From the NCBI GenBank assembly GCA_947451935.1, contig CANGBH010000009.1, forward strand, positions 1 to 62,076: 62,076 nucleotides of DNA. Reading direction: 5' to 3'. Positions 1 through 62,076 of the stretch are shown in pieces. The stretch comes from Chitinophagaceae bacterium (GTDB lineage: Bacteria; Bacteroidota; Bacteroidia; Chitinophagales; Chitinophagaceae). Made by a program: the position numbers and the translations under genes. A model generated the notes under the pieces. That model saw only the letters and a program-made list of their open reading frames with translations. It did no database searches and was not told the origin of the DNA. The stretch's first letter is position 1. Each line of letters opens with the position of its first letter.

Positions 1-753
1 AGGGTTCACCGTTAACGTTACGGTCTTGGTTGAACTTCCTTTGCTATTGGTTGCTTTTATGGTAAACGTAGTCAGCTGTGCTGTAGTAGCGCTATTGGTA
101 AAGATTCCGCTAATGGATTGTCCTGAACCGGATGAAGCAGATATGCCTTTGATGTTTGTGGTATTATCTCGTGTCCAACTATACGTTGTACCTACTTCAT
201 TGCTGATGTCGGAGAAAACAATCGGAGTTATAGACGATCCACTGCAGATGGTTTGGGTTAACGGAGTAACTGATAACAATGGAACTACAAGTGCTTTACC
301 TGCAGTGAGTTCTTTTATGCTCACTGAGTTTAAGGCACTGCTTTGTACTTGGTTATTAGGCGCATCTACTGTACTGCTGTTATCTGCAGTCCAGGCAGTA
401 CCGTTATTGTATAAAAACTTCAAACCTGATTCAGTTAATCCATTGAGTTCATTGTCGAGGTAGTTCAATTTGAATTGCCCTTTGAATGAAGTAATGGCTT
501 TATCAAACTTATAAACTCTACTGATATTAGCGATGCCAGTACTACTTGTTACGCTAGTACCAAGGCTCAGGATGTTATCGCTTAAAGTATAATCAACCGA
601 GGGTATAATTTGCAGTTGATCTGCAGAAAGTATAGTGCCCGATTTCATGCTTAAGCTTCCAGTAGAGGCTACAGAAATAATCTGCGCATCTACTTTCGCT
701 ATGTGGCTACAGCAAACCAGCAAAACAAATAGGGCTATGTATATTCTTTTCAT
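1..753 (-). CDS. Secreted PKD-like domain protein (partial, C-terminus off the window)
   Basis: The reverse strand is open from an ATG at 753 to the window edge (251 codons, no stop). It begins with a typical signal peptide (MKRIYIALFVLLVCC, then a DAQ cleavage region near residue 24), so the product is exported. Residues about 165-251 match the PKD-like repeat common in Bacteroidota adhesins and gliding or T9SS cargo: TICSGSSITPIVFSD, then TTYSWTRDN, GSGQSISGIF and a final TFTIKATNSKGSSTKTV strand. Such domains are beta-sandwiches in large cell-surface proteins, usually with a C-terminal sorting domain, which would lie outside the window. The next gene upstream on the same strand is another secreted protein. 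Specific function unknown. Confidence 0.8.
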   Translation of the reverse strand, partial: MKRIYIALFVLLVCCSHIAKVDAQIISVASTGSLSMKSGTILSADQLQIIPSVDYTLSDNILSLGTSVTSSTGIANISRVYKFDKAITSFKGQFKLNYLDNELNGLTESGLKFLYNNGTAWTADNSSTVDAPNNQVQSSALNSVSIKELTAGKALVVPLLSVTPLTQTICSGSSITPIVFSDISNEVGTTYSWTRDNTTNIKGISASSGSGQSISGIFTNSATTAQLTTFTIKATNSKGSSTKTVTLTVNP

Positions 754-950
754 GATGGTTGTTTTTGCCATGAAGTTGGCATTGAAGATCCTAATGCTTG
801 TTTAGTAATCTAGGGTTAAAATTTATTAACTATTGAGGGTTGGATAAATAACGAAGAATAGAAAAAGTGGAAAAATATTTTCAGATTTCCGATTTTTTTA
901 TTTCACCTGATAATTCAAATATGGATTTTTTTAGATAATATATTTTACTC

Positions 951-3900
951 CTAATATGAATAGTCAAATTGAATTAGATCACCTGTAATCAACACATAAT
1001 TGTTATTATTAGATGGAGTATAGGTTATTGTTGTTCCATTTACACTATAGGCGGTATTACTAATCCGAAATCCATTTACGTACATTTTTATTTTACTTTT
1101 TGTAGCAGGAGTTTCAGTTAAGGTGAAGCTTGTTTGTGAAGCAGTTGCAGGAAATTCATCTGCAGCTTCTCTTACAGAAGCAACTGCCCAAGTTAGTGTT
1201 CCAGCATTAGAAGTCAGCACCTCGCCATCATTACCTGCTGCAGTTAATCCAGTTCCACCTTGTGCAATAGTAACCGCTGCATTTGATGTTAATATGGTAG
1301 CACTCGCATTTGGTAATGTGAATGTCTTTTCTGACGTAGCTGGGCCGATTAATTTTACAAAACCATTTCCAGTGCCCCCATAAGTAGATGTAATTACTCC
1401 AGTTACATTTGCTGTCCCGTCAAACGAGTTGCCATAAATGTTTCGTGATGTGGCTAAGTATGCCGCACTTCCTGTTGTATTTTGATTCCATATTGGAACA
1501 TTTCCAGTTAGCAAAGAATAGGGTATTGAACCCGATATCAATGTTCCAACTTGATTGATTTGTGATAACGTTGTAGCCGATAAACCTGAAGTTATATTTG
1601 AAAAATTTAAATTAGGTAAAGAAGTAAGCGTACTTAGATTACTAATATTTGATAAGGCACCACTTACTAGTTTTACATTGGGAAGAGAAGTAACCGCATC
1701 TTTAATAATAGTAAATATATCAGATGGAGAAAGCCATGTTGGTATCGGATTGAATGGGTATGATGTTGAATTTACTGTTCCCAAAATGCTTCCGGGTGAG
1801 GACCCAGATGATAGTTTAACTCCGTCCGTTCCATTATAGTAAATTATGTCGCCTTGTCTACTTAAGGGAGACAAGGAATTGAACGCTGCTTTAAGCGTAG
1901 TTTGTCCAGTTCCCCCTTGCGCTACAGTAACCGTTGCGTTCGATGTTAAAATAGTGGCATCTGCATTGGGTAAAGTAAATGTTCTCTCAGCAGTAGCAGG
2001 TCCTGTGAATTTAGTAAAGCCGTTACCTGTTCCTCCGTAGGTAGATGTAATGACATTGGTAACATTTGCAGATCCATCAAAGCTTCCTCCATGAATAGTT
2101 CGTGCAGTAGTGAGCGTGGCTGCACTACCTGTTGTATTTTGATTTAGGGTAGGTACATCTGCAGCTTGTATATAAGATAAAGTTGAATTTGTTCCATCGC
2201 TTCTTACGTATTTTCCAGAAGCTTGTGTGCCCGTCAAGGCATTAATTGCACCTTGTTGAGAAGATGCTCCTGTTCCTCCCGAACTTATGGATACTATGCC
2301 AGATAAATCATTTATGGTAGTAGAAGCATTGAGTTTCGTATTAATTCTGCTGGATAGAGAAGCTGTGTCGGAGACATTTAGTTTTTGATCAATTCTATTG
2401 CTCAAGCTCACGGTGTCTTTTGCGAATCTATTATCCATCATGGATGAAGTATCAGCGATGTTTAGTTTTGAATCTATTCTGTTCGACAATGAACTAGTAT
2501 CTATAGCTGCTGCTGAAAGTGCATCAATTCTATTACTCAAGCTCACCGTGTCTTTTGCAAATCGATTGTCCAGCATACTTGCAGTATCAGAGATACTTAG
2601 TTTTGAATCTATTCTGTTCGACAATGAACTAGTATCTATAGCTGCTGCTGAAAGTGCATCAATTCTATTGCTTAAGCTCAGAGTGTCTTTTGCAAATCGA
2701 TTATCCAGCATCGTTGCTGTATCGGCAATGTTTAGTTTTTGATCAATTCTATTGCTCAAGCTCACGGTGTCTTTTGCAAATCGATTATCCAGCATGGTTG
2801 CTGTATCAGCAATATTCAGTTTTAGGTCTATTCTGTTGCTCAGGCTTACGGTATCTTTTGCAAATCGATTATCGAGCATAGATGCTGTATCAGCGATATT
2901 TAATTTTGAATCGATTCTGTCGGATAGTGATGCGGTATCAGATGATAAACTAAGTGCATCAATTCTATTGCTTAAACTCACCGTGTCTTTAGCGAATCGA
3001 TTATCCAGCATGCTTGCTGTATCAGCGATATTTAGTTTTAGATCTATTCTCTTGCTCAGGCTCACGGTGTCTTTAGCGAATCGATTATCGAGCATGGTTG
3101 CTGTATCGGCGATATTTAATTTTGAATCGATTCTACTCGACAATGAAGTAGTATCTATAGCTGCTGCTGAAAGTGCATCAATTCTATTACTCAAGCTCAG
3201 GGTGTCTTTTGCGAATCGGTTATCCAGCATGCTTGCTGTATCAGCGATATTTAGTTTTAGATCTATTCTGTTGCTCAGGCTCACCGTGTCTTTTGCGAAT
3301 CGGTTATCCAGCATACTTGCTGTATCAGCGATATTTAGTTTTAGATCGATTCTATCGGAGAGTGATGCGGTGTCAGATGATAAACTAAGTGCATCAATTC
3401 TATTACTCAAACTCACAGTGTCTTTAGCGAATCGATTATCGAGCATGGTTGCTGTATCGGCAATATTTAGTTTAAGATTAGTTCTGTTTGATAATGATAT
3501 CGTATCTGTCGCTGAAATCTTTGTGTTAATTCGATTTGATAATGAAACTGTATCTGTTGCGGAAATCTTTGTGTTTATTCGATTTGATAATGAAACTGTA
3601 TCTGTTCCGGAAAGTTTTAAATTGATTCTTGTCGATAATGAAGCAGTATCCGTCTTAGAAAGTTTTAGATTGATTCTATTCGACAGAGAGGTAGTGTCAA
3701 ATGTAGAGGATCCGCCAATGGCCGTCCAAGCAGTGCCATTAAAGTAATAAAAGCCCTTTGGTAAACCGGTTTGATCGTCAGTTTGATAGACCAACAAGCC
3801 GGCCGCAGGTCTAGTAATCGCTAGCCGCTGAGCCTTGGTCATTCGTGGTGCCAAGAAGCCTTTGCTGCTAGAACTTACATCCAGCTGTGCAGAAGGGTGG

Positions 3901-3998
3901 ATGTCTTTCGGTGTAACGCCAATACCCACCTGTGCATAAAGCTGAAAAGTAATTAGTGTAATAGATAGAACGAGAAGAGCTTTTAAAGCAGTTTTCAT
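951..3998 (-). CDS. Secreted tail-fibre-like repeat protein
   Basis: 1015 residues. A signal peptide (residues 1-23, ending LYAQ) precedes an N-terminal domain frequent in Bacteroidota surface proteins (VGIGVTPKDIHPSAQLDV, RMTKAQRLAI, GLPKGFYYFNGTAW). Residues about 100-555 are nearly pure tandem repeats on the theme DTVSLSNRIDLKLNIADTAS-MLDNRFAK. The units are 28 residues, or 45 residues when an ALSAAAIDTSSLSNRID-type insert is present. The remainder holds two copies of a module with TTGSAA, TFTLPNA and YGGTGNGF/AQGGTG motifs, resembling the GGTG repeats of phage tail fibres, and ends in a small beta-rich domain (MYVNGFRISNTAYSVNG). I infer a long stalk with a distal adhesive head. No phage genes surround it, so a host adhesin is likelier than a prophage fibre. 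Confidence 0.85.
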   Translation of the reverse strand: MKTALKALLVLSITLITFQLYAQVGIGVTPKDIHPSAQLDVSSSSKGFLAPRMTKAQRLAITRPAAGLLVYQTDDQTGLPKGFYYFNGTAWTAIGGSSTFDTTSLSNRINLKLSKTDTASLSTRINLKLSGTDTVSLSNRINTKISATDTVSLSNRINTKISATDTISLSNRTNLKLNIADTATMLDNRFAKDTVSLSNRIDALSLSSDTASLSDRIDLKLNIADTASMLDNRFAKDTVSLSNRIDLKLNIADTASMLDNRFAKDTLSLSNRIDALSAAAIDTTSLSSRIDSKLNIADTATMLDNRFAKDTVSLSKRIDLKLNIADTASMLDNRFAKDTVSLSNRIDALSLSSDTASLSDRIDSKLNIADTASMLDNRFAKDTVSLSNRIDLKLNIADTATMLDNRFAKDTVSLSNRIDQKLNIADTATMLDNRFAKDTLSLSNRIDALSAAAIDTSSLSNRIDSKLSISDTASMLDNRFAKDTVSLSNRIDALSAAAIDTSSLSNRIDSKLNIADTSSMMDNRFAKDTVSLSNRIDQKLNVSDTASLSSRINTKLNASTTINDLSGIVSISSGGTGASSQQGAINALTGTQASGKYVRSDGTNSTLSYIQAADVPTLNQNTTGSAATLTTARTIHGGSFDGSANVTNVITSTYGGTGNGFTKFTGPATAERTFTLPNADATILTSNATVTVAQGGTGQTTLKAAFNSLSPLSRQGDIIYYNGTDGVKLSSGSSPGSILGTVNSTSYPFNPIPTWLSPSDIFTIIKDAVTSLPNVKLVSGALSNISNLSTLTSLPNLNFSNITSGLSATTLSQINQVGTLISGSIPYSLLTGNVPIWNQNTTGSAAYLATSRNIYGNSFDGTANVTGVITSTYGGTGNGFVKLIGPATSEKTFTLPNASATILTSNAAVTIAQGGTGLTAAGNDGEVLTSNAGTLTWAVASVREAADEFPATASQTSFTLTETPATKSKIKMYVNGFRISNTAYSVNGTTITYTPSNNNNYVLITGDLIQFDYSY
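2330..3697 (-). repeat. Coding tandem repeats (84-bp and 135-bp units)
   Basis: The central third of the tail-fibre-like gene is a DNA-level tandem array. The same 70-base stretch recurs at about 2463 and 2598, offset by 135 bp (45 codons); other units recur every 84 bp (28 codons), with shorter 48-bp units near 3490-3690. Copies differ by scattered, mostly silent substitutions. All unit lengths are multiples of three, so gain or loss of units would keep the reading frame. Confidence 0.85.
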
Positions 3999-4063
3999 TG
4001 CGAAAATTATTAGGGTGATTAAAAATGGATTTTCTGGACTAAGAAGACTAGTAGTTGGATTTC

Positions 4064-4432
4064 TTAATGAGTTATGAGATTTTTTGATTTTATAGAATTA
4101 CAAAAAAAAGATACACTACTCTCAAATCCGCATAGTTTAGTGATTGATTCAATTGGCAAACTAGAGTTGATTGGATTTTTCAATTCTTTGATCAATAATT
4201 GGTACCTGTACTGATGGATAAGTGTTGTAAAATCGACTCCGTGATAACTGGTCGATATCTGGTCCAGTTCTTCGGAACTTATATTTAGCAAGCCGGCAAA
4301 TTTTTCTGTGCTTGAATTCTGATGCACATAATACTTTAAGTCAAAAAAATGATGATCAAATGTATTTTTTTTGTCAGGGGTAGTTAAAAAATATCTTCCA
4401 ACAAGATTCCTTAAGTAGCTTAATACCGGCAT
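4064..4432 (-). CDS. Stand-alone AraC-type DNA-binding protein (small, possibly degenerate)
   Basis: 122 residues. The sequence aligns by eye with the last ~115 residues of the 7TM-AraC regulator just upstream: HHFFDLKYY parallels YHFFGNFYYRN, then a first helix-turn-helix (FAGLLNISSEELDQI against FAELIGVNKELIFNY) and the AraC core (FTTLIHQYRYQLLIKELKNP, then ITKLCGFESSVSFF). It lacks any sensor or membrane domain. The end of the second helix-turn-helix is off consensus (FCNSIKSKNLITH instead of FYQPFKKYHGGNPSD). It may be a trimmed paralogue of its neighbour, acting as a small regulator, or a decaying copy. It could regulate the adhesin gene downstream; that is inferred from position only. 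Confidence 0.6.
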   Translation of the reverse strand: MPVLSYLRNLVGRYFLTTPDKKNTFDHHFFDLKYYVHQNSSTEKFAGLLNISSEELDQISTSYHGVDFTTLIHQYRYQLLIKELKNPINSSLPIESITKLCGFESSVSFFCNSIKSKNLITH

Positions 4433-4566
4433 AGTCCAACATTTTGGACTGTAAAAATCTATGGAATAAAAGAGGAGAGCAAATTACTTCTGTACTGATT
4501 GCGAATGTCAATGTGCTATTAAATATTACAGCTGTATCATCTCAGGAAACACTGGTTTTCAGTAAA

Positions 4567-5661
4567 TTAATCATTAAAGATTTCGATCAGGTCTGAGGGA
4601 TTTCCGCCATGGTATTTCTTAAATGGCTGATAAAACCGTTGCCTAGAAGCAAAACCAACTTCCAGTGCCAAGGCTTCGACTGTATAATTTTTAAATTTGG
4701 GGTCTTTAATGATTTCAACAAAATAGTCAATCCTGTTTTTATTGACCAATTCGTCAAAACTCATTGAATAGTTCTGGTAAACGTAGTTAAATATTAATTC
4801 TTTGTTAACTCCAATAAGTTCAGCAAAATCAGATGTACTGGCTTCCCTATTTCTATAATAGAAATTGCCAAAAAAATGATAATTAAATATTTCGCTTTTT
4901 ATTTCATTTATAGGGTTTCTATTAAATGCCTGTCCAAATGAAATTTTAATGCCATTTTTATTTATAAAATTAGGCCTGTATAGAATAATTAAAAGCAGAT
5001 ACAAGCTCCCTCCAATTGATACATACTGAAAAGTAGAGTTGTTTCTGGTTAAAATAAATGACAATATAAACCCCATAAACATAAGGGCTATGAAAAAAAA
5101 TAGAGCAATTGTCCAATGTTGTACTTTTCTGAAGTATAAGTTATTATGAGAATATTTAAACAATATAGTATATATATAAAATGCCAAAATAGCGTTCGAG
5201 CTAATTAGGTAGATATAACTCAGTGTCTTTCCAAAAACAGGAAGATCATAATCAAACTCTCGCTGGTCCATTACACTAGTAATTGTGTTATTTTTTGGGA
5301 TTAAGAATTCATTGGTTAAGCTATAATAGGATAGTAACAATAGATAAACTAGGGTAAAGATGGAGTATGCATTAGCGAGCTTTTTATACTTCTGGAAATA
5401 CAATATTGTCAAAGCTTGTATGAGCGAAATTCCACCAATGCCCTTGAAAACAAGTATCTGCAGCACAAATTGATCAGGGCCGGAAGCAAGGAATGAAAAA
5501 ACAGAAGGGGAAGCTATACCAATGACTACGATTGATGAGATATAAAGCTTTAATTGAAGCGGGGACTTAAATCGAATAAGCACATCTAAAAAAACAATTA
5601 CAGCTAACAGGATTACAGAAAAGTATAGGTTGTGAATGATATAATCTTCAGTAAATTTCAT
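4567..5661 (-). CDS. 7TM membrane-bound AraC family transcriptional regulator
   Basis: 364 residues. The first ~240 residues hold seven hydrophobic segments (for example LYFSVILLAVIVFLDVL, FTLVYLLLLSYYSL, IALFFFIALMFMGFILSFIL, SIGGSLYLLLIILY). The C-terminal ~110 residues form an AraC-type double helix-turn-helix with the conserved second-helix block TVEALALEVGFASRQRFYQP. This architecture is common in Bacteroidota, where a membrane sensor is fused to a DNA-binding domain; the ligand cannot be read from sequence. It precedes a small solo AraC protein and a secreted repeat protein on the same strand, with a 134-bp gap to the former. Confidence 0.85.
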   Translation of the reverse strand: MKFTEDYIIHNLYFSVILLAVIVFLDVLIRFKSPLQLKLYISSIVVIGIASPSVFSFLASGPDQFVLQILVFKGIGGISLIQALTILYFQKYKKLANAYSIFTLVYLLLLSYYSLTNEFLIPKNNTITSVMDQREFDYDLPVFGKTLSYIYLISSNAILAFYIYTILFKYSHNNLYFRKVQHWTIALFFFIALMFMGFILSFILTRNNSTFQYVSIGGSLYLLLIILYRPNFINKNGIKISFGQAFNRNPINEIKSEIFNYHFFGNFYYRNREASTSDFAELIGVNKELIFNYVYQNYSMSFDELVNKNRIDYFVEIIKDPKFKNYTVEALALEVGFASRQRFYQPFKKYHGGNPSDLIEIFND

Positions 5662-5980
5662 GCTAGTAGAACATATTAATTCCTAGAGTCTGCTTAAAAA
5701 TAATACTATAGTTTCAGATAGTTAAAATTCTTCATTTTTTAAACTTGTAATTTTATTTAATACACTGATTTTCAATTTTTTATTAGGTATTGTAATATTG
5801 GTTTTCGGATAGAAAAAGTACTTCTAAGGGGTTTTAAATTGGTATAAATGAAGTCTTACATTCATATTCATTTTTATAATTGGGTAAAAGGCATTCCTAC
5901 TGCTTTTAACTTTTTATATTGTTATTACTCGCATAGAAATTCTATCAATCCTTTTCAAATAATTTTGTCATTCTCCTCAC
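5662..5980. other. AT-rich intergenic stretch, nothing recognised
   Basis: About 320 very AT-rich bases upstream of the 7TM-AraC gene. I see no credible ORF, no RNA gene and no clean Bacteroidota promoter. It presumably holds the promoter of the regulator reading left, but no TAnnTTTG box with a partner is obvious. Confidence 0.5.
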
Positions 5981-6233
5981 AGAAATGGCAATAGGCAATA
6001 GTAATACAGAAAAGGGACGAAGGGACGAAGGCACAAAGGCACAGAGTGTTCAGCGTCAATCCTTCATCCCCCAAAAATACTGTCATTCCGAGCGAAGCGA
6101 GGAATGACAGAAATGGCAATAGCCAATAGGTAATAGTAATACAGAAAAGGGACGAAGGCACAAAGTCATAGAGTGTTCAGCGTCAATCCTTCATCCCCCA
6201 AAAAAAACTGTCATTCCGAGCGAAGCGAGGAAT
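5981..6233. repeat. Direct duplication of a ~128-bp intergenic unit
   Basis: Two adjacent near-identical copies begin with agaaatggcaatag at 5981 and 6109. Each contains a run of 8-base words (aagggacg, aaggcaca; two of each in copy one at 6012-6043, fewer in copy two at 6147-6170), then gagtgttcagcgtcaatcc and a block ending cattccgagcgaagcgagg. The second copy lacks one or two octamers. The small ORFs overlapping this stretch encode only repeat-derived sequence. Confidence 0.85.
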
Positions 6234-6480
6234 CTAATTCATTCGAGTAAAGTCAAGATTCCTCGCTTCGCTCGGAATGACAAAGGGTGTGAAAGATTCC
6301 TCGCTTCGCTCGGAATGACAAAGGGTGTGAAAGATTCTTCGCTTCGCTCGGAATGACAAAGGGTGTGAAAGATTCCTCGCTTTGCTCGGAATGACAAAGG
6401 GTGTGAAAGATTCCTCGCTTCGCTCGGAATGACAGTTGAATAGTTGGAATGACAGTTGAATGTGTGGAATGACAGTTGAG
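6213..6480. repeat. REP-like inverted repeat and 38-bp tandem array
   Basis: The word cattccgagcgaagcgagg near 6212-6231 faces its inverted form in the following array. From 6257 a 38-bp unit (gattcctcgcttcgctcgga followed by atgacaaagggtgtgaaa) repeats four times (6257, 6295, 6333, 6371), plus a fifth partial copy at 6409. Three ~20-bp units built on ggaatgacagttga follow up to about 6480. The core cgagcgaagcg is itself a near-palindrome. Units are contiguous with no unique spacers, so this is not a CRISPR array. It resembles the palindromic intergenic repeats scattered in many Bacteroidota genomes. Confidence 0.85.
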
Positions 6481-6509
6481 TGGTTGGAATGAGATAACAA
6501 TGCTAATTT

Positions 6510-6528
6510 CTAGATTGTCTATGAACCC
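6510..6528 (-). repeat. Degenerate copy of tRNA-Lys 3' end plus flank
   Basis: The 19 bases ctagattgtctatgaaccc match 17 of 19 bases of the 3' end and downstream flank of tRNA-Lys (9175-9193, ctagcttgtctgtgaaccc), in the same orientation. The match continues weakly on the left (tgcta-tt). It may be a remnant att-type site. Confidence 0.45.
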
Positions 6529-6724
6529 ACAGGGAGCTAGTGTTAGCGCTAACCTTTAAAAAAGCATCGTATAACTTTTCTATTCTGTTAACTCAACCGA
6601 AATTCCAGTCGCAACCATTTGCAATTTTCTTTATAATAATTTAACAAAAAACCATCTTAGTTTACAAGTGCTGCAATGTTCATAAAACAAAAATGGCCTA
6701 TATTTATTGGTTTTCTAAAGCGTT

Positions 6725-7714
6725 ATGAGAATTCTACTTTTTATATTAGTTATATTTTTCACCTGCCAAGTACTTGCACAGAAAAACACGCCTGAAGACT
6801 TTGGATTTAGGCATTTTCAGACCATATACAAGGGTGAGACAGTAGATATACTATTGAAATCAAAGAAAGGAGATGAACAAAAGAAAAAACCAATTTTTCT
6901 TTTTTGTCAAGGTAGTTTGCCGAAGCCATTAATTATAAAAGATGGGGAGAGCGTATATGGCACTTTCCCCTTTAAGACTGATAGTTTAGAGAGGGATTAT
7001 CATATAGCCATCATTAGTAAACCCTTTATACCGCTTGTTGTAGAGGCCAGTTTGTTGGGTCATGGTTTTACGTATAATGACCCTCTAACAAAGGAGTTTC
7101 CTGTACAATATTCTGACAGAAATCTACTTGATTATTATGTGCTTCGAAATTTAAGCGTCATCGACTTTTTACAAAAACTAGATTTTGTGGATGATTCAAC
7201 ATTAGTTGTCGCTGGACATTCTGAAGGAAGTACAATTGCCTCTAAGCTTGCAATGAAATGCAAAAAAGTAACGCATTTAATTTATGCTGGAGGAAATCCG
7301 TTGGGTAGAATTTTGTCGATCATAGCTGAAGCCCGAGTAACTGAATCCGATAGCACAAATTTTGCTGAACATGAATTTGATTATTGGCAGCAAGTGGTAA
7401 ACGATAAAAATAGTATGGATAACTCAAAAGGTGATACGCACAAAGCAACTTATGATTTTTCTATTCCTCCAATTCACTATTTAGAAAAATTAAGAATTCC
7501 TGTTTTGGTTAGTTATGGCACAAAAGACTGGAGCGCGCCATACAATGATTATCTACGTGTGGAAATAATGCGACAACAGAAAAAGAATTTTACATTCAAG
7601 GCGTACATTGGGCTTGAGCATAATTTTTTTCCATTGACCACAACAGGAGAACCAAACTTCGACATATTTAATTGGGATAACGTAGCCAACGATTGGAGGA
7701 ATTGGTTGAGATGA
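6725..7714 (+). CDS. Secreted alpha/beta hydrolase
   Basis: 329 residues with a signal peptide (MRILLFILVIFFTCQVLAQ). The fold is alpha/beta hydrolase: a nucleophile elbow AGHSEGS with Ser166, a putative acid Asp268 in YGTKDWSAPY and His299 in GLEHNF near the C-terminus complete a Ser-Asp-His triad in the expected order. LFCQGSLPKP near residue 60 is in the position of the oxyanion-hole strand. The substrate is unknown; ester or peptide bonds are possible (prolyl-oligopeptidase-like peptidases and esterases share this layout). It stands alone between repeat DNA and a nuclease fragment, and lies between two copies of the tRNA-Lys 3' end. Confidence 0.8.
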   Translation: MRILLFILVIFFTCQVLAQKNTPEDFGFRHFQTIYKGETVDILLKSKKGDEQKKKPIFLFCQGSLPKPLIIKDGESVYGTFPFKTDSLERDYHIAIISKPFIPLVVEASLLGHGFTYNDPLTKEFPVQYSDRNLLDYYVLRNLSVIDFLQKLDFVDDSTLVVAGHSEGSTIASKLAMKCKKVTHLIYAGGNPLGRILSIIAEARVTESDSTNFAEHEFDYWQQVVNDKNSMDNSKGDTHKATYDFSIPPIHYLEKLRIPVLVSYGTKDWSAPYNDYLRVEIMRQQKKNFTFKAYIGLEHNFFPLTTTGEPNFDIFNWDNVANDWRNWLR

Positions 7715-7763
7715 CCACCTAAAATTAGTATTAGTGACTCGCCACTAAATCAGTGAATTCCTC

Positions 7764-7967
7764 TTAATACACCAATGTCCATGGTATTCTAGTAGAAGTA
7801 AATTTAGAATGCCCAATGTTATGTTCGTAAAGCCTTCTTTCGAGATTGGAACAAGCGCCTAAGTAATATTTCCCAAGTTTTTGAGAGTATAAAATGTAGA
7901 AGAATGCCAAAACAAGTAGTATTTTGAATTCATGGAAACAAAAATGACCATCATTTCTGATAGTCAT
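7764..7967 (-). pseudogene. Truncated GIY-YIG endonuclease fragment
   Basis: 67 residues. Residues ~22-67 match the start of a GIY-YIG (UvrC/YhbQ-like) domain: FYILYSQKLGKYYLGACSNL, then ERRLYEHNIGHSKFTSTRIPWTLVY. The family normally runs 80-100 residues and continues with a glutamate-bearing helix that is missing here, because a stop follows LVY directly. The N-terminal 21 residues (MTIRNDGHFCFHEFKILLVLA) are not family-like. I read this as a gene remnant. The catalytic Tyr and Arg positions are kept, the metal-binding Glu is lost, so activity is unlikely. Confidence 0.6.
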
Positions 7968-7971
7968 TTGA

Positions 7972-7985
7972 GTGAACCCGCTGGG
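7972..7985 (-). repeat. Exact 14-base copy of tRNA-Lys 3' end
   Basis: gtgaacccgctggg here is identical to 9186-9199, the acceptor end of tRNA-Lys, in the same orientation and 1.2 kb downstream of the tRNA 3' end. It delimits a segment holding only the EEP-family gene, which is the arrangement left by integration at a tRNA 3' end. No integrase is present. Confidence 0.5.
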
Positions 7986-8146
7986 GCGAACACTTTGAAA
8001 CTAACTCTGCGAGAATGAATGTATTAATTTGATATTCAATGCAGTCAACCCAAATTCGAGCCACATTTCATTTATTTTCAAAGAATCAAGTTAGTATTTA
8101 ATTGATGGTCTTGATTTAATTATTTTATGAAATTGTAGATTGATTC

Positions 8147-8941
8147 TTATTTGATAATTGTAAGAATAGGAAGATGATCACTGAGGCTATCTTCAAATAC
8201 CCCAATATCATCTAAAACAATTGATGAGTTGAGATTTGCGAATAATCCTTCGGATAAAAAGACATGATCAATTTGATGTATAATTTTACCTCCCTTTGGA
8301 TTTCTGAAAGTTGGTACGAGTTTTCGATGATGTTCAAAAAGGGCTTCCTTTAAATTCAGGGCATATAAGCGATCTATAATTTCTTGGCACCCCTTAGGAC
8401 CACCTGGCCATAAAATATCAAAAGTTGAAGAATTGTTGAAATCCCCACTTATGATCCAATTATTTTCTATCGATATTTTTTCGTGTTCCAATCCGTTTTG
8501 TAAAATTTCAGTTGGCCATACATCTTTAGATAGCTCAAGTTTTATTCCTTTTAAATCTTTATGATCAATGTTTTCTGTGTCTACAATCCATGCAGGCGCA
8601 TAAACTGATATTAAACTTATTTTTTTATGATTAATAATAGTTGATGCACTCAAAAAATTACCTGAAAAAAAGTCAAGTTGATTACTAACCCATTCAATAG
8701 AGGACTTTAATCTAAATTGTTCAAGTGGTTCTTTTGAGATTATTACAGTGGAGAATTTTTGTGGAATTCCATTTTTATTAGTTGCTTTCTGTTGGAGAAT
8801 TTGATATTCATTTAATATTTCATTTGGTATGCCACCAACTTCTTGAAGAAGGCAAATTTCAGGCGACACTTTCCTGATCACCTCCCAGCTTTTGCTGTCT
8901 GAAGCGGATCGCCTCATATTCCAAGTCAAGACATTAATCAT
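8147..8941 (-). CDS. Endonuclease/exonuclease/phosphatase (EEP) family protein
   Basis: 264 residues from the preferred ATG at 8941 (an ATG three codons upstream at 8950 is also possible). EEP motifs appear in order: N-terminal INVLTWNMRR (Asn), CLLQEVGG (metal-binding Glu), WIISGDFNNSS (Asp/Asn pair), QIDHVFLSEG and the C-terminal SDHLPILTI (Asp-His). These are the metal and general-base residues of DNase I-like and phosphatase enzymes. There is no signal peptide, so a cytosolic role is likely, but the substrate cannot be told. It is the only gene between tRNA-Lys and the nearest copy of the tRNA's 3' end, so it may have arrived by integration. Confidence 0.85.
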   Translation of the reverse strand: MINVLTWNMRRSASDSKSWEVIRKVSPEICLLQEVGGIPNEILNEYQILQQKATNKNGIPQKFSTVIISKEPLEQFRLKSSIEWVSNQLDFFSGNFLSASTIINHKKISLISVYAPAWIVDTENIDHKDLKGIKLELSKDVWPTEILQNGLEHEKISIENNWIISGDFNNSSTFDILWPGGPKGCQEIIDRLYALNLKEALFEHHRKLVPTFRNPKGGKIIHQIDHVFLSEGLFANLNSSIVLDDIGVFEDSLSDHLPILTIIK

Positions 8942-9126
8942 TACAAACATTTATACTATATCCTAACACGTTTCTTATTCAACTAATTTAAAATTAAATC
9001 AAAGTCCTTAAGATTGTTTTTTTTCTAGTTCAAGTCCTAATCGGACATTATTTAAAAGTTTCTTCATCAGCGCAACCAAGCCACACAATTCAATACAAAA
9101 CACCATAAAACGAGCCATAAAGCGCA

Positions 9127-9163
9127 TAAAAAAACCCCGAAATCATCAGAAATCGGAGTTTTT
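9127..9163 (-). terminator. Rho-independent terminator after tRNA-Lys
   Basis: aaaaaaccccga and tcggagtttttt form a 12-bp stem with one mismatch around a short loop, flanked by A and T runs, so it can work on both strands. It lies 24 bases past the 3' end of tRNA-Lys on the minus strand. Confidence 0.7.
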
Positions 9164-9186
9164 TGTGCTATTTGCTAGCTTGTCTG

Positions 9187-9259
9187 TGAACCCGCTGGGA
9201 CTCGAACCCAGGGCCCATACATTAAAAGTGTATTGCTCTACCAACTGAGCTACGAGTTC
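9187..9259 (-). tRNA. tRNA-Lys (anticodon UUU)
   Basis: The reverse strand folds as a complete 73-base tRNA. The acceptor arm GAACTCG pairs with CGGGTTC (one T-G pair). The D-arm is GCTCAGTTGGTAGAGC. The anticodon arm is ATACA-CTTTTAA-TGTAT, giving anticodon TTT. The T-arm is CTGGG-TTCGAGT-CCCAG. The discriminator base is A and no CCA is encoded. It has its own promoter and terminator and stands alone. Confidence 0.97.
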
Positions 9260-9284
9260 AATCCACCGTTTTTCGACGGGAGTG

Positions 9285-9317
9285 CAAAAATAAGGTCTTT
9301 TGATACTCAAGCAAAAA
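9285..9317 (-). promoter_or_regulatory. Bacteroidota-type promoter of tRNA-Lys
   Basis: On the minus strand TTTTTG (9317-9312) is followed after 19 bases by TATTTTTG (9292-9285), a perfect TAnnTTTG -7 box. The downstream CACTCCCG leads into the tRNA 26 bases later. Confidence 0.75.
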
Positions 9318-9340
9318 GAAAAGTGATTTAATTTTACACC

Positions 9341-10156
9341 ATGAATACTTTTATTAATAAAACTGTACTAATTACAGGAGGTACTGATGGTATCGGAAAG
9401 TCATTAGTACTGCAATTCCTGGGGTTTGGCGCCAATGTAGTCACCTGCGGTAGATCTCAACAAAAAATTTTAGCACTGGAAGCAGAAGCGCCAATGGGTA
9501 AATTATCTGTTTTACCTGTAGATGTAACCAATGAAAAGGAATGCGAGAAAATGGTATTGCATACTGTGAAAATGTTTGGGGGAATTGATATTTTAATAAA
9601 CAATGCCGGCATATCCATGCGTGGATTGCTTGAAGATGCTGGTCCTGGACTCATCCCTGTTATAAAGAAAGTGATGGACGTTAATTTCTATGGAAGCCTT
9701 TACACCACTGCATATGCATTGCCATATCTCATAAAATCCAAAGGGGTTGTTGTGGGTGTTTCATCAATAGCAGGCTATCGAGGACTCCCTGGAAGAAGTG
9801 GTTATTCTGCTTCAAAGTTTGCATTACAAGGCTGGCTCGAATCGATTAAAACGGAAGTGGCTTCAAAAGGTGTTCATGTGATGTGGGTTTGTCCGGGCTT
9901 TACTGCTTCCAATATCCGAAATGTTGCCCTGAACAGCAAGGGCGAATCGCAAGGGGAGTCTCCTTTAGATGAAAATAAGTTGATGAACGCAGATGAATGT
10001 GCTCGTCGAATCATTATTTCCATCCAGAAAAGGAAGCGCACATTGGTTATGACCTTTCAAGGCAAGGAAACCGTTTTCATGAATAAATTTTTCCCAGGAC
10101 TTACCGATAAGCTAACCCGAAGGTTCTTTTTTAAAGGGGGCGAACTGGTAAAATGA
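9341..10156 (+). CDS. SDR family NAD(P)-dependent oxidoreductase
   Basis: 271 residues, a classical short-chain dehydrogenase. The cofactor motif is TGGTDGIG (residues 12-19), the NNAG motif is at 87-90, and the catalytic YSASK has Tyr155 and Lys159 after a Ser in VSSIAGYRG. VCPGF matches the PG motif after the active site. An Arg in the second strand (TCGRSQQK) suggests NADP preference. The closest general class is the 3-oxoacyl-reductase/DhrS7-like SDR group; the substrate is unknown. It is followed by the SAM hydroxide adenosyltransferase gene 71 bp downstream on the same strand, and the two may be co-transcribed. Confidence 0.88.
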   Translation: MNTFINKTVLITGGTDGIGKSLVLQFLGFGANVVTCGRSQQKILALEAEAPMGKLSVLPVDVTNEKECEKMVLHTVKMFGGIDILINNAGISMRGLLEDAGPGLIPVIKKVMDVNFYGSLYTTAYALPYLIKSKGVVVGVSSIAGYRGLPGRSGYSASKFALQGWLESIKTEVASKGVHVMWVCPGFTASNIRNVALNSKGESQGESPLDENKLMNADECARRIIISIQKRKRTLVMTFQGKETVFMNKFFPGLTDKLTRRFFFKGGELVK

Positions 10157-10227
10157 CCTGTTTGAAGAATGCTAAATTCAACTAACAGGGTGTATTTTCG
10201 CTATTCAATCATATTTTTCAATCTCTT

Positions 10228-11046
10228 ATGCCCATTCTAACCTTTACCAGTGATTTCGGATCGTCAGATCACCTCGTAGGTGTAGTGAAAGGGGAGATTT
10301 TGAAGCTAAATGATGGTTTTTCGGTTATTGATATCACACACGACATCATTCCATACAACTTTATGCAGGCAGCCTATGTCTGCAAAGGATTCTTAGAAAG
10401 CTTTCCACCGGAATCTTTTCACCTTATTTTCATCAATTCATTCGATAATAATGTAGATCACCTGCTATTGGTTAAGCAGGATAATCAATATATCGGAATT
10501 CCAGATAATGGATTGATTACCATGATTTTAGATAAAAAACCCGAAGAAGTAATTTCCTTGCCCATCCCAGCTTCAACCCCCAAGAATATCCGAAATTTTA
10601 CAGCTATTTTCATTGAAGCATTCTCATCTATACTTAGCGGAGTTAAATGGGAAAAAGTTGGCAATACAGAGGTGGCCATTCAGGAAAAAAATAGAGTAAA
10701 ACCGTATTTTACTTCACAGTATATTGAAGGTCAGATCTTAATGATTGATCGATATTTAAATGTGATTGTGAATATCACTAGAAACGATTTTGAAGAACAA
10801 CGAAAAGGTAGAAAATTCAAAATTGTACTCTTGCGTGATGCCTTCATCGAAAAGATAAGCAGCCATTATGCTGAAGTTCCCGAAGGGGAAAAACTAGCTT
10901 TCTTTAATGAATCTGGATTCCTTGAAATAGCTGTCAACAAAGGCTATGCAGCCCCTTTATTTGGTTTAGGAGAATTCAGCAGCTCAGATAATCACCACCA
11001 CGAAAAGAGGCAGTACTACCAAACGATCAAGGTGTTTTTTGAGTAA
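10228..11046 (+). CDS. S-adenosyl-L-methionine hydroxide adenosyltransferase family protein (DUF62)
   Basis: 272 residues. The N-terminus carries the family signature: LTFTSDFGSSDHLVGVVKGEI, followed by FSVIDITHDIIPYN. The Asp residues of TSDFG and the D-HVG-VKG block belong to the adenosine-binding site in this family, which cleaves SAM to adenosine and methionine using hydroxide and is related to fluorinases. The usual V-D-PGVG segment is replaced by LIFINSFDNNVDH, a divergent form. The C-terminal domain (IEGQILMIDRYLNVIVNITR) matches the family's second domain. Cytosolic; physiological role unclear in the whole family. Confidence 0.88.
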   Translation: MPILTFTSDFGSSDHLVGVVKGEILKLNDGFSVIDITHDIIPYNFMQAAYVCKGFLESFPPESFHLIFINSFDNNVDHLLLVKQDNQYIGIPDNGLITMILDKKPEEVISLPIPASTPKNIRNFTAIFIEAFSSILSGVKWEKVGNTEVAIQEKNRVKPYFTSQYIEGQILMIDRYLNVIVNITRNDFEEQRKGRKFKIVLLRDAFIEKISSHYAEVPEGEKLAFFNESGFLEIAVNKGYAAPLFGLGEFSSSDNHHHEKRQYYQTIKVFFE

Positions 11047-11073
11047 GTAATTTTTTTGTAACTAAGTGCTGAC

Positions 11074-11108
11074 GGCAAAGCGCTTTGCCCTGAAACTCGA
11101 GTTTTTTC
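11074..11108 (+). terminator. Palindromes after the SAM hydrolase gene, possible terminator
   Basis: ggcaaagcgctttgcc (11074-11089) is a perfect 16-base palindrome without a loop. aaactcgagttt (11093-11104) is a second perfect palindrome running into TTTTTTCTT. Both lie 27-60 bases after the stop codon. A protein-binding operator is an alternative reading of the first. Confidence 0.4.
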
Positions 11109-11124
11109 TTAACCTATTTTAGGG

Positions 11125-11132
11125 TAGATTTG
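11125..11132 (+). promoter_or_regulatory. Candidate -7 box (TAGATTTG) ahead of the polysaccharide locus
   Basis: TAGATTTG matches TAnnTTTG and is followed by CACC, as in the two better promoters of this window. A T-run (11102-11107) 17 bases upstream is the only possible -33 partner, so support is moderate. It would start transcription near 11139. Confidence 0.4.
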
Positions 11133-11626
11133 CACCAGTGTTTTTAGTGTTAAAAAACTGCTCCAAATTGGTCTTTAAACTTGATTTTCCATTCACAAAT
11201 AACTATTGGTTATACTTTATTTTTTGATGTATCTGTGCAAAACGATATACGTCACATCTGCCATGGTTAAATCAATAAAAAAGGCTGATTTTGCAGAACG
11301 ATCACTTGCAAACACTCCAGGTTAGATTTTTTGGGATTGATAGAGTCTACAGTATTGAAAGTCAATATCAAGCACGTTGGATTTTATCAAAAAAATGGGT
11401 GATGTTGTTGCTAATTGAGTTGCTCATTAATGTTGAAGAATATCAACTAGATGCAGTATTTTACCTACAGCTAATTTGGTCACGATGTGACTGAGGTGGC
11501 GAAGCCTTAGGTAAACTGAAGCTTCTCAATGTAACTTCTTATAGAATATGCCATTTTAACTTTAATTTCACCGTTCAAAGATTATTACTTCTAGATATAA
11601 AAAACACTTAACAATAAAATATCCAC

Positions 11627-14077
11627 ATGCGGTATATCATTAAGCTTTCTTTTTCCCTAACTTTTTTTGTTTTTATTACAACGGCTTTATTTGCGCAACA
11701 ATTACCTGCCGATTTAAGTAAGGCAAAATCCGCTCAAATCACCGATGCTATGTTGGCGCAGATGGCTCAAAAGGCAAAGGAGTCAAATTTGACTAAAGAT
11801 GATGTGATTAAGCAGTTTAAAGATAGAGGCATGCCTGATACAGAAGTGCAACTATTAACTGAGCGACTTGGCATTTTAATGCCTGATGCTGCTGTTACAA
11901 CTTCTACAGGTCAACCCAATGGCAGTGGCTCCGAACAATCTGTTAAGAGAACATTCAAAGGGGATGCTCCTGTTTATGTTACACCACCAGTAGAGACTTC
12001 TAGGGTTTTTGGGGCAGAATTATTCACCAGTGCCGATCCACTTTTTGTTCCCAACCTTAAAATCGCCACACCAAGAAGCTATATGATTGGTCCGGACGAT
12101 GAACTACAGTTAGACATTTATGGGAATAATATTTCTAGTCAAACATTAACTGTTTCGCCAGATGGATTCATCAATGTTAAATATGCTGGTCCTGTTAATG
12201 TTGGTGGCATGACAATCGAACAAGCAGCTGGAGTGCTCAAGGCAAGACTAACAAAATATTATCCTGCACTTAGTTCAGGTGAAACAAAATTTCAGTTAAC
12301 ACTTGGCTCTATCCGAAGTATTCAAGTTACCATAGTAGGGGCAGTACGCAAGCCTGGTACCATGACATTGCCCTCATTGGCTACCTTCTTCAATGCATTG
12401 TATACTTGTGGAGGTCCTACTGAAAATGGTTCATATAGAAATATTGAATTGGTTCGAAGTGGTAAAACAATCTTGGTTGCAGACTTGTATGATTTTATAT
12501 TAAAAGGAGATCAAGCTACAAACATCACCTTGCGTGATAACGATGTGATTCGTGTTCCATATGCCCAAACACAAATTGTGTTGGACGGTGGACTAAATAA
12601 AACAGGCATTTTCGAAATTAAAAAATCAGAAACATTAGCTACTGCATTGTCATTTGCTGGAGGTTTTAAGGGAAGTGCATTTAAGGGAAGAATAACGGGA
12701 ACACGTTATACTGATGTTGAACGAAAAGTGATTGATGTTGCCCGTGCAGATTTTTCTACATTCAACTTTGAAAATGGCGATTCACTTTATGTTGACTCTG
12801 TTGTGAATAGATTTCAAAACAGAGTGATTATATCAGGAGCCGTATTCAAGCCTGGTGCTTATGCATTAGAGAATGGTATGGATTTAGCTAAGCTTATTGA
12901 AAAAGCGCAAGGTTTAAAGGAAGACGCCTTTACCGGAAGAGCAAATATGGTGAGGTTGAGAGATGATAAAACTAAAGAGTATAAAAGTCTTGATCTAAAA
13001 GAAATTATCCTTGGCAATAGCATTTTACCATTGAAGAAGGAAGATAGTATTCATGTGGTTTCCATACTTGATCTTCGCGATAGCACAACCATCACCATTT
13101 TGGGTCCAGTTAAATTGCCTGGCGATTACAAATATGAAGATTCATTATCCTTGCAAGCATTGATTCTGCAGGCAGGAGGTTTTATGGAAAGTGCAACACC
13201 GTCTAATATAGAGATTGGTCGTCGCCGTAATGACATCAATTTAGGAAAGAAAGGGGAGTCGACTTCTGAAATCATTCAAGTAGAAATTAAAAAGGATTTG
13301 AGCAACTTAGGGTCAGATATTTACCTGAAACCATTTGATATCATCAGCATTAAAACTGACCCGCTTAAAGTAAAACAGATCTCAATCAAAGTAACGGGAG
13401 AAGTTCTTTACACAGGCAATTATACATTGACAAGTCCTGAAGAGAAGTTGAGCTCAATCATGAAGCGTACTGGGGGGTTATTGCCTTATGCAAATATTGC
13501 AGGCGCTAAATTGATTCGGAAAAAAATCAAAATGGATGTATCGGAAATCAAGCGTCTAGCTTTGTCTAATATAAAATTATCCAGTCTAAAAAATGGTAAG
13601 CAAGATACCAGTTCGTTGGTGGCAGATGAAGCTTTGAAAAGTGAAACTACGGATGTGGCATTAGATCTTAAGCGCATATTAGACAATCCAGGTAGCGAAG
13701 ATGATGTTACCTTGGAAGATGGGGATGAGCTAGTTATTCCTCGTTTTACTAACACAGTAAGTGTAGGAGGTGAGGTGTTAAAACCTGTAACGATACAATT
13801 CCAAAGTGGAAGAGGTTTTCCAAGCTATCTTTCTGCAGCTGGTGGATTTACCAAAAATGCATATCGAAAAAGATCATTCGTCGTTTATCCAAATGGACGA
13901 TCTGCCAAAACGCATCAATATTTCGGGATGAGATTTTATCCTAAAGTCACTCCAGGGAGTTCAATCTTTATCCCAACAAAACCTGACGCTAAGCCATTTG
14001 ATCCTTCAAAAGCAGGTGTTTTAATTTCATCATTTGCTAGCTTGATTACAGTCTTGTTATTGTTACAAAAACTATAA
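11627..14077 (+). CDS. Polysaccharide export protein, Wza-like, with six SLBB repeats
   Basis: 816 residues with a signal peptide (to about residue 24, TALFAQQ). The Poly_export domain lies at ~150-230 (YMIGPDDELQLDIYG, VSPDGFINVKYAGPVNVGG). Six SLBB repeats start near 231, 315, 399, 488, 585 and 708, each of the form V-I-GAV-PG then an AGG end. The C-terminus is a single hydrophobic helix (GVLISSFASLITVLLLL). E. coli Wza has fewer repeats; this long form is typical of Bacteroidota. It should form the outer-membrane channel for exported polysaccharide, partnered by the Wzz protein encoded 9 bp downstream. It opens the locus; a paralogue occurs at 35343. Confidence 0.9.
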   Translation: MRYIIKLSFSLTFFVFITTALFAQQLPADLSKAKSAQITDAMLAQMAQKAKESNLTKDDVIKQFKDRGMPDTEVQLLTERLGILMPDAAVTTSTGQPNGSGSEQSVKRTFKGDAPVYVTPPVETSRVFGAELFTSADPLFVPNLKIATPRSYMIGPDDELQLDIYGNNISSQTLTVSPDGFINVKYAGPVNVGGMTIEQAAGVLKARLTKYYPALSSGETKFQLTLGSIRSIQVTIVGAVRKPGTMTLPSLATFFNALYTCGGPTENGSYRNIELVRSGKTILVADLYDFILKGDQATNITLRDNDVIRVPYAQTQIVLDGGLNKTGIFEIKKSETLATALSFAGGFKGSAFKGRITGTRYTDVERKVIDVARADFSTFNFENGDSLYVDSVVNRFQNRVIISGAVFKPGAYALENGMDLAKLIEKAQGLKEDAFTGRANMVRLRDDKTKEYKSLDLKEIILGNSILPLKKEDSIHVVSILDLRDSTTITILGPVKLPGDYKYEDSLSLQALILQAGGFMESATPSNIEIGRRRNDINLGKKGESTSEIIQVEIKKDLSNLGSDIYLKPFDIISIKTDPLKVKQISIKVTGEVLYTGNYTLTSPEEKLSSIMKRTGGLLPYANIAGAKLIRKKIKMDVSEIKRLALSNIKLSSLKNGKQDTSSLVADEALKSETTDVALDLKRILDNPGSEDDVTLEDGDELVIPRFTNTVSVGGEVLKPVTIQFQSGRGFPSYLSAAGGFTKNAYRKRSFVVYPNGRSAKTHQYFGMRFYPKVTPGSSIFIPTKPDAKPFDPSKAGVLISSFASLITVLLLLQKL

Positions 14078-14086
14078 TAGATTCAT

Positions 14087-15148
14087 ATGAGTATAAAAGA
14101 AGTTAATTCCAACGACGAGATATCTATATATGATCTCCTTGGTTTTTTTAGAAAAGTTTTTTCTATTCTTAAGAAAAGATTCAAGCAAATAATCGGCTTT
14201 GCTATATTGGGATTTCTATTGGGTTTTGCATTTATTAAATTGAGGCCTGTAGAATATATATCGCGTATTTCTTTCGTTGTGGAAGAATCAAGCTCTGGCG
14301 GAGGTGGTTTATCTTCTATTGCTGGTCAACTTGGTGTTGATCTCGGAGGTGCAGGTGGCGGTGGAATTTTTTCTGGTGGTAATGTTATTTTGTTTCTGCA
14401 AAGTGAAAGTCTTTGTAGGGATGTGTTACTTACTCCATTGCAAGGTGTTGTGCCTAAAACAACGTTGGCGGATCGATACACACAAGTATATGGGTTGCAA
14501 AAAAAATGGGCAAAAAAATATGGGGTTGGCCCATTGCCTTTTCAGACTAAAGACGGAGAAGAATTAAGTCGATTCCAGGATAGCTTAATGCAGCTTGTAA
14601 TAAAGCGCATACTCGAAAAAGATTTGACTGTATCCAAGCCGGATAAAAAAGGAACCTTTGTTCAAGTTGAGATGTCAACTCGTGACGAAGATTTTAGCAA
14701 GTTGTTTTGTGAAGTTCTTGTTCAAAAAGCAATCGATCAATATTTAGAGTCAAAAAACAAATACAGATTAATTAATGTGCAACAACTTCAGCAAAGAGTA
14801 GATAGTTTATCTGCAATGATGACAAGCAAAACAGTTTCAAGTGCAAGGTCTAAGCAATCATTAGTAGATCTTAACCCCGCAGTATTGGGTGCTCCGGTAA
14901 CAAATGAAATATTGAATCGAGATATGACAATGACCTTTACGATTTTTGCAGAAACGTATAAAAATCTTCAGGTTTCAAAATCGATGTTATCTCAACAGAC
15001 TCCCGTTATTGAAATCGTAGAAAGTAGCAGGTATCCACTTCGTAAGAATGTAGAAGATAATCTTAAAATATTGATAATCTCTGCAGTAGTAGGATTGTTG
15101 TTGTCCTCATTGTATTCACTCTTTACCAATTGGAGAGCAAGTAATTGA
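14087..15148 (+). CDS. Chain-length determinant (Wzz/PCP) protein without kinase domain
   Basis: 353 residues. Two transmembrane helices flank a periplasmic domain: TM1 near 36-53 (IIGFAILGFLLGFAFI) and TM2 near 325-346 (ILIISAVVGLLLSSLYSLF). After TM1 comes the Wzz start (EYISRISFVVEE) and a glycine-rich stretch (SSSGGGGLSSIAGQLGVDLG) shared with the second Wzz at 53556. The C-terminal side has a PxxP-like element (SSRYPLRKNVEDN). No Walker A/B kinase domain follows, so this is a PCP without the autokinase found in Wzc. It should control polymer length and connect the inner-membrane polymerase to the SLBB export protein encoded just upstream. Confidence 0.87.
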   Translation: MSIKEVNSNDEISIYDLLGFFRKVFSILKKRFKQIIGFAILGFLLGFAFIKLRPVEYISRISFVVEESSSGGGGLSSIAGQLGVDLGGAGGGGIFSGGNVILFLQSESLCRDVLLTPLQGVVPKTTLADRYTQVYGLQKKWAKKYGVGPLPFQTKDGEELSRFQDSLMQLVIKRILEKDLTVSKPDKKGTFVQVEMSTRDEDFSKLFCEVLVQKAIDQYLESKNKYRLINVQQLQQRVDSLSAMMTSKTVSSARSKQSLVDLNPAVLGAPVTNEILNRDMTMTFTIFAETYKNLQVSKSMLSQQTPVIEIVESSRYPLRKNVEDNLKILIISAVVGLLLSSLYSLFTNWRASN

Positions 15149-15228
15149 GTTATTTGATTCATAGAAATCTAATGTATACGAGGTGTCATGAGCTACGTAT
15201 GCTATTTCAAATGGAAACTATACTATAG

Positions 15229-16164
15229 ATGGCCAAATACAAGGCAATCATCATAAACCCTGGAATAATTCATCAACGACTTTCATTGAATGAAAAATTT
15301 CTGTCATTATATGATATCAGTACATGGAATTCTCGGTTTCAAACCATTCAAGAATTAGATCTTTTACTAGAGCAGAACCTCAATAATACTGCTGTTTTCT
15401 TAGATGAGTTTGAGGGGAATATGGTGGATGATAATGTCATCAGTGCATTGAATAAGATTCGAGTTGAACGTATCAACATTCGAAATTTATCTGACCTATA
15501 CGAGAAATACGAATTAAAAATTCCGGTATTAAAGGTTAATGGCAATTGGATTGCCTTGAAGGATATTGTAAACCTTAAAGTGAGTTATCATATTGAGATA
15601 TTAAAGCGTTGCATAGATTTGTTTGTTACGATTCTATTTGCCCCGATTTCAATTATATTGATTGTTTTGGCGGCTGGCTTGATAAAGTTGACATCAAAAG
15701 GACCAGTCTTTTTTCATCAGGAAAGAGTAGGCAAGGGTCAAAAGAAATTTTCTATCGTCAAGCTCAGAACTATGATTCATACTCCTGAAGCATATACTGA
15801 ACATACGATTGAAAATGATAAACGCATTTATCCTCTAGGATTATTTTTGAGGAAGTCAAAGATTGATGAATTGCCTCAATTTTATAATATTCTCCTTGGG
15901 CACATGTCATTGATTGGCCCAAGACCTGAACGCACTGAAATCGTGAATAAACTCATTAAAGAAAATCCTTACTATGAGCTAAGGCATTTGATAAGGCCGG
16001 GTATTACAGGGTGGGCTCAAATCAATGACCCCACTGCAACGCCTGAGCAAAATTATCAGAAGCTAGAGTATGATCTTTTTTATATCAAAAAAGCCTCTAT
16101 TTTGATGGATGCTAAAATAACCATTGCCACTATCAATGTTATTTGGAATCAAAAAAGCCTCTAG
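15229..16164 (+). CDS. Initiating sugar transferase (polyprenyl-phosphate phosphoglycosyl transferase)
   Basis: 311 residues. Residues ~126-311 are a bacterial sugar transferase domain: one re-entrant or membrane helix (CIDLFVTILFAPISIILIVL), then GPVFFHQERVGKGQKKFSI, VKLRTM, SKIDELPQFYN, SLIGPRPE and RPGITGWAQIN. These enzymes move a phosphosugar from a UDP-sugar to undecaprenyl phosphate to start a repeat unit. The first 125 residues (KAIIINPGIIHQRLSL onward) are soluble-looking and not the usual four-helix WcaJ N-terminus; I do not recognise them. The sugar is not readable, although a sugar related to the UDP-GlcNAc-derived pathway next door is plausible. A second, full-length transferase lies at 50411. 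Confidence 0.88.
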   Translation: MAKYKAIIINPGIIHQRLSLNEKFLSLYDISTWNSRFQTIQELDLLLEQNLNNTAVFLDEFEGNMVDDNVISALNKIRVERINIRNLSDLYEKYELKIPVLKVNGNWIALKDIVNLKVSYHIEILKRCIDLFVTILFAPISIILIVLAAGLIKLTSKGPVFFHQERVGKGQKKFSIVKLRTMIHTPEAYTEHTIENDKRIYPLGLFLRKSKIDELPQFYNILLGHMSLIGPRPERTEIVNKLIKENPYYELRHLIRPGITGWAQINDPTATPEQNYQKLEYDLFYIKKASILMDAKITIATINVIWNQKSL

Positions 16165-16231
16165 GGTATTTTTCTTTTTTAGTTTTTAAAACGGTTGTTA
16201 TTTTTTTACGTGTTAAATAAAACATATTCAA

Positions 16232-17257
16232 ATGTCAGATCAGCTTGATTTAAATGGTAAATCGGTTTTAATAACAGGAGGCACAGGCTCATTTGGAAAA
16301 GCCTTCACATCGTATATATTAGAAAAATTTCCAAGGATAGAGCGCTTAGTAATCTTCTCAAGAGATGAGCAGAAACAGTTTACCATGGCTCAAGATTTTC
16401 CTGATTACCAATTCCCTCAAATTCGATTTTTTATTGGGGATGTAAGAGACTACGAAAGATTGAAAAGGGCTTTTCAGGGAATTGATTATGTAATCCATGC
16501 TGCTGCTATGAAACATGTGCCTATTGCAGAATACAATCCTGATGAATGTGTAAAGACAAATATCGGTGGAGCTGAAAATGTAATTCGCGCTGCCCTTGAA
16601 ACTTCTGTTAGCAAGGTTGTTGCACTCTCTACAGATAAAGCATGTGCGCCTATTAATTTATATGGTGCAACAAAACTTACTTCTGATAAATTGTTCATCG
16701 CAGCAAATAATATCCGCGGTAAAAAAGATATAATTTTCTCCGTAGTGCGTTACGGAAATGTAATGGGCTCAAACGGGTCGGTGATGCCATTCTTTTTAAA
16801 GAAGCGAAAAGATGCATTCATCCCAATTACCGATGCCGCTATGACACGATTTAATATTTCATTGACGGAAGGAGTTGAAATGGTATTGAGTGCATTACAT
16901 TCAGCTTGGGGTGGAGAATTATTTGTTCCCAAAATTCCATCATATCGAATCACTGATGTAGCTGAAGCCATAGCACCAGGTGTAGAGCAAAAAATTGTAG
17001 GAATCAGACCAGGCGAAAAAATACATGAGGAAATGATAACATCGTCAGATTCCTACTCAACCTATGACTTAGGAAAATATTACGCGATTCTACCTCAAGT
17101 ACCAAGATGGTCACTAAATGATTTTATTACTCGTTTCAACGCGGTAAAAGTTCCTGTTGGCTTCACGTATAATTCAGGTGAAAATAAAGAGTGGTTGTCT
17201 GTCGCAGATATTCGATCGCTTATTCAACAACACGTTGATCCAACATTTGAAGTATGA
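16232..17257 (+). CDS. pseB: UDP-N-acetylglucosamine 4,6-dehydratase (inverting), PseB
   Basis: 341 residues. It is a short, soluble 4,6-dehydratase/5-epimerase with TGGTGSFG near 15-22, FSRDEQKQ, HAAAMKHVPIAEYNP, STDKACAPINLYGATK (Thr134, Asp135, Lys136, Tyr144, Lys148) and RYGNVMGSNGSV. The inverting PseB family has this STDKA-PINLYGATK pattern and no membrane domain, unlike WbpM. It makes the UDP-4-keto-6-deoxy-L-AltNAc intermediate, step 1 of pseudaminic acid synthesis. Its stop overlaps the next start by four bases (ATGA), the same junction that precedes the intact pseC at 19855. That points to an original direct pseB-pseC pair. Confidence 0.93.
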   Translation: MSDQLDLNGKSVLITGGTGSFGKAFTSYILEKFPRIERLVIFSRDEQKQFTMAQDFPDYQFPQIRFFIGDVRDYERLKRAFQGIDYVIHAAAMKHVPIAEYNPDECVKTNIGGAENVIRAALETSVSKVVALSTDKACAPINLYGATKLTSDKLFIAANNIRGKKDIIFSVVRYGNVMGSNGSVMPFFLKKRKDAFIPITDAAMTRFNISLTEGVEMVLSALHSAWGGELFVPKIPSYRITDVAEAIAPGVEQKIVGIRPGEKIHEEMITSSDSYSTYDLGKYYAILPQVPRWSLNDFITRFNAVKVPVGFTYNSGENKEWLSVADIRSLIQQHVDPTFEV

Positions 17258-17625
17258 CTTCAATTTCTTACGGTAAGCAACATATAACCGAAGATGATTT
17301 GGCTGCAGTGGCAAAAGCATTGCAGTCTGACTATTTAACCCAAGGTCCAACCATTAAACTTTTTGAAGATGCCTCCTCTTCGTATGTTGGATTTAAAAAT
17401 GCAGTAGCTGTTTCTAATGGAACAGCGGAATTGCATTTATCTGCATTGGTCTTAGGAGTAGATAATCAATCCAATGTTATGCCAACACCTATTACCTTTG
17501 CTGCTGCCAATTGTATGGGGTACTGCGAAAGTAACAGTTGGGTTGAAGGCGTAGCTACTTTTTTATGGTATCCTGTTAATTATCTTGCAACTGCAGTAGA
17601 CTGGATTATTATTACAAATAACTGA
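17254..17625 (+). pseudogene. Internally deleted pseC copy
   Basis: 123 codons. The first ~95 closely follow the intact PseC at 19855 (YGKQHITEDDLAAVAKALQS, SDYLTQGPTIKLFEDA, AVSNGTA-LHLSAL). It then jumps across about 90 missing residues to a degraded version of the PLP-lysine segment: YPVNYLATAVDW-IIITNN replaces HPVKHIATGEGG-MITTNN. The Schiff-base lysine is thus Asn, and the whole C-terminal half is absent. The remaining open frame cannot encode an active aminotransferase. It sits directly after pseB with the native 4-base overlap and marks one side of a duplication around the WbpM-like gene. Confidence 0.88.
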
Positions 17626-17635
17626 GGACAATAAA

Positions 17636-19528
17636 ATGATAAAAACGTCAAGTGTACTACCCCGCTCTATTATTTTTCTTGTGGATATGATCTGTATTGT
17701 ATTTGCTCTATGGTGGGCAATTATGGTTAGGTTTAACTTTGACAATGATTTAATCAATTTGCATATTGCCTTCAGAACAATTACGTTGGTGTCTTTAATA
17801 TTTGGGTTGGTTTTTCTATCAATAAAAACCTATGCTGGAATTGTACGATATACTAGTTCTAAAGATGCATTTCGAATTGCAATAGCCGTGATAGCTTCAT
17901 GCTTGATTTTGGCTTTGATCGGGAAAATGGCTATTCCTACTGTATCAAATTTATATCTTCAGTTTTCTATTTTGATTCTTCTTAGCACATTCAGTTTCGT
18001 CTTTTTAATGACTTATCGAGTTGGGGTAAAGTATCTTTTTTCACATCTTCGAAATGTGAGAATGATAAAAAAGAATGTTATAATCTATGGTGCAGCTGAA
18101 GCGGGCATGGTTACTAAACGCGTCTTAGACAAAGATGGGAATAACTATGTAAATGTAGTTGCATTCATTGATGATAATGTCAAAAAGCATAACAGAGTAT
18201 TAGATGGAATTACTATATACCCTTTCAGCCAATTGCCTCTTTTAGTAAGTGAAAATGTTATTGATGAAATTGTCATTGCTAGTTTCTCAATACCGGCTTT
18301 TCGAAAAAATGAATTAGTTGATTTTTCGTTGAATAATAATGTTAAAGTATTAACCGTTCCTGTTTTCAAAAACTGGAATGAAGGATCTTTCTCATCTAAA
18401 CAATTGAGGACAATTAACATTGAGGAATTGTTAGAGCGAGAAGCAATCATTATTAATAACATCCAAATCAGGAATCAAATTAAGGGGAAAAGAATCTTAG
18501 TTACCGGTGCTGCTGGGTCAATAGGTAGTGAAATTGTTCGACAGCTCTTGTGTCACAATCCTGAATTGATAGTATTATGTGATTGTGCCGAAACTCCTTT
18601 ACACCATTTACTTCTGGAACTTGAAGAGGGCAAAACGAATACAAATTGTTTGCCTTTTCTCGCAAGCGTTACAAGTGAGCCTAGGATGAAGGAGTTATTT
18701 GAGGAGTACAAACCTCAAATTGTATACCATGCTGCCGCCTACAAACATGTTCCTATGATGGAGCTTTTTCCAACTGAAGCCGTGAAAAATAATTCAATAG
18801 GGACACGTGTTGTTGCTGATTTATCTGTTTCTTATAATGTGGAGCGATTTGTGATGGTTTCTACTGATAAGGCAGTTAACCCAACTAATGTAATGGGAGC
18901 TTCAAAACGATTAGCAGAGATATATGTTCAAGGCTTAGCAAAATCCGCTACTCATTCAACTCGCTTTATTACGACACGATTCGGAAATGTTTTGGGCTCT
19001 AATGGTTCTGTTATAAATCTATTTAAAGAACAAATTGAGCGAGGCGGTCCTGTTACGGTAACGCATCCAAACATTACACGTTATTTCATGACAATACCTG
19101 AAGCTTGCCAACTTGTTATGGAAGCTGGAGCTATGGGTAATGGAGGCGAAATTTTTGTGTTTGATATGGGGCAATCTGTTAGAATACTCGATTTGGCAAA
19201 GAAGATGATTAGGTTATATGGATTTATCCCAAATATTGACATTCAAATTCATTATACTGGATTAAGGCCTGGAGAGAAATTGTACGAAGAATTGTTGAAT
19301 GATGGTGAGAATACTTCACATACATATCATGAAAAAATATTAATCGCAAAAGTTCGTGATGTTTCTTTAGATAGCGTCATTTCAAGTTTTAATCAACTTG
19401 AGTTAATTCTTGCAGGGGATGATGAAATGCTACTTGTTTCTAAAATGAAAGAATTGGTGCCAGAGTTTTTGAGTAAAAATAGTGAGTACGAAAAACTTGA
19501 TCATGCAAAAGTGATTGCTATCAATTAA
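17636..19528 (+). CDS. Membrane-anchored nucleotide-sugar 4,6-dehydratase/epimerase, WbpM/CapD (FlaA1) family
   Basis: 630 residues. Four N-terminal transmembrane helices (IIFLVDMICIVFALWWAIM, ITLVSLIFGLVFLSI, IAVIASCLILALIG, FSILILLSTFSFVFLM) are followed by a CoA-binding-like Rossmann domain (KKNVIIYGAAEAGMV) and then the catalytic SDR domain: TGAAGSIGSEIV at ~288, HAAAYKHVPMMELFP, and STDKAVNPTNVMGASK with the SMK-type Met420 and Lys424 typical of the WbpM group. Such enzymes make UDP-4-keto-6-deoxy-GlcNAc (QuiNAc and FucNAc routes). It is flanked by decayed pseC and pseB copies and is not itself required for Pse. It may feed a second deoxyaminosugar. Confidence 0.92.
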   Translation: MIKTSSVLPRSIIFLVDMICIVFALWWAIMVRFNFDNDLINLHIAFRTITLVSLIFGLVFLSIKTYAGIVRYTSSKDAFRIAIAVIASCLILALIGKMAIPTVSNLYLQFSILILLSTFSFVFLMTYRVGVKYLFSHLRNVRMIKKNVIIYGAAEAGMVTKRVLDKDGNNYVNVVAFIDDNVKKHNRVLDGITIYPFSQLPLLVSENVIDEIVIASFSIPAFRKNELVDFSLNNNVKVLTVPVFKNWNEGSFSSKQLRTINIEELLEREAIIINNIQIRNQIKGKRILVTGAAGSIGSEIVRQLLCHNPELIVLCDCAETPLHHLLLELEEGKTNTNCLPFLASVTSEPRMKELFEEYKPQIVYHAAAYKHVPMMELFPTEAVKNNSIGTRVVADLSVSYNVERFVMVSTDKAVNPTNVMGASKRLAEIYVQGLAKSATHSTRFITTRFGNVLGSNGSVINLFKEQIERGGPVTVTHPNITRYFMTIPEACQLVMEAGAMGNGGEIFVFDMGQSVRILDLAKKMIRLYGFIPNIDIQIHYTGLRPGEKLYEELLNDGENTSHTYHEKILIAKVRDVSLDSVISSFNQLELILAGDDEMLLVSKMKELVPEFLSKNSEYEKLDHAKVIAIN

Positions 19529-19679
19529 ATGTATGGATGAATGTACTACAATATATAAAAATATCTCTACGAGATGGTTTTATATTCATTCTAAAATTTT
19601 AATGCATTTAATTCAGCGCTAATTATCAATAGGAATATAGATTTTGTTTTCAAAACAATGTTACTAACCAGATTAGCTA
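19529..19679. other. Spacer after the WbpM-like gene
   Basis: About 150 AT-rich bases with no gene, leading into the pseB remnant. Together with the remnant, the gap before the intact pseC is 326 bp, by far the largest break within this part of the locus. I saw no promoter or terminator I could defend. Confidence 0.4.
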
Positions 19680-19857
19680 GTTCTTTATTAAAACCATCAA
19701 ACGCCAATCATGCCACTAAAGGGTTTTGTTTCTGGTTTTAATGTTGTAAATTTTTTTGTAAGTTCTTTATACAATTCAGGTGAAAATAAAGAGTGGCTAT
19801 GTATGGCCGATATTCGATCGCCTATTCAAAACACGTTGATTCAACAGTTGAGTTATG
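19680..19857 (+). pseudogene. Decayed 3' end of a second pseB copy
   Basis: The stretch before the intact pseC aligns with the last ~170 bases of pseB (17080-17257). The clearest part is ttcaggtgaaaataaagagtgg (present at both 17171 and 19776), then gatattcgatcgc-tattcaa, cacgttgat-caaca and the stop/start junction ttatgacttcaatt. Upstream similarity fades (cactaaa, ttttatt-type matches near 19713). Point changes and indels have destroyed the frame. It shows that intact pseC once followed a full pseB. Confidence 0.75.
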
Positions 19858-21042
19858 ACTTCAATTCCTTACGGTAAGCAACACATAACGGAAGATGATC
19901 TTGCTGCAGTGGCAAAAGCATTGCAATCTGACTATTTAACCCAAGGTCCAACCATTAAACTTTTTGAAGATGCATTTGCTTCGTATGTTGGAGCAAAATA
20001 TGCCGTGGCTGTTTCCAATGGAACAGCAGCATTGCATTTGTCTGCATTGGCCATAGGGGTAGATAATCAAACCAATGTCATAACAACACCTATTACATTT
20101 GCGGCCTCTGCCAATTGTATACGGTACTGCGGTGGAAACGTTTGGTTCGCTGACATCGACCCTATTAACTACACGCTTGATCTTAAAAAAACGGAAGAGC
20201 TGATTTTATCAAAACCTCCTCATTTTTTTAAAGGAATCATCCCAGTTGACTTTGCAGGATATCCCGTAGACTTAGAAGCATTTCGAAAACTAGCAGATAA
20301 ACATGGGCTATGGCTTATAGAAGATTCGTGCCATGCTCCTGGTGGATTTTTTACTGATTCAACACAAAACGCTCAGCATTGTGGAAATGGAGCATATGCT
20401 GATTTAGCTATTTTTTCATTTCATCCCGTTAAGCATATTGCAACAGGAGAAGGTGGAATGATTACTACGAACAATCCTGATTTATATAAGAAGCTGTTAT
20501 TGCTTCGCTCTCATGGGATTACCCGTGAGGCAACGCAATTCACCAATAGTGCAGAATTTGCCGCAGGTTCATCATCTGATGCATATCCTGGTTGGTATAT
20601 GGAAATGCAAGAACTTGGATACAATTATCGGTTCACTGATTTTCAATCTGCCCTTGGCATAAGTCAACTCAAACGAGCAAATCAGGGTTTAGAGAAACGC
20701 AGAAAAATCGCTAAGACCTATGCCGATGCATTTAAGCTTGCTAGTTTTATAACTGGTCAGTCGGGTGTTGTTGAAGGCCACGCCTATCATCTTTATGTAA
20801 TCGAAACAGATAAGCGTTTAGCGTTATATGAATTTTTAAAAACCAAACAAATTTTTACACAGGTTCATTATATCCCATGTCATTTGATGCCCTATTATCG
20901 TGAATTGGGATGGAAAGAAGGTGCATTACCCATCGCAGAAAATTATTACAAACATTGTTTGAGTCTACCTATGTATCCAACGCTAACGGAAGCAGAGCAG
21001 CAGTATGTTATTGATACCATAAATAATTTCTTCAGTGTCTAA
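19855..21042 (+). CDS. pseC: UDP-4-amino-4,6-dideoxy-N-acetyl-beta-L-altrosamine transaminase, PseC
   Basis: 395 residues, a DegT/DnrJ/EryC1-type PLP aminotransferase. Features: YGKQHITEDDLAAV start typical of PseC, AVSNGTAALHLSALAIG (cofactor phosphate binding), TTPITFAASANCIRYCGG, ADIDP, IEDSCHAPGG, and the PLP lysine Lys193 in SFHPVKHIATGEGG. It aminates C4 of the PseB product (Pse step 2, glutamate as donor). It is full length for the family and intact, unlike the broken copy at 17254. Its 3' end overlaps the GTG start of pseF by 8 bases, so pseC-pseF-pseH are translationally coupled. Confidence 0.93.
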   Translation: MTSIPYGKQHITEDDLAAVAKALQSDYLTQGPTIKLFEDAFASYVGAKYAVAVSNGTAALHLSALAIGVDNQTNVITTPITFAASANCIRYCGGNVWFADIDPINYTLDLKKTEELILSKPPHFFKGIIPVDFAGYPVDLEAFRKLADKHGLWLIEDSCHAPGGFFTDSTQNAQHCGNGAYADLAIFSFHPVKHIATGEGGMITTNNPDLYKKLLLLRSHGITREATQFTNSAEFAAGSSSDAYPGWYMEMQELGYNYRFTDFQSALGISQLKRANQGLEKRRKIAKTYADAFKLASFITGQSGVVEGHAYHLYVIETDKRLALYEFLKTKQIFTQVHYIPCHLMPYYRELGWKEGALPIAENYYKHCLSLPMYPTLTEAEQQYVIDTINNFFSV

Positions 21043-21721
21043 TATTTGTATCATACCAGCTCGTGGTGGCAGCAAGCGTATTGAGCGGAAAAACATCAAA
21101 GATTTTTTTGGCCAGCCCATCATTAGCTATTCAATTTCAGCAGCGATTCAATCCGGCTTGTTTGATGAAGTTATGGTATCTACTGATGATGCTGAAATTG
21201 CTTCAGTGGCTTCGTCCTGTGGAGCATCAGTTCCTTTTTTACGAAGTGCAAAAAACTCAGATGATTTTGCTACAACAGCTAATGTAGTTGAAGAAGTACT
21301 CGCCCAATATCAAGAAGTTCAACAAAAGAAGTTTGATTACGTATGCTGCATCTACCCAACTGCGCCGCTAATAAATATAAATCATCTGAAACAAGGCTAT
21401 GATCTCATCATTAATAATAATTACCCAACCGTTTTCCCAGCAGTTGAATTTAGTTACCCTGTTTGGCGGGGACTTAAACTAAATGGAGAGGGAATTTCAA
21501 ATTTCGCATGGCCAGAACATAAAAATGCTAGATCGCAAGACCTTCAACCGATTTACCATGATGCAGGACAGTGGTACTGGATTAATCTGAGTGAAGGTTG
21601 TGTATTGTCATTGGAAGGTGCAGGGGTTGTAAAACTATCAGAAATGGAATGCCAAGATATAGACAACCTATCTGATTGGAAGTTGGCAGAGATGAAGTAT
21701 AAATTATTGAATAACGCCTAA
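21035..21721 (+). CDS. pseF: Pseudaminic acid cytidylyltransferase, PseF
   Basis: 228 residues from a GTG start inside the end of pseC. The CMP-sialic-acid synthetase fold is marked by the P-loop-like IPARGGSKRIERKNIKDFFG, QPIISYSISAAIQSGLFDEV, MVSTDDAEIA, and CCIYPTAPLI. The shorter RIERKNIKDF form and the pseI/pseC context favour PseF over NeuA or LegF. It activates pseudaminic acid with CTP to give CMP-Pse, the last step before transfer. The upstream gene is pseC and the next gene starts one base after its stop. Confidence 0.92.
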   Translation: MSNICIIPARGGSKRIERKNIKDFFGQPIISYSISAAIQSGLFDEVMVSTDDAEIASVASSCGASVPFLRSAKNSDDFATTANVVEEVLAQYQEVQQKKFDYVCCIYPTAPLININHLKQGYDLIINNNYPTVFPAVEFSYPVWRGLKLNGEGISNFAWPEHKNARSQDLQPIYHDAGQWYWINLSEGCVLSLEGAGVVKLSEMECQDIDNLSDWKLAEMKYKLLNNA

Positions 21722-22312
21722 ATGACTGATTTTTCATTTCCCACCAATTTGCAGTATAAGGCATTAACCAAACAGGTTTTTACTAGTGGAGATTATTCTA
21801 TTGTTCCTATTCGAATGATGGATAGGATGCAAATCATGAAATGGCGCAATGAGCAACTTTATCATTTGAGGCAAAAGAGTCCATTAACTGCAGCCCAACA
21901 AGATGACTATTATAAGCATGTTCTTTTACCGCAATTTGATGAACAAAATCCACCACAACTATTATTCTCTTACCTAGAAAAGGATTCATGTATAGGGTAT
22001 GGTGGATTGGTGCATATAGATTGGAATTTAAAAGAAGCGGAGATTTCATTCATCATGGATACTTCACTAGAAGAACAATATTTCAATTTTCATTGGAGCA
22101 AATATCTCAGCCTACTAGAGAAAGCGGCATTTGCTGATTTACAGTTTCATAGAATATTCACCTATGCATTTGACTTGAGGCCGAAGTTGTATGAAGTGAT
22201 GGAATCTAATGACTATATTAGAAAAGAAGAGGGTTCACATGTGGCTAAATCTACTGACAAGTATTCGAAAGTCATCATTCACGAAAAACTAATGTCACAA
22301 TATCATGCTTAG
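21722..22312 (+). CDS. pseH: GNAT-family N-acetyltransferase, PseH-like
   Basis: 196 residues. The protein opens with VPIRMMDRMQIMKWRNEQLY, a pattern shared by PseH-type GNAT enzymes (R-x-x-D-x-x-x-x-x-x-W-R-N). It continues with DSCIGYGGLVHIDW (beta4 and CoA site region) and EAEISFIMDT, and ends with a FHRIFTYAFDLRPKLYEVME segment. In Pse synthesis PseH acetylates the C4 amine made by PseC (step 3). It is alone, without the PseG hydrolase domain sometimes fused or adjacent. The symbol rests on position plus motif. Its 3' end overlaps the next start by 8 bases. Confidence 0.8.
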   Translation: MTDFSFPTNLQYKALTKQVFTSGDYSIVPIRMMDRMQIMKWRNEQLYHLRQKSPLTAAQQDDYYKHVLLPQFDEQNPPQLLFSYLEKDSCIGYGGLVHIDWNLKEAEISFIMDTSLEEQYFNFHWSKYLSLLEKAAFADLQFHRIFTYAFDLRPKLYEVMESNDYIRKEEGSHVAKSTDKYSKVIIHEKLMSQYHA

Positions 22313-23186
22313 TGTTTTAGTGCTTGGTGGTACAAAGTATGTTGGATTGGAGTTGATTGAATTGTTGAGGAATCATAAAATTCCCTTTCATGTTGCTTCT
22401 AGGAGAGAAATTGATGTTGTGCATTTTACAAAATTAGATCGGAAAAATCCAGAGGAAATGAATGCGTTGTTTTCATCTCATTCATTTGATGTTGTAGTTG
22501 ACTTTATAGGATACTCTGCAGTTGATGCTGCAGTGTTGCATAATGCAATTTCATTGCAAGCTAAAAAGCCCAAATTAATTCTGGTGTCAACAATCTACAC
22601 TTATGCTTTGCCTTTGGAGTTGACATCGGACTCTTTCTTTAATGAAGAATCATTCAATGCCTTAGCTATTCCAATCTTAATGATTGATCGCCCTGAAATC
22701 AGTTACGGAGAAGGGAAGCGAAATATGGAAGCCTATTTCGCACAACATTATGATTTGGACAAACAAGTGGTTTTAAGGTTTCCGATCATATTAGGGGCTA
22801 ATGATTATACGCGTAGAACACATTTTTACATCGATAAGTTGGCAGAGGCTATTCGCATAAATCCTAAATCACTTGATGCATCTGTTAATTATATTATTGC
22901 GAAAGAAGCTGCACAGGCGATTCTGAATTTTATCATTACTGAATATTATGGAACCTATAATGTCAGTTTCTCTCAAATTAGTGAGAGGAATTTAATGAGA
23001 TTGTATTGTGATTTTTATCAAAAAGACTTAGATGCGTTAATAGATACTGATGCGGAAGAAATAAAAACTCCTTTCACTTCAAATTTCAATTTTATAGTTG
23101 ATTCATCTAAATACAGTAATATATTTCCAATTGAGATTGAGTTTAAAGATGCTTTGTGTAGAGAACTTTTAAAGGTTTCCGTTTGA
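22305..23186 (+). CDS. NAD-dependent epimerase/dehydratase (extended SDR) in the Pse operon
   Basis: 293 residues. The Rossmann start is VLVLGGTKYVGLELIELL (residues 4-21). The GTKYVG form of the glycine motif and a two-residue DRKNPEEMN element recall the RNA-binding/isoflavone-reductase-like atypical SDRs. A Tyr-Lys pair may lie in SYGEGKRNME, with STIYTYA holding the Ser. VVLRFPIILGANDYTRRTHF is a substrate-side segment. The product is a sugar- or nucleotide-sugar-modifying oxidoreductase of unknown substrate. It is coupled by overlap to pseH upstream and to the phosphoesterase downstream (4 bases), which argues for a shared pathway step. Confidence 0.75.
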   Translation: MLSVLVLGGTKYVGLELIELLRNHKIPFHVASRREIDVVHFTKLDRKNPEEMNALFSSHSFDVVVDFIGYSAVDAAVLHNAISLQAKKPKLILVSTIYTYALPLELTSDSFFNEESFNALAIPILMIDRPEISYGEGKRNMEAYFAQHYDLDKQVVLRFPIILGANDYTRRTHFYIDKLAEAIRINPKSLDASVNYIIAKEAAQAILNFIITEYYGTYNVSFSQISERNLMRLYCDFYQKDLDALIDTDAEEIKTPFTSNFNFIVDSSKYSNIFPIEIEFKDALCRELLKVSV

Positions 23187-23878
23187 AAATAGCTGTATTG
23201 TCTGATATTCATGGCAATAAATATGCATTAAAAGAAGTGTTGGATGAAGTCTCCCATCACCAAATAGAAAAGGTATTTGTTTTGGGCGATTGTGTTGGTT
23301 ATTATTATTATCCTAATGAAGTGCTGGAGATGTTGTCCCCTTGGGAGCCGGAAATGATTCAAGGTAACCATGAGAAATTGCTTATGCAGTTGAAGAATAA
23401 AGAAATTGATTCGAATGTATTGAAGTCAAAATATGGAAGTGGGCATATTAAGGCCCTCGAAAAACTATCCGAAAAACAATTGGAGTATTTGTTGTCAAAG
23501 CCATTTTCTACTTCTGTAAAAATAGATGATATTTCATTTCAGCTAAACCATGGTAGTCCATGGGATTATAATACTTACTTATATCCAGATACAGATAAAG
23601 CTATTTTAGAAAAGTGCAATTCAAGTGATCACGATTTTGTTTTAGTTGGCCATTCTCATTATGCTTTTAGCTACACGTGTAATAATAGTATTTTGATTAA
23701 TGTAGGGTCGGTAGGACAGTCTAGGTCAAAAGGGGGCATCGCTGATTGGGTAATAATAGAAACGAGTACTAAGCAAGTTGAATTTAAGAAGACAGCTTAT
23801 TCTACAGAATGCTTAATGAGGGATGTTGAGAAATTCGATCCTGAAAATTCATATAATCTGAGTATCTTAAGTAGATAA
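23183..23878 (+). CDS. Calcineurin-like metallophosphoesterase (YfcE/MJ0936 type) in the Pse operon
   Basis: 231 residues from a TTG start overlapping the previous stop. All metal motifs are present: SDIHGN (Asp8, His10), GDCVGY (Asp36), GNHE (Asn62, His63), NHGSP and GHSH (His157, His159), then NVGSVGQSR. This family hydrolyses phosphodiesters or phosphomonoesters with two metals; LpxH, which cleaves UDP-diacylglucosamine, shows that UDP-sugars can be substrates. Here the classical PseG UDP-sugar hydrolase is missing. The enzyme could act at that step or remove a phosphate from a modified sugar, which is inference from context. It ends one base into the ATP-grasp gene. Confidence 0.87.
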   Translation: MKIAVLSDIHGNKYALKEVLDEVSHHQIEKVFVLGDCVGYYYYPNEVLEMLSPWEPEMIQGNHEKLLMQLKNKEIDSNVLKSKYGSGHIKALEKLSEKQLEYLLSKPFSTSVKIDDISFQLNHGSPWDYNTYLYPDTDKAILEKCNSSDHDFVLVGHSHYAFSYTCNNSILINVGSVGQSRSKGGIADWVIIETSTKQVEFKKTAYSTECLMRDVEKFDPENSYNLSILSR

Positions 23879-24816
23879 TGAGGAAGATTAATATTCTTAT
23901 TGCAGGTTGTGGAGGTGATATTGGACAAAGTATTGCTAAAGTGCTTAAGTCGAATAGCCATATTTCACGATTAATCGGCACTGATTTAAATAACGATCAT
24001 GCAGGTGTTTTTTTATTTGATGAATGTTTTACACTTCCTAGATGCACTGATACGAATTATCTTGATCGACTAAAAGATTTAGTGTTAGCCAATGATATAG
24101 ATGTTATCATTCCGGTATCCGAATCTGAAATTCGTTTTTTCTTTGAAAATAAGTGTAGGAATTCACTTTCAGCCAAAGTCCTGTTAGTTAACGATGAAGC
24201 TCTTAGTGTTGGATTGGATAAACTAGAAACTGCACTCTTTTTGGAAAAAAATAACTTGAATTATCCTGTTACATATTTATATGAGGGGAATCAACATCTT
24301 GCATATCCATTTATAGCTAAAAGTAGGACAGGCTCAGGAAGCAAAAATGTATTTCTTGTAGAGGATGAAACAGACTTAAACTATCTAAAAGATAAGAAGC
24401 AGGGATTTATTATCCAGGAGTATCTTCCAAATGAATCAGAAGAATATACCTGTGGCTTATTCAGGTCTAGTAATGGGGACGTTAGGCACATTACGTTTAG
24501 GCGTACACTCATGGGAGGTTTTTCTGGTTATGGTGAAGTGGTTATTCATGCCGAGATCGATAAGCTGCTTGTTTCTATAGCTAATCATCTAGGTCTCATC
24601 GGTTCCATTAATGTACAATTGAGGTTTAATGCCAAGGGCCCGTGTGTATTTGAAATAAACCCAAGGTTTTCAAGTACAGTTCGATTTAGGGATTTGATGG
24701 GATTTCATGATGTAATTTGGTCGCTCGAGGATTTGTTGGAAGAGGAAATTTCATCCTATTCTATAGTTGCCGCAGGCAAAAAGTTTTATAAAGGGTTTTC
24801 AGAATACATAGATTAA
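23878..24816 (+). CDS. ATP-grasp ligase (CarB/PylC-like) in the Pse operon
   Basis: 312 residues. The N-terminal pre-ATP-grasp domain is Rossmann-like (INILIAGCGGDIGQSIAKVL, then IDVIIPVSESEIRFF). The ATP-grasp fold follows: FIAKSRTGSGSKNVFLVED (ATP lysine and glycine loop), IIQEYLPNESEEYTCGLF, and the metal site GSINVQLRFN with EINPRFS. Relatives form amide or peptide bonds by way of acyl phosphates, which suggests the enzyme joins an amino acid or acyl group to an amino sugar, or makes an acyl donor. Its start overlaps the phosphoesterase stop (TAATG) and pseI begins six bases after its end, so it is part of the Pse transcription unit. Confidence 0.85.
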   Translation: MRKINILIAGCGGDIGQSIAKVLKSNSHISRLIGTDLNNDHAGVFLFDECFTLPRCTDTNYLDRLKDLVLANDIDVIIPVSESEIRFFFENKCRNSLSAKVLLVNDEALSVGLDKLETALFLEKNNLNYPVTYLYEGNQHLAYPFIAKSRTGSGSKNVFLVEDETDLNYLKDKKQGFIIQEYLPNESEEYTCGLFRSSNGDVRHITFRRTLMGGFSGYGEVVIHAEIDKLLVSIANHLGLIGSINVQLRFNAKGPCVFEINPRFSSTVRFRDLMGFHDVIWSLEDLLEEEISSYSIVAAGKKFYKGFSEYID

Positions 24817-24821
24817 AGAGT

Positions 24822-25859
24822 ATGTTGAAGGAATTAAGTGTACTAGAGTTTTCAAAAGTATTTATCATCGCAGAATTATCCGCAAACCACAACGGTAGTT
24901 TGGAAACAGCTAAGGAAACTATTCGTGCAGCAAAGCGCGCTGGAGCAGACTGCATTAAATTGCAAACGTATACAGCAGACACAATTACCATCGATTCAAG
25001 CAAGGATGATTTCTTGATAAAAGGAACTATATGGGATGGTCAGAATCTATATAATCTTTACCAACAAGCCTACACGCCATGGGAATGGCATAAAGAATTG
25101 TTTGATGTAGCAAAAGAAGAAGGGCTTGTTTGTTTTTCATCTCCATTTGATAAAACAGCGGTTGATTTTTTAGAAACCCTAGATACGCCTGCTTATAAAA
25201 TTGCCTCATTTGAAATAACCGATATCCCCTTGATTGAATATGTTGCTTCTAAAGGGAAACCAGTTATCATATCTACAGGAATTGCAGAAATTGCCGATAT
25301 CGAATTGGCCGTCGAGGCATGTAAAAGAATGGGTAATACTAAGATTGCATTACTAAAGTGTACTTCTAGTTATCCAGCTCCCATTGAGGAAGCGAATATG
25401 AGTATGATAAAAGATCTTGCCAATCGGTTTGGAGTGGTTGCTGGATTATCTGATCATACCATGGGTGCCACTGTTCCAATAGTGGCAACTGTACTAGGAG
25501 CAAAAATCATCGAAAAGCATTTCATACTTGACCGTTCTGTTGGTGGGCCTGATGCATCTTTCTCCATGAATGAGGTAGAATTTTCTGAGATGGTCAAGTC
25601 TATTCGTGAAGCAGAGTCTGCTATTGGTGTAGTCGATTATGCACTTACAGACAAGCAACTAAAAGGTAAAGAATTTTCAAGATCACTATATGTTGTAGAA
25701 GACATGAAGGAAGGTGACATAATCAATGAGCAAAACGTCAAATCTATACGACCTGGATATGGATTACACCCCAAATTTTATAGTCAAGTCTTAGGTAAGC
25801 AAATTAAAGCAGATCTTGAAAAGGGTACACGATTAAGTTTTGATGACATTCTTCTTTAG
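24822..25859 (+). CDS. pseI: Pseudaminic acid synthase, PseI (NeuB family)
   Basis: 345 residues. The NeuB barrel shows IIAELSANHNGSLETA, CIKLQTYTADTIT, YKIASFEITDIPLI, ISTGIAEIADIE, LLKCTSSYPAP, GLSDHTMGA and EKHFILDRSVGGPDASFS. A C-terminal SAF/antifreeze-like domain (SLYVVEDMKEGDII, RPGYGLHPKFY) covers ~285-345. The TYTADTIT and GTIWDGQNLYNLY elements are typical of PseI rather than sialic acid NeuB. It condenses the 6-deoxy-AltdiNAc sugar with PEP to give pseudaminic acid. It is the last recognisable Pse gene; 62 bp separate it from the acyltransferase gene that follows. Confidence 0.94.
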   Translation: MLKELSVLEFSKVFIIAELSANHNGSLETAKETIRAAKRAGADCIKLQTYTADTITIDSSKDDFLIKGTIWDGQNLYNLYQQAYTPWEWHKELFDVAKEEGLVCFSSPFDKTAVDFLETLDTPAYKIASFEITDIPLIEYVASKGKPVIISTGIAEIADIELAVEACKRMGNTKIALLKCTSSYPAPIEEANMSMIKDLANRFGVVAGLSDHTMGATVPIVATVLGAKIIEKHFILDRSVGGPDASFSMNEVEFSEMVKSIREAESAIGVVDYALTDKQLKGKEFSRSLYVVEDMKEGDIINEQNVKSIRPGYGLHPKFYSQVLGKQIKADLEKGTRLSFDDILL

Positions 25860-25921
25860 CGGTAATCAATCATGACTCCTTGCGTTGAGCCAATATTTGT
25901 AAAGCTGATTAGTCTCACTCA

Positions 25922-26980
25922 ATGAAAATCATTCAGGATTTTATTTTGTTTTTTAAATCGATACTGAAGTCAATACTAAGATCATTTCTCCATGGCAGAT
26001 ACTTTCATGGAGTTAGTTTTAGTAATTCTAAGTTCATCTCGATAAATCAGACATCCTTTCTAGAGCGAGGAACAAGGATAGATGTGATTGATTCAATACT
26101 CAAAACGGAACCAAATATTTTGATTGCTGATCATTGTTGGGTTGGGCACGATGTAGAAATTAAGGCTTATGCTGCAGGAAAGATCAATATTGAAAATCAC
26201 GTTTCAATCCAAGACCGGTGTAAGTTATTGGGCGATATTATAGTGAATAGCTATTGCATACTAGCGCCTGATATTTTTATTTCCACAGGTGATCATAGTT
26301 TTCGAAATTTTCCTGCAAGAACAATTCGTGAACAGGATCAACTAAATGCTTCAGAAAATGTGAAATCAACTTATGATAAGCGCATTGTTATCGACGAAGA
26401 TTGTTGGCTTGGTAAAAATGTACTCTTAAAGCCAGGTGTTAAAATAGGACGTGGTGCAGTTATTGGTGCAAATAGTATTGTATCTAACCATATCCCGCCA
26501 TATGAAATTTGGGCTGGGACGCCTGCTAGAAAAATTGGAGCACGATTACCATTTTTGCCAAAGGATGTCATAGAGGTTTCTACAGAAATGGATTTACCTT
26601 ATTTCTACAAGGGTTTTCATCATTTCGGGGAATATGATGAATGTAAAAAAAATGGAATGTTGGCTATTAAGCCACAAGCACTTGTCGTTTTAACCTCAAA
26701 AAAAATCACATCAATCGTATTAAAGGGAGAAAATAGGTCAAGTCAAATAATAACAGTCGAATTCTCTTTTAATGGTCGTCAGCATAGTGCATCTTCCTTT
26801 GCTCCTGGAGGATTCGAGTTTACGTTACCCATTGACGTTAATATAGCTTTTCTTGATACTCCTGTCATACAAGGCGGCTTCCCTAGTTACTTAAAAGAAT
26901 TTTCAATTCTAGAATTTTTTATACGTTATCCTAACTCTACCCATTCACTAACCTTACGCTCAATACAATGTCATGAATAA
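25922..26980 (+). CDS. Hexapeptide-repeat acyltransferase with an extra C-terminal domain
   Basis: 352 residues. Residues ~40-200 are a left-handed beta-helix O-acyltransferase of the WbbJ/maltose-acetyltransferase type: ILIADHCWVGHDVEIKAYAA, NIENHVSIQDRC, the catalytic-loop histidine in STGDHSFRNFP, and IDEDCWLGKNVLLKPGVKI, GRGAVIGANSIV, YEIWAGTPARKIG. Residues ~240-352 are an added beta-rich segment (VVLTSKKITSIVLKGENR, TVEFSFNGRQHSAS, FILDTPVIQGG-like strands) that acetyltransferases of this family usually lack. It probably acetylates or otherwise acylates a sugar of the polymer. It overlaps the PhyH gene by 8 bases. Confidence 0.85.
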   Translation: MKIIQDFILFFKSILKSILRSFLHGRYFHGVSFSNSKFISINQTSFLERGTRIDVIDSILKTEPNILIADHCWVGHDVEIKAYAAGKINIENHVSIQDRCKLLGDIIVNSYCILAPDIFISTGDHSFRNFPARTIREQDQLNASENVKSTYDKRIVIDEDCWLGKNVLLKPGVKIGRGAVIGANSIVSNHIPPYEIWAGTPARKIGARLPFLPKDVIEVSTEMDLPYFYKGFHHFGEYDECKKNGMLAIKPQALVVLTSKKITSIVLKGENRSSQIITVEFSFNGRQHSASSFAPGGFEFTLPIDVNIAFLDTPVIQGGFPSYLKEFSILEFFIRYPNSTHSLTLRSIQCHE

Positions 26981-28010
26981 TATTTTCATTAATCAGGTAA
27001 AAAAGATTCTTCACGGCAAAGCCTTAAAAAAAGGGTTTGCTCATTTTCAAAAAACTGGAATCAGTACTCATGAGGCATACATTGCTATGCGAAATATGTT
27101 CATTTTGACTGGAGGAGCTAGTAATGATAAGTTAAGTGTTGAGATTATGAGTAATCGGCCTAAATATTTAGATATAAAGCCAATTGGGGTGTTGGGCGAC
27201 CTTAGCGCTGGGAAAGCAGAAGCTATGGTTACTAAAATGAAACAAGATGGATATTATATATTCGATAATGTATTAAATGAAGAGTTAGTTGACGAAATAT
27301 TTAAGTATGCATCAACAACACCAACGAGTTATCTTGATTTATCATCGCCTGGACAAAAATATTCCACTAATGAAATAGTGTTTGATGAATCAAAACCGAT
27401 AAGTCCACGTTATCAATTTACAAATAGTAAAATTGTATCATCTCCTCACTTGGTTAATTTGCTTTTTGATCAGAGTCTCTTGTTTTTTGCTCAAGAATAT
27501 TTAGGGTGTAAACCGATATTGGATTTAGTAGCATTCTGGTGGAGCTTGCCATTTAAAGGACAGGGTAAGTCAGAAGCTGCTCAGTTATATCATTTTGATT
27601 TGGATCGAATAAAGTTCATGAAGTTCTTCTTTTACATTACCGATGTCGATACAAATAATGGTCCTCATTGTTATGTTAGAGGATCTCATAAGGAATTGCC
27701 TAAGTCTCTAGCAAGGGATGGTCGATTTAGTGATGAGGAAATAGAGAAAGCCTATGGTAAATCCAACATGGTTGAGATTTGTGGTAGAAAAGGTTCGATC
27801 ATTGCGGTTGATACTAGAGGTTTCCATAAGGGAAAGGAATTGATTCAAGGTAAAAGACTTCTGTTTCAGATTGAATTTGCTAATAGTATGTTTGGCCAGA
27901 GTTATCCGCCTATTGACATAAATCTCGATAGGGAAGCGCATCAGGATATCTATAAAAAATATAGTGATACTTACGGTGAGATTTTACGGTTGGTAAATAC
28001 TGAAAAATAA
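26973..28010 (+). CDS. Phytanoyl-CoA dioxygenase (PhyH)-type Fe(II)/2-oxoglutarate oxygenase
   Basis: 345 residues. The core carries the facial triad: His207-x-Asp209 in LYHFDLDRIKFM and His285 in TRGFHKGKEL, with Arg295 (GKRLLFQIEF) in place to bind 2-oxoglutarate. VDTNNGPHCYVRGSH is the typical PhyH strand between them. Around 100 N-terminal residues (LHGKALKKGFAHFQKTGIS) precede the oxygenase and are not recognised. It should hydroxylate a carbon of a sugar, a lipid or an acyl substituent. It is tightly linked to an acyltransferase upstream and a flippase downstream (2-base gap), so a tailoring role in polymer synthesis is likely. Confidence 0.82.
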   Translation: MNNIFINQVKKILHGKALKKGFAHFQKTGISTHEAYIAMRNMFILTGGASNDKLSVEIMSNRPKYLDIKPIGVLGDLSAGKAEAMVTKMKQDGYYIFDNVLNEELVDEIFKYASTTPTSYLDLSSPGQKYSTNEIVFDESKPISPRYQFTNSKIVSSPHLVNLLFDQSLLFFAQEYLGCKPILDLVAFWWSLPFKGQGKSEAAQLYHFDLDRIKFMKFFFYITDVDTNNGPHCYVRGSHKELPKSLARDGRFSDEEIEKAYGKSNMVEICGRKGSIIAVDTRGFHKGKELIQGKRLLFQIEFANSMFGQSYPPIDINLDREAHQDIYKKYSDTYGEILRLVNTEK

Positions 28011-28012
28011 GA

Positions 28013-29464
28013 TTGGCAACTCGAAGAAAAATATTTTTCAATTTATTCGTATACACTTTACTTCCTAAGTTATCGACAATTTCGTTTTTGTTCATTTTGC
28101 CTTTTGTTTCAAAGAATCTCTCGTTGAATGATTATGCGATTTATGGACTTGTAAGTGCTTATTTATTAATATTTCAGTTTGTTACCATATTAGGTCAGAA
28201 TGTTGTTTTGCAAAATTCTTTTTTTGAGTTTAAGCAGAAGTTTCACTTAATATGGTCTAGGTCATTTGGTTTAATGACATTAGCAGGATTTTTAAGCTCA
28301 ATTGTACTTTCTTTAGTTTTGTATTTCACGCTTTACGAAAAATTCAATGGGTACTTTTTCACAGTAATCATTTGTTTATCTGTTTACCTAACACTTTCTC
28401 CTGTCGATACCATTGCCGCCAGTTTTTTTGTTTTGACCGAAAAGCCCCTGCCATTTACCATAACATCATTAATAGGAGGGATATTGTCAACACTTGTTTT
28501 TTTTCTTACGGTGGGGGTATTTAAATTGGGTTATTTAGGTTGGATTCTAATGTGGCCCATAGGAGTCCTTACTAGTTATCTTTTTTATATTAAACGTATT
28601 TTCATTGACCAGAAAATTTACCCAAAGTTTATTTCCAAAAGACGTTTTAAGTTGTGGGCATTAAAGATAGGTATGCCACTTATGCCACACCAGCTTTCTC
28701 TATTAATATTAAATTCTTCAGACAGGATATTGCTGCAGTACTTTAATGTCCCCAGTAAGCAAATAGGGTTATATAGTCAGGGATATACAATTGGGTCTTA
28801 TGGTATGTTTGGTGTTAATGGATATTTTCAAACATTTGCTAGAAGGATACAAGAGAATTTCCGAAATAGCGATAAAGCGGAGAGTAGGGAATTCCTAAGG
28901 AAATTGATTTTTGTTTCTACATTTTCTCTTTCTGTTTTATTATTCTTTGCCTCTTTTTTTTCAAAAGAATTTTTTTTATTTTTCTTTAGAACGAAAGAAT
29001 TGCAACAAGCACATCCAGTAGCTATTATTGTTATGTGTTCATACATGTATTGGAGTACGTATACATTTTTTACATACCCCTTGCTGATAAGTGGTAAAAC
29101 GAAATTGATTTCAATGATTTCTGCTATTTCTGCAACTATCAATATTTTGGGTAATATATTACTTATCCCAAAATATGGAATAATTGCTACAACGGGGATG
29201 ACCTATGTTTCGTATGTTTTCTTTGGTTTTTCTACTTTACTAATTAGGCGTAATAGAGTCTATTTAAATAGTATTTTGAACCTGAGGACACTATGTTTCT
29301 TATTAATTTTTGTAAATATTGCTTTAGCATATACTTCATTTGTATTGCGTGATCTGTACATCGGGTATAAATTATCAATTTCTGTTATCTTTATAGGTAT
29401 AATTGGACTACTTTTTAGTAAGAGGTCTTTACTATTCAAACTGAATGATACACCTGTTTTATAG
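28013..29464 (+). CDS. Oligosaccharide flippase, Wzx-like (first)
   Basis: 483 residues from a TTG start two bases after the PhyH stop. The protein is almost entirely hydrophobic with about 12-14 predicted helices (NLFVYTLLPKLSTISFLFIL, SRSFGLMTLAGFLSSIVLSL, FTITSLIGGILSTLVFFLT and so on). The GMPLMPHQLSLLILNSSDRI element in the middle is the usual polysaccharide-transporter (PST/MATE-like) signature after TM6. It should flip lipid-linked repeat units to the periplasm. A second flippase occurs at 42261. The last 20 bases overlap the next gene. Confidence 0.88.
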   Translation: MATRRKIFFNLFVYTLLPKLSTISFLFILPFVSKNLSLNDYAIYGLVSAYLLIFQFVTILGQNVVLQNSFFEFKQKFHLIWSRSFGLMTLAGFLSSIVLSLVLYFTLYEKFNGYFFTVIICLSVYLTLSPVDTIAASFFVLTEKPLPFTITSLIGGILSTLVFFLTVGVFKLGYLGWILMWPIGVLTSYLFYIKRIFIDQKIYPKFISKRRFKLWALKIGMPLMPHQLSLLILNSSDRILLQYFNVPSKQIGLYSQGYTIGSYGMFGVNGYFQTFARRIQENFRNSDKAESREFLRKLIFVSTFSLSVLLFFASFFSKEFFLFFFRTKELQQAHPVAIIVMCSYMYWSTYTFFTYPLLISGKTKLISMISAISATINILGNILLIPKYGIIATTGMTYVSYVFFGFSTLLIRRNRVYLNSILNLRTLCFLLIFVNIALAYTSFVLRDLYIGYKLSISVIFIGIIGLLFSKRSLLFKLNDTPVL

Positions 29465-30851
29465 TACCTGTTACCCGTCTCCCCATTTGGAGACTGAATT
29501 GGAAATCGCTTCTGATTTAATCAATAAAGGAGAGAACGTATACTTTCTTATTTGCAATGCACAACTCTCTACCTGTTTTGTGAATACGGACCATAGTCAA
29601 TCTATCTGTAACGTATGCAAATCAAAGGTGAAACGAGGGCTTGATTTAATTAACATACCTGCTGAAAATCGAATTCATTTTTCTGGAATCAATAGTGGTG
29701 ATATAAAAGTAGCTCACGAATTTGATAGCATTCAGAGCTTAAAGCAATATCAGCATAAGGGTGCAGATATTGGCATGGCTGCAGCATCCTCAATTATATC
29801 GGCACTCCGGGATCATGATTTTGATGTTAAATCGCATCAAGCTCTTATAAATACCCACATTCAAACAGGCATTTATGTTTATGAATCAATGAGCATCGTG
29901 CTAGAAAAAATTAAGCCCGATTTTGTTTATTTATTTAATGGGCGATTTATTGAATCTAGGCCTGTTATGAGACTCTGCGAACAAAAGGGTATACCTTTTT
30001 TTACCCACGAAAGAGGGGGTAATTTAAAAAAGTATATGCTGAGAAAGAACCAGACTCCTCATTCTATAAAGTCGGCAATTCAAGACATAAATGAACTATG
30101 GGGGGATGGCGATACGAATAAAGTAGCTGCAGGGGAACGTTTTTTCCATGATAGAAGAAAAGGAATTATACATTCATGGAGCTCTTTTACTGACAAGCAA
30201 AAATTAGATTTACTACCACCTGGCTTTGATAATACAAAGCGCAATATGGCCATATTTAATTCATCAATGGATGAATATGAAGGAATAAGTGATTTTAGCA
30301 ATACGATTTATGATAACGATAATGAAGCGATAGCCAAGATATGTGAGGACTTTTTGCATGACCAAACTATTCATTTTTATTTACGGATTCATCCAAATCT
30401 AAGTGGATTAAAGAATACACAGATGAAGCAAATAGCTAATCTGAACTATTCTAACTTGACCATCATACAGCCAGAGTCTCCTGTGGATACATACACCTTG
30501 ATGAATTCTGTTGAAAAAGTTATTTCATTTGGTTCAACCATGGGTATTGAAGCACTTTATTGGGGTAAGCCATCTATCTTGCTTGGGAGGTCGTTTTATG
30601 AAACTTCTAGAGGGTTATTTATTCCGAAGAATCATGAAGAAACAATTAGTTTTATTAGCAGCACACTTTCTTCTACTTCTTCGAATGAAGATGCTATAAA
30701 ATTCGGTTATTGGTGTGGTCGCTTCGGTATTGATTTCAAATCATATTGTCCTTCATCCGTTTTTTCTGGTAAATTTAATGGGGTGACCTTAAAATCTAGA
30801 ATAGATAAACGCCTTCGTTTGAGGTTGAGTAAATTATTTTCAAAATATTAA
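29445..30851 (+). CDS. GT-B-like glycosyltransferase or polymerase of the capsule-synthesis type
   Basis: 468 residues, no membrane helix. The N-terminus (HLFYSTCYPSPHLETELEIA) looks like a GT-B Rossmann start. Internal blocks include VYESMSIVLEKIKPDFVYLF, GIPFFTHERGG, HFYLRIHPNL, and SPVDTYTLMNSVEKVISFGS then MGIEALYWGKPSILLG. The last block (T-x-x-x-M-x-x-x-x-x-V-x-FGSTMGIEALYWGKP) is the donor-binding part of capsule-synthesis and CDP-glycerol-type transferases, many of which use CMP-activated sugars. A cysteine cluster, ICNVCKSKVKRG near residue 55, is unusual. It is my best candidate for CMP-Pse transfer in this locus, as inference. Confidence 0.65.
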   Translation: MIHLFYSTCYPSPHLETELEIASDLINKGENVYFLICNAQLSTCFVNTDHSQSICNVCKSKVKRGLDLINIPAENRIHFSGINSGDIKVAHEFDSIQSLKQYQHKGADIGMAAASSIISALRDHDFDVKSHQALINTHIQTGIYVYESMSIVLEKIKPDFVYLFNGRFIESRPVMRLCEQKGIPFFTHERGGNLKKYMLRKNQTPHSIKSAIQDINELWGDGDTNKVAAGERFFHDRRKGIIHSWSSFTDKQKLDLLPPGFDNTKRNMAIFNSSMDEYEGISDFSNTIYDNDNEAIAKICEDFLHDQTIHFYLRIHPNLSGLKNTQMKQIANLNYSNLTIIQPESPVDTYTLMNSVEKVISFGSTMGIEALYWGKPSILLGRSFYETSRGLFIPKNHEETISFISSTLSSTSSNEDAIKFGYWCGRFGIDFKSYCPSSVFSGKFNGVTLKSRIDKRLRLRLSKLFSKY

Positions 30852-31796
30852 TTGGATTTGTTGCCGGATACATTTAATACACCTGTTCTGCTGATTGTAT
30901 TTAATCGACCAGATCTTACTCAACGGGTGTTAACGATTCTAAAAGAAAATAGAGTCAATAATTTGTTTATCGCTTTTGATGCCCCGAGGGATAACTCGCT
31001 CGAAGAAGTAAACGCTTGTAAAGCTGTTCAAGAAATGATTTATGGAGTTGATTGGGCGACTAATATTCGAATTCTTGCTAGGCAAACCAATTTGGGGTGT
31101 GGAAATTCTATCAGCCAGGCTATCGATTGGTTCTTTACACATGTTGAAGAGGGTATTATTTTAGAAGATGATTGTTTGCCTTCTTCATCTTTTTTTACGT
31201 TTTCCCAGCGAGGATTGAATGACTTTAGAGATGACAAATCGATTTGGCAAATAGATGGATCAAACTTTTATCATAGTCATACACAAAATCTTTATGAGTA
31301 CTCATCCTTCCCGCTTATCTGGGGATGGGCTACTTGGAAAGATAGATGGGATTCTTATCGATTTGATTTTACCCCTCAAGAGGCTAGCGATATTATTACA
31401 AATCAATTTAATGATCGATTGATTAAGGCTTTTTGGTTGAATCGAATAAAAGATTTTTTCTCAAATGCTGTTGATACATGGGATTATCAATGGATGCTTA
31501 CCATTTGGAAGCATCATGGGAAGGTTGTTCGGCCTCCTGTGAATTTAGTGCAAAATGATGGCTTTTCATCTAGGTCTACTCATTTTGAAGATGATCGATA
31601 TAATTATTTATCCAAGAAAGCGGTTAATATTAATTTAGATGAATATCTGCCTAACGCAGTGTTAGATTACGATTTTAAATTAGATGACTTACAGTTTAGG
31701 TATCGTTTTATGAAAGGTAGCAGAGTGCATTCTTTTTTGTTTTTCATCAACGATAATTTTATTAAAACCATAAGACGTGCTATACGATTTAATTAA
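30852..31796 (+). CDS. GT-A nucleotide-diphospho-sugar transferase (HlpA-like)
   Basis: 314 residues from a TTG start directly after the previous stop. The N-terminal GT-A half shows [31 protein letters not shown] and the metal-binding [19 protein letters not shown] (acidic motif EDD). [14 protein letters not shown] block follows, characteristic of this uncharacterised sugar-transferase group. The protein is soluble and peripheral. It likely adds one sugar of the repeat unit; donor and linkage are unknown. The next gene overlaps its 3' end by 20 bases. Confidence 0.8.
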
Positions 31797-32448
31797 AAGT
31801 CTCTACTATTTTTTATTTACTATTTATCTATCCTTAAGGTATTCGGTAAAAGATATTCGAGTTCATTTTAGTGCACGAATAAAAAAGGTTTCATTCAGTA
31901 ATCATAATAGAATTTATGAGCATTGCGTGGTTGAAAATTCCATACTAGGAAAGTATACATATGTCTCAGCTTCAAGTGTATTGAATAATGTTTCTGTTGG
32001 AGCATTCACGTCAATTGGGCCTTCCTGTAAAATTGGCTTAGGCATTCACCCTACTGATAAATTTGTTTCAACAAGCCCTATATTTTATTCAACTAAAAAC
32101 ATGTTCAAAAAGAAATTTACTGACGTAAATTTCTTTGAGGAGTATAGTAGAATAGAAATAGGAAATGATGTTTGGATTGGAGCAAATGTGATCATAAAAG
32201 ATGGTGTTCGCATAGGGGATGGTGCGATTATTGCTGCTGGGGCAGTTGTTACTAAGGATGTTTCTCCTTATGAAATTATAGGAGGTGTACCAGCTAGACA
32301 CATACGCTTTAGGTTTAATGAAGAGAAAATTTCTTTTTTATTAAATGCCAAGTGGTGGGAGTTTGAAGAAACTGATCTGCGTAAATATGTTGAAAAGTTC
32401 AAAGACGTAGATTCATTCCAGGAGTTCATCAGAAAGCAGCAGGTTTAA
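31777..32448 (+). CDS. Hexapeptide-repeat O-acetyltransferase (second)
   Basis: 223 residues from a GTG start within the previous gene. Beta-helix turns run from ~35 to 180 ([91 protein letters not shown]). The [17 protein letters not shown] loop contains the His used by CatB-type O-acetyltransferases. The C-terminal helix ([18 protein letters not shown]) is also typical of that group. It should O-acetylate a sugar of the repeat unit with acetyl-CoA. The N-terminal helix ([19 protein letters not shown]) may associate with the membrane. Confidence 0.87.
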
Positions 32449-32453
32449 TTATA

Positions 32454-33248
32454 GTGGAGAATAGACAGCCTCTTATATCAGTCGTTACAATCAGCTTCAA
32501 TTCAAAGGATTTTATTGAAAATACAATACAGTCTGTTTTGAATCTGAATTATAAAAACATTGAATACGTTTTTGTTGATGGTTTATCCACTGATGGAACT
32601 CAACGTATCATAGAATCTTATTTTCCTAAATGTAAAGAGTTGGGTATTCTGTATAAATATATTTCTGAATCTGATTCAGGTATATATTATGCAATGAATA
32701 AGGGATTAAATCTAGCAACAGGAGATTCTATAATTTTTATGAATGCAGGTGACTCTTTTCACAGTGAGTTTAACCTTCAAGATCTTGTTTCCCACTGTGA
32801 TGTCTACAATAATGTAGTAATAGGCTATTCAATTCAATTTCACGAGCATGATTATTACTTGAGACCTAATCCAGCATACGAGGAAAATATGATAAAGTAT
32901 CCTGCGCATCAATCTACATTTGTTCCTCGTACATATTACAAAATGCATCATTTTGATGATCGGCTTAACATTGCAGGGGATTATTTCTGGATGAAAAAAA
33001 TATTAGAAACTGCACCGCACAAGCTTTATAAAAAAGTTGTTTCCATATTCGAGTTGGGAGGTAAGTCTAGTTCCAGTAAACTGAAAGATATCATTCAGCT
33101 ACATAAAGAAACGAATGAGGGGTTTATCTGGGCTAAAATCGGCTTAAAATTTTTGATTTTTCAACTTTTAGGCAAAAGATTAACTTTCAAGCTAATGTAT
33201 TCAAAAAAGTATCAAAAAATTCCTGAACTGCGTGATGTCAATAGCTAA
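32454..33248 (+). CDS. Family 2 glycosyltransferase
   Basis: 264 residues from a GTG start. Classical GT2 motifs are PLISVVTISFNSKDFIENTI, YVFVDGLSTDGTQRII, ESDSGIYYAMNKGL and FMNAGDSF (the DXD position holds NAGD, as in colanic-acid WcaE-like enzymes). After the catalytic part lies PAHQSTFVPRTYY and NIAGDYFWM (acceptor region). It should transfer a sugar from an NDP-donor on the cytoplasmic face. Its last 14 bases overlap the preferred start of the polymerase gene. Confidence 0.88.
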   Translation: MENRQPLISVVTISFNSKDFIENTIQSVLNLNYKNIEYVFVDGLSTDGTQRIIESYFPKCKELGILYKYISESDSGIYYAMNKGLNLATGDSIIFMNAGDSFHSEFNLQDLVSHCDVYNNVVIGYSIQFHEHDYYLRPNPAYEENMIKYPAHQSTFVPRTYYKMHHFDDRLNIAGDYFWMKKILETAPHKLYKKVVSIFELGGKSSSSKLKDIIQLHKETNEGFIWAKIGLKFLIFQLLGKRLTFKLMYSKKYQKIPELRDVNS

Positions 33249-34512
33249 AGCATATAATTACTTATTCTTCTCCTTTTTCTTGATTTTCTTGAAACTGATT
33301 CCAATTGGCATTGAGACTCAGCCGTTAGTTGCTTTGATTTTTGCCTTATTGATATTGATGCATGGTAAATACGACTTTACATTAATTAAACGAGATGTTT
33401 TCTTCGTTTATATACTGATGTTCTTGATTTTAGTTTATTTCTTTTTTACCCTTTTATATCATCACTGGTTCTCCGCTTTCGTAGATTTGGTGAAGTATTT
33501 AGTTGGTCCATTGATTTACTTAGCTCTCCGTCGTTATCCTCATAAGGTATCTATCAAGACGATCACAAGTGTTGTTTTGATGCTCTCGTCCGTTGCTTTA
33601 TTTATTTTGCTTCTACCTGGTGTGGCTCAAATGGTATTTTATTTTATTATTTCAAGAGCTGAAAATATAAGCGGTAGTGAGTTTCGCGGCATCTCGATTT
33701 TAACCCCCGAGCCAAGTTATTTTTCTGTATTTGAAATTATTCTACTTATTGAAATAGAAAATAAGTTATCTGATTTAAGTATGTCGTTACGCGACAGGAA
33801 GCATCTTAAAATGCTGAAAACAGTAGTTATCATTCTTACTTTCTTAACTAAGTCTGTGTTTGGTATATTCATAGCTGTATTGTTTCTGTTCCCATCATTT
33901 TCATTAAAAAAAGGATTGATTACGTTTTTGTCGATTGCTGCAGCCATATTCATTGGTTTCATGATCTATACAAATCTCTTTCCGGAGAGTCGGATTTCGC
34001 AAGTTATATCCACTGTACAATTCCTACTTACTGGCGGCGATTTTAGCTTACTGGATTTAGTATTTATACAAGAGTCCTCTGGTGGAGCTAGGATAATTCT
34101 TAATTTCTTTGGTTTTGCATCCATCATTCAGCACCCATTTGGGTCAGGACTGGGTTCATTCCCTTCATTGTTGCAAGGGTATGGAGATTATTTTGAATTG
34201 GATCTTGCTTCCCACGATGTATTGTCACTTGCTGATCATATTAAGTTTTATCCTCAGACCTATTTAGCTAATTTGGTAAACGATATAGGCATATTTGCGT
34301 TTATTTTAATTCCTATTTTATTTGTCAACAATGACAACTCCAACAAAAATTTTTCTTCCAAAAAAGGGATCTGTTTATTGCTGATGATATTTTTCCAATC
34401 TCAAATTACAAGCCCAGCATTCTGGTTTGTTATGGCGATTTCTAAAAACAATAACTCTTTCATCTTTCCATTTCAAAATCCGTTCTTTAAAAAGCGAATT
34501 AAGGAAACTTAG
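33235..34512 (+). CDS. O-antigen/capsule repeat-unit polymerase, Wzy-like (first)
   Basis: 425 residues from ATG at 33235 (a GTG sits one codon upstream at 33232). About 11 hydrophobic helices are spaced over the whole protein (YLFFSFFLIFLKLIP, VFFVYILMFLILVYFFF, TITSVVLMLSSVALFILLL, GLITFLSIAAAIFIGFMIY). A long loop near residues 265-340 holds ESSGGARIILNFFGFASI and HPFGSGLGSFPSL, the G-GLGS segment common to Wzy/O-antigen ligase proteins. Wzy proteins share little sequence, so the call rests on topology, the GLGS loop and position between transferases. A second candidate is at 45141. Confidence 0.75.
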   Translation: MSIAKAYNYLFFSFFLIFLKLIPIGIETQPLVALIFALLILMHGKYDFTLIKRDVFFVYILMFLILVYFFFTLLYHHWFSAFVDLVKYLVGPLIYLALRRYPHKVSIKTITSVVLMLSSVALFILLLPGVAQMVFYFIISRAENISGSEFRGISILTPEPSYFSVFEIILLIEIENKLSDLSMSLRDRKHLKMLKTVVIILTFLTKSVFGIFIAVLFLFPSFSLKKGLITFLSIAAAIFIGFMIYTNLFPESRISQVISTVQFLLTGGDFSLLDLVFIQESSGGARIILNFFGFASIIQHPFGSGLGSFPSLLQGYGDYFELDLASHDVLSLADHIKFYPQTYLANLVNDIGIFAFILIPILFVNNDNSNKNFSSKKGICLLLMIFFQSQITSPAFWFVMAISKNNNSFIFPFQNPFFKKRIKET

Positions 34513-35264
34513 TGGAATATTATTTTTCAATCATTATGCCCGCCTTTAATGCACATCAGTTCATTAAAGAAAGTATTGAATCAGTGATAAATCAGACCTA
34601 TTCTCATTGGGAGTTGATCATCATTGATGATAATTCATTTGATGACACATTTGCTATTGCATCGGAGTATGCTAAAATGGATAGTCGAATTAAATTAGTG
34701 CATAACGTTAAGAATGAAGGGGTTTCCTATTCACGTAACTCAGGAATTAAAGCAGCGCAAGGGAATTATTTAGCATTTTTAGACAGTGATGATATTTGGT
34801 ATCCTAATAAATTGGCATCCCAAGTGCAATTAATTCAATCTAATCCTGGGTACCCCATTTATTTTTCAAGTTATGAAGTGATAAATGATCAATCTGTTTC
34901 AATATCAAAGGTGTTTTTAGCTCCTTTAAAAGTTTCCTATAATGATTTACTTAAATCTAATACTATAGGTTGCTTAACCTCAATCATAAATCTTGAGCTT
35001 GTCAAGAACCCTTCGTTTGCTGAAATTGGTCACGAAGACTACCAGCTTTGGTTAAGTATCCTACGAAATGGAGCTTCGGCTATATCAACTGCAGATGTTT
35101 TGGCAGGATATCGGGTGCATGCAGGTGGTTTATCGTATAATAAAGTCAAAGCTGCCCATTGGAGATGGCTTATCTACTACAAATATGAAAAACTTGGCTT
35201 TTTGAGGTCCGCAGCCTTCTTTATCATCTATTTTTATACGTCATTAAAGAAGCAATGGTCTTAG
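34512..35264 (+). CDS. Family 2 glycosyltransferase
   Basis: 250 residues from a GTG overlapping the polymerase stop by one base. GT2 motifs are clear: FSIIMPAFNAHQFIKESIES, ELIIIDDNSFDDTFAIA, VSYSRNSGIKAAQGNYLAFL, then the DSDD metal motif and IWYPNKLASQV. GHEDYQLWLSIL is the acceptor-side ED motif. The C-terminal end has a weak hydrophobic patch (SAAFFIIYFYTSL). It ends the first transcription block; 78 bases with a candidate -7 box separate it from the second Wza-like gene. Confidence 0.9.
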   Translation: MEYYFSIIMPAFNAHQFIKESIESVINQTYSHWELIIIDDNSFDDTFAIASEYAKMDSRIKLVHNVKNEGVSYSRNSGIKAAQGNYLAFLDSDDIWYPNKLASQVQLIQSNPGYPIYFSSYEVINDQSVSISKVFLAPLKVSYNDLLKSNTIGCLTSIINLELVKNPSFAEIGHEDYQLWLSILRNGASAISTADVLAGYRVHAGGLSYNKVKAAHWRWLIYYKYEKLGFLRSAAFFIIYFYTSLKKQWS

Positions 35265-35296
35265 GTTTTGCCTATTTTTATAGTTTTACAACTTAG

Positions 35297-35304
35297 TACC
35301 TTTG
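35297..35304 (+). promoter_or_regulatory. Candidate -7 box before the second export gene
   Basis: TACCTTTG matches TAnnTTTG perfectly, 39 bases before the ATG of the second Wza-like gene. The nearest TTTG upstream (35267-35270) is 26 bases away, longer than the usual 19-21, so the -33 half is weak. If active it would divide the locus into two transcription units. Confidence 0.4.
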
Positions 35305-35342
35305 TCTTCTAAGGCATTTTCTACTAGATTGTAGCTCAAAGA

Positions 35343-37862
35343 ATGAAATTTATATTTAAAAATACATCCAGAATGAGAGTTCTATTCACTCTAGCGATTT
35401 TATTTTGTTTTGTTGGACTTCACTCACAAGACCTTTTGAAATCAAGGGATATTTCCAGTGTCAAAGTCAATCTTTTATCCGAGTCTGATATAGTAAAAAT
35501 TACTCAGCAGTTATCAAATGCTGGCTTAACCATTGAAGACGTCAGGGAGCAACTGATATCAAGAGGAATGCCGACAACGGAATACATAAAGTTGAAAGAA
35601 AGGATTAATCTTTCACCCTCTAAGGGCAAGATCTTATCAGGTAAATATAAATCAGGGAATAAGGCTGATGCTGCAAAGTCTAGTAATACACGACAACTCA
35701 ACTCCCTTGGTCAGGCAGGAACAAGTGCAGAAAGGTCATCGATTGATTCTATTGCTGGAATAAAAGGCTCAGGAGCTGTTAACAATATTTATGTATTTGG
35801 GTCAGAACTTTTCAATAATTCAGGTCCTGATAAAAAGAATAGTCTTTTAAAACCAAATCTCTCAGTCGCTACACCACTAAATTATGAAGTAGGCGCAGGT
35901 GATCAATTGAAGGTTGTTTTGTTTGGGTTGCAACAATACAATGAGGATGTTACAGTAAGCCCAGAAGGACAAATACATATCGATAATGTTGGAATTATAA
36001 AAGTTGGTGGATTAACTATAGAGGCTGCACAATCTCGAATCAAGCAGACGATGAGTAAAGCTTACCCAACGCTTTCGAATGGCACGTCAACACTTTCAAT
36101 CACATTAGGAGATATCAGGACAATTCGAGTGACCGTAATAGGTGCTGCTAATTCAGGCAGTTTTGATGTTCCTTCTTTATCAACCGTATACTCTGTATTA
36201 TCACTTGCTTCTGGGCCGAATACTATTGGTAGCTACCGAATGATTGAGCTTGTTCGTAACAGTAAGGTAGTTCATAAAATTGACTTATACAGATTATTAG
36301 CAAAGGGTGATCAATCCGATAATGTGCGACTTCGTGATAACGACATAATTAGAATTCCTTCCTACACAACTCGTGTGGAATTGAGCGGACAAATTAAACG
36401 ACCTGGTCTTTTTGAAGTGTTACCTAATGAGACGTTTAAAGATATCCTTGATTTTGCTGGCGGCTTTGATGATACTGCTTATACCGCTATGGTAAAAGTA
36501 ATTCGAAAATCTTCTAAGGAAAGAATGGTAAAAGATTTGCTTGGTGCAGATTTTAATTCATTTCAGCCTGAAACAGGCGATGTGTATTTAGTGAATAAAA
36601 TACTTGATCGTTTTGCGAATCGTGTACAAATTAGTGGAGCTGTCTTCAGGCCTGATCTGTATGAATTTACTGACGGGATGAAAATTTCTGATTTGATTGC
36701 AAAATCAGATGGGTTATCAGAGGACGCCTTCCTAGACAGAGGATTGTTGGTTAGACAAAAAGATGATTTCACAAAAGAAATGATTTCGTTTAATGTATTG
36801 AAAGCGTTGCAAAAAGAATCAAATTTTGATTTGGTCTTGAAACGTGAAGATCAATTATTTATTAGTTCGCTTACTGATTTGAAGGATAGCCTCAATATAA
36901 CCTTGCAGGGAGAGGTTCATTTTCCTGGTGATTACTTTTATATAGAAGGAATGACATTGAAGGGGCTGATACTTCAAGCAGGAGGTTTTACAGACGCAGC
37001 CTCAAGTATTATTGAAATTGCACACCTTATTCCGCGTGACTCCATCTTAGTGAATGACACAAGGGCAAGTATCACTGAAACAATCGAAATAAAAGACAGC
37101 CTCAAATTTGGAGAACTTGATATTACCCTAAAACCATATGATGTTATAACCATTAGAAAGAAACCAGCATACAATACACTTGAAACTGTTTTTGTAGATG
37201 GACAAGTTCAATTTCCTGGGCCTTATGCATTGCGTGATGCACAAGAACGAGTAAGCGATTTGTTTAAACGTGTTGGAGGTGTTCTTCCTAGTGCTAGCAT
37301 TGAAGGAGCATATTTAAAACGATTTAAGAGTGAGGAAGACCGAAATAGAATAAGTGATGCTACACGACGCATGCAGTCCCTTTATGCAGACTCTTCCGGA
37401 ACAGTATTGACAGATGTAGATAAAGAAATTGATCGAATTCCTATTGATCTTGATTATATTTTAAAAAATCCAGGCTCTACGCAAGATGTTATTTTGAAAG
37501 CGAGGGATGTGTTGATTGTGCCAAAATTTGATGCCCAAGTAAGAGTTAATGGGGCTGTATTACAATCTACTCAAATTCCATTTGAGCCGGGTAAACGCTT
37601 TAGAGGGTATATTTATTCAGCTGGAGGCTTTTCAAAAGAAGCTTGGAAAAAACGTGCCTATATAGTTTATGCAAATGGTAAAGCAAAAACAGTAAGATCT
37701 TTTTTAATATTTAGAAGAACACCAAAAGTGAAACCTGGATCAGAAATTATTGTTCCTAAGAAGCCATTATTCAGAGGGGCTTTACCTTTTGGTGAAATGA
37801 TTGGTATATCGAGTGCCATTGCTTCACTTGCAGGAGTTGTTATAGCTATTCTTAAATTGTAA
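35343..37862 (+). CDS. Polysaccharide export protein, Wza-like, with six SLBB repeats (second)
   Basis: 839 residues, signal peptide in the first ~29 (RVLFTLAILFCFVGLHSQ; an inner ATG at 35373 is an alternative start). Poly_export domain near 184-260 (YEVGAGDQLKVVLFGL, VSPEGQIHIDNVGIIKVGG). Six SLBB repeats begin near 262, 344, 427, 518, 615 and 732, and a C-terminal hydrophobic helix (GISSAIASLAGVVIAIL) closes it. The architecture parallels the 11627 protein but the two sequences are clearly diverged, so they are old paralogues or came from different loci. It is the outer-membrane export channel of the second half of the locus, with two Wzi-type proteins encoded directly behind it. Confidence 0.9.
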   Translation: MKFIFKNTSRMRVLFTLAILFCFVGLHSQDLLKSRDISSVKVNLLSESDIVKITQQLSNAGLTIEDVREQLISRGMPTTEYIKLKERINLSPSKGKILSGKYKSGNKADAAKSSNTRQLNSLGQAGTSAERSSIDSIAGIKGSGAVNNIYVFGSELFNNSGPDKKNSLLKPNLSVATPLNYEVGAGDQLKVVLFGLQQYNEDVTVSPEGQIHIDNVGIIKVGGLTIEAAQSRIKQTMSKAYPTLSNGTSTLSITLGDIRTIRVTVIGAANSGSFDVPSLSTVYSVLSLASGPNTIGSYRMIELVRNSKVVHKIDLYRLLAKGDQSDNVRLRDNDIIRIPSYTTRVELSGQIKRPGLFEVLPNETFKDILDFAGGFDDTAYTAMVKVIRKSSKERMVKDLLGADFNSFQPETGDVYLVNKILDRFANRVQISGAVFRPDLYEFTDGMKISDLIAKSDGLSEDAFLDRGLLVRQKDDFTKEMISFNVLKALQKESNFDLVLKREDQLFISSLTDLKDSLNITLQGEVHFPGDYFYIEGMTLKGLILQAGGFTDAASSIIEIAHLIPRDSILVNDTRASITETIEIKDSLKFGELDITLKPYDVITIRKKPAYNTLETVFVDGQVQFPGPYALRDAQERVSDLFKRVGGVLPSASIEGAYLKRFKSEEDRNRISDATRRMQSLYADSSGTVLTDVDKEIDRIPIDLDYILKNPGSTQDVILKARDVLIVPKFDAQVRVNGAVLQSTQIPFEPGKRFRGYIYSAGGFSKEAWKKRAYIVYANGKAKTVRSFLIFRRTPKVKPGSEIIVPKKPLFRGALPFGEMIGISSAIASLAGVVIAILKL

Positions 37863-37867
37863 TTTTT

Positions 37868-39472
37868 TTGATTTCACACGCATTTAAATATTTTCTTCTT
37901 TTTTGGGCATTGGTTTTTATTCCTTGTTTAACTAGGTCTCAATCTATTCCTGTTAATCCTATCTCTTTTGATGAGACGATAAGAGACCTTCAATTGGAGG
38001 GTAATTATTTATCAAATTCTTCTCTCACTATTCGTCCAATTCTTTTCACTAAGAAAAATACGGTTGATTCATTATATCATTCGATATCTTCTAAATGGGA
38101 CAATCCATTGAGAAGTAAAACCGTTCATTTTTTGTGGAATGTTGGCCGATTGAATATCCTTCCTGTAGAAATTCTTTCTAAGTATAATTCGCATCATCCA
38201 TATGGTTGGAATGATGCGGCTATGATTCCAGCTAAGGGATTTCAAAGCATCGCTAGCGCAGGAGTGTATAGTGAAATAGGTCCACTTGCTATTCAGTTGA
38301 ACCCCGGATATATCTATGCTGAAAATGGGAAGTACGATCTGACTCAAAGTTATGGTTCGCTACCAATGGGTACGTATAAAAAGTATTTAATTGGACAGAG
38401 TAGTATTCGGCTTAATGGAGGGCCTATTTCAATAGGCATTTCAAATGAAAATTTGTGGTGGGGCCCGGGTAAATATTCAAGCTTAATGATGAGTAATAAT
38501 GCACCCGGTTTTTTACATATGACCTTTAATTCTAGAAAGCCCTTGAAAACATCTATTGGTCATTTCGAATGGCAAGTTATTGGAGGGCGATTGGAAGATG
38601 AGAAAAACATTGATATGCCTCTTGAAATAAGAGGTTTAAAATCATACCGTAAAGAATATGGAAGTAATAGCAGATTTCAAGGTGACTGGAAATATATCAA
38701 TGCAATGATTTTTACCTATCAGCCTTCTTTCTTGAAAGGCGTTTCTGTAGGGTTTAGTCGACAGTTTTCTGGTTTAAGTAAATCGGTTTTTAATAATGCG
38801 ACCGATCAAAATTTTATCTCAAAATACTTACCTGTTTTTGGCAAATTGTTTAAGTCGAAATTGGTTAATGATGATTCAAAAAGTTGGAATCAATTGGCAG
38901 ATATTTTTCTTCGGACCGTTATGCCAAAATCACATGCTGAGTTTTATCTCGATTATGGTTGGAATGATCATTCATACAATGAAAGAGATTTTATTATGAA
39001 TCCATCTCATTCTGCTTCATTTATCGTTGGTGCCCAGAAACGTGTTGAACTAAGAAAATCGGTATGGTTAAGTTTTTCAGGTGAAGTGACTCATATGGAG
39101 CAAACACCTGATTATTTGGTACGTTGGGCTGGAAGTTGGTATGAGCATTACCAAGGAACTGGTTATACAAATGCTAATCAAATTCTTGGAGCCGGGGCTG
39201 GCTTTGGATCTAACTCCCAGGTATTTTCTACGGCATTAAATAAAGGGTACAAAAAAATCGGAATTCTCCTTGAACGCGTTCAACGTGCTCCAAATACGCA
39301 CAAGGTAAGATGGGATGAACTTTCGTATGGGATCATTGGCCAATATAAGGTTGATGATTTAATATTGAGTTGGCGCTTGAGCGGCGTTGATTCTAAGAAT
39401 TATGGATGGAAACAAGATCTTAATCGGTTTAATTTCATGGGAATGCTTTCTGCTCGGTATTATTTTTTTTAA
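37868..39472 (+). CDS. Capsule assembly Wzi family outer-membrane protein (first)
   Basis: 534 residues from a TTG start five bases after the export gene. The signal peptide covers FKYFLLFWALVFIPCLTRSQ. The conserved Wzi core is [20 protein letters not shown] then NAPGFLHMTF, and the remainder has the alternating strands of an outer-membrane beta-barrel, ending NFMGMLSARYYFF with a C-terminal aromatic. Wzi proteins anchor or organise capsule at the surface. It is adjacent to a second copy with the same core motif (39517), 44 bases on. Confidence 0.87.
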   Translation: MISHAFKYFLLFWALVFIPCLTRSQSIPVNPISFDETIRDLQLEGNYLSNSSLTIRPILFTKKNTVDSLYHSISSKWDNPLRSKTVHFLWNVGRLNILPVEILSKYNSHHPYGWNDAAMIPAKGFQSIASAGVYSEIGPLAIQLNPGYIYAENGKYDLTQSYGSLPMGTYKKYLIGQSSIRLNGGPISIGISNENLWWGPGKYSSLMMSNNAPGFLHMTFNSRKPLKTSIGHFEWQVIGGRLEDEKNIDMPLEIRGLKSYRKEYGSNSRFQGDWKYINAMIFTYQPSFLKGVSVGFSRQFSGLSKSVFNNATDQNFISKYLPVFGKLFKSKLVNDDSKSWNQLADIFLRTVMPKSHAEFYLDYGWNDHSYNERDFIMNPSHSASFIVGAQKRVELRKSVWLSFSGEVTHMEQTPDYLVRWAGSWYEHYQGTGYTNANQILGAGAGFGSNSQVFSTALNKGYKKIGILLERVQRAPNTHKVRWDELSYGIIGQYKVDDLILSWRLSGVDSKNYGWKQDLNRFNFMGMLSARYYFF

Positions 39473-39516
39473 AATAGTAGTATAGAGAATGTCTTTTGCT
39501 GCCTAGTTGTAAATTT

Positions 39517-41157
39517 ATGTTTGAGAAAAGAGTTTATATAATCGTTTGTTTTTTGGCGTTTGTTTTTTTTGGAGATAAACTCTTTGGGCAAACTACACTT
39601 CCTGTTTCAAATAGTTCACTTGAAGAAATATTTCGTCGTAAGCAATTGATGTCCGATACAACGAAAGGTGATTTATCCAATTTCTCCTTCATGGTTAGGC
39701 CTATTGAGCTTGAGCATTTTACGGGCCATAGTCGGAAATTGTTTATTAATCTGCTACCTGTAGAGCACATCGAACAATTCAATACCAAAGTTCCGCTGCG
39801 CTACGCTGATGGGTCTATGTATCCTACTCGTGGTTGGCAAGGACTTTATGCAGTTGGTGCAGAGGCTAGGTATAGAAACTTCATGCTTAGACTTCGTCCA
39901 GAATATGTTTGGGCATTTAACCCTTCTTTCCCTACTTTTCCAAGTGACCATTACAATATCATTTGGAATTATTATTATAACTGGCTTAATAAGATAGATC
40001 AGCCAGAACGGTTTACACAAGAACCTCTTCGAAAGTTATTTGGAGGACAATCTCGGTTGCAATATGAATATAAAAATATGGCCTTGGGGATATCAACAGA
40101 AAATTTGTGGTGGGGTCCTGGTCGATTCAATTCATTGATCATGAGCAACAATGCTCCTGGCTTTTTGCATTACACGTTCAATAACACCAAGCCAATCAAA
40201 ACGCCTGTGGGGTCATTTGAATGGCAACTTATATGGGGTGGTAAATTAAAGAATTCTGGTATCCTTCCCGATGAGACAAATCGAACGTTTAACGGTAGGT
40301 TTATATATCGACCAAAAGATACCCTTCATCAACGCATCTTTACAGGAGGTATCATCACTTGGCACCCTAAGTGGTTAAATGGTTTGTTCATTGGAACTGA
40401 TATAGCATCTATTGGCTATAGAAAATCGGGAACACCATCTGCCACTATGGGTTCTGTCTTTGCTCGATATGTATTGGCAGAGGACAATGCTGAAATGTAT
40501 TTTCAATATGGGCGTTCTGATAAGATGGCAACAGCATGGAATTTGTTAGAAGATACTATACCTAGAGGATATTTAGCTGGGGTAAGAAAATTATTTAAGC
40601 TTGGTAATCAGCATAAAAAAAATCCTTCTTTTCTTCAATTAGGAATAGAAGTTACCCAATTGCAAGTGCCCAATCTTTCATTGATTCAACAGGCTAAAAG
40701 TTGGTATACCGATAACTCAGTTAGGCATGGCTTCACAAATGATGGACAGGTGTTGGGCTCACCAATTGGTCCAGGAAGTAATTCTCAGAGACTGGAGTTT
40801 TCATGGATAAAAGGAACAACAAAAGTTGGTATTGAAGTTGAACGATTAGTTCATAATGCTGATTTCTATTATAACTATAATGTTAATTCAGGATCAAAAG
40901 ATTTTAATAGACAATGGGTTGATTTATCTTCTTCTCTCGTTTGGAATTTTCAGTATAAACAATGGTCCTTTTTCGGACAGGTTTCATTCATTAGGTCTAT
41001 AAACTATAATTGGAAATCATTAATTCCAGAACCCGTTACCCCTCAAAATTATTTTTCTGATGGTTGGGATTTTGTAAATGTTCATAGAAGGGTGGGCTTT
41101 GTTTATGATTGGAGTAAAATTGTAGAGAAAGTAAAAAAAAGTAAACGCAACTATTAA
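39517..41157 (+). CDS. Capsule assembly Wzi family outer-membrane protein (second)
   Basis: 546 residues from ATG at 39517; an in-frame TTG at 39496 adds seven poorly signal-like residues. The signal peptide is [22 protein letters not shown]. The core [20 protein letters not shown] then [10 protein letters not shown] mirrors the upstream neighbour, as do the [14 protein letters not shown] and [12 protein letters not shown] stretches at the start of the barrel. Overall divergence between the two is high outside these motifs, so duplication is not recent. The gene ends one base before the epimerase gene. Confidence 0.87.
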
Positions 41158-41158
41158 G

Positions 41159-42253
41159 ATGAAGAGTTTAACTAAAAAGACTGTCATTGTAACTGGGTCT
41201 GGTGGTTTAGTTGGCGGAGAGGCTTGTCGATTCTATCATCAAAAAGGGTATAGAGTTATCGGTATCGATAATGATAAGCGTTCATATTTTTTTGGACAAT
41301 CAGCTAGTACTAAATGGCAGGTAGAGCAATTGAAGAAAACGTTAAGTGAATACGAGCATTATGATGTTGATATCACTAGTTTGGAATTAATAGAGCCTAT
41401 CTTTAAACAAAATGCTTCCGCTATTGAAATAATCATTCATTGTGCTGCACAACCATCGCATGATTGGGCCTCACGTGAACCCCTCACTGATTTTGAAGTG
41501 AATGCATCGGCAACATTAAAATTATTAGAGTGCTCAAGAAAGTATACCCCTCAGGCAGTTTTTATCTTTACTTCAACCAATAAGGTATACGGGGATAATC
41601 CCAACACATTGCCTCTAGTTGAATTGCCAACCCGTTGGGAAATTGCTGATTCTCATCCGTTTTATCTTCATGGAATTGATGAGTCAATGTCAATTGAAAA
41701 CTGTACCCATAGTATTTTCGGAGTGAGCAAGACTGCTGCAGACTTAATGGTTCAAGAATATGGAAGATACTTCGGATTAAATACTATTGTGTTTAGGGGA
41801 GGTTGTCTTACTGGTCCTTCGCATAGTGGCGCTGAGCTTCATGGTTTTCTTGCATACTTGGTGAAGTGTGCTACAACAGATAAGCACTATACTATATTTG
41901 GTTATAAAGGCAAGCAGGTGAGGGATAATATTCATAGTGCAGATTTAATTTCTGCTTTTTGGGAGGTGTCCCAATCCCCACCCCCCCAAGGATCTGTATA
42001 TAATATGGGTGGTTCTAGGCATTCCAATATCTCTATGATTGAAGCAATCAATTGGTTGCAGAATAGACTAGGGAAGCGGATGGATTATACCATTGATGAA
42101 TTGAATCACCGTAAAGGAGATCATATGTGGTATGTATCTGATGTAAATAAATTCAAAACTGATTTTCCAAATTGGTCATATCGATATAATATCGATGATA
42201 TCCTTGAAGAGATGGTTTCTGCCCAGCTTCGGTCAGATAGTTTTAAATTATAA
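41159..42253 (+). CDS. NAD-dependent epimerase/dehydratase, CDP-tyvelose 2-epimerase (RfbE)-like
   Basis: 364 residues, extended SDR. The glycine motif is [11 protein letters not shown] (residues ~11-21). Family markers are [31 protein letters not shown] and [19 protein letters not shown], the last being highly typical of this RfbE-like group. The usual YxxxK is FGVSK, with Phe in place of the catalytic Tyr. Family members epimerise CDP-paratose to CDP-tyvelose, but no CDP-glucose dehydratase gene is in the window, so the substrate here is open. It follows the Wzi gene by one base. Confidence 0.83.
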
Positions 42254-42260
42254 ATTAGTA

Positions 42261-43487
42261 TTGGCCCACCTCGTTAAACGTAGTATTAGTAACTTATTCC
42301 ATCTAGGGTCAGTTCAGGCAACCAATGTTTTATTGCAGTTGATTCTGATTCCAATGGTTTTGAAGCGTGTTGGGTTAGAAGCTAATGGCTATGTATTAAT
42401 TTCGCTATCCCTCTCTGGATTTATCTCTATTCTCCTTAATTATGCGAGTAATCAAACAGGACCAATTGATGTGAAGCTTTCTATCGGGGATGTTGTTGCT
42501 ACTGAGAATAGCTTGGCTCCATTTTTCGGAATCCGTTTTATGTTTTTTGTTTTGTACTTAGTGGTTGCAATAGCTACTTATTTACTTCATTTTCCTTTTT
42601 CAGTTTTTTTATTTGGAATTTGTTCCTTGGTTTTTTCGGAAGTGATTAACCCCTATATTTATTTTTTAGGCTTAGAGCAGCTTAAGTACTATAATCTAGC
42701 TAATTTATTTTCAAGAATACTAACATTCTTTTTAGTCTTTCATTTTATTTTAACCCCATCACATGCGCCATTGGTGAATTTATTGGTTGGGTTTTCACAA
42801 TTGTTAGGCTTTGGTTTCTTGTGGGTATACCTTTTTAAGACAAAGCGAATAACCAAAGGTGTTTTTTCATTTCGAGGCACTGCCTTTGCACTTAGAAAAA
42901 ACTTCCCTTTAACAGTATCTAATTTAGCTGTTCACCTTCAGCAATCAGTGTATTTATATGGACTTGGTTTTATGGGTAATCCTGTTGTATTAGGAGCATA
43001 TGCAATAGCTGATAAAATCATTTGGGGAGCAAGAATGCTGCTCATTGCTTTTTCAAATTCAATTTATCCTGTTGCCATTGAAATTCACCATCGGAGTTGT
43101 CAAGATTGGCTGAGCTTTCGAAAACAGGTGAACAAGACATTATTTTTCATGTTACTCGGATTAGGGCTTCTCATATTCCTTTTTGCTCCACTAATTGCAT
43201 TATGGCTTTCAAATTCCTCAGACCAGCATTTGGTCATCACTTTTATTAGATGGGTTTCAATTGTGCCATTGATTATTGGCTTGAATGCGCTTAATGTTAT
43301 GGAGATATTAATGGACAAGACATTTTCAATTCAGCTTAGGCTTAGTATTAGCATTTTTATCATTTCTATATTACTGACTTTGGTCTGCTTAATATTACTG
43401 CCACTAAATTTTGCATTCATCTACTTATTACTCATAGAATCGATTTGTTTGGTTTTTTATGAAAAGAATCGCCGTCATATTAGTTGA
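42261..43487 (+). CDS. Oligosaccharide flippase, Wzx-like (second)
   Basis: About 408 residues from a TTG at 42261, seven bases after the epimerase stop; a longer ATG start at 42195 would overlap that gene by 58 bases and adds a segment that does not look like a flippase N-terminus. The chosen start gives AHLVKRSISNLFHLGSVQAT, a familiar flippase opening. Around 12 helices follow (VLLQLILIPMVL, FMFFVLYLVVAIATYLL, FFLVFHFIL, FFMLLGLGLLIFLFAPLIAL). The central NFPLTVSNLAVHLQQSVYLY element fits PST transporters. It should flip the lipid-linked unit of the second module. Confidence 0.83.
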   Translation: MAHLVKRSISNLFHLGSVQATNVLLQLILIPMVLKRVGLEANGYVLISLSLSGFISILLNYASNQTGPIDVKLSIGDVVATENSLAPFFGIRFMFFVLYLVVAIATYLLHFPFSVFLFGICSLVFSEVINPYIYFLGLEQLKYYNLANLFSRILTFFLVFHFILTPSHAPLVNLLVGFSQLLGFGFLWVYLFKTKRITKGVFSFRGTAFALRKNFPLTVSNLAVHLQQSVYLYGLGFMGNPVVLGAYAIADKIIWGARMLLIAFSNSIYPVAIEIHHRSCQDWLSFRKQVNKTLFFMLLGLGLLIFLFAPLIALWLSNSSDQHLVITFIRWVSIVPLIIGLNALNVMEILMDKTFSIQLRLSISIFIISILLTLVCLILLPLNFAFIYLLLIESICLVFYEKNRRHIS

Positions 43488-44421
43488 CTGGAACGGTATT
43501 GAAGTCACATTACCTTGTCTGCAATCCTTGAACGCATTAGAGCCTTCTGATAAGTTCAGTATTGAGTTAATCGTTATAGATAATGGGTCTACTATTCCAA
43601 TTGCCGAACGCATTAAAAATAAGTTTAGGGATGTTATTGTTTTTAGGTCTGAAGAGAATCTTGGTTTTGCAGCAGGATGTAACATAGGAATTAAGTATGC
43701 AATTGAATCTGAGTATGACTACTCTCTATTGCTGAATAATGACACGACTGTTGAGCCTGATTTTGTAAGTTATCTGTTTGAGTCTATCGAGGGGAATCCC
43801 AATGTTGGAATTGCTCAACCTAAAATTTTATTTCAGCATGATAAAAATTTGATTTGGAATGCAGGGAATAGATTTAATAAATGGATTGGTCTTACTAGCA
43901 CAGTCGGCTATAGTAAGACGAATAGTGATAAATATGATTCTATTACTTCTATGCCATGGGCAACGGGATGTTGCATGTTGATTAATAATAAGCTTTTTAC
44001 TGGGGAAGGCTTAGGACTACTCAATGAGACCTACGAGACATATTACGAAGATGTTGAATTTTCTTTTCGCGTTCGAGAAAAGGGGTACAAAATTTCTTAT
44101 GTACCCTCATCAATAATTTATCATATTGCAGGATATAGTGTCAACTCCAATCAAGAAACTCAAGAAGGTCGTACTCATCCTTTTGTTGTTTACTTGCATT
44201 CCCGAAATCGTATTTTTCTACTTAGGGAATTTTCTAATTGGTACGTATGCCCAACAGTAGTCTTATTTCAGATAGTATATTACGCATTATTGATGTTGAG
44301 ATTCTTATTGTTGAGAAGGCCAAAAAAATTACGTGCGGTGTTTAGGTCAATTTCAGATGGATTTAGTAACTCCTATGATTCTATGAATCGATCTTTTTCT
44401 TCGCCAATAGTCCGTTGTTAA
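43459..44421 (+). CDS. Family 2 glycosyltransferase (rhamnosyltransferase-like)
   Basis: 320 residues overlapping the flippase end by 29 bases. GT2 motifs are VILVDWNGIEVTLPCLQSL, ELIVIDNGST, NLGFAAGCNIGIKYA and LLLNNDTTVEPDF (NND as metal motif), then MPWATGCCMLI and TYYEDVEFSFRVREKG, the pattern of WbbL/rhamnosyl transferases. A hydrophobic patch near 275 (VLFQIVYYALLMLRFLLL) may bind membrane. The 3' end runs 41 bases into the oppositely oriented methyltransferase gene. Confidence 0.9.
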   Translation: MKRIAVILVDWNGIEVTLPCLQSLNALEPSDKFSIELIVIDNGSTIPIAERIKNKFRDVIVFRSEENLGFAAGCNIGIKYAIESEYDYSLLLNNDTTVEPDFVSYLFESIEGNPNVGIAQPKILFQHDKNLIWNAGNRFNKWIGLTSTVGYSKTNSDKYDSITSMPWATGCCMLINNKLFTGEGLGLLNETYETYYEDVEFSFRVREKGYKISYVPSSIIYHIAGYSVNSNQETQEGRTHPFVVYLHSRNRIFLLREFSNWYVCPTVVLFQIVYYALLMLRFLLLRRPKKLRAVFRSISDGFSNSYDSMNRSFSSPIVRC

Positions 44422-45154
44422 AATAAAATCGCTCACTCTTTGGAAGTAGCTGCGCAATTACTGCAGCCATATTAAAAGCCATGAAAATTGGCCTGAAGAT
44501 CAAATAGATCAATCCTCTCCCAACTTTTCCTAGTTTACTTTTAGGGAATAATTCTTTCAGTTTTTCTTGTCCATCTCTCACGTAAAGTGATGTCAATGTT
44601 ATGATTAGTGCAAAACCGGATAGTATTCGTTTTTGTTTACTAATGATGAATCCATTTTTCGTGAACAGGTCTTTTAATCCGAAATATGAATATCTGCCAT
44701 AATCATATGGTATTTCATGTTCATTCCATATGAACGGCGTTGTGAGTAGGATTGATCCGCCAGGCTTTAATACACGAAACATTTCATTGACTATTTTTTC
44801 AGGTTCAAAGACATGCTCAAGTACTTCAAAGCAAACAATTGAATCAAAACTATTGTTTTCAAAGGGAAGATCTACTCCATTGTAAAACAGATCTGTTTTA
44901 TGCTTTTCATGATATTTTTCTGTTGTTTCTATATCTATACCAATATACTCAGTGCAAGAAAATAAATGTGCATAAGGCTTTTCGCCACAGCCAATATCTA
45001 ATGTCCTTCCTTGGATATGATTCGATTCGCTTTTGATGAACGAATATAATTTCCTTCTAGGTAAGTAAAAGTCATTCAAAATCATCCCAAAAAACCAATT
45101 TGGGCTGAAGCGTTGCTTCCGAATAAGCTCAATTGAATTGTTAGGAAACGCCAT
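44381..45154 (-). CDS. SAM-dependent class I methyltransferase
   Basis: 257 residues. Motif I is RTLDIGCGEKPYAHLF (SAM-binding glycine loop), motif II contains YIGIDIETTEK, and the VCFEVLEHVFEPEKIVNEMF then RVLKPGGSILLTTPF blocks are typical of type 11 methyltransferases. The sequence after residue ~150 (YDYGRYSYFGLKDLFTKNGF) resembles sugar and quinone methyltransferases. In this setting it may O-methylate a sugar or cap a chain. It shares 14 bases with the polymerase gene upstream on its strand. Confidence 0.87.
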   Translation of the reverse strand: MAFPNNSIELIRKQRFSPNWFFGMILNDFYLPRRKLYSFIKSESNHIQGRTLDIGCGEKPYAHLFSCTEYIGIDIETTEKYHEKHKTDLFYNGVDLPFENNSFDSIVCFEVLEHVFEPEKIVNEMFRVLKPGGSILLTTPFIWNEHEIPYDYGRYSYFGLKDLFTKNGFIISKQKRILSGFALIITLTSLYVRDGQEKLKELFPKSKLGKVGRGLIYLIFRPIFMAFNMAAVIAQLLPKSERFYFNNGLLAKKKIDS

Positions 45155-46526
45155 ATTCTTTTTTATTGATCAATTGCTGATATATACTAGAGAGTAGCCC
45201 AGTTAGAAACCACCCCAAATAGCTTATGTAAAGATACGATTCAATTGATGCTGTTAACATCGGTATGATCATACCCACTTTAAATATAAAAAGCAATATG
45301 CCTAGTTGTTTCGATTTACCTGTTGTTTTCGTAAAAAGTTTAACAGACCAATTTATGCTTATTATCAGCATGCTCAGGTATAGTATGATTGATATTATTC
45401 CTGTTTGTACGCCAAGTATGATCAATTGATTTTCTCCTCCTGTATTTAGCCCCAATTCTCCTGCAATTCTTCCCGATTCACCTAGTCCAATGCCTAATGG
45501 ATGTGAAGTAATAGATTCTATACCATCCACCCATTCCACTAGATGTGATAGACTTGATGAATTGGAAAAATTAAAGGTATTGATGATGAATTCAGATAGG
45601 GTATGGTCTGTTAAGAAATATAAAATAACTATAAGAATTGCAGCCATTACTATATGAAATGCTAATAAAATCTTTTTTCTTTTAGTTACAATAGCATAAA
45701 TATATACAACCAATAGAAAGCCTGCTAATGATGCTCTAGAAAGTGCAAAGATTACCGAAACTAGTGCCGCCAATACAGCCATTAATATAATGTTTCTATT
45801 TGCACCATCTTTTTTTGAAAGAAGCGATATCAGCACAGCTATGGTTAATAATGTTGCGGCCGCATGTTCAAGTGGGTTGGCAAAGAAACTCGCAAATCTT
45901 TTTATGCCGCCTTCAATTTCAAAGGTCCATGTTAGCCCATCATTTCCTGTTGGTTCAACTCCTAAAAATTTAAAGTTGTACTCTGCATAACCAGTGATTG
46001 TTTGTAAATGGGTATATGTAGTGATTTCAAAAAGTAAAATTGAACCTGTGGCTATTGCGAGAATACAAATGAGTATTTTATATTTTGATACCCACACAGT
46101 CTCAGGGTTTATTAAGCGTCCTATAAAATATATGAAAGGGAAGAATGCTATATTCTTGAATGCAATGGCTTTCTCAAATACACTATATCCTCCAATAGGG
46201 AGAAATATATAGATGAGGTTATAAAAAAAATAGACTAGAACAATTTTATCTAAGTTGTTTAATCTTGGATATTCTTTTAATTCATAGATTAAAAGTCCAA
46301 GTGTGATTAAAACAATTATCTCTTTTGTGTACTGAACAACTGGTATAAAGACTCCTAATCCGTATAGGTTAAGTATAGAAAGGGTTGTGATATAAATTGG
46401 AAGTCCAAATATGAAAAAGATTAATATTCCGTCATGTTGCTTTGATAGTGTTTGTTTGACTGAATAGAAAAAGCTGGCAAAATATACCAGAGGGAAAACG
46501 CTTAAAAAGGGTATGAGGAAGTTCAC
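45141..46526 (-). CDS. O-antigen ligase/polymerase family membrane protein (Wzy-like, second)
   Basis: 461 residues with around 11-12 hydrophobic helices (LIPFLSVFPLVYFASFFYSV, IVLITLGLLIYEL, FLLVVYIYAIVT, FHIVMAAILIVILYF). The periplasmic loop signature is ESITSHPLGIGLGESGRIAG, with HPLGIGLG matching the O-antigen ligase/Wzy H-x-x-G-x-G-x-G motif. This is a stronger family match than the polymerase at 33235. It should polymerise (or ligate) the repeat unit of the second module. It lies on the minus strand inside an otherwise plus-strand locus. Confidence 0.85.
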   Translation of the reverse strand: MNFLIPFLSVFPLVYFASFFYSVKQTLSKQHDGILIFFIFGLPIYITTLSILNLYGLGVFIPVVQYTKEIIVLITLGLLIYELKEYPRLNNLDKIVLVYFFYNLIYIFLPIGGYSVFEKAIAFKNIAFFPFIYFIGRLINPETVWVSKYKILICILAIATGSILLFEITTYTHLQTITGYAEYNFKFLGVEPTGNDGLTWTFEIEGGIKRFASFFANPLEHAAATLLTIAVLISLLSKKDGANRNIILMAVLAALVSVIFALSRASLAGFLLVVYIYAIVTKRKKILLAFHIVMAAILIVILYFLTDHTLSEFIINTFNFSNSSSLSHLVEWVDGIESITSHPLGIGLGESGRIAGELGLNTGGENQLIILGVQTGIISIILYLSMLIISINWSVKLFTKTTGKSKQLGILLFIFKVGMIIPMLTASIESYLYISYLGWFLTGLLSSIYQQLINKKEYGVS

Positions 46527-46561
46527 TGTGGTAAAGATAAATGATAATGCCGATTAGCTGA

Positions 46562-47326
46562 TTATCGGCTGAAAGGCTTTTTAATTGCATGAATCAAGCA
46601 AAGCCCAACAAAAACAGTATTAGTAAAAAGATATCTTTTCCATAATCGTTTAGGCTCTTTAGCGAATCGATAGAGCCATTCTAATCCATTTCTCTGCATC
46701 CATGAAGGTGCTTGCGACACATTCCCGGCATGAAAATCAAAAGCTGCTCCCACGGCTATGAGTACCGCAGGCAGAAAGTCTTTGTTGTCTGCGACCCATC
46801 TTTCTTGACGAGGGCATCCCCTCCCAACAAAAACAATGTTCGCTTTCGAATCGATGATTGTTTTTCGGTCAGTTTCTATTTCTTGTTGAGTAGCCTCTCT
46901 AAAACGATCTGCTTGAATACCAACAACATTTACAGAGGGATAATTTTCATTAATAAAGTTTCGAAGCTTGACTAATGTTTTTTCAGTGCTCCCATATAAA
47001 AATATTTTTACACCATTTCCTTGTGATGACTCTAATACATGAAGCATAAGAGTAGGGCCATAAACTCTGTCTTTTAATTTGGCATTATGAAAATAGTTTA
47101 GGGCCCATTTTATGGGTTGTCCATCTGGCACAACAAGGTTAATTGTATTGATTTGCGACTTAAGTATTTCGTTCTTGTAACCTTCAATTAAACCATGTAC
47201 TGCAAGAGGTGAAACAGCAAATTGTTTTGGGTTATCCTCTGATAGTGCTTTTTCAATAATCAGACTGCAGGCCTCCTGATAATTGGTGATTGCATAACGT
47301 ATTCCAAATAGTAGTTCGTAATGCAT
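46562..47326 (-). CDS. WecG/TagA/CpsF family glycosyltransferase (GT26)
   Basis: 254 residues. All family blocks are present: FAVSPLAVHGLIEGYKN, NLVVPDGQPIKWALNYF, RVYGPTLMLHVLES, VFVGRGCPRQERWVADN and GAAFDFHAGNVSQAPSWMQR, followed by GLEWLYRFAKEPKRLWKRYL. GT26 enzymes add an N-acetylmannosamine-type or related sugar as second sugar on the polyprenyl-linked primer. It pairs logically with the initiating transferase at 50411. A 2-base gap separates it from the GT4 gene upstream on its strand. Confidence 0.93.
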   Translation of the reverse strand: MHYELLFGIRYAITNYQEACSLIIEKALSEDNPKQFAVSPLAVHGLIEGYKNEILKSQINTINLVVPDGQPIKWALNYFHNAKLKDRVYGPTLMLHVLESSQGNGVKIFLYGSTEKTLVKLRNFINENYPSVNVVGIQADRFREATQQEIETDRKTIIDSKANIVFVGRGCPRQERWVADNKDFLPAVLIAVGAAFDFHAGNVSQAPSWMQRNGLEWLYRFAKEPKRLWKRYLFTNTVFVGLCLIHAIKKPFSR

Positions 47327-47328
47327 GA

Positions 47329-48465
47329 TTAGTTGGCGTTCGATTTGGTAATGCTGTCAATTATCTTTAGGTAGTTTGCTGCAGATTGATTCCAATTGAA
47401 ATGAGAAAGTCTATGTATTCCTTTTTCTATTAATGAATTTCTAAGTGCAGAATTTTCTACTATTTCATTTATGCTATCAATTAGTTCATTTATATGGAAT
47501 GGCGAGAAAGTTAAGACTGCATCACCTCCAATTTCAGTTAGGCATGTGTTGTTTGAAACAAGAACAGGTAAATGATATTGGAATCCTTCTAGAATAGGTA
47601 TTCCAAAGCCTTCATACGTTGAAGGTAGGATGTATGCCAATGCTCTTTTGTAAATAAACGGTAAATCTTCATCTGGAACGTACCCTGCAAAGTGCACCTC
47701 ACTCTCAAGTTTTAGGGTTTGGATTGTCTCAATGATTTCTTGGTAGCTGTTGTTGTATATTTTGGGATTTGGTCTTCCCACTAGGAGTAATTTGATGTTT
47801 TTAGATTTTCTTATTTCATCTAACGCCTTAATTAAAAAAGGGATATTTTTCCTTTTTTCTAGCCCGCCTACATGTAAAAGAAATGGAACATCTCTTATCT
47901 TGTCTAAGGTGTCTTGTGTTGCTTTACTTGGTGCCATAACTTGCTCTATCGTTTTTGGCCCCTGATGGATTACATGCATCTTTTCTTTTAAGAAAGGCAG
48001 AAAGACACTAAGTCTAGATAATGAAAAATCAGATGGAACTATAATGGCATCTGCTTTTTTTGCTGCATTAAGTGAAATGAGTTTAAACCACTTAAGCCAT
48101 GCAGGATTGTAGTACGAAGGGTGATCAAAAAATAATGCATCATGAAATACAACAATATGTTTCGACTTCAATTTAAGTAATGGTAAATAGTAGTCGGTGC
48201 AAATCAGTACATCTGATTTAGATAAAAAAGTTTTGACAGGAAGGGTTAATTGTTTCCAAATAAAAAAACTAATGTGTTCATATAGTTTACCCAAGAGGTT
48301 TTTCCCCCAATATGGCTTCCATATTGAGCTGAATTCAATGATATGATTATTTTGTTGATTATTGTTTTTTATGCCTTTCAGTAATTCTGAAAGGTAGGTT
48401 TTGGTGCCTGTTGTAGCCAACTTTAGGTCACGTGTATCGATTCCTATGCGAACAGGTTTAGTCAA
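47329..48465 (-). CDS. Family 4 glycosyltransferase (GT-B)
   Basis: 378 residues. It opens RIGIDTRDLKLATTGTKTYL and carries the GT4 C-terminal donor site: LHVGGLEKRKNIPFLIKALD, LLVGRPNPKIYN, VHFAGYVPDEDLPFIYKRA and ILPSTYEGFGIPILEGF (E-x7-E motif). No membrane helix, so it acts on the inner face. Donor unknown; mannosyl-type transfer is common in this family. It is the first gene of the inverted four-gene block (GT4, GT26, polymerase, methyltransferase) and is divergent from the lipoprotein gene 70 bp away. Confidence 0.92.
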   Translation of the reverse strand: MTKPVRIGIDTRDLKLATTGTKTYLSELLKGIKNNNQQNNHIIEFSSIWKPYWGKNLLGKLYEHISFFIWKQLTLPVKTFLSKSDVLICTDYYLPLLKLKSKHIVVFHDALFFDHPSYYNPAWLKWFKLISLNAAKKADAIIVPSDFSLSRLSVFLPFLKEKMHVIHQGPKTIEQVMAPSKATQDTLDKIRDVPFLLHVGGLEKRKNIPFLIKALDEIRKSKNIKLLLVGRPNPKIYNNSYQEIIETIQTLKLESEVHFAGYVPDEDLPFIYKRALAYILPSTYEGFGIPILEGFQYHLPVLVSNNTCLTEIGGDAVLTFSPFHINELIDSINEIVENSALRNSLIEKGIHRLSHFNWNQSAANYLKIIDSITKSNAN

Positions 48466-48511
48466 TTTGATTTGAGGTTAAATATACCTCTAAAAATAAG
48501 ACAAATTCGGG

Positions 48512-48519
48512 TATATTTG
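48512..48519 (+). promoter_or_regulatory. Candidate -7 box in the divergent region
   Basis: TATATTTG matches TAnnTTTG in the 70-bp divergent region, 17 bases before the lipoprotein ATG. No TTTG lies 19-21 bases upstream, so it is weak evidence for a promoter of the lipoprotein-GT4 pair. Confidence 0.3.
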
Positions 48520-48535
48520 GAGGTCATTACTTACT

Positions 48536-49207
48536 ATGTTTAATTCTGTTACTCGCTATAAAAATCAAGTACTTGTATTGTCTCTGATGATCTTTTTTTC
48601 ATGCCTAATGGGGTGTAAAAAAAATCTGACCATTAGGGAGGCTGTATATGCACAAAATTTCGAAGCAAATGAAGCAGAAAACGTTACTGCAGTAACTGGC
48701 TGGGGAGAGACACTTACTAATTTGATTAAACCATTTCATGGAACGAAAGTGCTTGGTATGTTTAATAATACACTAGTTACTATTAAGGTATACAAACTGC
48801 CACCTCACAACATGGTTTATGTAGGGTTTGATTTTTATGCGCATGATGGATGGGAAGGAAACAAAAAAAGTGTAAATGGCATAGTTGATGTATGGAATGT
48901 TCGTGTTAATAATCAGTATCAGTTATCCACTACGTTTTCGAATACACCAAATAATAAGCAGTCTTATCCAGATTGGATAGGAGTAGTTGTTCCTGCTCCC
49001 CCCAGAGGAAACTCTATCGACACTTTATTGCCAGGTGTGTGTGCCTACAAAGACCGAATTAATGGAAGCTCTAAATATAGAATTTCATTTACCCGACCTC
49101 ATCTAGATTCTGTTTTAGTCTTACAATTGAATGATGCACTGCAAGGAACAAATTGTAATAAGTCCTGGTCTATTGATAACCTTATTGTAGAAGCTATAAC
49201 CAATTAA
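48536..49207 (+). CDS. Lipoprotein of unknown function in the polysaccharide locus
   Basis: 223 residues. A signal II sequence ends in a lipobox, FFSCLMGCKKN, so Cys27 is probably lipidated. The mature part (AQNFEANEAENVTAVTGWGE onward) reads as a beta-rich jellyroll-like domain, with VYVGFDFYAHDGWEG, VNGIVDVWNVRVN and CNKSWSIDNLIVEAI. A W-x-I-DN ending resembles carbohydrate-binding or lectin-like folds of Bacteroidota surface proteins. I do not recognise a family. It is transcribed with the GT4 gene that starts two bases later; a polymer-binding role is inference. Confidence 0.7.
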   Translation: MFNSVTRYKNQVLVLSLMIFFSCLMGCKKNLTIREAVYAQNFEANEAENVTAVTGWGETLTNLIKPFHGTKVLGMFNNTLVTIKVYKLPPHNMVYVGFDFYAHDGWEGNKKSVNGIVDVWNVRVNNQYQLSTTFSNTPNNKQSYPDWIGVVVPAPPRGNSIDTLLPGVCAYKDRINGSSKYRISFTRPHLDSVLVLQLNDALQGTNCNKSWSIDNLIVEAITN

Positions 49208-49209
49208 CC

Positions 49210-50367
49210 ATGTCAACTCTTTTTATACATGGTAGTGCTGATTTGTATGGTTCTGCAAAAATTTTACTTCAAATTGTAAAAGTATGTGTTCATGAAAAGG
49301 AAGATGTTGTAGTGATATTACCCCATCACGGAACATTAGTTAAAGAATTAGAAGACTTAGGCGTTGAAGTGCGCATTGTCAATGTCGGTGTGTTGAGAAG
49401 GCGTTATTTTACCCCTTGGGGCATTCTTGGAAGGTTAATACTTTGGATTGTTGCAACGTATAAGATTATTCAACTGATCAAGAGCCATAATATTTCTATA
49501 ATCTACATAAATTCTGCCAATGTTATTCTTGGTCCTATCTTGAAATGGTTTACTAGGCTCCCCTTAGTTTGGCATCTGCATGAAATCGTTGAGAGTCCAT
49601 CAATACTGAGAATATTTTTAGTTAAGCTGATTGAAAAATCAAATCAAGTAATTGCAGTCTCTGAGGCTACAAGGGATTTTTGGATGAAACAGTCCACTAA
49701 ATTAAACATTCATTTGCTGCATAACGGTATCCCAACAAGTGATTTTAATCATGCAGCTTCGTTGAATGATTCAGAGTTTCCATTTACCTTGAAAAATACG
49801 CATAATGCAATCCTTGTTGCTATGATTGGTCGTGTTCAACCATGGAAAGGCCAGGCCTATTTTTTGGATATGATGAAAAGTTTTTTTGAAGGGATAAAAT
49901 TGTCTGACTTGAACGTATATGCCATTATGGTAGGGGATGCCTATCCAGGATATGAGTATTATGTGGATGAACTAAAGCAGTCGATAGTTGACAATGAACT
50001 GGTTGATAAGGTTTTTTATATCGGATACCGTAGGGATATTCCTAGAATACTAGCATCAATAGACTTATTAGTTCTGCCTTCCTTGTTGCCAGATCCTTTG
50101 CCCACTGTTGTACTAGAAGCAATGGCTTCTGGGAAACCAGTCTTAGCTACCTTGCAAGGAGGTGCCTCAGAAATGATAGTGGGTGGTGAGACAGGCGCTT
50201 TCATACCTTTGCAGGACCATAAAAAGGCTGCAGAAACCCTTAAGTCGCTTATTCTCGACAATCAAACCATGCGTCTAATGGGTGAAAAGGGACGTAAACG
50301 GGTTAATGAATGTTTTTCATTAGAAGCATTTGAGACCAATTGGTTAAAACTCTTTCGCACATTCTGA
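49210..50367 (+). CDS. Family 4 glycosyltransferase (GT-B)
   Basis: 385 residues. The N-terminal start TLFIHGSADLYGSAKILLQI is a GT-B Rossmann opening with the GSAK glycine turn. LVWHLHEIVESPS and HLLHNGIPTSDF are usual linker positions. The C-terminal donor domain has VAMIGRVQPWKGQAYFLDMM, FYIGYRRDIPRILASID and LPSLLPDPLPTVVLEAMASG (E-x7-E region). It has a hydrophobic stretch near 75-90 (LGRLILWIVATYKIIQLI), so it is membrane-associated. Two bases separate it from the lipoprotein gene. Confidence 0.92.
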   Translation: MSTLFIHGSADLYGSAKILLQIVKVCVHEKEDVVVILPHHGTLVKELEDLGVEVRIVNVGVLRRRYFTPWGILGRLILWIVATYKIIQLIKSHNISIIYINSANVILGPILKWFTRLPLVWHLHEIVESPSILRIFLVKLIEKSNQVIAVSEATRDFWMKQSTKLNIHLLHNGIPTSDFNHAASLNDSEFPFTLKNTHNAILVAMIGRVQPWKGQAYFLDMMKSFFEGIKLSDLNVYAIMVGDAYPGYEYYVDELKQSIVDNELVDKVFYIGYRRDIPRILASIDLLVLPSLLPDPLPTVVLEAMASGKPVLATLQGGASEMIVGGETGAFIPLQDHKKAAETLKSLILDNQTMRLMGEKGRKRVNECFSLEAFETNWLKLFRTF

Positions 50368-50410
50368 TAGCAACTGCCTTCAAATAGCATAAAAACTTTA
50401 ATTTTATCGC

Positions 50411-51820
50411 ATGAAGTTGAGTCGTTCGCACCTGCTTTATGTCCAATCAAAATATATAGCTGACCTATTTGCCATTTTTTTGTCTTTTGGGATAGCATTT
50501 TATGTCTATGAAAGCAATTTAATACTAGTCTCAAAGAAGGAATTCTTGTTGGTCCTCTTCATCATGATAGCATCTTGGTTTTTAGGTGGTATTTTCTCTA
50601 AATTATACATTGACCGAAGAACGAAAAAATTCTCAGAAGAAATCATTGTCTCCTTTTATAATATTGCTATAACCGTTTTATTGAGTAGTTCTTGTTTTTT
50701 TTATCTCTTCTCCACCAAAAGTATTTCAAATGATTTTTGGGGTCTATTCTTTGGGTTGATCTTTATATTTTCTGTTCTGTTTAAATACATCATCCGAAAA
50801 TATACACACTACCTTATTTATAAAGGTGAATTGACTGAGCATTTTATATTAATAGGGTATACTCGATCTGGATCTGATTTTATTGAGATGGTAGAGCGCT
50901 TTACTTATTATGGATACCACTGCTCAGGTATTGTGGATGATGAAAAAGTTAATATTCCCAATGTGCCTTATTTGGGAAAAATTTCAGAATTGGAAACTAT
51001 TTTAAAAGTTCAACCTACCCAAGAAATAATCCTTGCTTTGTCAAATGCAGAAGCTGGCGCAGTAAAGAAGATTATACAAATTTGTGAGCAATACCACAGA
51101 AAAGTAAGATTGATTCCCGATCTTGAAAAGTATACCAACGCTAATATTGAAGTTGCTGATCTTGGTATAATGCCCGTATTGAACTACAAAAAGCTGCCAT
51201 TAGATAGATGGGAAAATCGAATGATGAAAAGAATCTTTGATTTAATTTTTTCAACATTGTTTTTTGTTTTTATCGGTATTTGGCTTTTACCCCTCTTATC
51301 CTTATTGATAAAACTTTCATCTAAAGGCCCAATATTGTTTAAGCAAATAAGATGGGGCTTGTCCAATGAACAAATTGTTTGTTACAAATTTCGTTCCATG
51401 TCTATCAATAGTGGCGACCTAGATGCATCTGGGAATTATGCTCAAGCAAAAGTCAATGACCCAAGGGTTACCCGATTAGGTAAGTTTTTGCGTAAAACGA
51501 GTCTTGATGAATTGCCTCAATTCTGGAATGTTATGATTGGGAATATGTCAGTAATTGGACCAAGACCTCACCCCGTCCCACTTAATATGGCATCAATTGA
51601 GACAGTTGAAAATTATATGTTGAGGCATATTGTTAAGCCAGGTATTTCAGGGTGGGCACAAGTAAATGGATATAGAGGGGAAACAAAAAGCATAGCAGAT
51701 ATGCAAAAAAGAGTAGATCACGATTTGTATTATATTCATCGTTGGAATATTTTTTTTGATATTCAAATTGTGCTTCAAACCATCATCAATATTTTTAGGG
51801 GAGATCAAAATGCATATTAA
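50411..51820 (+). CDS. Undecaprenyl-phosphate sugar phosphotransferase (WcaJ/WbaP type)
   Basis: 469 residues. Four N-terminal helices (YIADLFAIFLSFGIAFYVY, FLLVLFIMIASWFLGGIF, ITVLLSSSCFFYLF, FFGLIFIFSVLFKYII), a CoA-binding-like middle domain (HFILIGYTRSGSDFIEMVER), and the C-terminal catalytic domain: MKRIFDLIFSTLFFVFIGIW, GPILFKQIRWGLSNEQI, CYKFRSM, TSLDELPQFWNVMIG, SVIGPRPHPV and VKPGISGWAQVNGYRGETK. The full polyprenyl-glycosylphosphotransferase layout is present, unlike the short transferase at 15229. It should prime the second polymer with hexose-1-phosphate. Its end overlaps the next gene by 11 bases. Confidence 0.93.
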   Translation: MKLSRSHLLYVQSKYIADLFAIFLSFGIAFYVYESNLILVSKKEFLLVLFIMIASWFLGGIFSKLYIDRRTKKFSEEIIVSFYNIAITVLLSSSCFFYLFSTKSISNDFWGLFFGLIFIFSVLFKYIIRKYTHYLIYKGELTEHFILIGYTRSGSDFIEMVERFTYYGYHCSGIVDDEKVNIPNVPYLGKISELETILKVQPTQEIILALSNAEAGAVKKIIQICEQYHRKVRLIPDLEKYTNANIEVADLGIMPVLNYKKLPLDRWENRMMKRIFDLIFSTLFFVFIGIWLLPLLSLLIKLSSKGPILFKQIRWGLSNEQIVCYKFRSMSINSGDLDASGNYAQAKVNDPRVTRLGKFLRKTSLDELPQFWNVMIGNMSVIGPRPHPVPLNMASIETVENYMLRHIVKPGISGWAQVNGYRGETKSIADMQKRVDHDLYYIHRWNIFFDIQIVLQTIINIFRGDQNAY

Positions 51821-53516
51821 TCTAGTTCGAAGAATTCTGTTTTCAATCACTTTGCTTGTTTCAATCTCTAGCTACTCACAAGCTGTCTTTGAAAATGTAG
51901 ATAATAGTATATATGAATACTTAAGTAGACAAGCATCATGTGGTAAAATAGTTATTGAAATGATAAGGCCATTTACCCGTAATCAAATAGCCTCATACCT
52001 CAATCAACTTGATTCCGGATATCGCACTCAAAAAATATCCTTGAGTGAAGTAGAACGGAGCGAGCTGCAATTTCATATCAAAGAGTATGGTATAGGAATT
52101 ACCGAAGGAAGTATTAATAGCATAAAAGAAAGATGGTTTACTAAAGATCCAAGAGGCCGATTGCGATTCTTATCAAAAATCGATTCTTTCAACACCACGG
52201 TGCATAGTCCAAAAAATCTGTTACAACCATTTCAATTTAATGTTGAGCCAATAATACAAGGAAATGTAACGGCTTCTACTGACAAAAAATCAACAATCAT
52301 TAAAGCTACTGGTCTTCAAATTTGGGCATCAATAGGTAAACGATTGGGACTTCAAATGTATTACAGAGATATTAATGAAGAAGGCAATGGAATTGACTTT
52401 GAAAAGAATTTTACTCCTCAGCAAGGATATATACCGTCTACACATCCAGGAGCAAAAACATTAAACTATAGCGACGTAAGGGCAACGATGACTTACCAAT
52501 GGAAAAATGGATTATTTGCTGTTGGCAAAGAACAGTACGTTCTTGGTTATGGACTTAATGGTAATGTGATTTATTCTACTAAGGCTCCTAGTTATCCTTA
52601 CATGAGATTCTCTCAGCAAATCCTACCTTGGCTGAGGTTTGAATATATGCATGCTGTATTGGCATCTCGGTTAGTAGATACGCCCAATAGCTATATTGCA
52701 TCGAATGGTGGTGTATTTGGAGGACAAAGATTACAGATGATTCCTAAATACATGGTTTCCCATGCATTTTCAATGAGACTTATGAGAGGATTAACCATGG
52801 TGTTAGGGGAGTCTGTCGTATATAATGATCATATTCAACTTGGGTATGTTCTTCCGTTGATGTTTTATAAGGCCTGGGATCAATACGTTTCAGGAACAAA
52901 TATTAACGCAGGATCAAATACTCAATTTTTTATGCAATTGTCCTCGCGTAATCAAATTAAAAATGCCCAACTTTATACCGCTCTTTTAGTAGATGAATTT
53001 AGTCCATCTGCAATATTTAGTGCGAAGCGAAGTCGAACTCAAATAGCATTTAATGTAGGTGGTTCAATAACTAATCTTCCCTTTCTTCCAAATTTAACAT
53101 GCAGCGTTGATTACACCCGTATTAATCCTTTTGTCTATCGAAATTTATTACCTGCTCAAGAATATAGTAACAATGGCTATTTAATTGGCGATTGGATGGG
53201 GAATAATGCCGATAGATTGATCTTGGAAACAAAGTATATCCCCATTCCTCGAATGAGGGTTGTGTTGCGCCTTGAACAAATCCGAAAAGGCTCTTCCGGA
53301 ACTATAGAGCAGCAATATTTCCAGCAACCTCAACCAGACTTTTTGTTTGGCCTTCAACAAAAGCGTTGGACTACAAGTGGTCGAGTAACCTATGAATGGA
53401 TCAATAATCTTTACTTTTTTGGTCAAGTTGCACGTAGGGAAATCAAATTATATTCTCCCAATTTTAAATCCAATATGGTTTATCTGTTTAGTGCAGGTTG
53501 CTCTTTGGGTTTGTAA
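51810..53516 (+). CDS. Wzi-like outer-membrane barrel protein (third)
   Basis: 568 residues from ATG at 51810, preceded by the purine-rich taggggaga, and starting HINLVRRILFSITLLVSISS as signal peptide (cleavage after YSQA). A longer start at 51756 lies within the previous gene and lacks a signal. The N-terminal NSIYEYLSRQASCGKI and RPFTRNQIASYLNQL blocks are typical of barrel proteins in Bacteroidota polysaccharide loci. Long alternating strands follow (GKRLGLQMYYRDI, FAVGKEQYVLGYGLNG, MRFSQQILPWLRFEY). The WWGPG core of the other two Wzi proteins is not present, so the Wzi assignment is tentative. Confidence 0.65.
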   Translation: MHINLVRRILFSITLLVSISSYSQAVFENVDNSIYEYLSRQASCGKIVIEMIRPFTRNQIASYLNQLDSGYRTQKISLSEVERSELQFHIKEYGIGITEGSINSIKERWFTKDPRGRLRFLSKIDSFNTTVHSPKNLLQPFQFNVEPIIQGNVTASTDKKSTIIKATGLQIWASIGKRLGLQMYYRDINEEGNGIDFEKNFTPQQGYIPSTHPGAKTLNYSDVRATMTYQWKNGLFAVGKEQYVLGYGLNGNVIYSTKAPSYPYMRFSQQILPWLRFEYMHAVLASRLVDTPNSYIASNGGVFGGQRLQMIPKYMVSHAFSMRLMRGLTMVLGESVVYNDHIQLGYVLPLMFYKAWDQYVSGTNINAGSNTQFFMQLSSRNQIKNAQLYTALLVDEFSPSAIFSAKRSRTQIAFNVGGSITNLPFLPNLTCSVDYTRINPFVYRNLLPAQEYSNNGYLIGDWMGNNADRLILETKYIPIPRMRVVLRLEQIRKGSSGTIEQQYFQQPQPDFLFGLQQKRWTTSGRVTYEWINNLYFFGQVARREIKLYSPNFKSNMVYLFSAGCSLGL

Positions 53517-53555
53517 TCGACTTGAAATGTACTAAATTGCCTTAAACGGGAACGA

Positions 53556-54653
53556 ATGGAGCTGGAGAAAAAACGTATGGAACTAAATTTGATGGGGGAA
53601 GAGCCTGAATTTAAATTGGGTGAAGTTTGGATTCAAAACCTAAAAAAAATGACAAAGTTAAAGCAACATAGAAGAACGATTATATTCGCCGGTATAATAG
53701 TATCACTATTGGCTGGATCATTTTCTTTACTTAAAAGTGTTACATATACCGGCCGCGTGAACTTTGTGATCGAAGAAAATAAGCAAACTTCAGGCGGTTT
53801 ATTCTCTGCTTTGGCAGGCCAAGTAGGTTTGGATATGAGCTCGCTTTCTGGAAATTCTGGGATATTAGCTGGAGATAATATTCTTGAATTACTTAAGAGC
53901 CCAACTCTTTTAAAGAAAGTACTATTGTCATCTGATCCAGAAGATAGTACAAGGTCTCTTGCATGGGTTTATGCCACATCTAACGGCTATGCTGATAAGT
54001 TTCTTGCCAAAGCCGAAAAGAAAGAAATCTTTCTTCCAACATCAACCCCCATGCAAACAGGCATGCGAACTAGGGTTGAAGATAGCCTCCTTCAAATTAT
54101 TAACAAGCGAATCATTGAAAAAGAGCTTTCGGTATATAAGCCAGATAAAAAACTAAGCATTTTTAGTCTAGAGTTAACAACTAAGAATGAACGTATAACT
54201 CAGTTGATAAGTCTTCGTTTACTAGACCAGGTTTCAAAGTTATATATCGACACTAAGACAAGAAGGCTTCGCATTAACGTTGAAAGGTTGCAGCACAAGG
54301 CAGATAGTGTTTCTAGCCTATTGAACCAACGAACATATACGAGTGTATCAAAAGATTTAATCAATGCAAATCCATCTTTTATAAATACAGAAGCAGATTT
54401 AGAGATTTCACGAAGAGATAAATCGCTATTAAGTCTTATTTATAGCGACTTGAATAAGAGTTTAGATATAAGTAAAACTGCATTAATTCAAGAGACACCA
54501 ACAATAGAGATTATTGATAGTCCTGAATTGCCACTGAAAAAGAATGAATGGAAGTGGTATGTATTTTTCCCTGCCGGTTTTATACTTGGGGTACTTATTT
54601 CGGCATTTTTAGTAATTTACTTTATGCCATCAGCTCAAAAAGTTACTTCGTAA
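53556..54653 (+). CDS. Chain-length determinant (Wzz/PCP) protein without kinase domain (second)
   Basis: 365 residues. TM1 is near 41-59 (TIIFAGIIVSLLAGSFSLL) and TM2 near 334-357 (FFPAGFILGVLISAFLVIYF), around a periplasmic domain. TYTGRVNFVIEENKQTSGGL and the SALAGQVGLDMSSLSG stretch parallel the first Wzz at 14087, as does KELSVYKPDKKLSIFSLEL against LTVSKPDKKGTFVQVEM. ELPLKKNEWKW is the C-terminal Pro motif. No cytoplasmic kinase follows. It closes the polysaccharide locus and its 3' end meets the plsX gene tail-to-tail with an 11-base overlap. Confidence 0.88.
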   Translation: MELEKKRMELNLMGEEPEFKLGEVWIQNLKKMTKLKQHRRTIIFAGIIVSLLAGSFSLLKSVTYTGRVNFVIEENKQTSGGLFSALAGQVGLDMSSLSGNSGILAGDNILELLKSPTLLKKVLLSSDPEDSTRSLAWVYATSNGYADKFLAKAEKKEIFLPTSTPMQTGMRTRVEDSLLQIINKRIIEKELSVYKPDKKLSIFSLELTTKNERITQLISLRLLDQVSKLYIDTKTRRLRINVERLQHKADSVSSLLNQRTYTSVSKDLINANPSFINTEADLEISRRDKSLLSLIYSDLNKSLDISKTALIQETPTIEIIDSPELPLKKNEWKWYVFFPAGFILGVLISAFLVIYFMPSAQKVTS

Positions 54654-55581
54654 ACTTTTCTTTTATTTTTCCTAGAAGGTCCTTTTGAATCATACGTTCA
54701 GCAAGGGTAATCATGTTCTTAAATGCCTTGGCATGTGAAATTCCGTGGCCAATAATGACTGGCTTGTTTACGCCAAGTACGGGTACGCCGCCATATTGCT
54801 CAAATTCAAACATATCAAAAAAGGGATCTTTTATTCCTCTTGCTTGTATAAAGGGATAAACACTTTCAGCAAGTTTTAATACCACATTTCCTGTGAATCC
54901 TTCGCAAACCATCACATCTGCTTTGTCTAAAAAGATATCTCTACCTTCTATGTTGCCAATGAAATTTATCGATGTTTCTTCCTTAAGAAGTGGGTAAGCT
55001 GCCTGTGCCAATATGTTTCCTTTTCCTTCTTCCTCTCCAATGTTAATCAATCCAACCCTAGGCGATGGAATGTTAAGCACTTGCTCTGCAAAAAGCGATC
55101 CTAAAATAGCAAATTGAACTAGGTTTTCTGGTTTGCAATCTGAATTGATACCTGCATCAAGTAGCCAGCCAAGTTTACCATTTTCTCTTGGCATATATGC
55201 TCCGATAGTCGGGCGATGAATACCTTCAATGGCTTTAATGCTGAATAAAGATCCAACCATCATAGCACCCGTATTTCCTGCGCTAATGAAAGCATCTACA
55301 TCTCCTTTTGCGAGGTGTTGAAATCCAATGGATATGGATGAATCTGGTTTTTCACGCATTGCCTTGGTAGGGTGCTCATGCATGTCTATCACCTGTGTTG
55401 TGTGTACAAGAGTACAGGTATTTTGGTCGATGCCATGTTCCGCTAGGAGAGCTTTAATAGCCTCTGAATCTCCAAATAGGGTTAGTTGGGCATCTTGATT
55501 ATCTTCTCTAAATAGTTTGATCCCTTTTATGGCTTCAAGCGGTGCGAAATCGCCGCCCATCATGTCAAGTCCAATATTCAT
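54643..55581 (-). CDS. plsX: Phosphate acyltransferase PlsX
   Basis: 312 residues. The start NIGLDMMGGDFAPLEAIKGI is the PlsX signature; THPTKAMREKPDSS-type (MHEHPTKAMREKPDSSISIG), FISAGNTGAMMVGSLF, NIGEEEGKGN and VCEGFTGNVVLKLAES are further family blocks. It converts acyl-ACP and phosphate to acyl-phosphate at the start of phospholipid synthesis, as a peripheral membrane enzyme. It follows rpmF in the common DUF177-rpmF-plsX order, but a hairpin with a T-run lies between rpmF and plsX, so it may depend on its own promoter or on read-through. Confidence 0.96.
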   Translation of the reverse strand: MNIGLDMMGGDFAPLEAIKGIKLFREDNQDAQLTLFGDSEAIKALLAEHGIDQNTCTLVHTTQVIDMHEHPTKAMREKPDSSISIGFQHLAKGDVDAFISAGNTGAMMVGSLFSIKAIEGIHRPTIGAYMPRENGKLGWLLDAGINSDCKPENLVQFAILGSLFAEQVLNIPSPRVGLINIGEEEGKGNILAQAAYPLLKEETSINFIGNIEGRDIFLDKADVMVCEGFTGNVVLKLAESVYPFIQARGIKDPFFDMFEFEQYGGVPVLGVNKPVIIGHGISHAKAFKNMITLAERMIQKDLLGKIKEKFTK

Positions 55582-55610
55582 GATACAAATATCCTCAGAT
55601 TAATCTAAAT

Positions 55611-55653
55611 AAAAAATTCCAAGCACCTACTTTATTCAAGTGGTGGTTGGAAT
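55611..55653 (-). terminator. Rho-independent terminator or attenuator between rpmF and plsX
   Basis: On the minus strand ATTCCAA-C-CACC pairs with GGTG-C-TTGGAAT around a short loop, followed by TTTTTTATTT. It lies just after rpmF and about 30 bases before the plsX start. Confidence 0.7.
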
Positions 55654-55674
55654 TTATTGAAAATAAGCTTTTTA

Positions 55675-55866
55675 TCAGTTGATAGGGGACTTCTCCGCTA
55701 CTACCTTGCCTTTGTACATCAGCTTTCCTTCGCTTACATGTGCACGGTGGCGTACATGAATTTCTCCGGTAGTTGAGTCTTTGCTCAGTGTTACTGTTTC
55801 AGCCTTGTAATGTGTCCTTCTCTTAGCACTTCTTTGTTGAGAATGACGGCGTTTTGGATTTGGCAT
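55675..55866 (-). CDS. rpmF: 50S ribosomal protein L32
   Basis: 63 residues. MPNPKRRHSQQRSAKRRTHY is the L32 start and HVRHRAHVSEGKLMYKGKVV the family's end. There are no cysteines, so this is the zinc-free form common in Bacteroidota. It is encoded 11 bases after the DUF177 gene and shares its promoter. Confidence 0.96.
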   Translation of the reverse strand: MPNPKRRHSQQRSAKRRTHYKAETVTLSKDSTTGEIHVRHRAHVSEGKLMYKGKVVAEKSPIN

Positions 55867-55877
55867 CTTTTCTTGTT

Positions 55878-56417
55878 TTAGTTATTTCTGAATTTATCCA
55901 ATCCTTTCCAGATTGTATTTTCTTGTTTGTCTTCTGTTTCTTTCAATTTTTCTAGCATAGCTAGTACATCTTTGTTGCAGGTAGATTCGCCCAATTCGTC
56001 CGTTTCACAAACTGGATGGGTTGGCATACTCAGTTGAATGAATTCATAAATCCAGTCATGAATGTCGAGGTGTGTTTCATTCCAAGAAATGAAACTTACA
56101 TCAGGATCATCATTGCTAGCATTCATTTCCTCAGGGTTTTCAACCATTTTTACAAGGACTTCAAAATCGTCCCATAAGTTGATTTCCAATGGATTACCAC
56201 AGCGATTGCAAATCATGTCTGTTTTTCCACCAACTTCAAATTTCAATTGGAGGAAAGTAGCATGTTTATCAAGCAAAAGCTTGATAGTAGCATTGCAATT
56301 GCTGAATTCAGCTGATTTTTCTGCATCAAAGAACGTATCCCCTATAGTATACTCAAACTCAGTTATGCCTGGTTTTAATCCAACAAAAGCTATTTCAAAA
56401 TCCCGGCGCCCTGTCAT
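55878..56417 (-). CDS. DUF177 (YceD-like) family protein
   Basis: 179 residues. Cys70 and Cys73 (CNRCGNPLEI) and Cys137 and Cys147 (CETDELGESTC) form two zinc-like pairs. LWDDFEVLVKM and DIHDWIYEFIQLSMPTHPVC are the conserved DUF177 strand and helix. In E. coli, YceD is encoded next to rpmF and takes part in 23S rRNA processing; the same order here (DUF177 gene, rpmF) supports the assignment. It is the first gene of the unit and sits 23 bases after its promoter's -7 box. Confidence 0.92.
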   Translation of the reverse strand: MTGRRDFEIAFVGLKPGITEFEYTIGDTFFDAEKSAEFSNCNATIKLLLDKHATFLQLKFEVGGKTDMICNRCGNPLEINLWDDFEVLVKMVENPEEMNASNDDPDVSFISWNETHLDIHDWIYEFIQLSMPTHPVCETDELGESTCNKDVLAMLEKLKETEDKQENTIWKGLDKFRNN

Positions 56418-56439
56418 TACTGGTACTTTTAAGGGAGTG

Positions 56440-56472
56440 CAAATGTAAGTTGTTCAAGTTAATTCACCAAAA
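56440..56472 (-). promoter_or_regulatory. Bacteroidota-type promoter of the DUF177-rpmF unit
   Basis: On the minus strand TTTTG (56472-56468) is followed after a 20-base spacer by TACATTTG (56447-56440), a perfect TAnnTTTG, then CACTCCC, as at the tRNA-Lys promoter. Confidence 0.78.
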
Positions 56473-56566
56473 GAACTGGTGCCTATTGGGCTGATAAAGT
56501 AGAAGAAATATTCAACATCACCTCTTTTTTAACGTCGCTGCCTCAAAACAGGCTATTTTTATACTT

Positions 56567-57673
56567 ATGAAGGCCATTCGAAAGTATGCCAATTTTATTG
56601 TACTTGGGTTATTGGTTATTGGTGCCAATTGGTTCGTGAACTCACCAGAAAGGGTAGAATCGTTGTATACAAAGGGGCTCTATTCCTTTACATCTAAGGT
56701 ATTTAGGGCGGTTTTGGGGTGGATACCATTCAGTATAGGCGATATCACCTACTTTTTTATCATTCTGATCATAGTTTTACGGTTTCTGCGAATTTTTAGA
56801 AAAAAGTCCCCAGAACAACCCATTTGGCCCAAATTAAAACAAGCATTGTTAAAGGGTCTTGTTTTGATTGTTTGGACTTGGTTAATTTTTCAAGTTCTCT
56901 GGGGGTTTAACTACTATAGAGAAAATGTAGGCGTACAATTTAAGTTGAGTGATAAAGAACCATCGCCAAATGAACTGCATCAATTAGCTTCTTATTTGCT
57001 TAGTGAGACCAATACCTATGCAGATGGTCGAAGTGTTAAACAATTCAACAAGGAAAAAGAACTTAGTGTCATAAGTCAAGCGTATGATTCAATGGCTAAG
57101 CAGTATTCTTTTTTAACGTATTCAAATCCTTCATTTAAGGCTTCACTTTTTGGTGTGTTAGGAAATTATATGGGCTATGGAGGATACTATAATCCTTTTT
57201 CTGGAGAAGCTCAGGTGAATGATCGGCTTCCAGTTTTTCTTTTGCCTTTCACTAGTGCACATGAAGTAGCCCACCAACTTGGCTATGCTAAAGAAAGTGA
57301 CGCGAATTTTATTGGCTACTTAGCTTCTGTGCATTCCACCGATAGTAGCTTGAAGTATTCTGCCAGCCTAGAAATGTTCTTGTATACAAATGCCGCGCTC
57401 AAAAAATATGACAGTGTAGCTTCAAAAAAATTATATGATTCACTTGGTTCTATAGCTAGATATGATTTGAAAATCTACAAATCGTACATCCAGAAATATC
57501 AGGGACCAATAGATGAGTTAACTACTCGATTTTATACGCAGTTCCTGCATTTAAACAACCAACCAGAGGGCATGCAATCGTATAGTAGGGTGGTGTATTG
57601 GTTGTTTAATTATTGGGATACTAAAAAAGCAGAGGCGCTATGTAAAAAGGGGCATAGGCACAAAGGGGCATAG
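56567..57673 (+). CDS. DUF3810 membrane protein with zinc-protease motif
   Basis: 368 residues. Three N-terminal hydrophobic helices (FIVLGLLVIGANWFV, DITYFFIILIIVLRFL, VLIVWTWLIFQVLWGFNYY) precede a soluble domain with the gluzincin-like HEVAH (His232, Glu233, His236) in TSAHEVAHQLGYAKESDANF, with a later Glu in the ESDANF segment as possible third ligand. The domain is that of DUF3810, a Bacteroidota/Firmicutes family of unproven peptidases. The C-terminus CKKGHRHKGA is encoded by the octamer repeat that follows, so the stop codon lies inside a repeat; the ancestral end was probably near the ALCKK residues. Confidence 0.9.
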   Translation: MKAIRKYANFIVLGLLVIGANWFVNSPERVESLYTKGLYSFTSKVFRAVLGWIPFSIGDITYFFIILIIVLRFLRIFRKKSPEQPIWPKLKQALLKGLVLIVWTWLIFQVLWGFNYYRENVGVQFKLSDKEPSPNELHQLASYLLSETNTYADGRSVKQFNKEKELSVISQAYDSMAKQYSFLTYSNPSFKASLFGVLGNYMGYGGYYNPFSGEAQVNDRLPVFLLPFTSAHEVAHQLGYAKESDANFIGYLASVHSTDSSLKYSASLEMFLYTNAALKKYDSVASKKLYDSLGSIARYDLKIYKSYIQKYQGPIDELTTRFYTQFLHLNNQPEGMQSYSRVVYWLFNYWDTKKAEALCKKGHRHKGA

Positions 57674-57778
57674 GCACAAAGTGGCATAGTAAAAACGACA
57701 AAAAAATGGTTTAATTACTATGTGCCTTTGTGCCTATGCCCCTTTTCATTTATGCCTTTGTGCCTGCGTCCCTTTTTT
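57648..57778. repeat. Octamer-based inverted repeat between convergent genes
   Basis: The left arm (57648-57688) is built of 8-base words: aggggcat, aggcacaa, aggggcat, aggcacaa, agtggcat. The right arm (57716-57745) reads as the reverse complement with one 16-base unit fewer (tatgtgcctttgtgcctatg, then cccctttt), with a second reversed set up to 57775 (tatgcctttgtgcctgcgtc, then cctttttt). The loop is about 28 bases. The transcript would form a strong hairpin next to a T-run, so it may terminate both convergent genes. The words aaggcaca and aagggacg also occur at 6012-6043. Confidence 0.8.
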
Positions 57779-57795
57779 ATATTATCTAAAATGAA

Positions 57796-58662
57796 TTAAT
57801 GCTCATTACTTTCTATTCTCATAGAGAATCCTTTTCCGCCCATCACACTGCCCATTGGCTTGATATCATATCCTTTAGGAATTTCAAAGATTTTGTCGTC
57901 GATAGAAGCGTCTACCTGAACTTTTAATACCGTCATGTGAATTTTGAAACCATTATCTCTGGATATTTCGTATTCCATAGGGAACCCTTCAATTAATTCC
58001 ATTCCTGGAGTTGACATCATCGACATCATACCACCTCGTCCACCAAACCCAGATTTGCTACCAGGTTTTGTTGATTCGGATGCAATTTTAAATTCCGGGT
58101 TGTACCAAATAGCAGTCTCATCTATTTTGCCATTCCTCCCTTTACTCTTAATGGTTACTTTTTTACATACATAGCCAGCTATCTTTTTGGTTTCTTCAGA
58201 ATAAATCAATTCGGGCTTATCCTCTTTGAATGTAATGCCCATGGCCTGAAGGGTATCCTTTTTCAATTGCCTCATGGAATCCATTTGAGCCATCATCGCT
58301 TCATTCTCTGCATCGGTTGAAGTAAATCCCATTTTCTTACCCATAGCTTCAATGAGGGTAGTTGTTTTTTTATTTTTTCTATCGATGATAGTCACATTAT
58401 TCCCAAAGTCTGATTGACTTTCCGTTTTCATGAAATCAGGGGTATAATATATAGTTGAGGTCGTTTCCATTCCACCTGGCATGGACATAGCCGCTCCATC
58501 TCCGCCGCCACTTGGACTAACGGCAATGGCCATACCGCCGTTTTCAGGAAAAGTCATTTCTGTTTTTGCCTTAACAATGGCATTGTTAATTGATTTTGGC
58601 TGAGCTACTAAAAGTGAAACGAATATGACCATTCCACAGAAAAGGGTGATTATTTTTTTCAT
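57796..58662 (-). CDS. DUF4412 (GLPGLI-like) secreted protein
   Basis: 288 residues with a signal peptide (MKKIITLFCGMVIFVSLLVAQ). The mature domain contains STIYYTPDFMKTESQSDFGN and NVTIIDRKNKKTTTLIEAMG, ETKKIAGYVCKKVTIKSKG, and TAIWYNPEFKI, the pattern of the DUF4412 beta-sheet domain in periplasmic proteins of Bacteroidota. A Gly/Met-rich insert (SKSGFGGRGGMMSMMSTPG) and a second (SPSGGGDGAAMSMPGGM) are unusual. It is convergent with the DUF3810 gene across the octamer hairpin. Function unknown. Confidence 0.83.
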   Translation of the reverse strand: MKKIITLFCGMVIFVSLLVAQPKSINNAIVKAKTEMTFPENGGMAIAVSPSGGGDGAAMSMPGGMETTSTIYYTPDFMKTESQSDFGNNVTIIDRKNKKTTTLIEAMGKKMGFTSTDAENEAMMAQMDSMRQLKKDTLQAMGITFKEDKPELIYSEETKKIAGYVCKKVTIKSKGRNGKIDETAIWYNPEFKIASESTKPGSKSGFGGRGGMMSMMSTPGMELIEGFPMEYEISRDNGFKIHMTVLKVQVDASIDDKIFEIPKGYDIKPMGSVMGGKGFSMRIESNEH

Positions 58663-58860
58663 GTTGTTGTATTCTGAACTACAAAATAAGAATATTATTT
58701 GTTGATTAGACGTTAATTATGACGAGAGGCATGCATATCTATTCATTTTTTTTCCAAAAGTTTGATAAAATAGCCTTCAGCAAAAAATCGCATTGGCTAA
58801 ATGGCATTGTCACTTGACTATTTGTTTATTTACCTTAAATTGCTTTTTCAATCTAACGAA

Positions 58861-60774
58861 ATGAAAAAAATAATACTTGCCTTTAGCGCAGCCTGCATGA
58901 TGCTTGCCTCTGTTGCGCAATCAACAAAAATCGCCATCATCCCTGAACCTACAGAACTAAAGCAAGGTGTTGGTTCGTTTAAAGTAACTGCCTCAACACA
59001 AATTTCAATTGGTAAAGATGATGCAAGTCTAGGTGTTGCGAACGAATTGAATGCGTCTTTTGAAAAGGCAGCCGGCTTCAAATTAAAAGTAAATACTGGA
59101 TCAGCTGCAACGACTAACTCAATCCAATTGAGCATATTGAAATCGGAAGATAAAGACCTTGGTAGTGAGGGATATCGTTTAGCATCTTCAGCTACAGGGG
59201 TTAAAATAACTGCCAATAAGCCAGCTGGTTTATTTTATGGTGTTCAAACCTTATTGCAATTGCTGCCTAACGAAATTGAAAGCAAAAAAGTAATCAAAGG
59301 TATAGCTTGGACAGTACCAGCTGTAAGCATCATGGATAAACCACGTTTTGGTTGGAGAGGATTGATGTTTGATGTGTCTAGGCACTTCTTCACCAAACAA
59401 GAAGTAAAAGAATTCATTGATGATATGGTTCGCTACAAATTCAACATGCTTCACCTGCATCTTACGGATGACCAAGGATGGAGAATTGAAATCAAAAGCT
59501 TGCCTAAGTTGACTGAAGTCGGTGCGTGGAATGTGAAGAAGACCGGCCAATTTAATTATTTCAGTCAGCCCGCAGATGATGAACCCCGCAATTATGGAGG
59601 GTTCTATACTCAAGAAGATATTAAAGATCTTGTTAAGTATGCAAAAGAAAAATATGTAGATATTATGCCAGAGGTTGATGTTCCAGGACATAGCCTTGCT
59701 GCAGTAGCGGCCTATCCTGAATTAAGTTCTACGCCTGGAAAATATAAAGTGAACTCTGGTGAGCCATTCATGGATTGGAGTGACACAGGATTCACTGCTA
59801 TGGTGGATAACACGCTTTGTCCTGCAAATGAAAAAGTGTATGAATTCTTAGATAAAGTATTTGGTGAAATCGCTACTCTTTTCCCTTTTGAATATATCCA
59901 TATGGGAGGCGATGAGTGTGCAAAGAATTTCTGGGAGAAAAGCGATCAAGTTAAAGCGCTTATGCAACGAGAGAATTTAAAAAATCAACATGAAGTTCAA
60001 TCATACTTTGTTGGTCGCGTGAATAAAATCATCAACTCAAAAGGAAAGAAAATGATGGGCTGGGACGAGATCCTTGAAGGTGGTTTGGTTGAAGGTGCAG
60101 CCGTTATGAGTTGGAGAGGAATGGAAGGTGGAATCGATGCTGCTAAAAAAGGACATGAAGTGGTTATGACACCTAATAGTCACGTGTACTTAGATTTCAT
60201 GCAATCAGATCCTGCTATAGAGCCTCCTGTATATGCATTATTAAGATTAAGTAAAACATACTCATTTGAACCAGTTCCAGAAGGGGTTGATCCCAAAGTG
60301 ATAAAAGGTGCTCAAGCAAATGAATGGACAGAACAGATTTTTAATACACGTCATTTGCAATATATGATATGGCCTAGAAGTCTTGCAGTTTCTGAAATTG
60401 CATGGTCTCCTAAAAAGACTAGAAATTGGGATGATTTCATCACGCGTGTTGAAGATCATTTCGACCGTTTCAATTTTGCAGATAGAAAGTATGCACCTAG
60501 TATTTATGATCCATTAGTCAATGTGAAGAAGGGCGAAAAAAACAAGTTGCTAGTAGACTTCGATTCAGAGATTTCAGGGCTCGACATTCATTATAGTTTT
60601 GATAATTCGTATCCTGATAATCATTATGCAAAATATGATGGCACCTCAATTGAAGTCCCCGTTGATGCCATAAAACTTATCTTAATCAGTTACAGAAATG
60701 GCAAGCCTATCGGCAGAATGATGACTATAGGAATAGATGATTTGAAAAAAAGGGCGGAGAAAAAAGTTAATTAG
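58861..60774 (+). CDS. Beta-N-acetylhexosaminidase, GH20
   Basis: 637 residues from the ATG at 58861, which opens a signal peptide (MKKIILAFSAACMMLASVAQ); an in-frame ATG at 58801 adds 20 residues that do not fit. A GH20b N-domain (~20-140) precedes the catalytic barrel: RFGWRGLMFDVSRHFFTKQE, LHLHLTDDQGWRIEIKSLPK, DIMPEVDVPGHS, and the catalytic pair Asp351-Glu352 in HMGGDECAKNFW. QANEWTEQIFNTRHLQYMIW and WPRSLAVSEIAWSPKKTRNW close the barrel. A C-terminal beta domain follows. It removes terminal GlcNAc/GalNAc from chitin, glycans or peptidoglycan fragments, in the periplasm or at the surface. Confidence 0.95.
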   Translation: MKKIILAFSAACMMLASVAQSTKIAIIPEPTELKQGVGSFKVTASTQISIGKDDASLGVANELNASFEKAAGFKLKVNTGSAATTNSIQLSILKSEDKDLGSEGYRLASSATGVKITANKPAGLFYGVQTLLQLLPNEIESKKVIKGIAWTVPAVSIMDKPRFGWRGLMFDVSRHFFTKQEVKEFIDDMVRYKFNMLHLHLTDDQGWRIEIKSLPKLTEVGAWNVKKTGQFNYFSQPADDEPRNYGGFYTQEDIKDLVKYAKEKYVDIMPEVDVPGHSLAAVAAYPELSSTPGKYKVNSGEPFMDWSDTGFTAMVDNTLCPANEKVYEFLDKVFGEIATLFPFEYIHMGGDECAKNFWEKSDQVKALMQRENLKNQHEVQSYFVGRVNKIINSKGKKMMGWDEILEGGLVEGAAVMSWRGMEGGIDAAKKGHEVVMTPNSHVYLDFMQSDPAIEPPVYALLRLSKTYSFEPVPEGVDPKVIKGAQANEWTEQIFNTRHLQYMIWPRSLAVSEIAWSPKKTRNWDDFITRVEDHFDRFNFADRKYAPSIYDPLVNVKKGEKNKLLVDFDSEISGLDIHYSFDNSYPDNHYAKYDGTSIEVPVDAIKLILISYRNGKPIGRMMTIGIDDLKKRAEKKVN

Positions 60775-60925
60775 ACGTTAGATGATAGAAGTTAGATGTT
60801 AGTTCTGACTAAATAGTATAATCTACTGTTTGCATATTTAAACTATAACTAACATCCATCTTCTAGCGTCTAACTTCTTACATCTAACATCTATCATCTA
60901 ACGTCTAATGTCTAACATCTATTTC
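60772..60925. repeat. Heptamer-based inverted repeat
   Basis: Left arm 60772-60803 reads ttagacg, ttagatg, atagaag, ttagatg, ttag in 7-base steps. Right arm 60849-60925 reads eleven heptamers of the type ctaacat/ctatcat/ctaacgt in register. The arms are reverse complements apart from length, separated by about 45 bases of AT-rich DNA. The repeat fills the gap between the hexosaminidase and the oxidoreductase genes and could act as a hairpin terminator of the former. Confidence 0.82.
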
Positions 60926-60938
60926 AATAAAAAAAGGT

Positions 60939-61931
60939 ATGCAAATAAAATGGGGTATTCTCGCGTGCGGTAGGATTGCAAAAAAGTTTGCATCGGATTT
61001 GAAGTTGGTAGAAGGAGGGGAGCTCTATGCAGTAGCTTCACGAAATAAACAAACAGCCCTAGAATTCACAAAAGAATATCCTGCACAAAAAGCATATGGT
61101 TCTTATGAGGAGTTGGTTTCAGACCCTGAAGTGGATGCCATTTATGTAGCTAGTCCGCATGCGATGCACCATGAGCATACATTGCTTTGTCTGAAACACG
61201 GTAAAGCTGTTTTATGTGAAAAGGCTTTTGCTATCAATTCGAAACAAGCATTAGAAATGGTGGAATTGGCCAGAGTAAATAAGGTGTTTTTAATGGAGGC
61301 TCTTTGGAGCCGTTTTCTTCCCCATTACCTAAAAGTTAGGGAGATGATTGATCAAGGTAAGATAGGGGAGATTAAAGGGGTAATGGCAAATTTTGGGTTT
61401 AAGCCTACGCCACCTATACCAGATCGTTTATATAATCCGGCATTGGGCGGAGGCGCCTTGCTTGATATTGGCATTTACACAGTGTTTTTTGCTCAGTCTT
61501 TATTGGGAAAACCGGACTCTATTTTGGCTACTATGGATCCTGCCGATACCGGGGTGGATAATCAATGCTCAATCATATTTAAATACAAGAACGGTAGCAC
61601 AGCCACTTTGTTTTCTACATTAGTTTCTAACCTAGAGACTGATGCGGATATATTTGGAACAGAAGGTAGAATTCGCTTATCTAGCCGATTTTATGAACCT
61701 AGCTCCACCATCTATTATTACCCTGACAAGGTTGACAGCCGTACTGAAATACCTGTGGGGAGAGAGTCAGGATTTGGCTATCAATATGAAATCCGTCATG
61801 TTCAGGAGTGCCTAGCTCAAGGACTAACAGAAAGTCCAATTTATCCTCTGTCTGATACATTAGATTTGATGGAGACTTTAGATAGAATTAGGGCTGAGAT
61901 GGGACTTAAATACGATGTCGATAAGGCCTAG
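60939..61931 (+). CDS. Gfo/Idh/MocA family NAD(P)-dependent oxidoreductase
   Basis: 330 residues. The Rossmann start is WGILACGRIAKKFASDLKLV; EVDAIYVASPHAMHHEHTLL and CEKAFAINSKQALEMVELA carry the family's E-K motif (Glu-Lys in CEKA). GGGALLDIGIYTVFFAQSLL follows, with the catalytic-type Asp-x-GIY and adjacent residues of the dihydrodiol-dehydrogenase-like subgroup. It oxidises or reduces a sugar or cyclic polyol; the substrate is open. Because it follows a hexosaminidase it may serve amino-sugar metabolism, which is inferred from position. Confidence 0.92.
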   Translation: MQIKWGILACGRIAKKFASDLKLVEGGELYAVASRNKQTALEFTKEYPAQKAYGSYEELVSDPEVDAIYVASPHAMHHEHTLLCLKHGKAVLCEKAFAINSKQALEMVELARVNKVFLMEALWSRFLPHYLKVREMIDQGKIGEIKGVMANFGFKPTPPIPDRLYNPALGGGALLDIGIYTVFFAQSLLGKPDSILATMDPADTGVDNQCSIIFKYKNGSTATLFSTLVSNLETDADIFGTEGRIRLSSRFYEPSSTIYYYPDKVDSRTEIPVGRESGFGYQYEIRHVQECLAQGLTESPIYPLSDTLDLMETLDRIRAEMGLKYDVDKA

Positions 61932-62027
61932 TTGTAGTTATTCAGACATCCTGCAAAACATCCACATTTTGCCCTAAAAAATGTCAATTACTGCCTGTTT
62001 TTTGTTCATAATGGTGTGAATAACTAG

Positions 62028-62060
62028 TTGTTTCAACCAACCAACCAAAAGGTATATTTG
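62028..62060 (+). promoter_or_regulatory. Bacteroidota-type promoter at the right edge
   Basis: TTGTTT (62028-62033), a 19-base spacer made of caac-type repeats, then TATATTTG (62053-62060), a perfect TAnnTTTG. It reads rightward to a gene outside the window. Confidence 0.6.
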
Positions 62061-62076
62061 TCGACTGACCAAAAAA

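Follow-up and report, generated by a model that had tools for sequence, protein, structure and literature searches.

Many bacteria display pseudaminic acids as surface sugars, and annotating the biosynthetic pathway depends on recognizing PseG and PseH. In the canonical PseB-PseC-PseH-PseG-PseI-PseF pathway of Helicobacter pylori and Campylobacter jejuni, the substrate of PseH is the UDP-4-amino sugar, according to the account of its structure (PMC4363471), and PseG is the UDP-sugar hydrolase. The Tannerella forsythia locus for Pse5Am7Gra is a pse cluster from the Bacteroidota in which the N7 group is described as glyceroyl rather than acetyl, with the gene for the glyceroyl group termed elusive in that report (PMC6120980). 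In Shewanella oneidensis, the sfmABCDE flagellin modification operon brings together PseI-like, SDR, and ATP-grasp genes; PseB and PseC are present in this organism, clear orthologs of PseH, PseG, PseI, and PseF are reported missing, and a pseudaminic-like sugar is reported to carry an additional 236-264 Da group (PMC3765264). The word "phosphoesterase" is absent from the main text of the same paper. In the open-licence literature we found nothing that treats pseudaminic acid together with PseG and a phosphoesterase or together with a metallophosphoesterase, nothing that joins pseudaminic acid and flagellin to carbamoyl phosphate synthase, and, in titles and abstract openings, no named PseG alternative or GNAT hydrolase.

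The window analyzed here, a 62,076-nucleotide stretch of DNA from a Chitinophagaceae bacterium, has PseB, PseC, PseI, and PseF in common with the canonical pathway. An earlier note on this DNA had recognized all four, and each scores above its NCBIfam cut-off: pseB, for an inverting UDP-GlcNAc 4,6-dehydratase (16232..17257; TIGR03589, 499 bits, cut-off 408), pseC, for the C4-amine-forming aminotransferase (19855..21042; TIGR03588, 457 bits, cut-off 424), pseF, for CMP-pseudaminic acid synthetase, with a GTG start (21035..21721; TIGR03584, 282 bits, cut-off 206), and pseI, for pseudaminic acid synthase (24822..25859; TIGR03586, 521 bits, cut-off 340). The window departs from the canonical pathway in the other two slots. 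The PseG slot holds a GNAT-fold protein that lacks the CoA loop, here called GNAT_H (21722..22312; Pfam Acetyltransf_4), while the PseH slot holds a cassette of an extended SDR (22305..23186; Pfam RmlD_sub_bind/Epimerase), a metallophosphoesterase with a TTG start, here PDE (23183..23878; Metallophos_2, 1e-19), and an ATP-grasp ligase (23878..24816). All of these genes are open reading frames on the forward strand at the coordinates given, and they are coupled as the earlier note described, with overlaps of 8 bases between GNAT_H and SDR, 4 between SDR and PDE, and 1 between PDE and ATP-grasp, followed by a gap of 5 bases to pseI. The gene order is identical in a genome of the same genus, where the PDE is 93% identical, and related orders occur in further families and phyla; therefore, the arrangement is not due to chance. 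The T. forsythia locus, unlike the window, has both pseG and pseH (PMC6120980), and the sfm operon, as described, differs in its TPP enzyme, its methyltransferase, and the ATP-grasp_4 domain of its ligase (PMC3765264). Judging from profile matches and gene context, the operon probably produces CMP-pseudaminic acid, with the cassette taking the N-acylation step of PseH and GNAT_H the UDP-sugar hydrolase step of PseG.

The earlier note called the GNAT protein PseH-like, which holds for its predicted fold. The best of five AlphaFold2 models has a pLDDT of 87.3, compared with 71.7-77.2 for the other four, and its top Foldseek match is PseH (4ri1; E 7.6e-11, TM 0.71 on the query), the structure described in PMC4363471. 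In the VIA comparison with 4ri1 (Z 19.4, rmsd 2.8, 167 aligned), PseH is tied with SpeG enzymes. No hydrolase description appears among the 50 matches listed in each structure comparison. However, the likeness does not extend to the CoA signature or to profile matches: unlike PseH, the window GNAT_H has neither the CoA pyrophosphate loop nor the CoA-contact Asn, and as the sole GNAT found in the operon it matches no NCBIfam model at E≤0.01, TIGR03590 included, with Pfam matches to GNAT models only. The loop glycine is absent from 18 of 20 GNAT_H sequences; L134 retains the first Gly alone, and in L141 a Gly lies within an insert that is shifted, so that loop loss there is not clear-cut. The Asn is replaced in all 20, by Arg in 19 and by Glu in one. 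The companion GNATs have an intact loop (Gly, then Gly, Ala, or Ser four residues on) and the Asn further on in 12 of 12 cases. The catalytic Tyr of PseH was considered as an additional marker and set aside because most companion GNATs lack it too.

The window has no PseG, as the earlier note said, and a search for it elsewhere in the genome, with TIGR03590 at E≤0.001 and with a 12-row PseG profile, found none in the assembly (2.56 Mb, 186 contigs, 95.9% complete). The same exclusion recurs in a sample of 397 genomes from one family, for which completeness is not stated and some genomes are just 1.4-2.2 Mb. Of the 37 genomes in this sample with PseI, 26 lack GNAT_H, and PseG was detected at E≤1e-10 in 25 of these; among the 11 with GNAT_H it was detected in none (Fisher p=1.4e-8). 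The count includes related genomes, which do not amount to independent cases, and two PseG matches of the 25 are weak (G839, 1e-17; G686, 5e-13 in two pieces), both lying near PseI on the same contig. Two GNAT matches, G794 (7.7e-15) and G218 (4.6e-22, in a genome without PseG), were not counted as GNAT_H, since the loci they belong to are nonulosonic loci of other kinds and neither has the LRQ motif. In a phylum-wide sample, five further genomes with strong GNAT_H matches, all 100% complete and one a single contig, likewise have no PseG, and profile searches found PseG in 0 of 21 GNAT_H genomes overall. Weak matches to TIGR03590 or the 12-row profile in four GNAT_H genomes (G036, 0.009; G071, 0.05/0.08; G828, 3e-6; G562, 0.002) were rejected as a hidden PseG; they are open reading frames of 363-373 residues that, judged from their first residues, we take to resemble MurG, LpxB, or another glycosyltransferase-like protein. 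GNAT_H had no match in plasmids. On a quick PseI tree, made without bootstrap, the label switches between GNAT_H and PseG six times, with at least four changes forced by branches with SH-aLRT ≥95, and an independent-pairs test gives p=0.125 with four usable pairs. The PseI proteins of GNAT_H loci form no single clade on this tree, and the idea that these loci use a special PseI was dropped.

PseG and GNAT_H share both a slot and the kinds of partner to which they are fused. PseG is fused to a GNAT in L144, L146-148, L150, L152, L156, L158, and L159 and to a formyltransferase in L145 and L160, and it occurs with the SDR/PDE/ATP-grasp cassette in L143/L120. GNAT_H is fused to a GNAT in L136 and L187 and to a formyltransferase in L138, and it occurs with the cassette in the window and in L037. 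A separate acyl module accompanies GNAT_H at all 21 of its loci, and in L137 and L186 the set PseB-PseC-PseF-GNAT_H-formyltransferase-PseI supplies six genes for six steps. These patterns bear on whether GNAT_H could be an ordinary PseH in operons whose PseG is merely missing, through an assembly gap or excessive divergence. Such a reading would agree with the predicted fold near PseH and SpeG, with the diversity of the PseG family (20-77% identity to the first of the 12 profile rows), and with a weak match of the L138 GNAT_H domain to the PseH model (22.7 bits, cut-off 93), but it is made improbable by the acyl module present at every GNAT_H locus, by the true PseH (TIGR03585, 158 bits, cut-off 93) that coexists with GNAT_H in L135, by the degraded CoA site, and by the absence of PseG from all 21 genomes, a single-contig genome among them, when the same profile is positive in 25 of 26 comparison genomes. 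It is possible but doubtful that GNAT_H assists the acyl module without being catalytic, or modifies the sugar at another position, with UDP removed by an unlinked hydrolase common to these Bacteroidota. A degenerate GNAT fused to acyl modules fits this role, and a shared unlinked hydrolase could also generate the exclusion pattern; the genome-wide hydrolase searches in GNAT_H genomes covered PseG and NeuC, of which NeuC was rejected as the UDP-releasing enzyme because a NeuC-type gene scores above its cut-off in 3 of 16 of these genomes. However, PseG forms fusions with modules of these same types, arranged alike, so the fusions point to equivalence of GNAT_H with PseG. The partners are also unrelated to one another (GNAT, formyltransferase, ATP-grasp), and the repeated label changes on the PseI tree speak against mere partnership as well.

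The earlier note had missed that the GNAT gene, and not the trio of SDR, PDE, and ATP-grasp genes, occupies the PseG position, and had proposed that the trio might replace PseG, with the PDE cleaving the UDP-sugar. Metallophosphoesterases that cleave UDP-sugars exist, LpxH being the precedent; the assembly lacks PseG, and the PDE, as the note held, is complete, with the metal-site residues D8, H10, D36, N62, H63, H123, H157, and H159 invariant in 17 aligned rows including that of the window. Nevertheless, we regard this substitution as highly improbable. The NCBIfam profile matches of the PDE at E≤0.01 are YfcE (55.6 bits, cut-off 56.25), PRK09453, and PRK00166, with no LpxH model among them. 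A scan for orthologs, which gave at least 584 stretches and 476 relatives, of which the best 80 were used, and is not a census, treated 19 loci (L028-L046, E≤3e-36) as orthologs; 15 of the remaining 61 were inspected, and among these L051 and L057 also have the PDE adjoining an ATP-grasp gene. Among the 24 loci tabulated as having PDE, ATP-grasp, and PseI (a set that omits L051, L057, the duplicates L026 and L028, the contig fragment L121, and L038, with no PseI in its stretch), none combines PseG with GNAT_H; 15 carry PseG, 8 carry GNAT_H, and 1 carries neither. Replacement of PseG by the PDE as a general rule is rejected because 15 of the 24 keep PseG; no pseG turned up elsewhere in the genome, and the trio was seen in nonulosonic loci, but many of these have pseG. 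In the 397-genome sample, the cassette PDE is found in three genomes with PseG and three without, showing no association (p=0.37). Furthermore, PseG and PDE are both missing at 13 of the 21 GNAT_H loci, and in the 8 of those 13 that belong to the family sample the PDE is absent genome-wide too (E≤1e-40).

Genomic context supports the other proposal of the earlier note, in which the trio makes an unusual acyl or aminoacyl group on the Pse amine. The cassette sits in the slot held elsewhere by an acetyltransferase or formyltransferase, and it is the sole acyl module found in 7 of 8 loci that have PseF and no class III aminotransferase; L120 has pseB, pseC, pseF, PseG, the cassette, and pseI, with no PseH found. 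Of the 12 cassette loci that have a class III aminotransferase, 11 also have a second acyltransferase (GNAT2), which is present in 0 of the 12 that lack the aminotransferase. The ATP-grasp protein, which the earlier note called CarB-like, exceeds the cut-off of the PRK12767 "carbamoyl phosphate synthase-like" model by little (NF009402, PRK12767.1-1; 223.5 bits, cut-off 218); it also matches PylC-like_N. Its AlphaFold2 model (pLDDT 92.6) has 2pn1 as its top Foldseek match, with a predicted fold akin to 2pn1, PurK, the L-amino acid ligase 3vot, and PylC 4ffr. A classical SDR fills the SDR slot in other loci, and in L189 an SDR::ATP-grasp fusion occupies the cassette slot with no PDE. The missing PDE of L189 counts against the proposed role of the cassette, as do the lack of an evident task for the PDE in a plain acyl-transfer scheme and the occurrence in L031 of both NeuD and the cassette with one known new amine.

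Assignment of GNAT_H to the PseG step and of the cassette to the PseH step would give the following pathway. PseB and PseC, assigned to their families by profiles, would form UDP-4-amino-4,6-dideoxy-AltNAc, and the third step, N-acylation, would use the cassette instead of a GNAT PseH, with the ATP-grasp ligase activating a carboxylic acid and coupling it to the amine at C4. The SDR may shape this acid, and the PDE may take phosphate off the acid or its product. A hydroxy-acyl group such as glyceroyl, perhaps drawn from a phosphoglycerate, is our guess for the substituent; it would suit these enzymes, and there are precedents for it among pseudaminic acids. UDP release, the fourth step, would fall to GNAT_H instead of PseG, as the slot exchange with PseG and elimination suggest. 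As a PseH relative without a CoA site, GNAT_H probably still binds the UDP-sugar in its old acceptor groove and would now hydrolyze it, with PseI and PseF acting as usual. More tentatively, at close to even chances, GNAT_H could be a new nucleotide-sugar hydrolase that arose from a PseH-like acetyltransferase by losing the CoA site and keeping the UDP-sugar site, and that replaced the unrelated PseG in several exchanges within the Bacteroidota, with the adjoining ATP-grasp cassette adding an amide-linked hydroxy-acyl group to pseudaminic acid. If GNAT_H performs the PseG step, these operons carry an incorrect "acetyltransferase" annotation, a nucleotide-sugar hydrolase joins the enzymes of the GNAT fold, and seemingly incomplete pathways are complete. 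If the cassette forms amide-linked acyl groups, its genes become candidates for substituents that lack an assigned gene, such as the glyceroyl group reported for T. forsythia (PMC6120980).

The pse operon in the window runs in one direction through pseB (16232-17257), pseC (19855-21042), pseF (21035-21721), a GNAT gene (21722-22312; its product and relatives in other loci are called GNAT_H here), an extended SDR gene (22305-23186), a metallophosphoesterase gene (PDE; 23183-23878), an ATP-grasp gene (23878-24816) and pseI (24822-25859). PseB, PseC, PseF and PseI score over their NCBIfam cut-offs and the ATP-grasp protein over that of PRK12767.1-1, while GNAT_H has no NCBIfam match at E ≤ 0.01. 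A pseC 5' fragment (17254-17625), 84% identical to the intact pseC over 421 bases, follows pseB, and between it and the intact pseC lies a 630-aa ORF (17636-19528) that we take, by the look of its sequence, to encode a CapD/PglF-type dehydratase; in a sister genome, in contrast, pseB and pseC are joined directly. Directly after pseI are genes for a hexapeptide acyltransferase and a PhyH-like dioxygenase (25922-28010), which the sister genome keeps. The absence of PseG, the UDP-sugar hydrolase, was confirmed beyond the window, with none found in its own assembly (draft, 95.9% complete).

The SDR, PDE and ATP-grasp genes are an established cassette. A genome of the same genus has a gene order identical to that of the window, with PDE at 93%, and in another family of the order one genome's pse cluster has a PDE 54% alike and a classical SDR replacing the extended one. 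At least 19 orthologous cassette loci (L028-L046) occur among the public genomes scanned, in Bacteroidota, Pseudomonadota (Bradyrhizobium, Porticoccus, a Burkholderiaceae bin and others) and Planctomycetota. Across a table of 24 loci in which entry required PDE, ATP-grasp and PseI, PseG is present in 15, GNAT_H in eight, neither in one (L044, a 0.7 Mb assembly) and both in none. PDE was found in 6 of 397 genomes of the Polaribacter family (L033), three with PseG and three without. The metallophosphoesterase LpxH cleaves UDP-sugars, and the earlier note had proposed that the trio either replaces PseG or builds an unusual acyl substituent. Its co-occurrence with pse genes lacking pseG holds for the eight loci with GNAT_H and for L044, but not for the 15 that keep PseG; as a general rule the cassette does not replace PseG.

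What occupies the PseG slot is GNAT_H, which by gene context would stand in for it. In that 397-genome family sample, for which completeness is not given, GNAT_H (E ≤ 1e-54) is present in 11 genomes, all with PseI, and PseG (E ≤ 1e-10) is present in 25 of the 26 PseI genomes without GNAT_H versus 0 of the 11 with it (Fisher p=1.4e-8). The PseG profile was made from genomes other than this sample, so the 25 matches, two of them weak (G839, G686), fairly show how far it reaches; in the one PseG-negative exception (G636), a contig end cuts PseI. Five further genomes with a strong GNAT_H match came from a phylum sample; their listed completeness is 100%, one is a single contig, and PseG was found in none of them. 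PseG was thus found in 0 of 21 GNAT_H genomes from the two samples and the others searched with the profile. The genome-wide hydrolase searches covered PseG and NeuC, and the weak PseG-profile matches in GNAT_H genomes are, judging by their first residues, presumably MurG, LpxB or another glycosyltransferase-like protein. The exchange can also be seen in gene order. The series GNAT2 (a second acyltransferase), aldo/keto reductase, SpsF, class III aminotransferase, PseG, SDR, PDE, ATP-grasp, PseI (L042, L045) recurs with GNAT_H in L019, L033, L034 and L035, and PseC-PseF-PseG-SDR-PDE-ATP-grasp-PseI in L120 has its counterpart in L037 of Gillisia, with GNAT_H in the PseG position. A quick 48-row PseI tree shows six switches between the GNAT_H and PseG labels, of which branches with SH-aLRT ≥ 95 force at least four, and the group containing the window PseI mixes rows of both kinds. 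An independent-pairs test gave four pairs and p=0.125, significance being out of reach at that number. The literature searched for PseG alternatives and GNAT hydrolases yielded no description of a PseG substitute. A six-gene reconstitution in E. coli K-12 that includes FlmD, the PseG of Caulobacter crescentus, has been described (PMC7591256).

GNAT_H appears not to be a functional acetyltransferase. AlphaFold2 predicts a GNAT fold for it (pLDDT 87.3 for the best of five models, 71.7-77.2 for the others) with PseH 4ri1 as the top Foldseek match (E 7.6e-11, TM 0.71), and VIA-align ranks SpeG enzymes (Z 20.0, rmsd 2.6, 163 aligned) level with PseH (Z 19.4, rmsd 2.8, 167 aligned). We aligned the CoA site of 20 GNAT_H and 12 companion GNATs. 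In all 12 companions the loop glycine is followed four residues later by Gly, Ala or Ser, and beyond that lies an Asn. The glycine is missing in 18 of the 20 GNAT_H (L134 keeps only this first residue, and a shifted insert carries one in L141), the Asn column holds Arg in 19 and Glu in one, and the window GNAT_H has neither glycine nor Asn. The CoA contacts described for PseH include Gly103 and Asn131 (PMC4363471), which probably occupy the same two columns. Invariant in 15 GNAT_H rows are W41 R42 N43 Q45 L49 R50 Q51, Q60, Y63, G92-L96, W101, E107, S109 and D151; in L188, outside those rows, position 41 is not Trp. Because the UDP-4-amino-sugar has been modelled in PseH in pockets beside the acetyl-CoA site (PMC4363471), GNAT_H could plausibly derive from PseH, have lost the CoA site and bind the UDP-sugar that comes next in the pathway.

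Fusion patterns agree with GNAT_H being the counterpart of PseG. PseG is fused to a GNAT in nine loci and to a formyltransferase in L145 and L160, and adjoins a formyltransferase in L151, L154, L155, L157 and L163 and the cassette in L143/L120. GNAT_H is fused to a GNAT in L136 and L187 and to a formyltransferase in L138, and adjoins a formyltransferase in L137, L139 and L186, a GNAT in L134, L140, L141, L185 and L188, and the cassette in eight loci. In L189 it adjoins a 656-aa fusion of an epimerase-type SDR and a PylC-like ATP-grasp (6978-8948), with no PDE found in the stretch examined around the locus. The GNAT_H operon of L135 contains a true PseH (over cut-off) and a MaoC-type hydratase (8268-9213), and a hydroxyacyl-CoA, for example with hydroxybutyryl, may be the acyl donor there. 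Each of the 21 GNAT_H loci has a separate acyl module, some of these modules named solely by phmmer against our own reference proteins. In L137 and L186 the pathway's six steps are matched by six genes, so that GNAT_H is left for the release of UDP. In L185, three genes (9576-12167) separate GNAT_H from the class III aminotransferase; by the look of their sequence they are presumably a HisF/HisH/WbpG-type acetamidino set.

By gene context, the cassette would fill the PseH slot. No PseH was found in L120, and no other acyl module was found in seven of the eight cassette loci with PseF and without a class III aminotransferase, the seven including two sister genomes and three Bradyrhizobium, and the exception being L031, with NeuD. 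This position and the sole acyl module favor the proposal that the trio builds an unusual acyl substituent; the group itself is a guess. The predicted ATP-grasp structure is similar to those of 2pn1, PurK, L-amino acid ligase 3vot and PylC; amide bonds are what PylC and amino acid ligases make. The gene preceding PDE in the 24 tabulated loci is usually an SDR and sometimes a methyltransferase, which replaces the SDR in L036, L119 and L046 and accompanies it in L027, so some species may methylate the acid. Our guess for the group would be glyceroyl, because Pse with glyceroyl in Tannerella forsythia, where the gene is called "elusive" (PMC6120980), and with dimethylglyceroyl at N5 in C. jejuni (PMC3068675) are described, and because SDR, phosphatase, methyltransferase and ligase would suit an acid derived from a phosphoglycerate. 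PDE is the least explained part of the cassette.

GNAT2 is present in 11 of the 12 cassette loci with a class III aminotransferase (L019, L027, L033-L036, L042, L043, L045, L046, L118, L119) versus 0 of 12 without. Most of the former have an aldo/keto reductase and an SpsF-type cytidylyltransferase replacing PseF. The aminotransferase may add a third amine, and its association with GNAT2 suggests a triamino nonulosonic acid; Flexibacter maritimus is reported to have an 8-amino nonulosonic acid that carries hydroxybutyryl (PMC3210612). The clusters of L027, L029, L030, L032 and L046 contain a second NeuB-type synthase, which in L029 (the same locus as L026) is a 591-aa ORF, long enough for the SpsF-type cytidylyltransferase domain matched there.

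The nearest published parallel found for an ATP-grasp enzyme in such a pathway is Shewanella sfmABCDE, which like the window groups PseI-like, SDR and ATP-grasp genes, and which is reported to have no clear orthologs of PseH, PseG, PseI and PseF (PMC3765264). Single deletions of the first four sfm genes are described there as non-motile on soft agar, and the flagellin mass shift of the ATP-grasp mutant as slightly smaller than those of the other mutants (PMC3765264).
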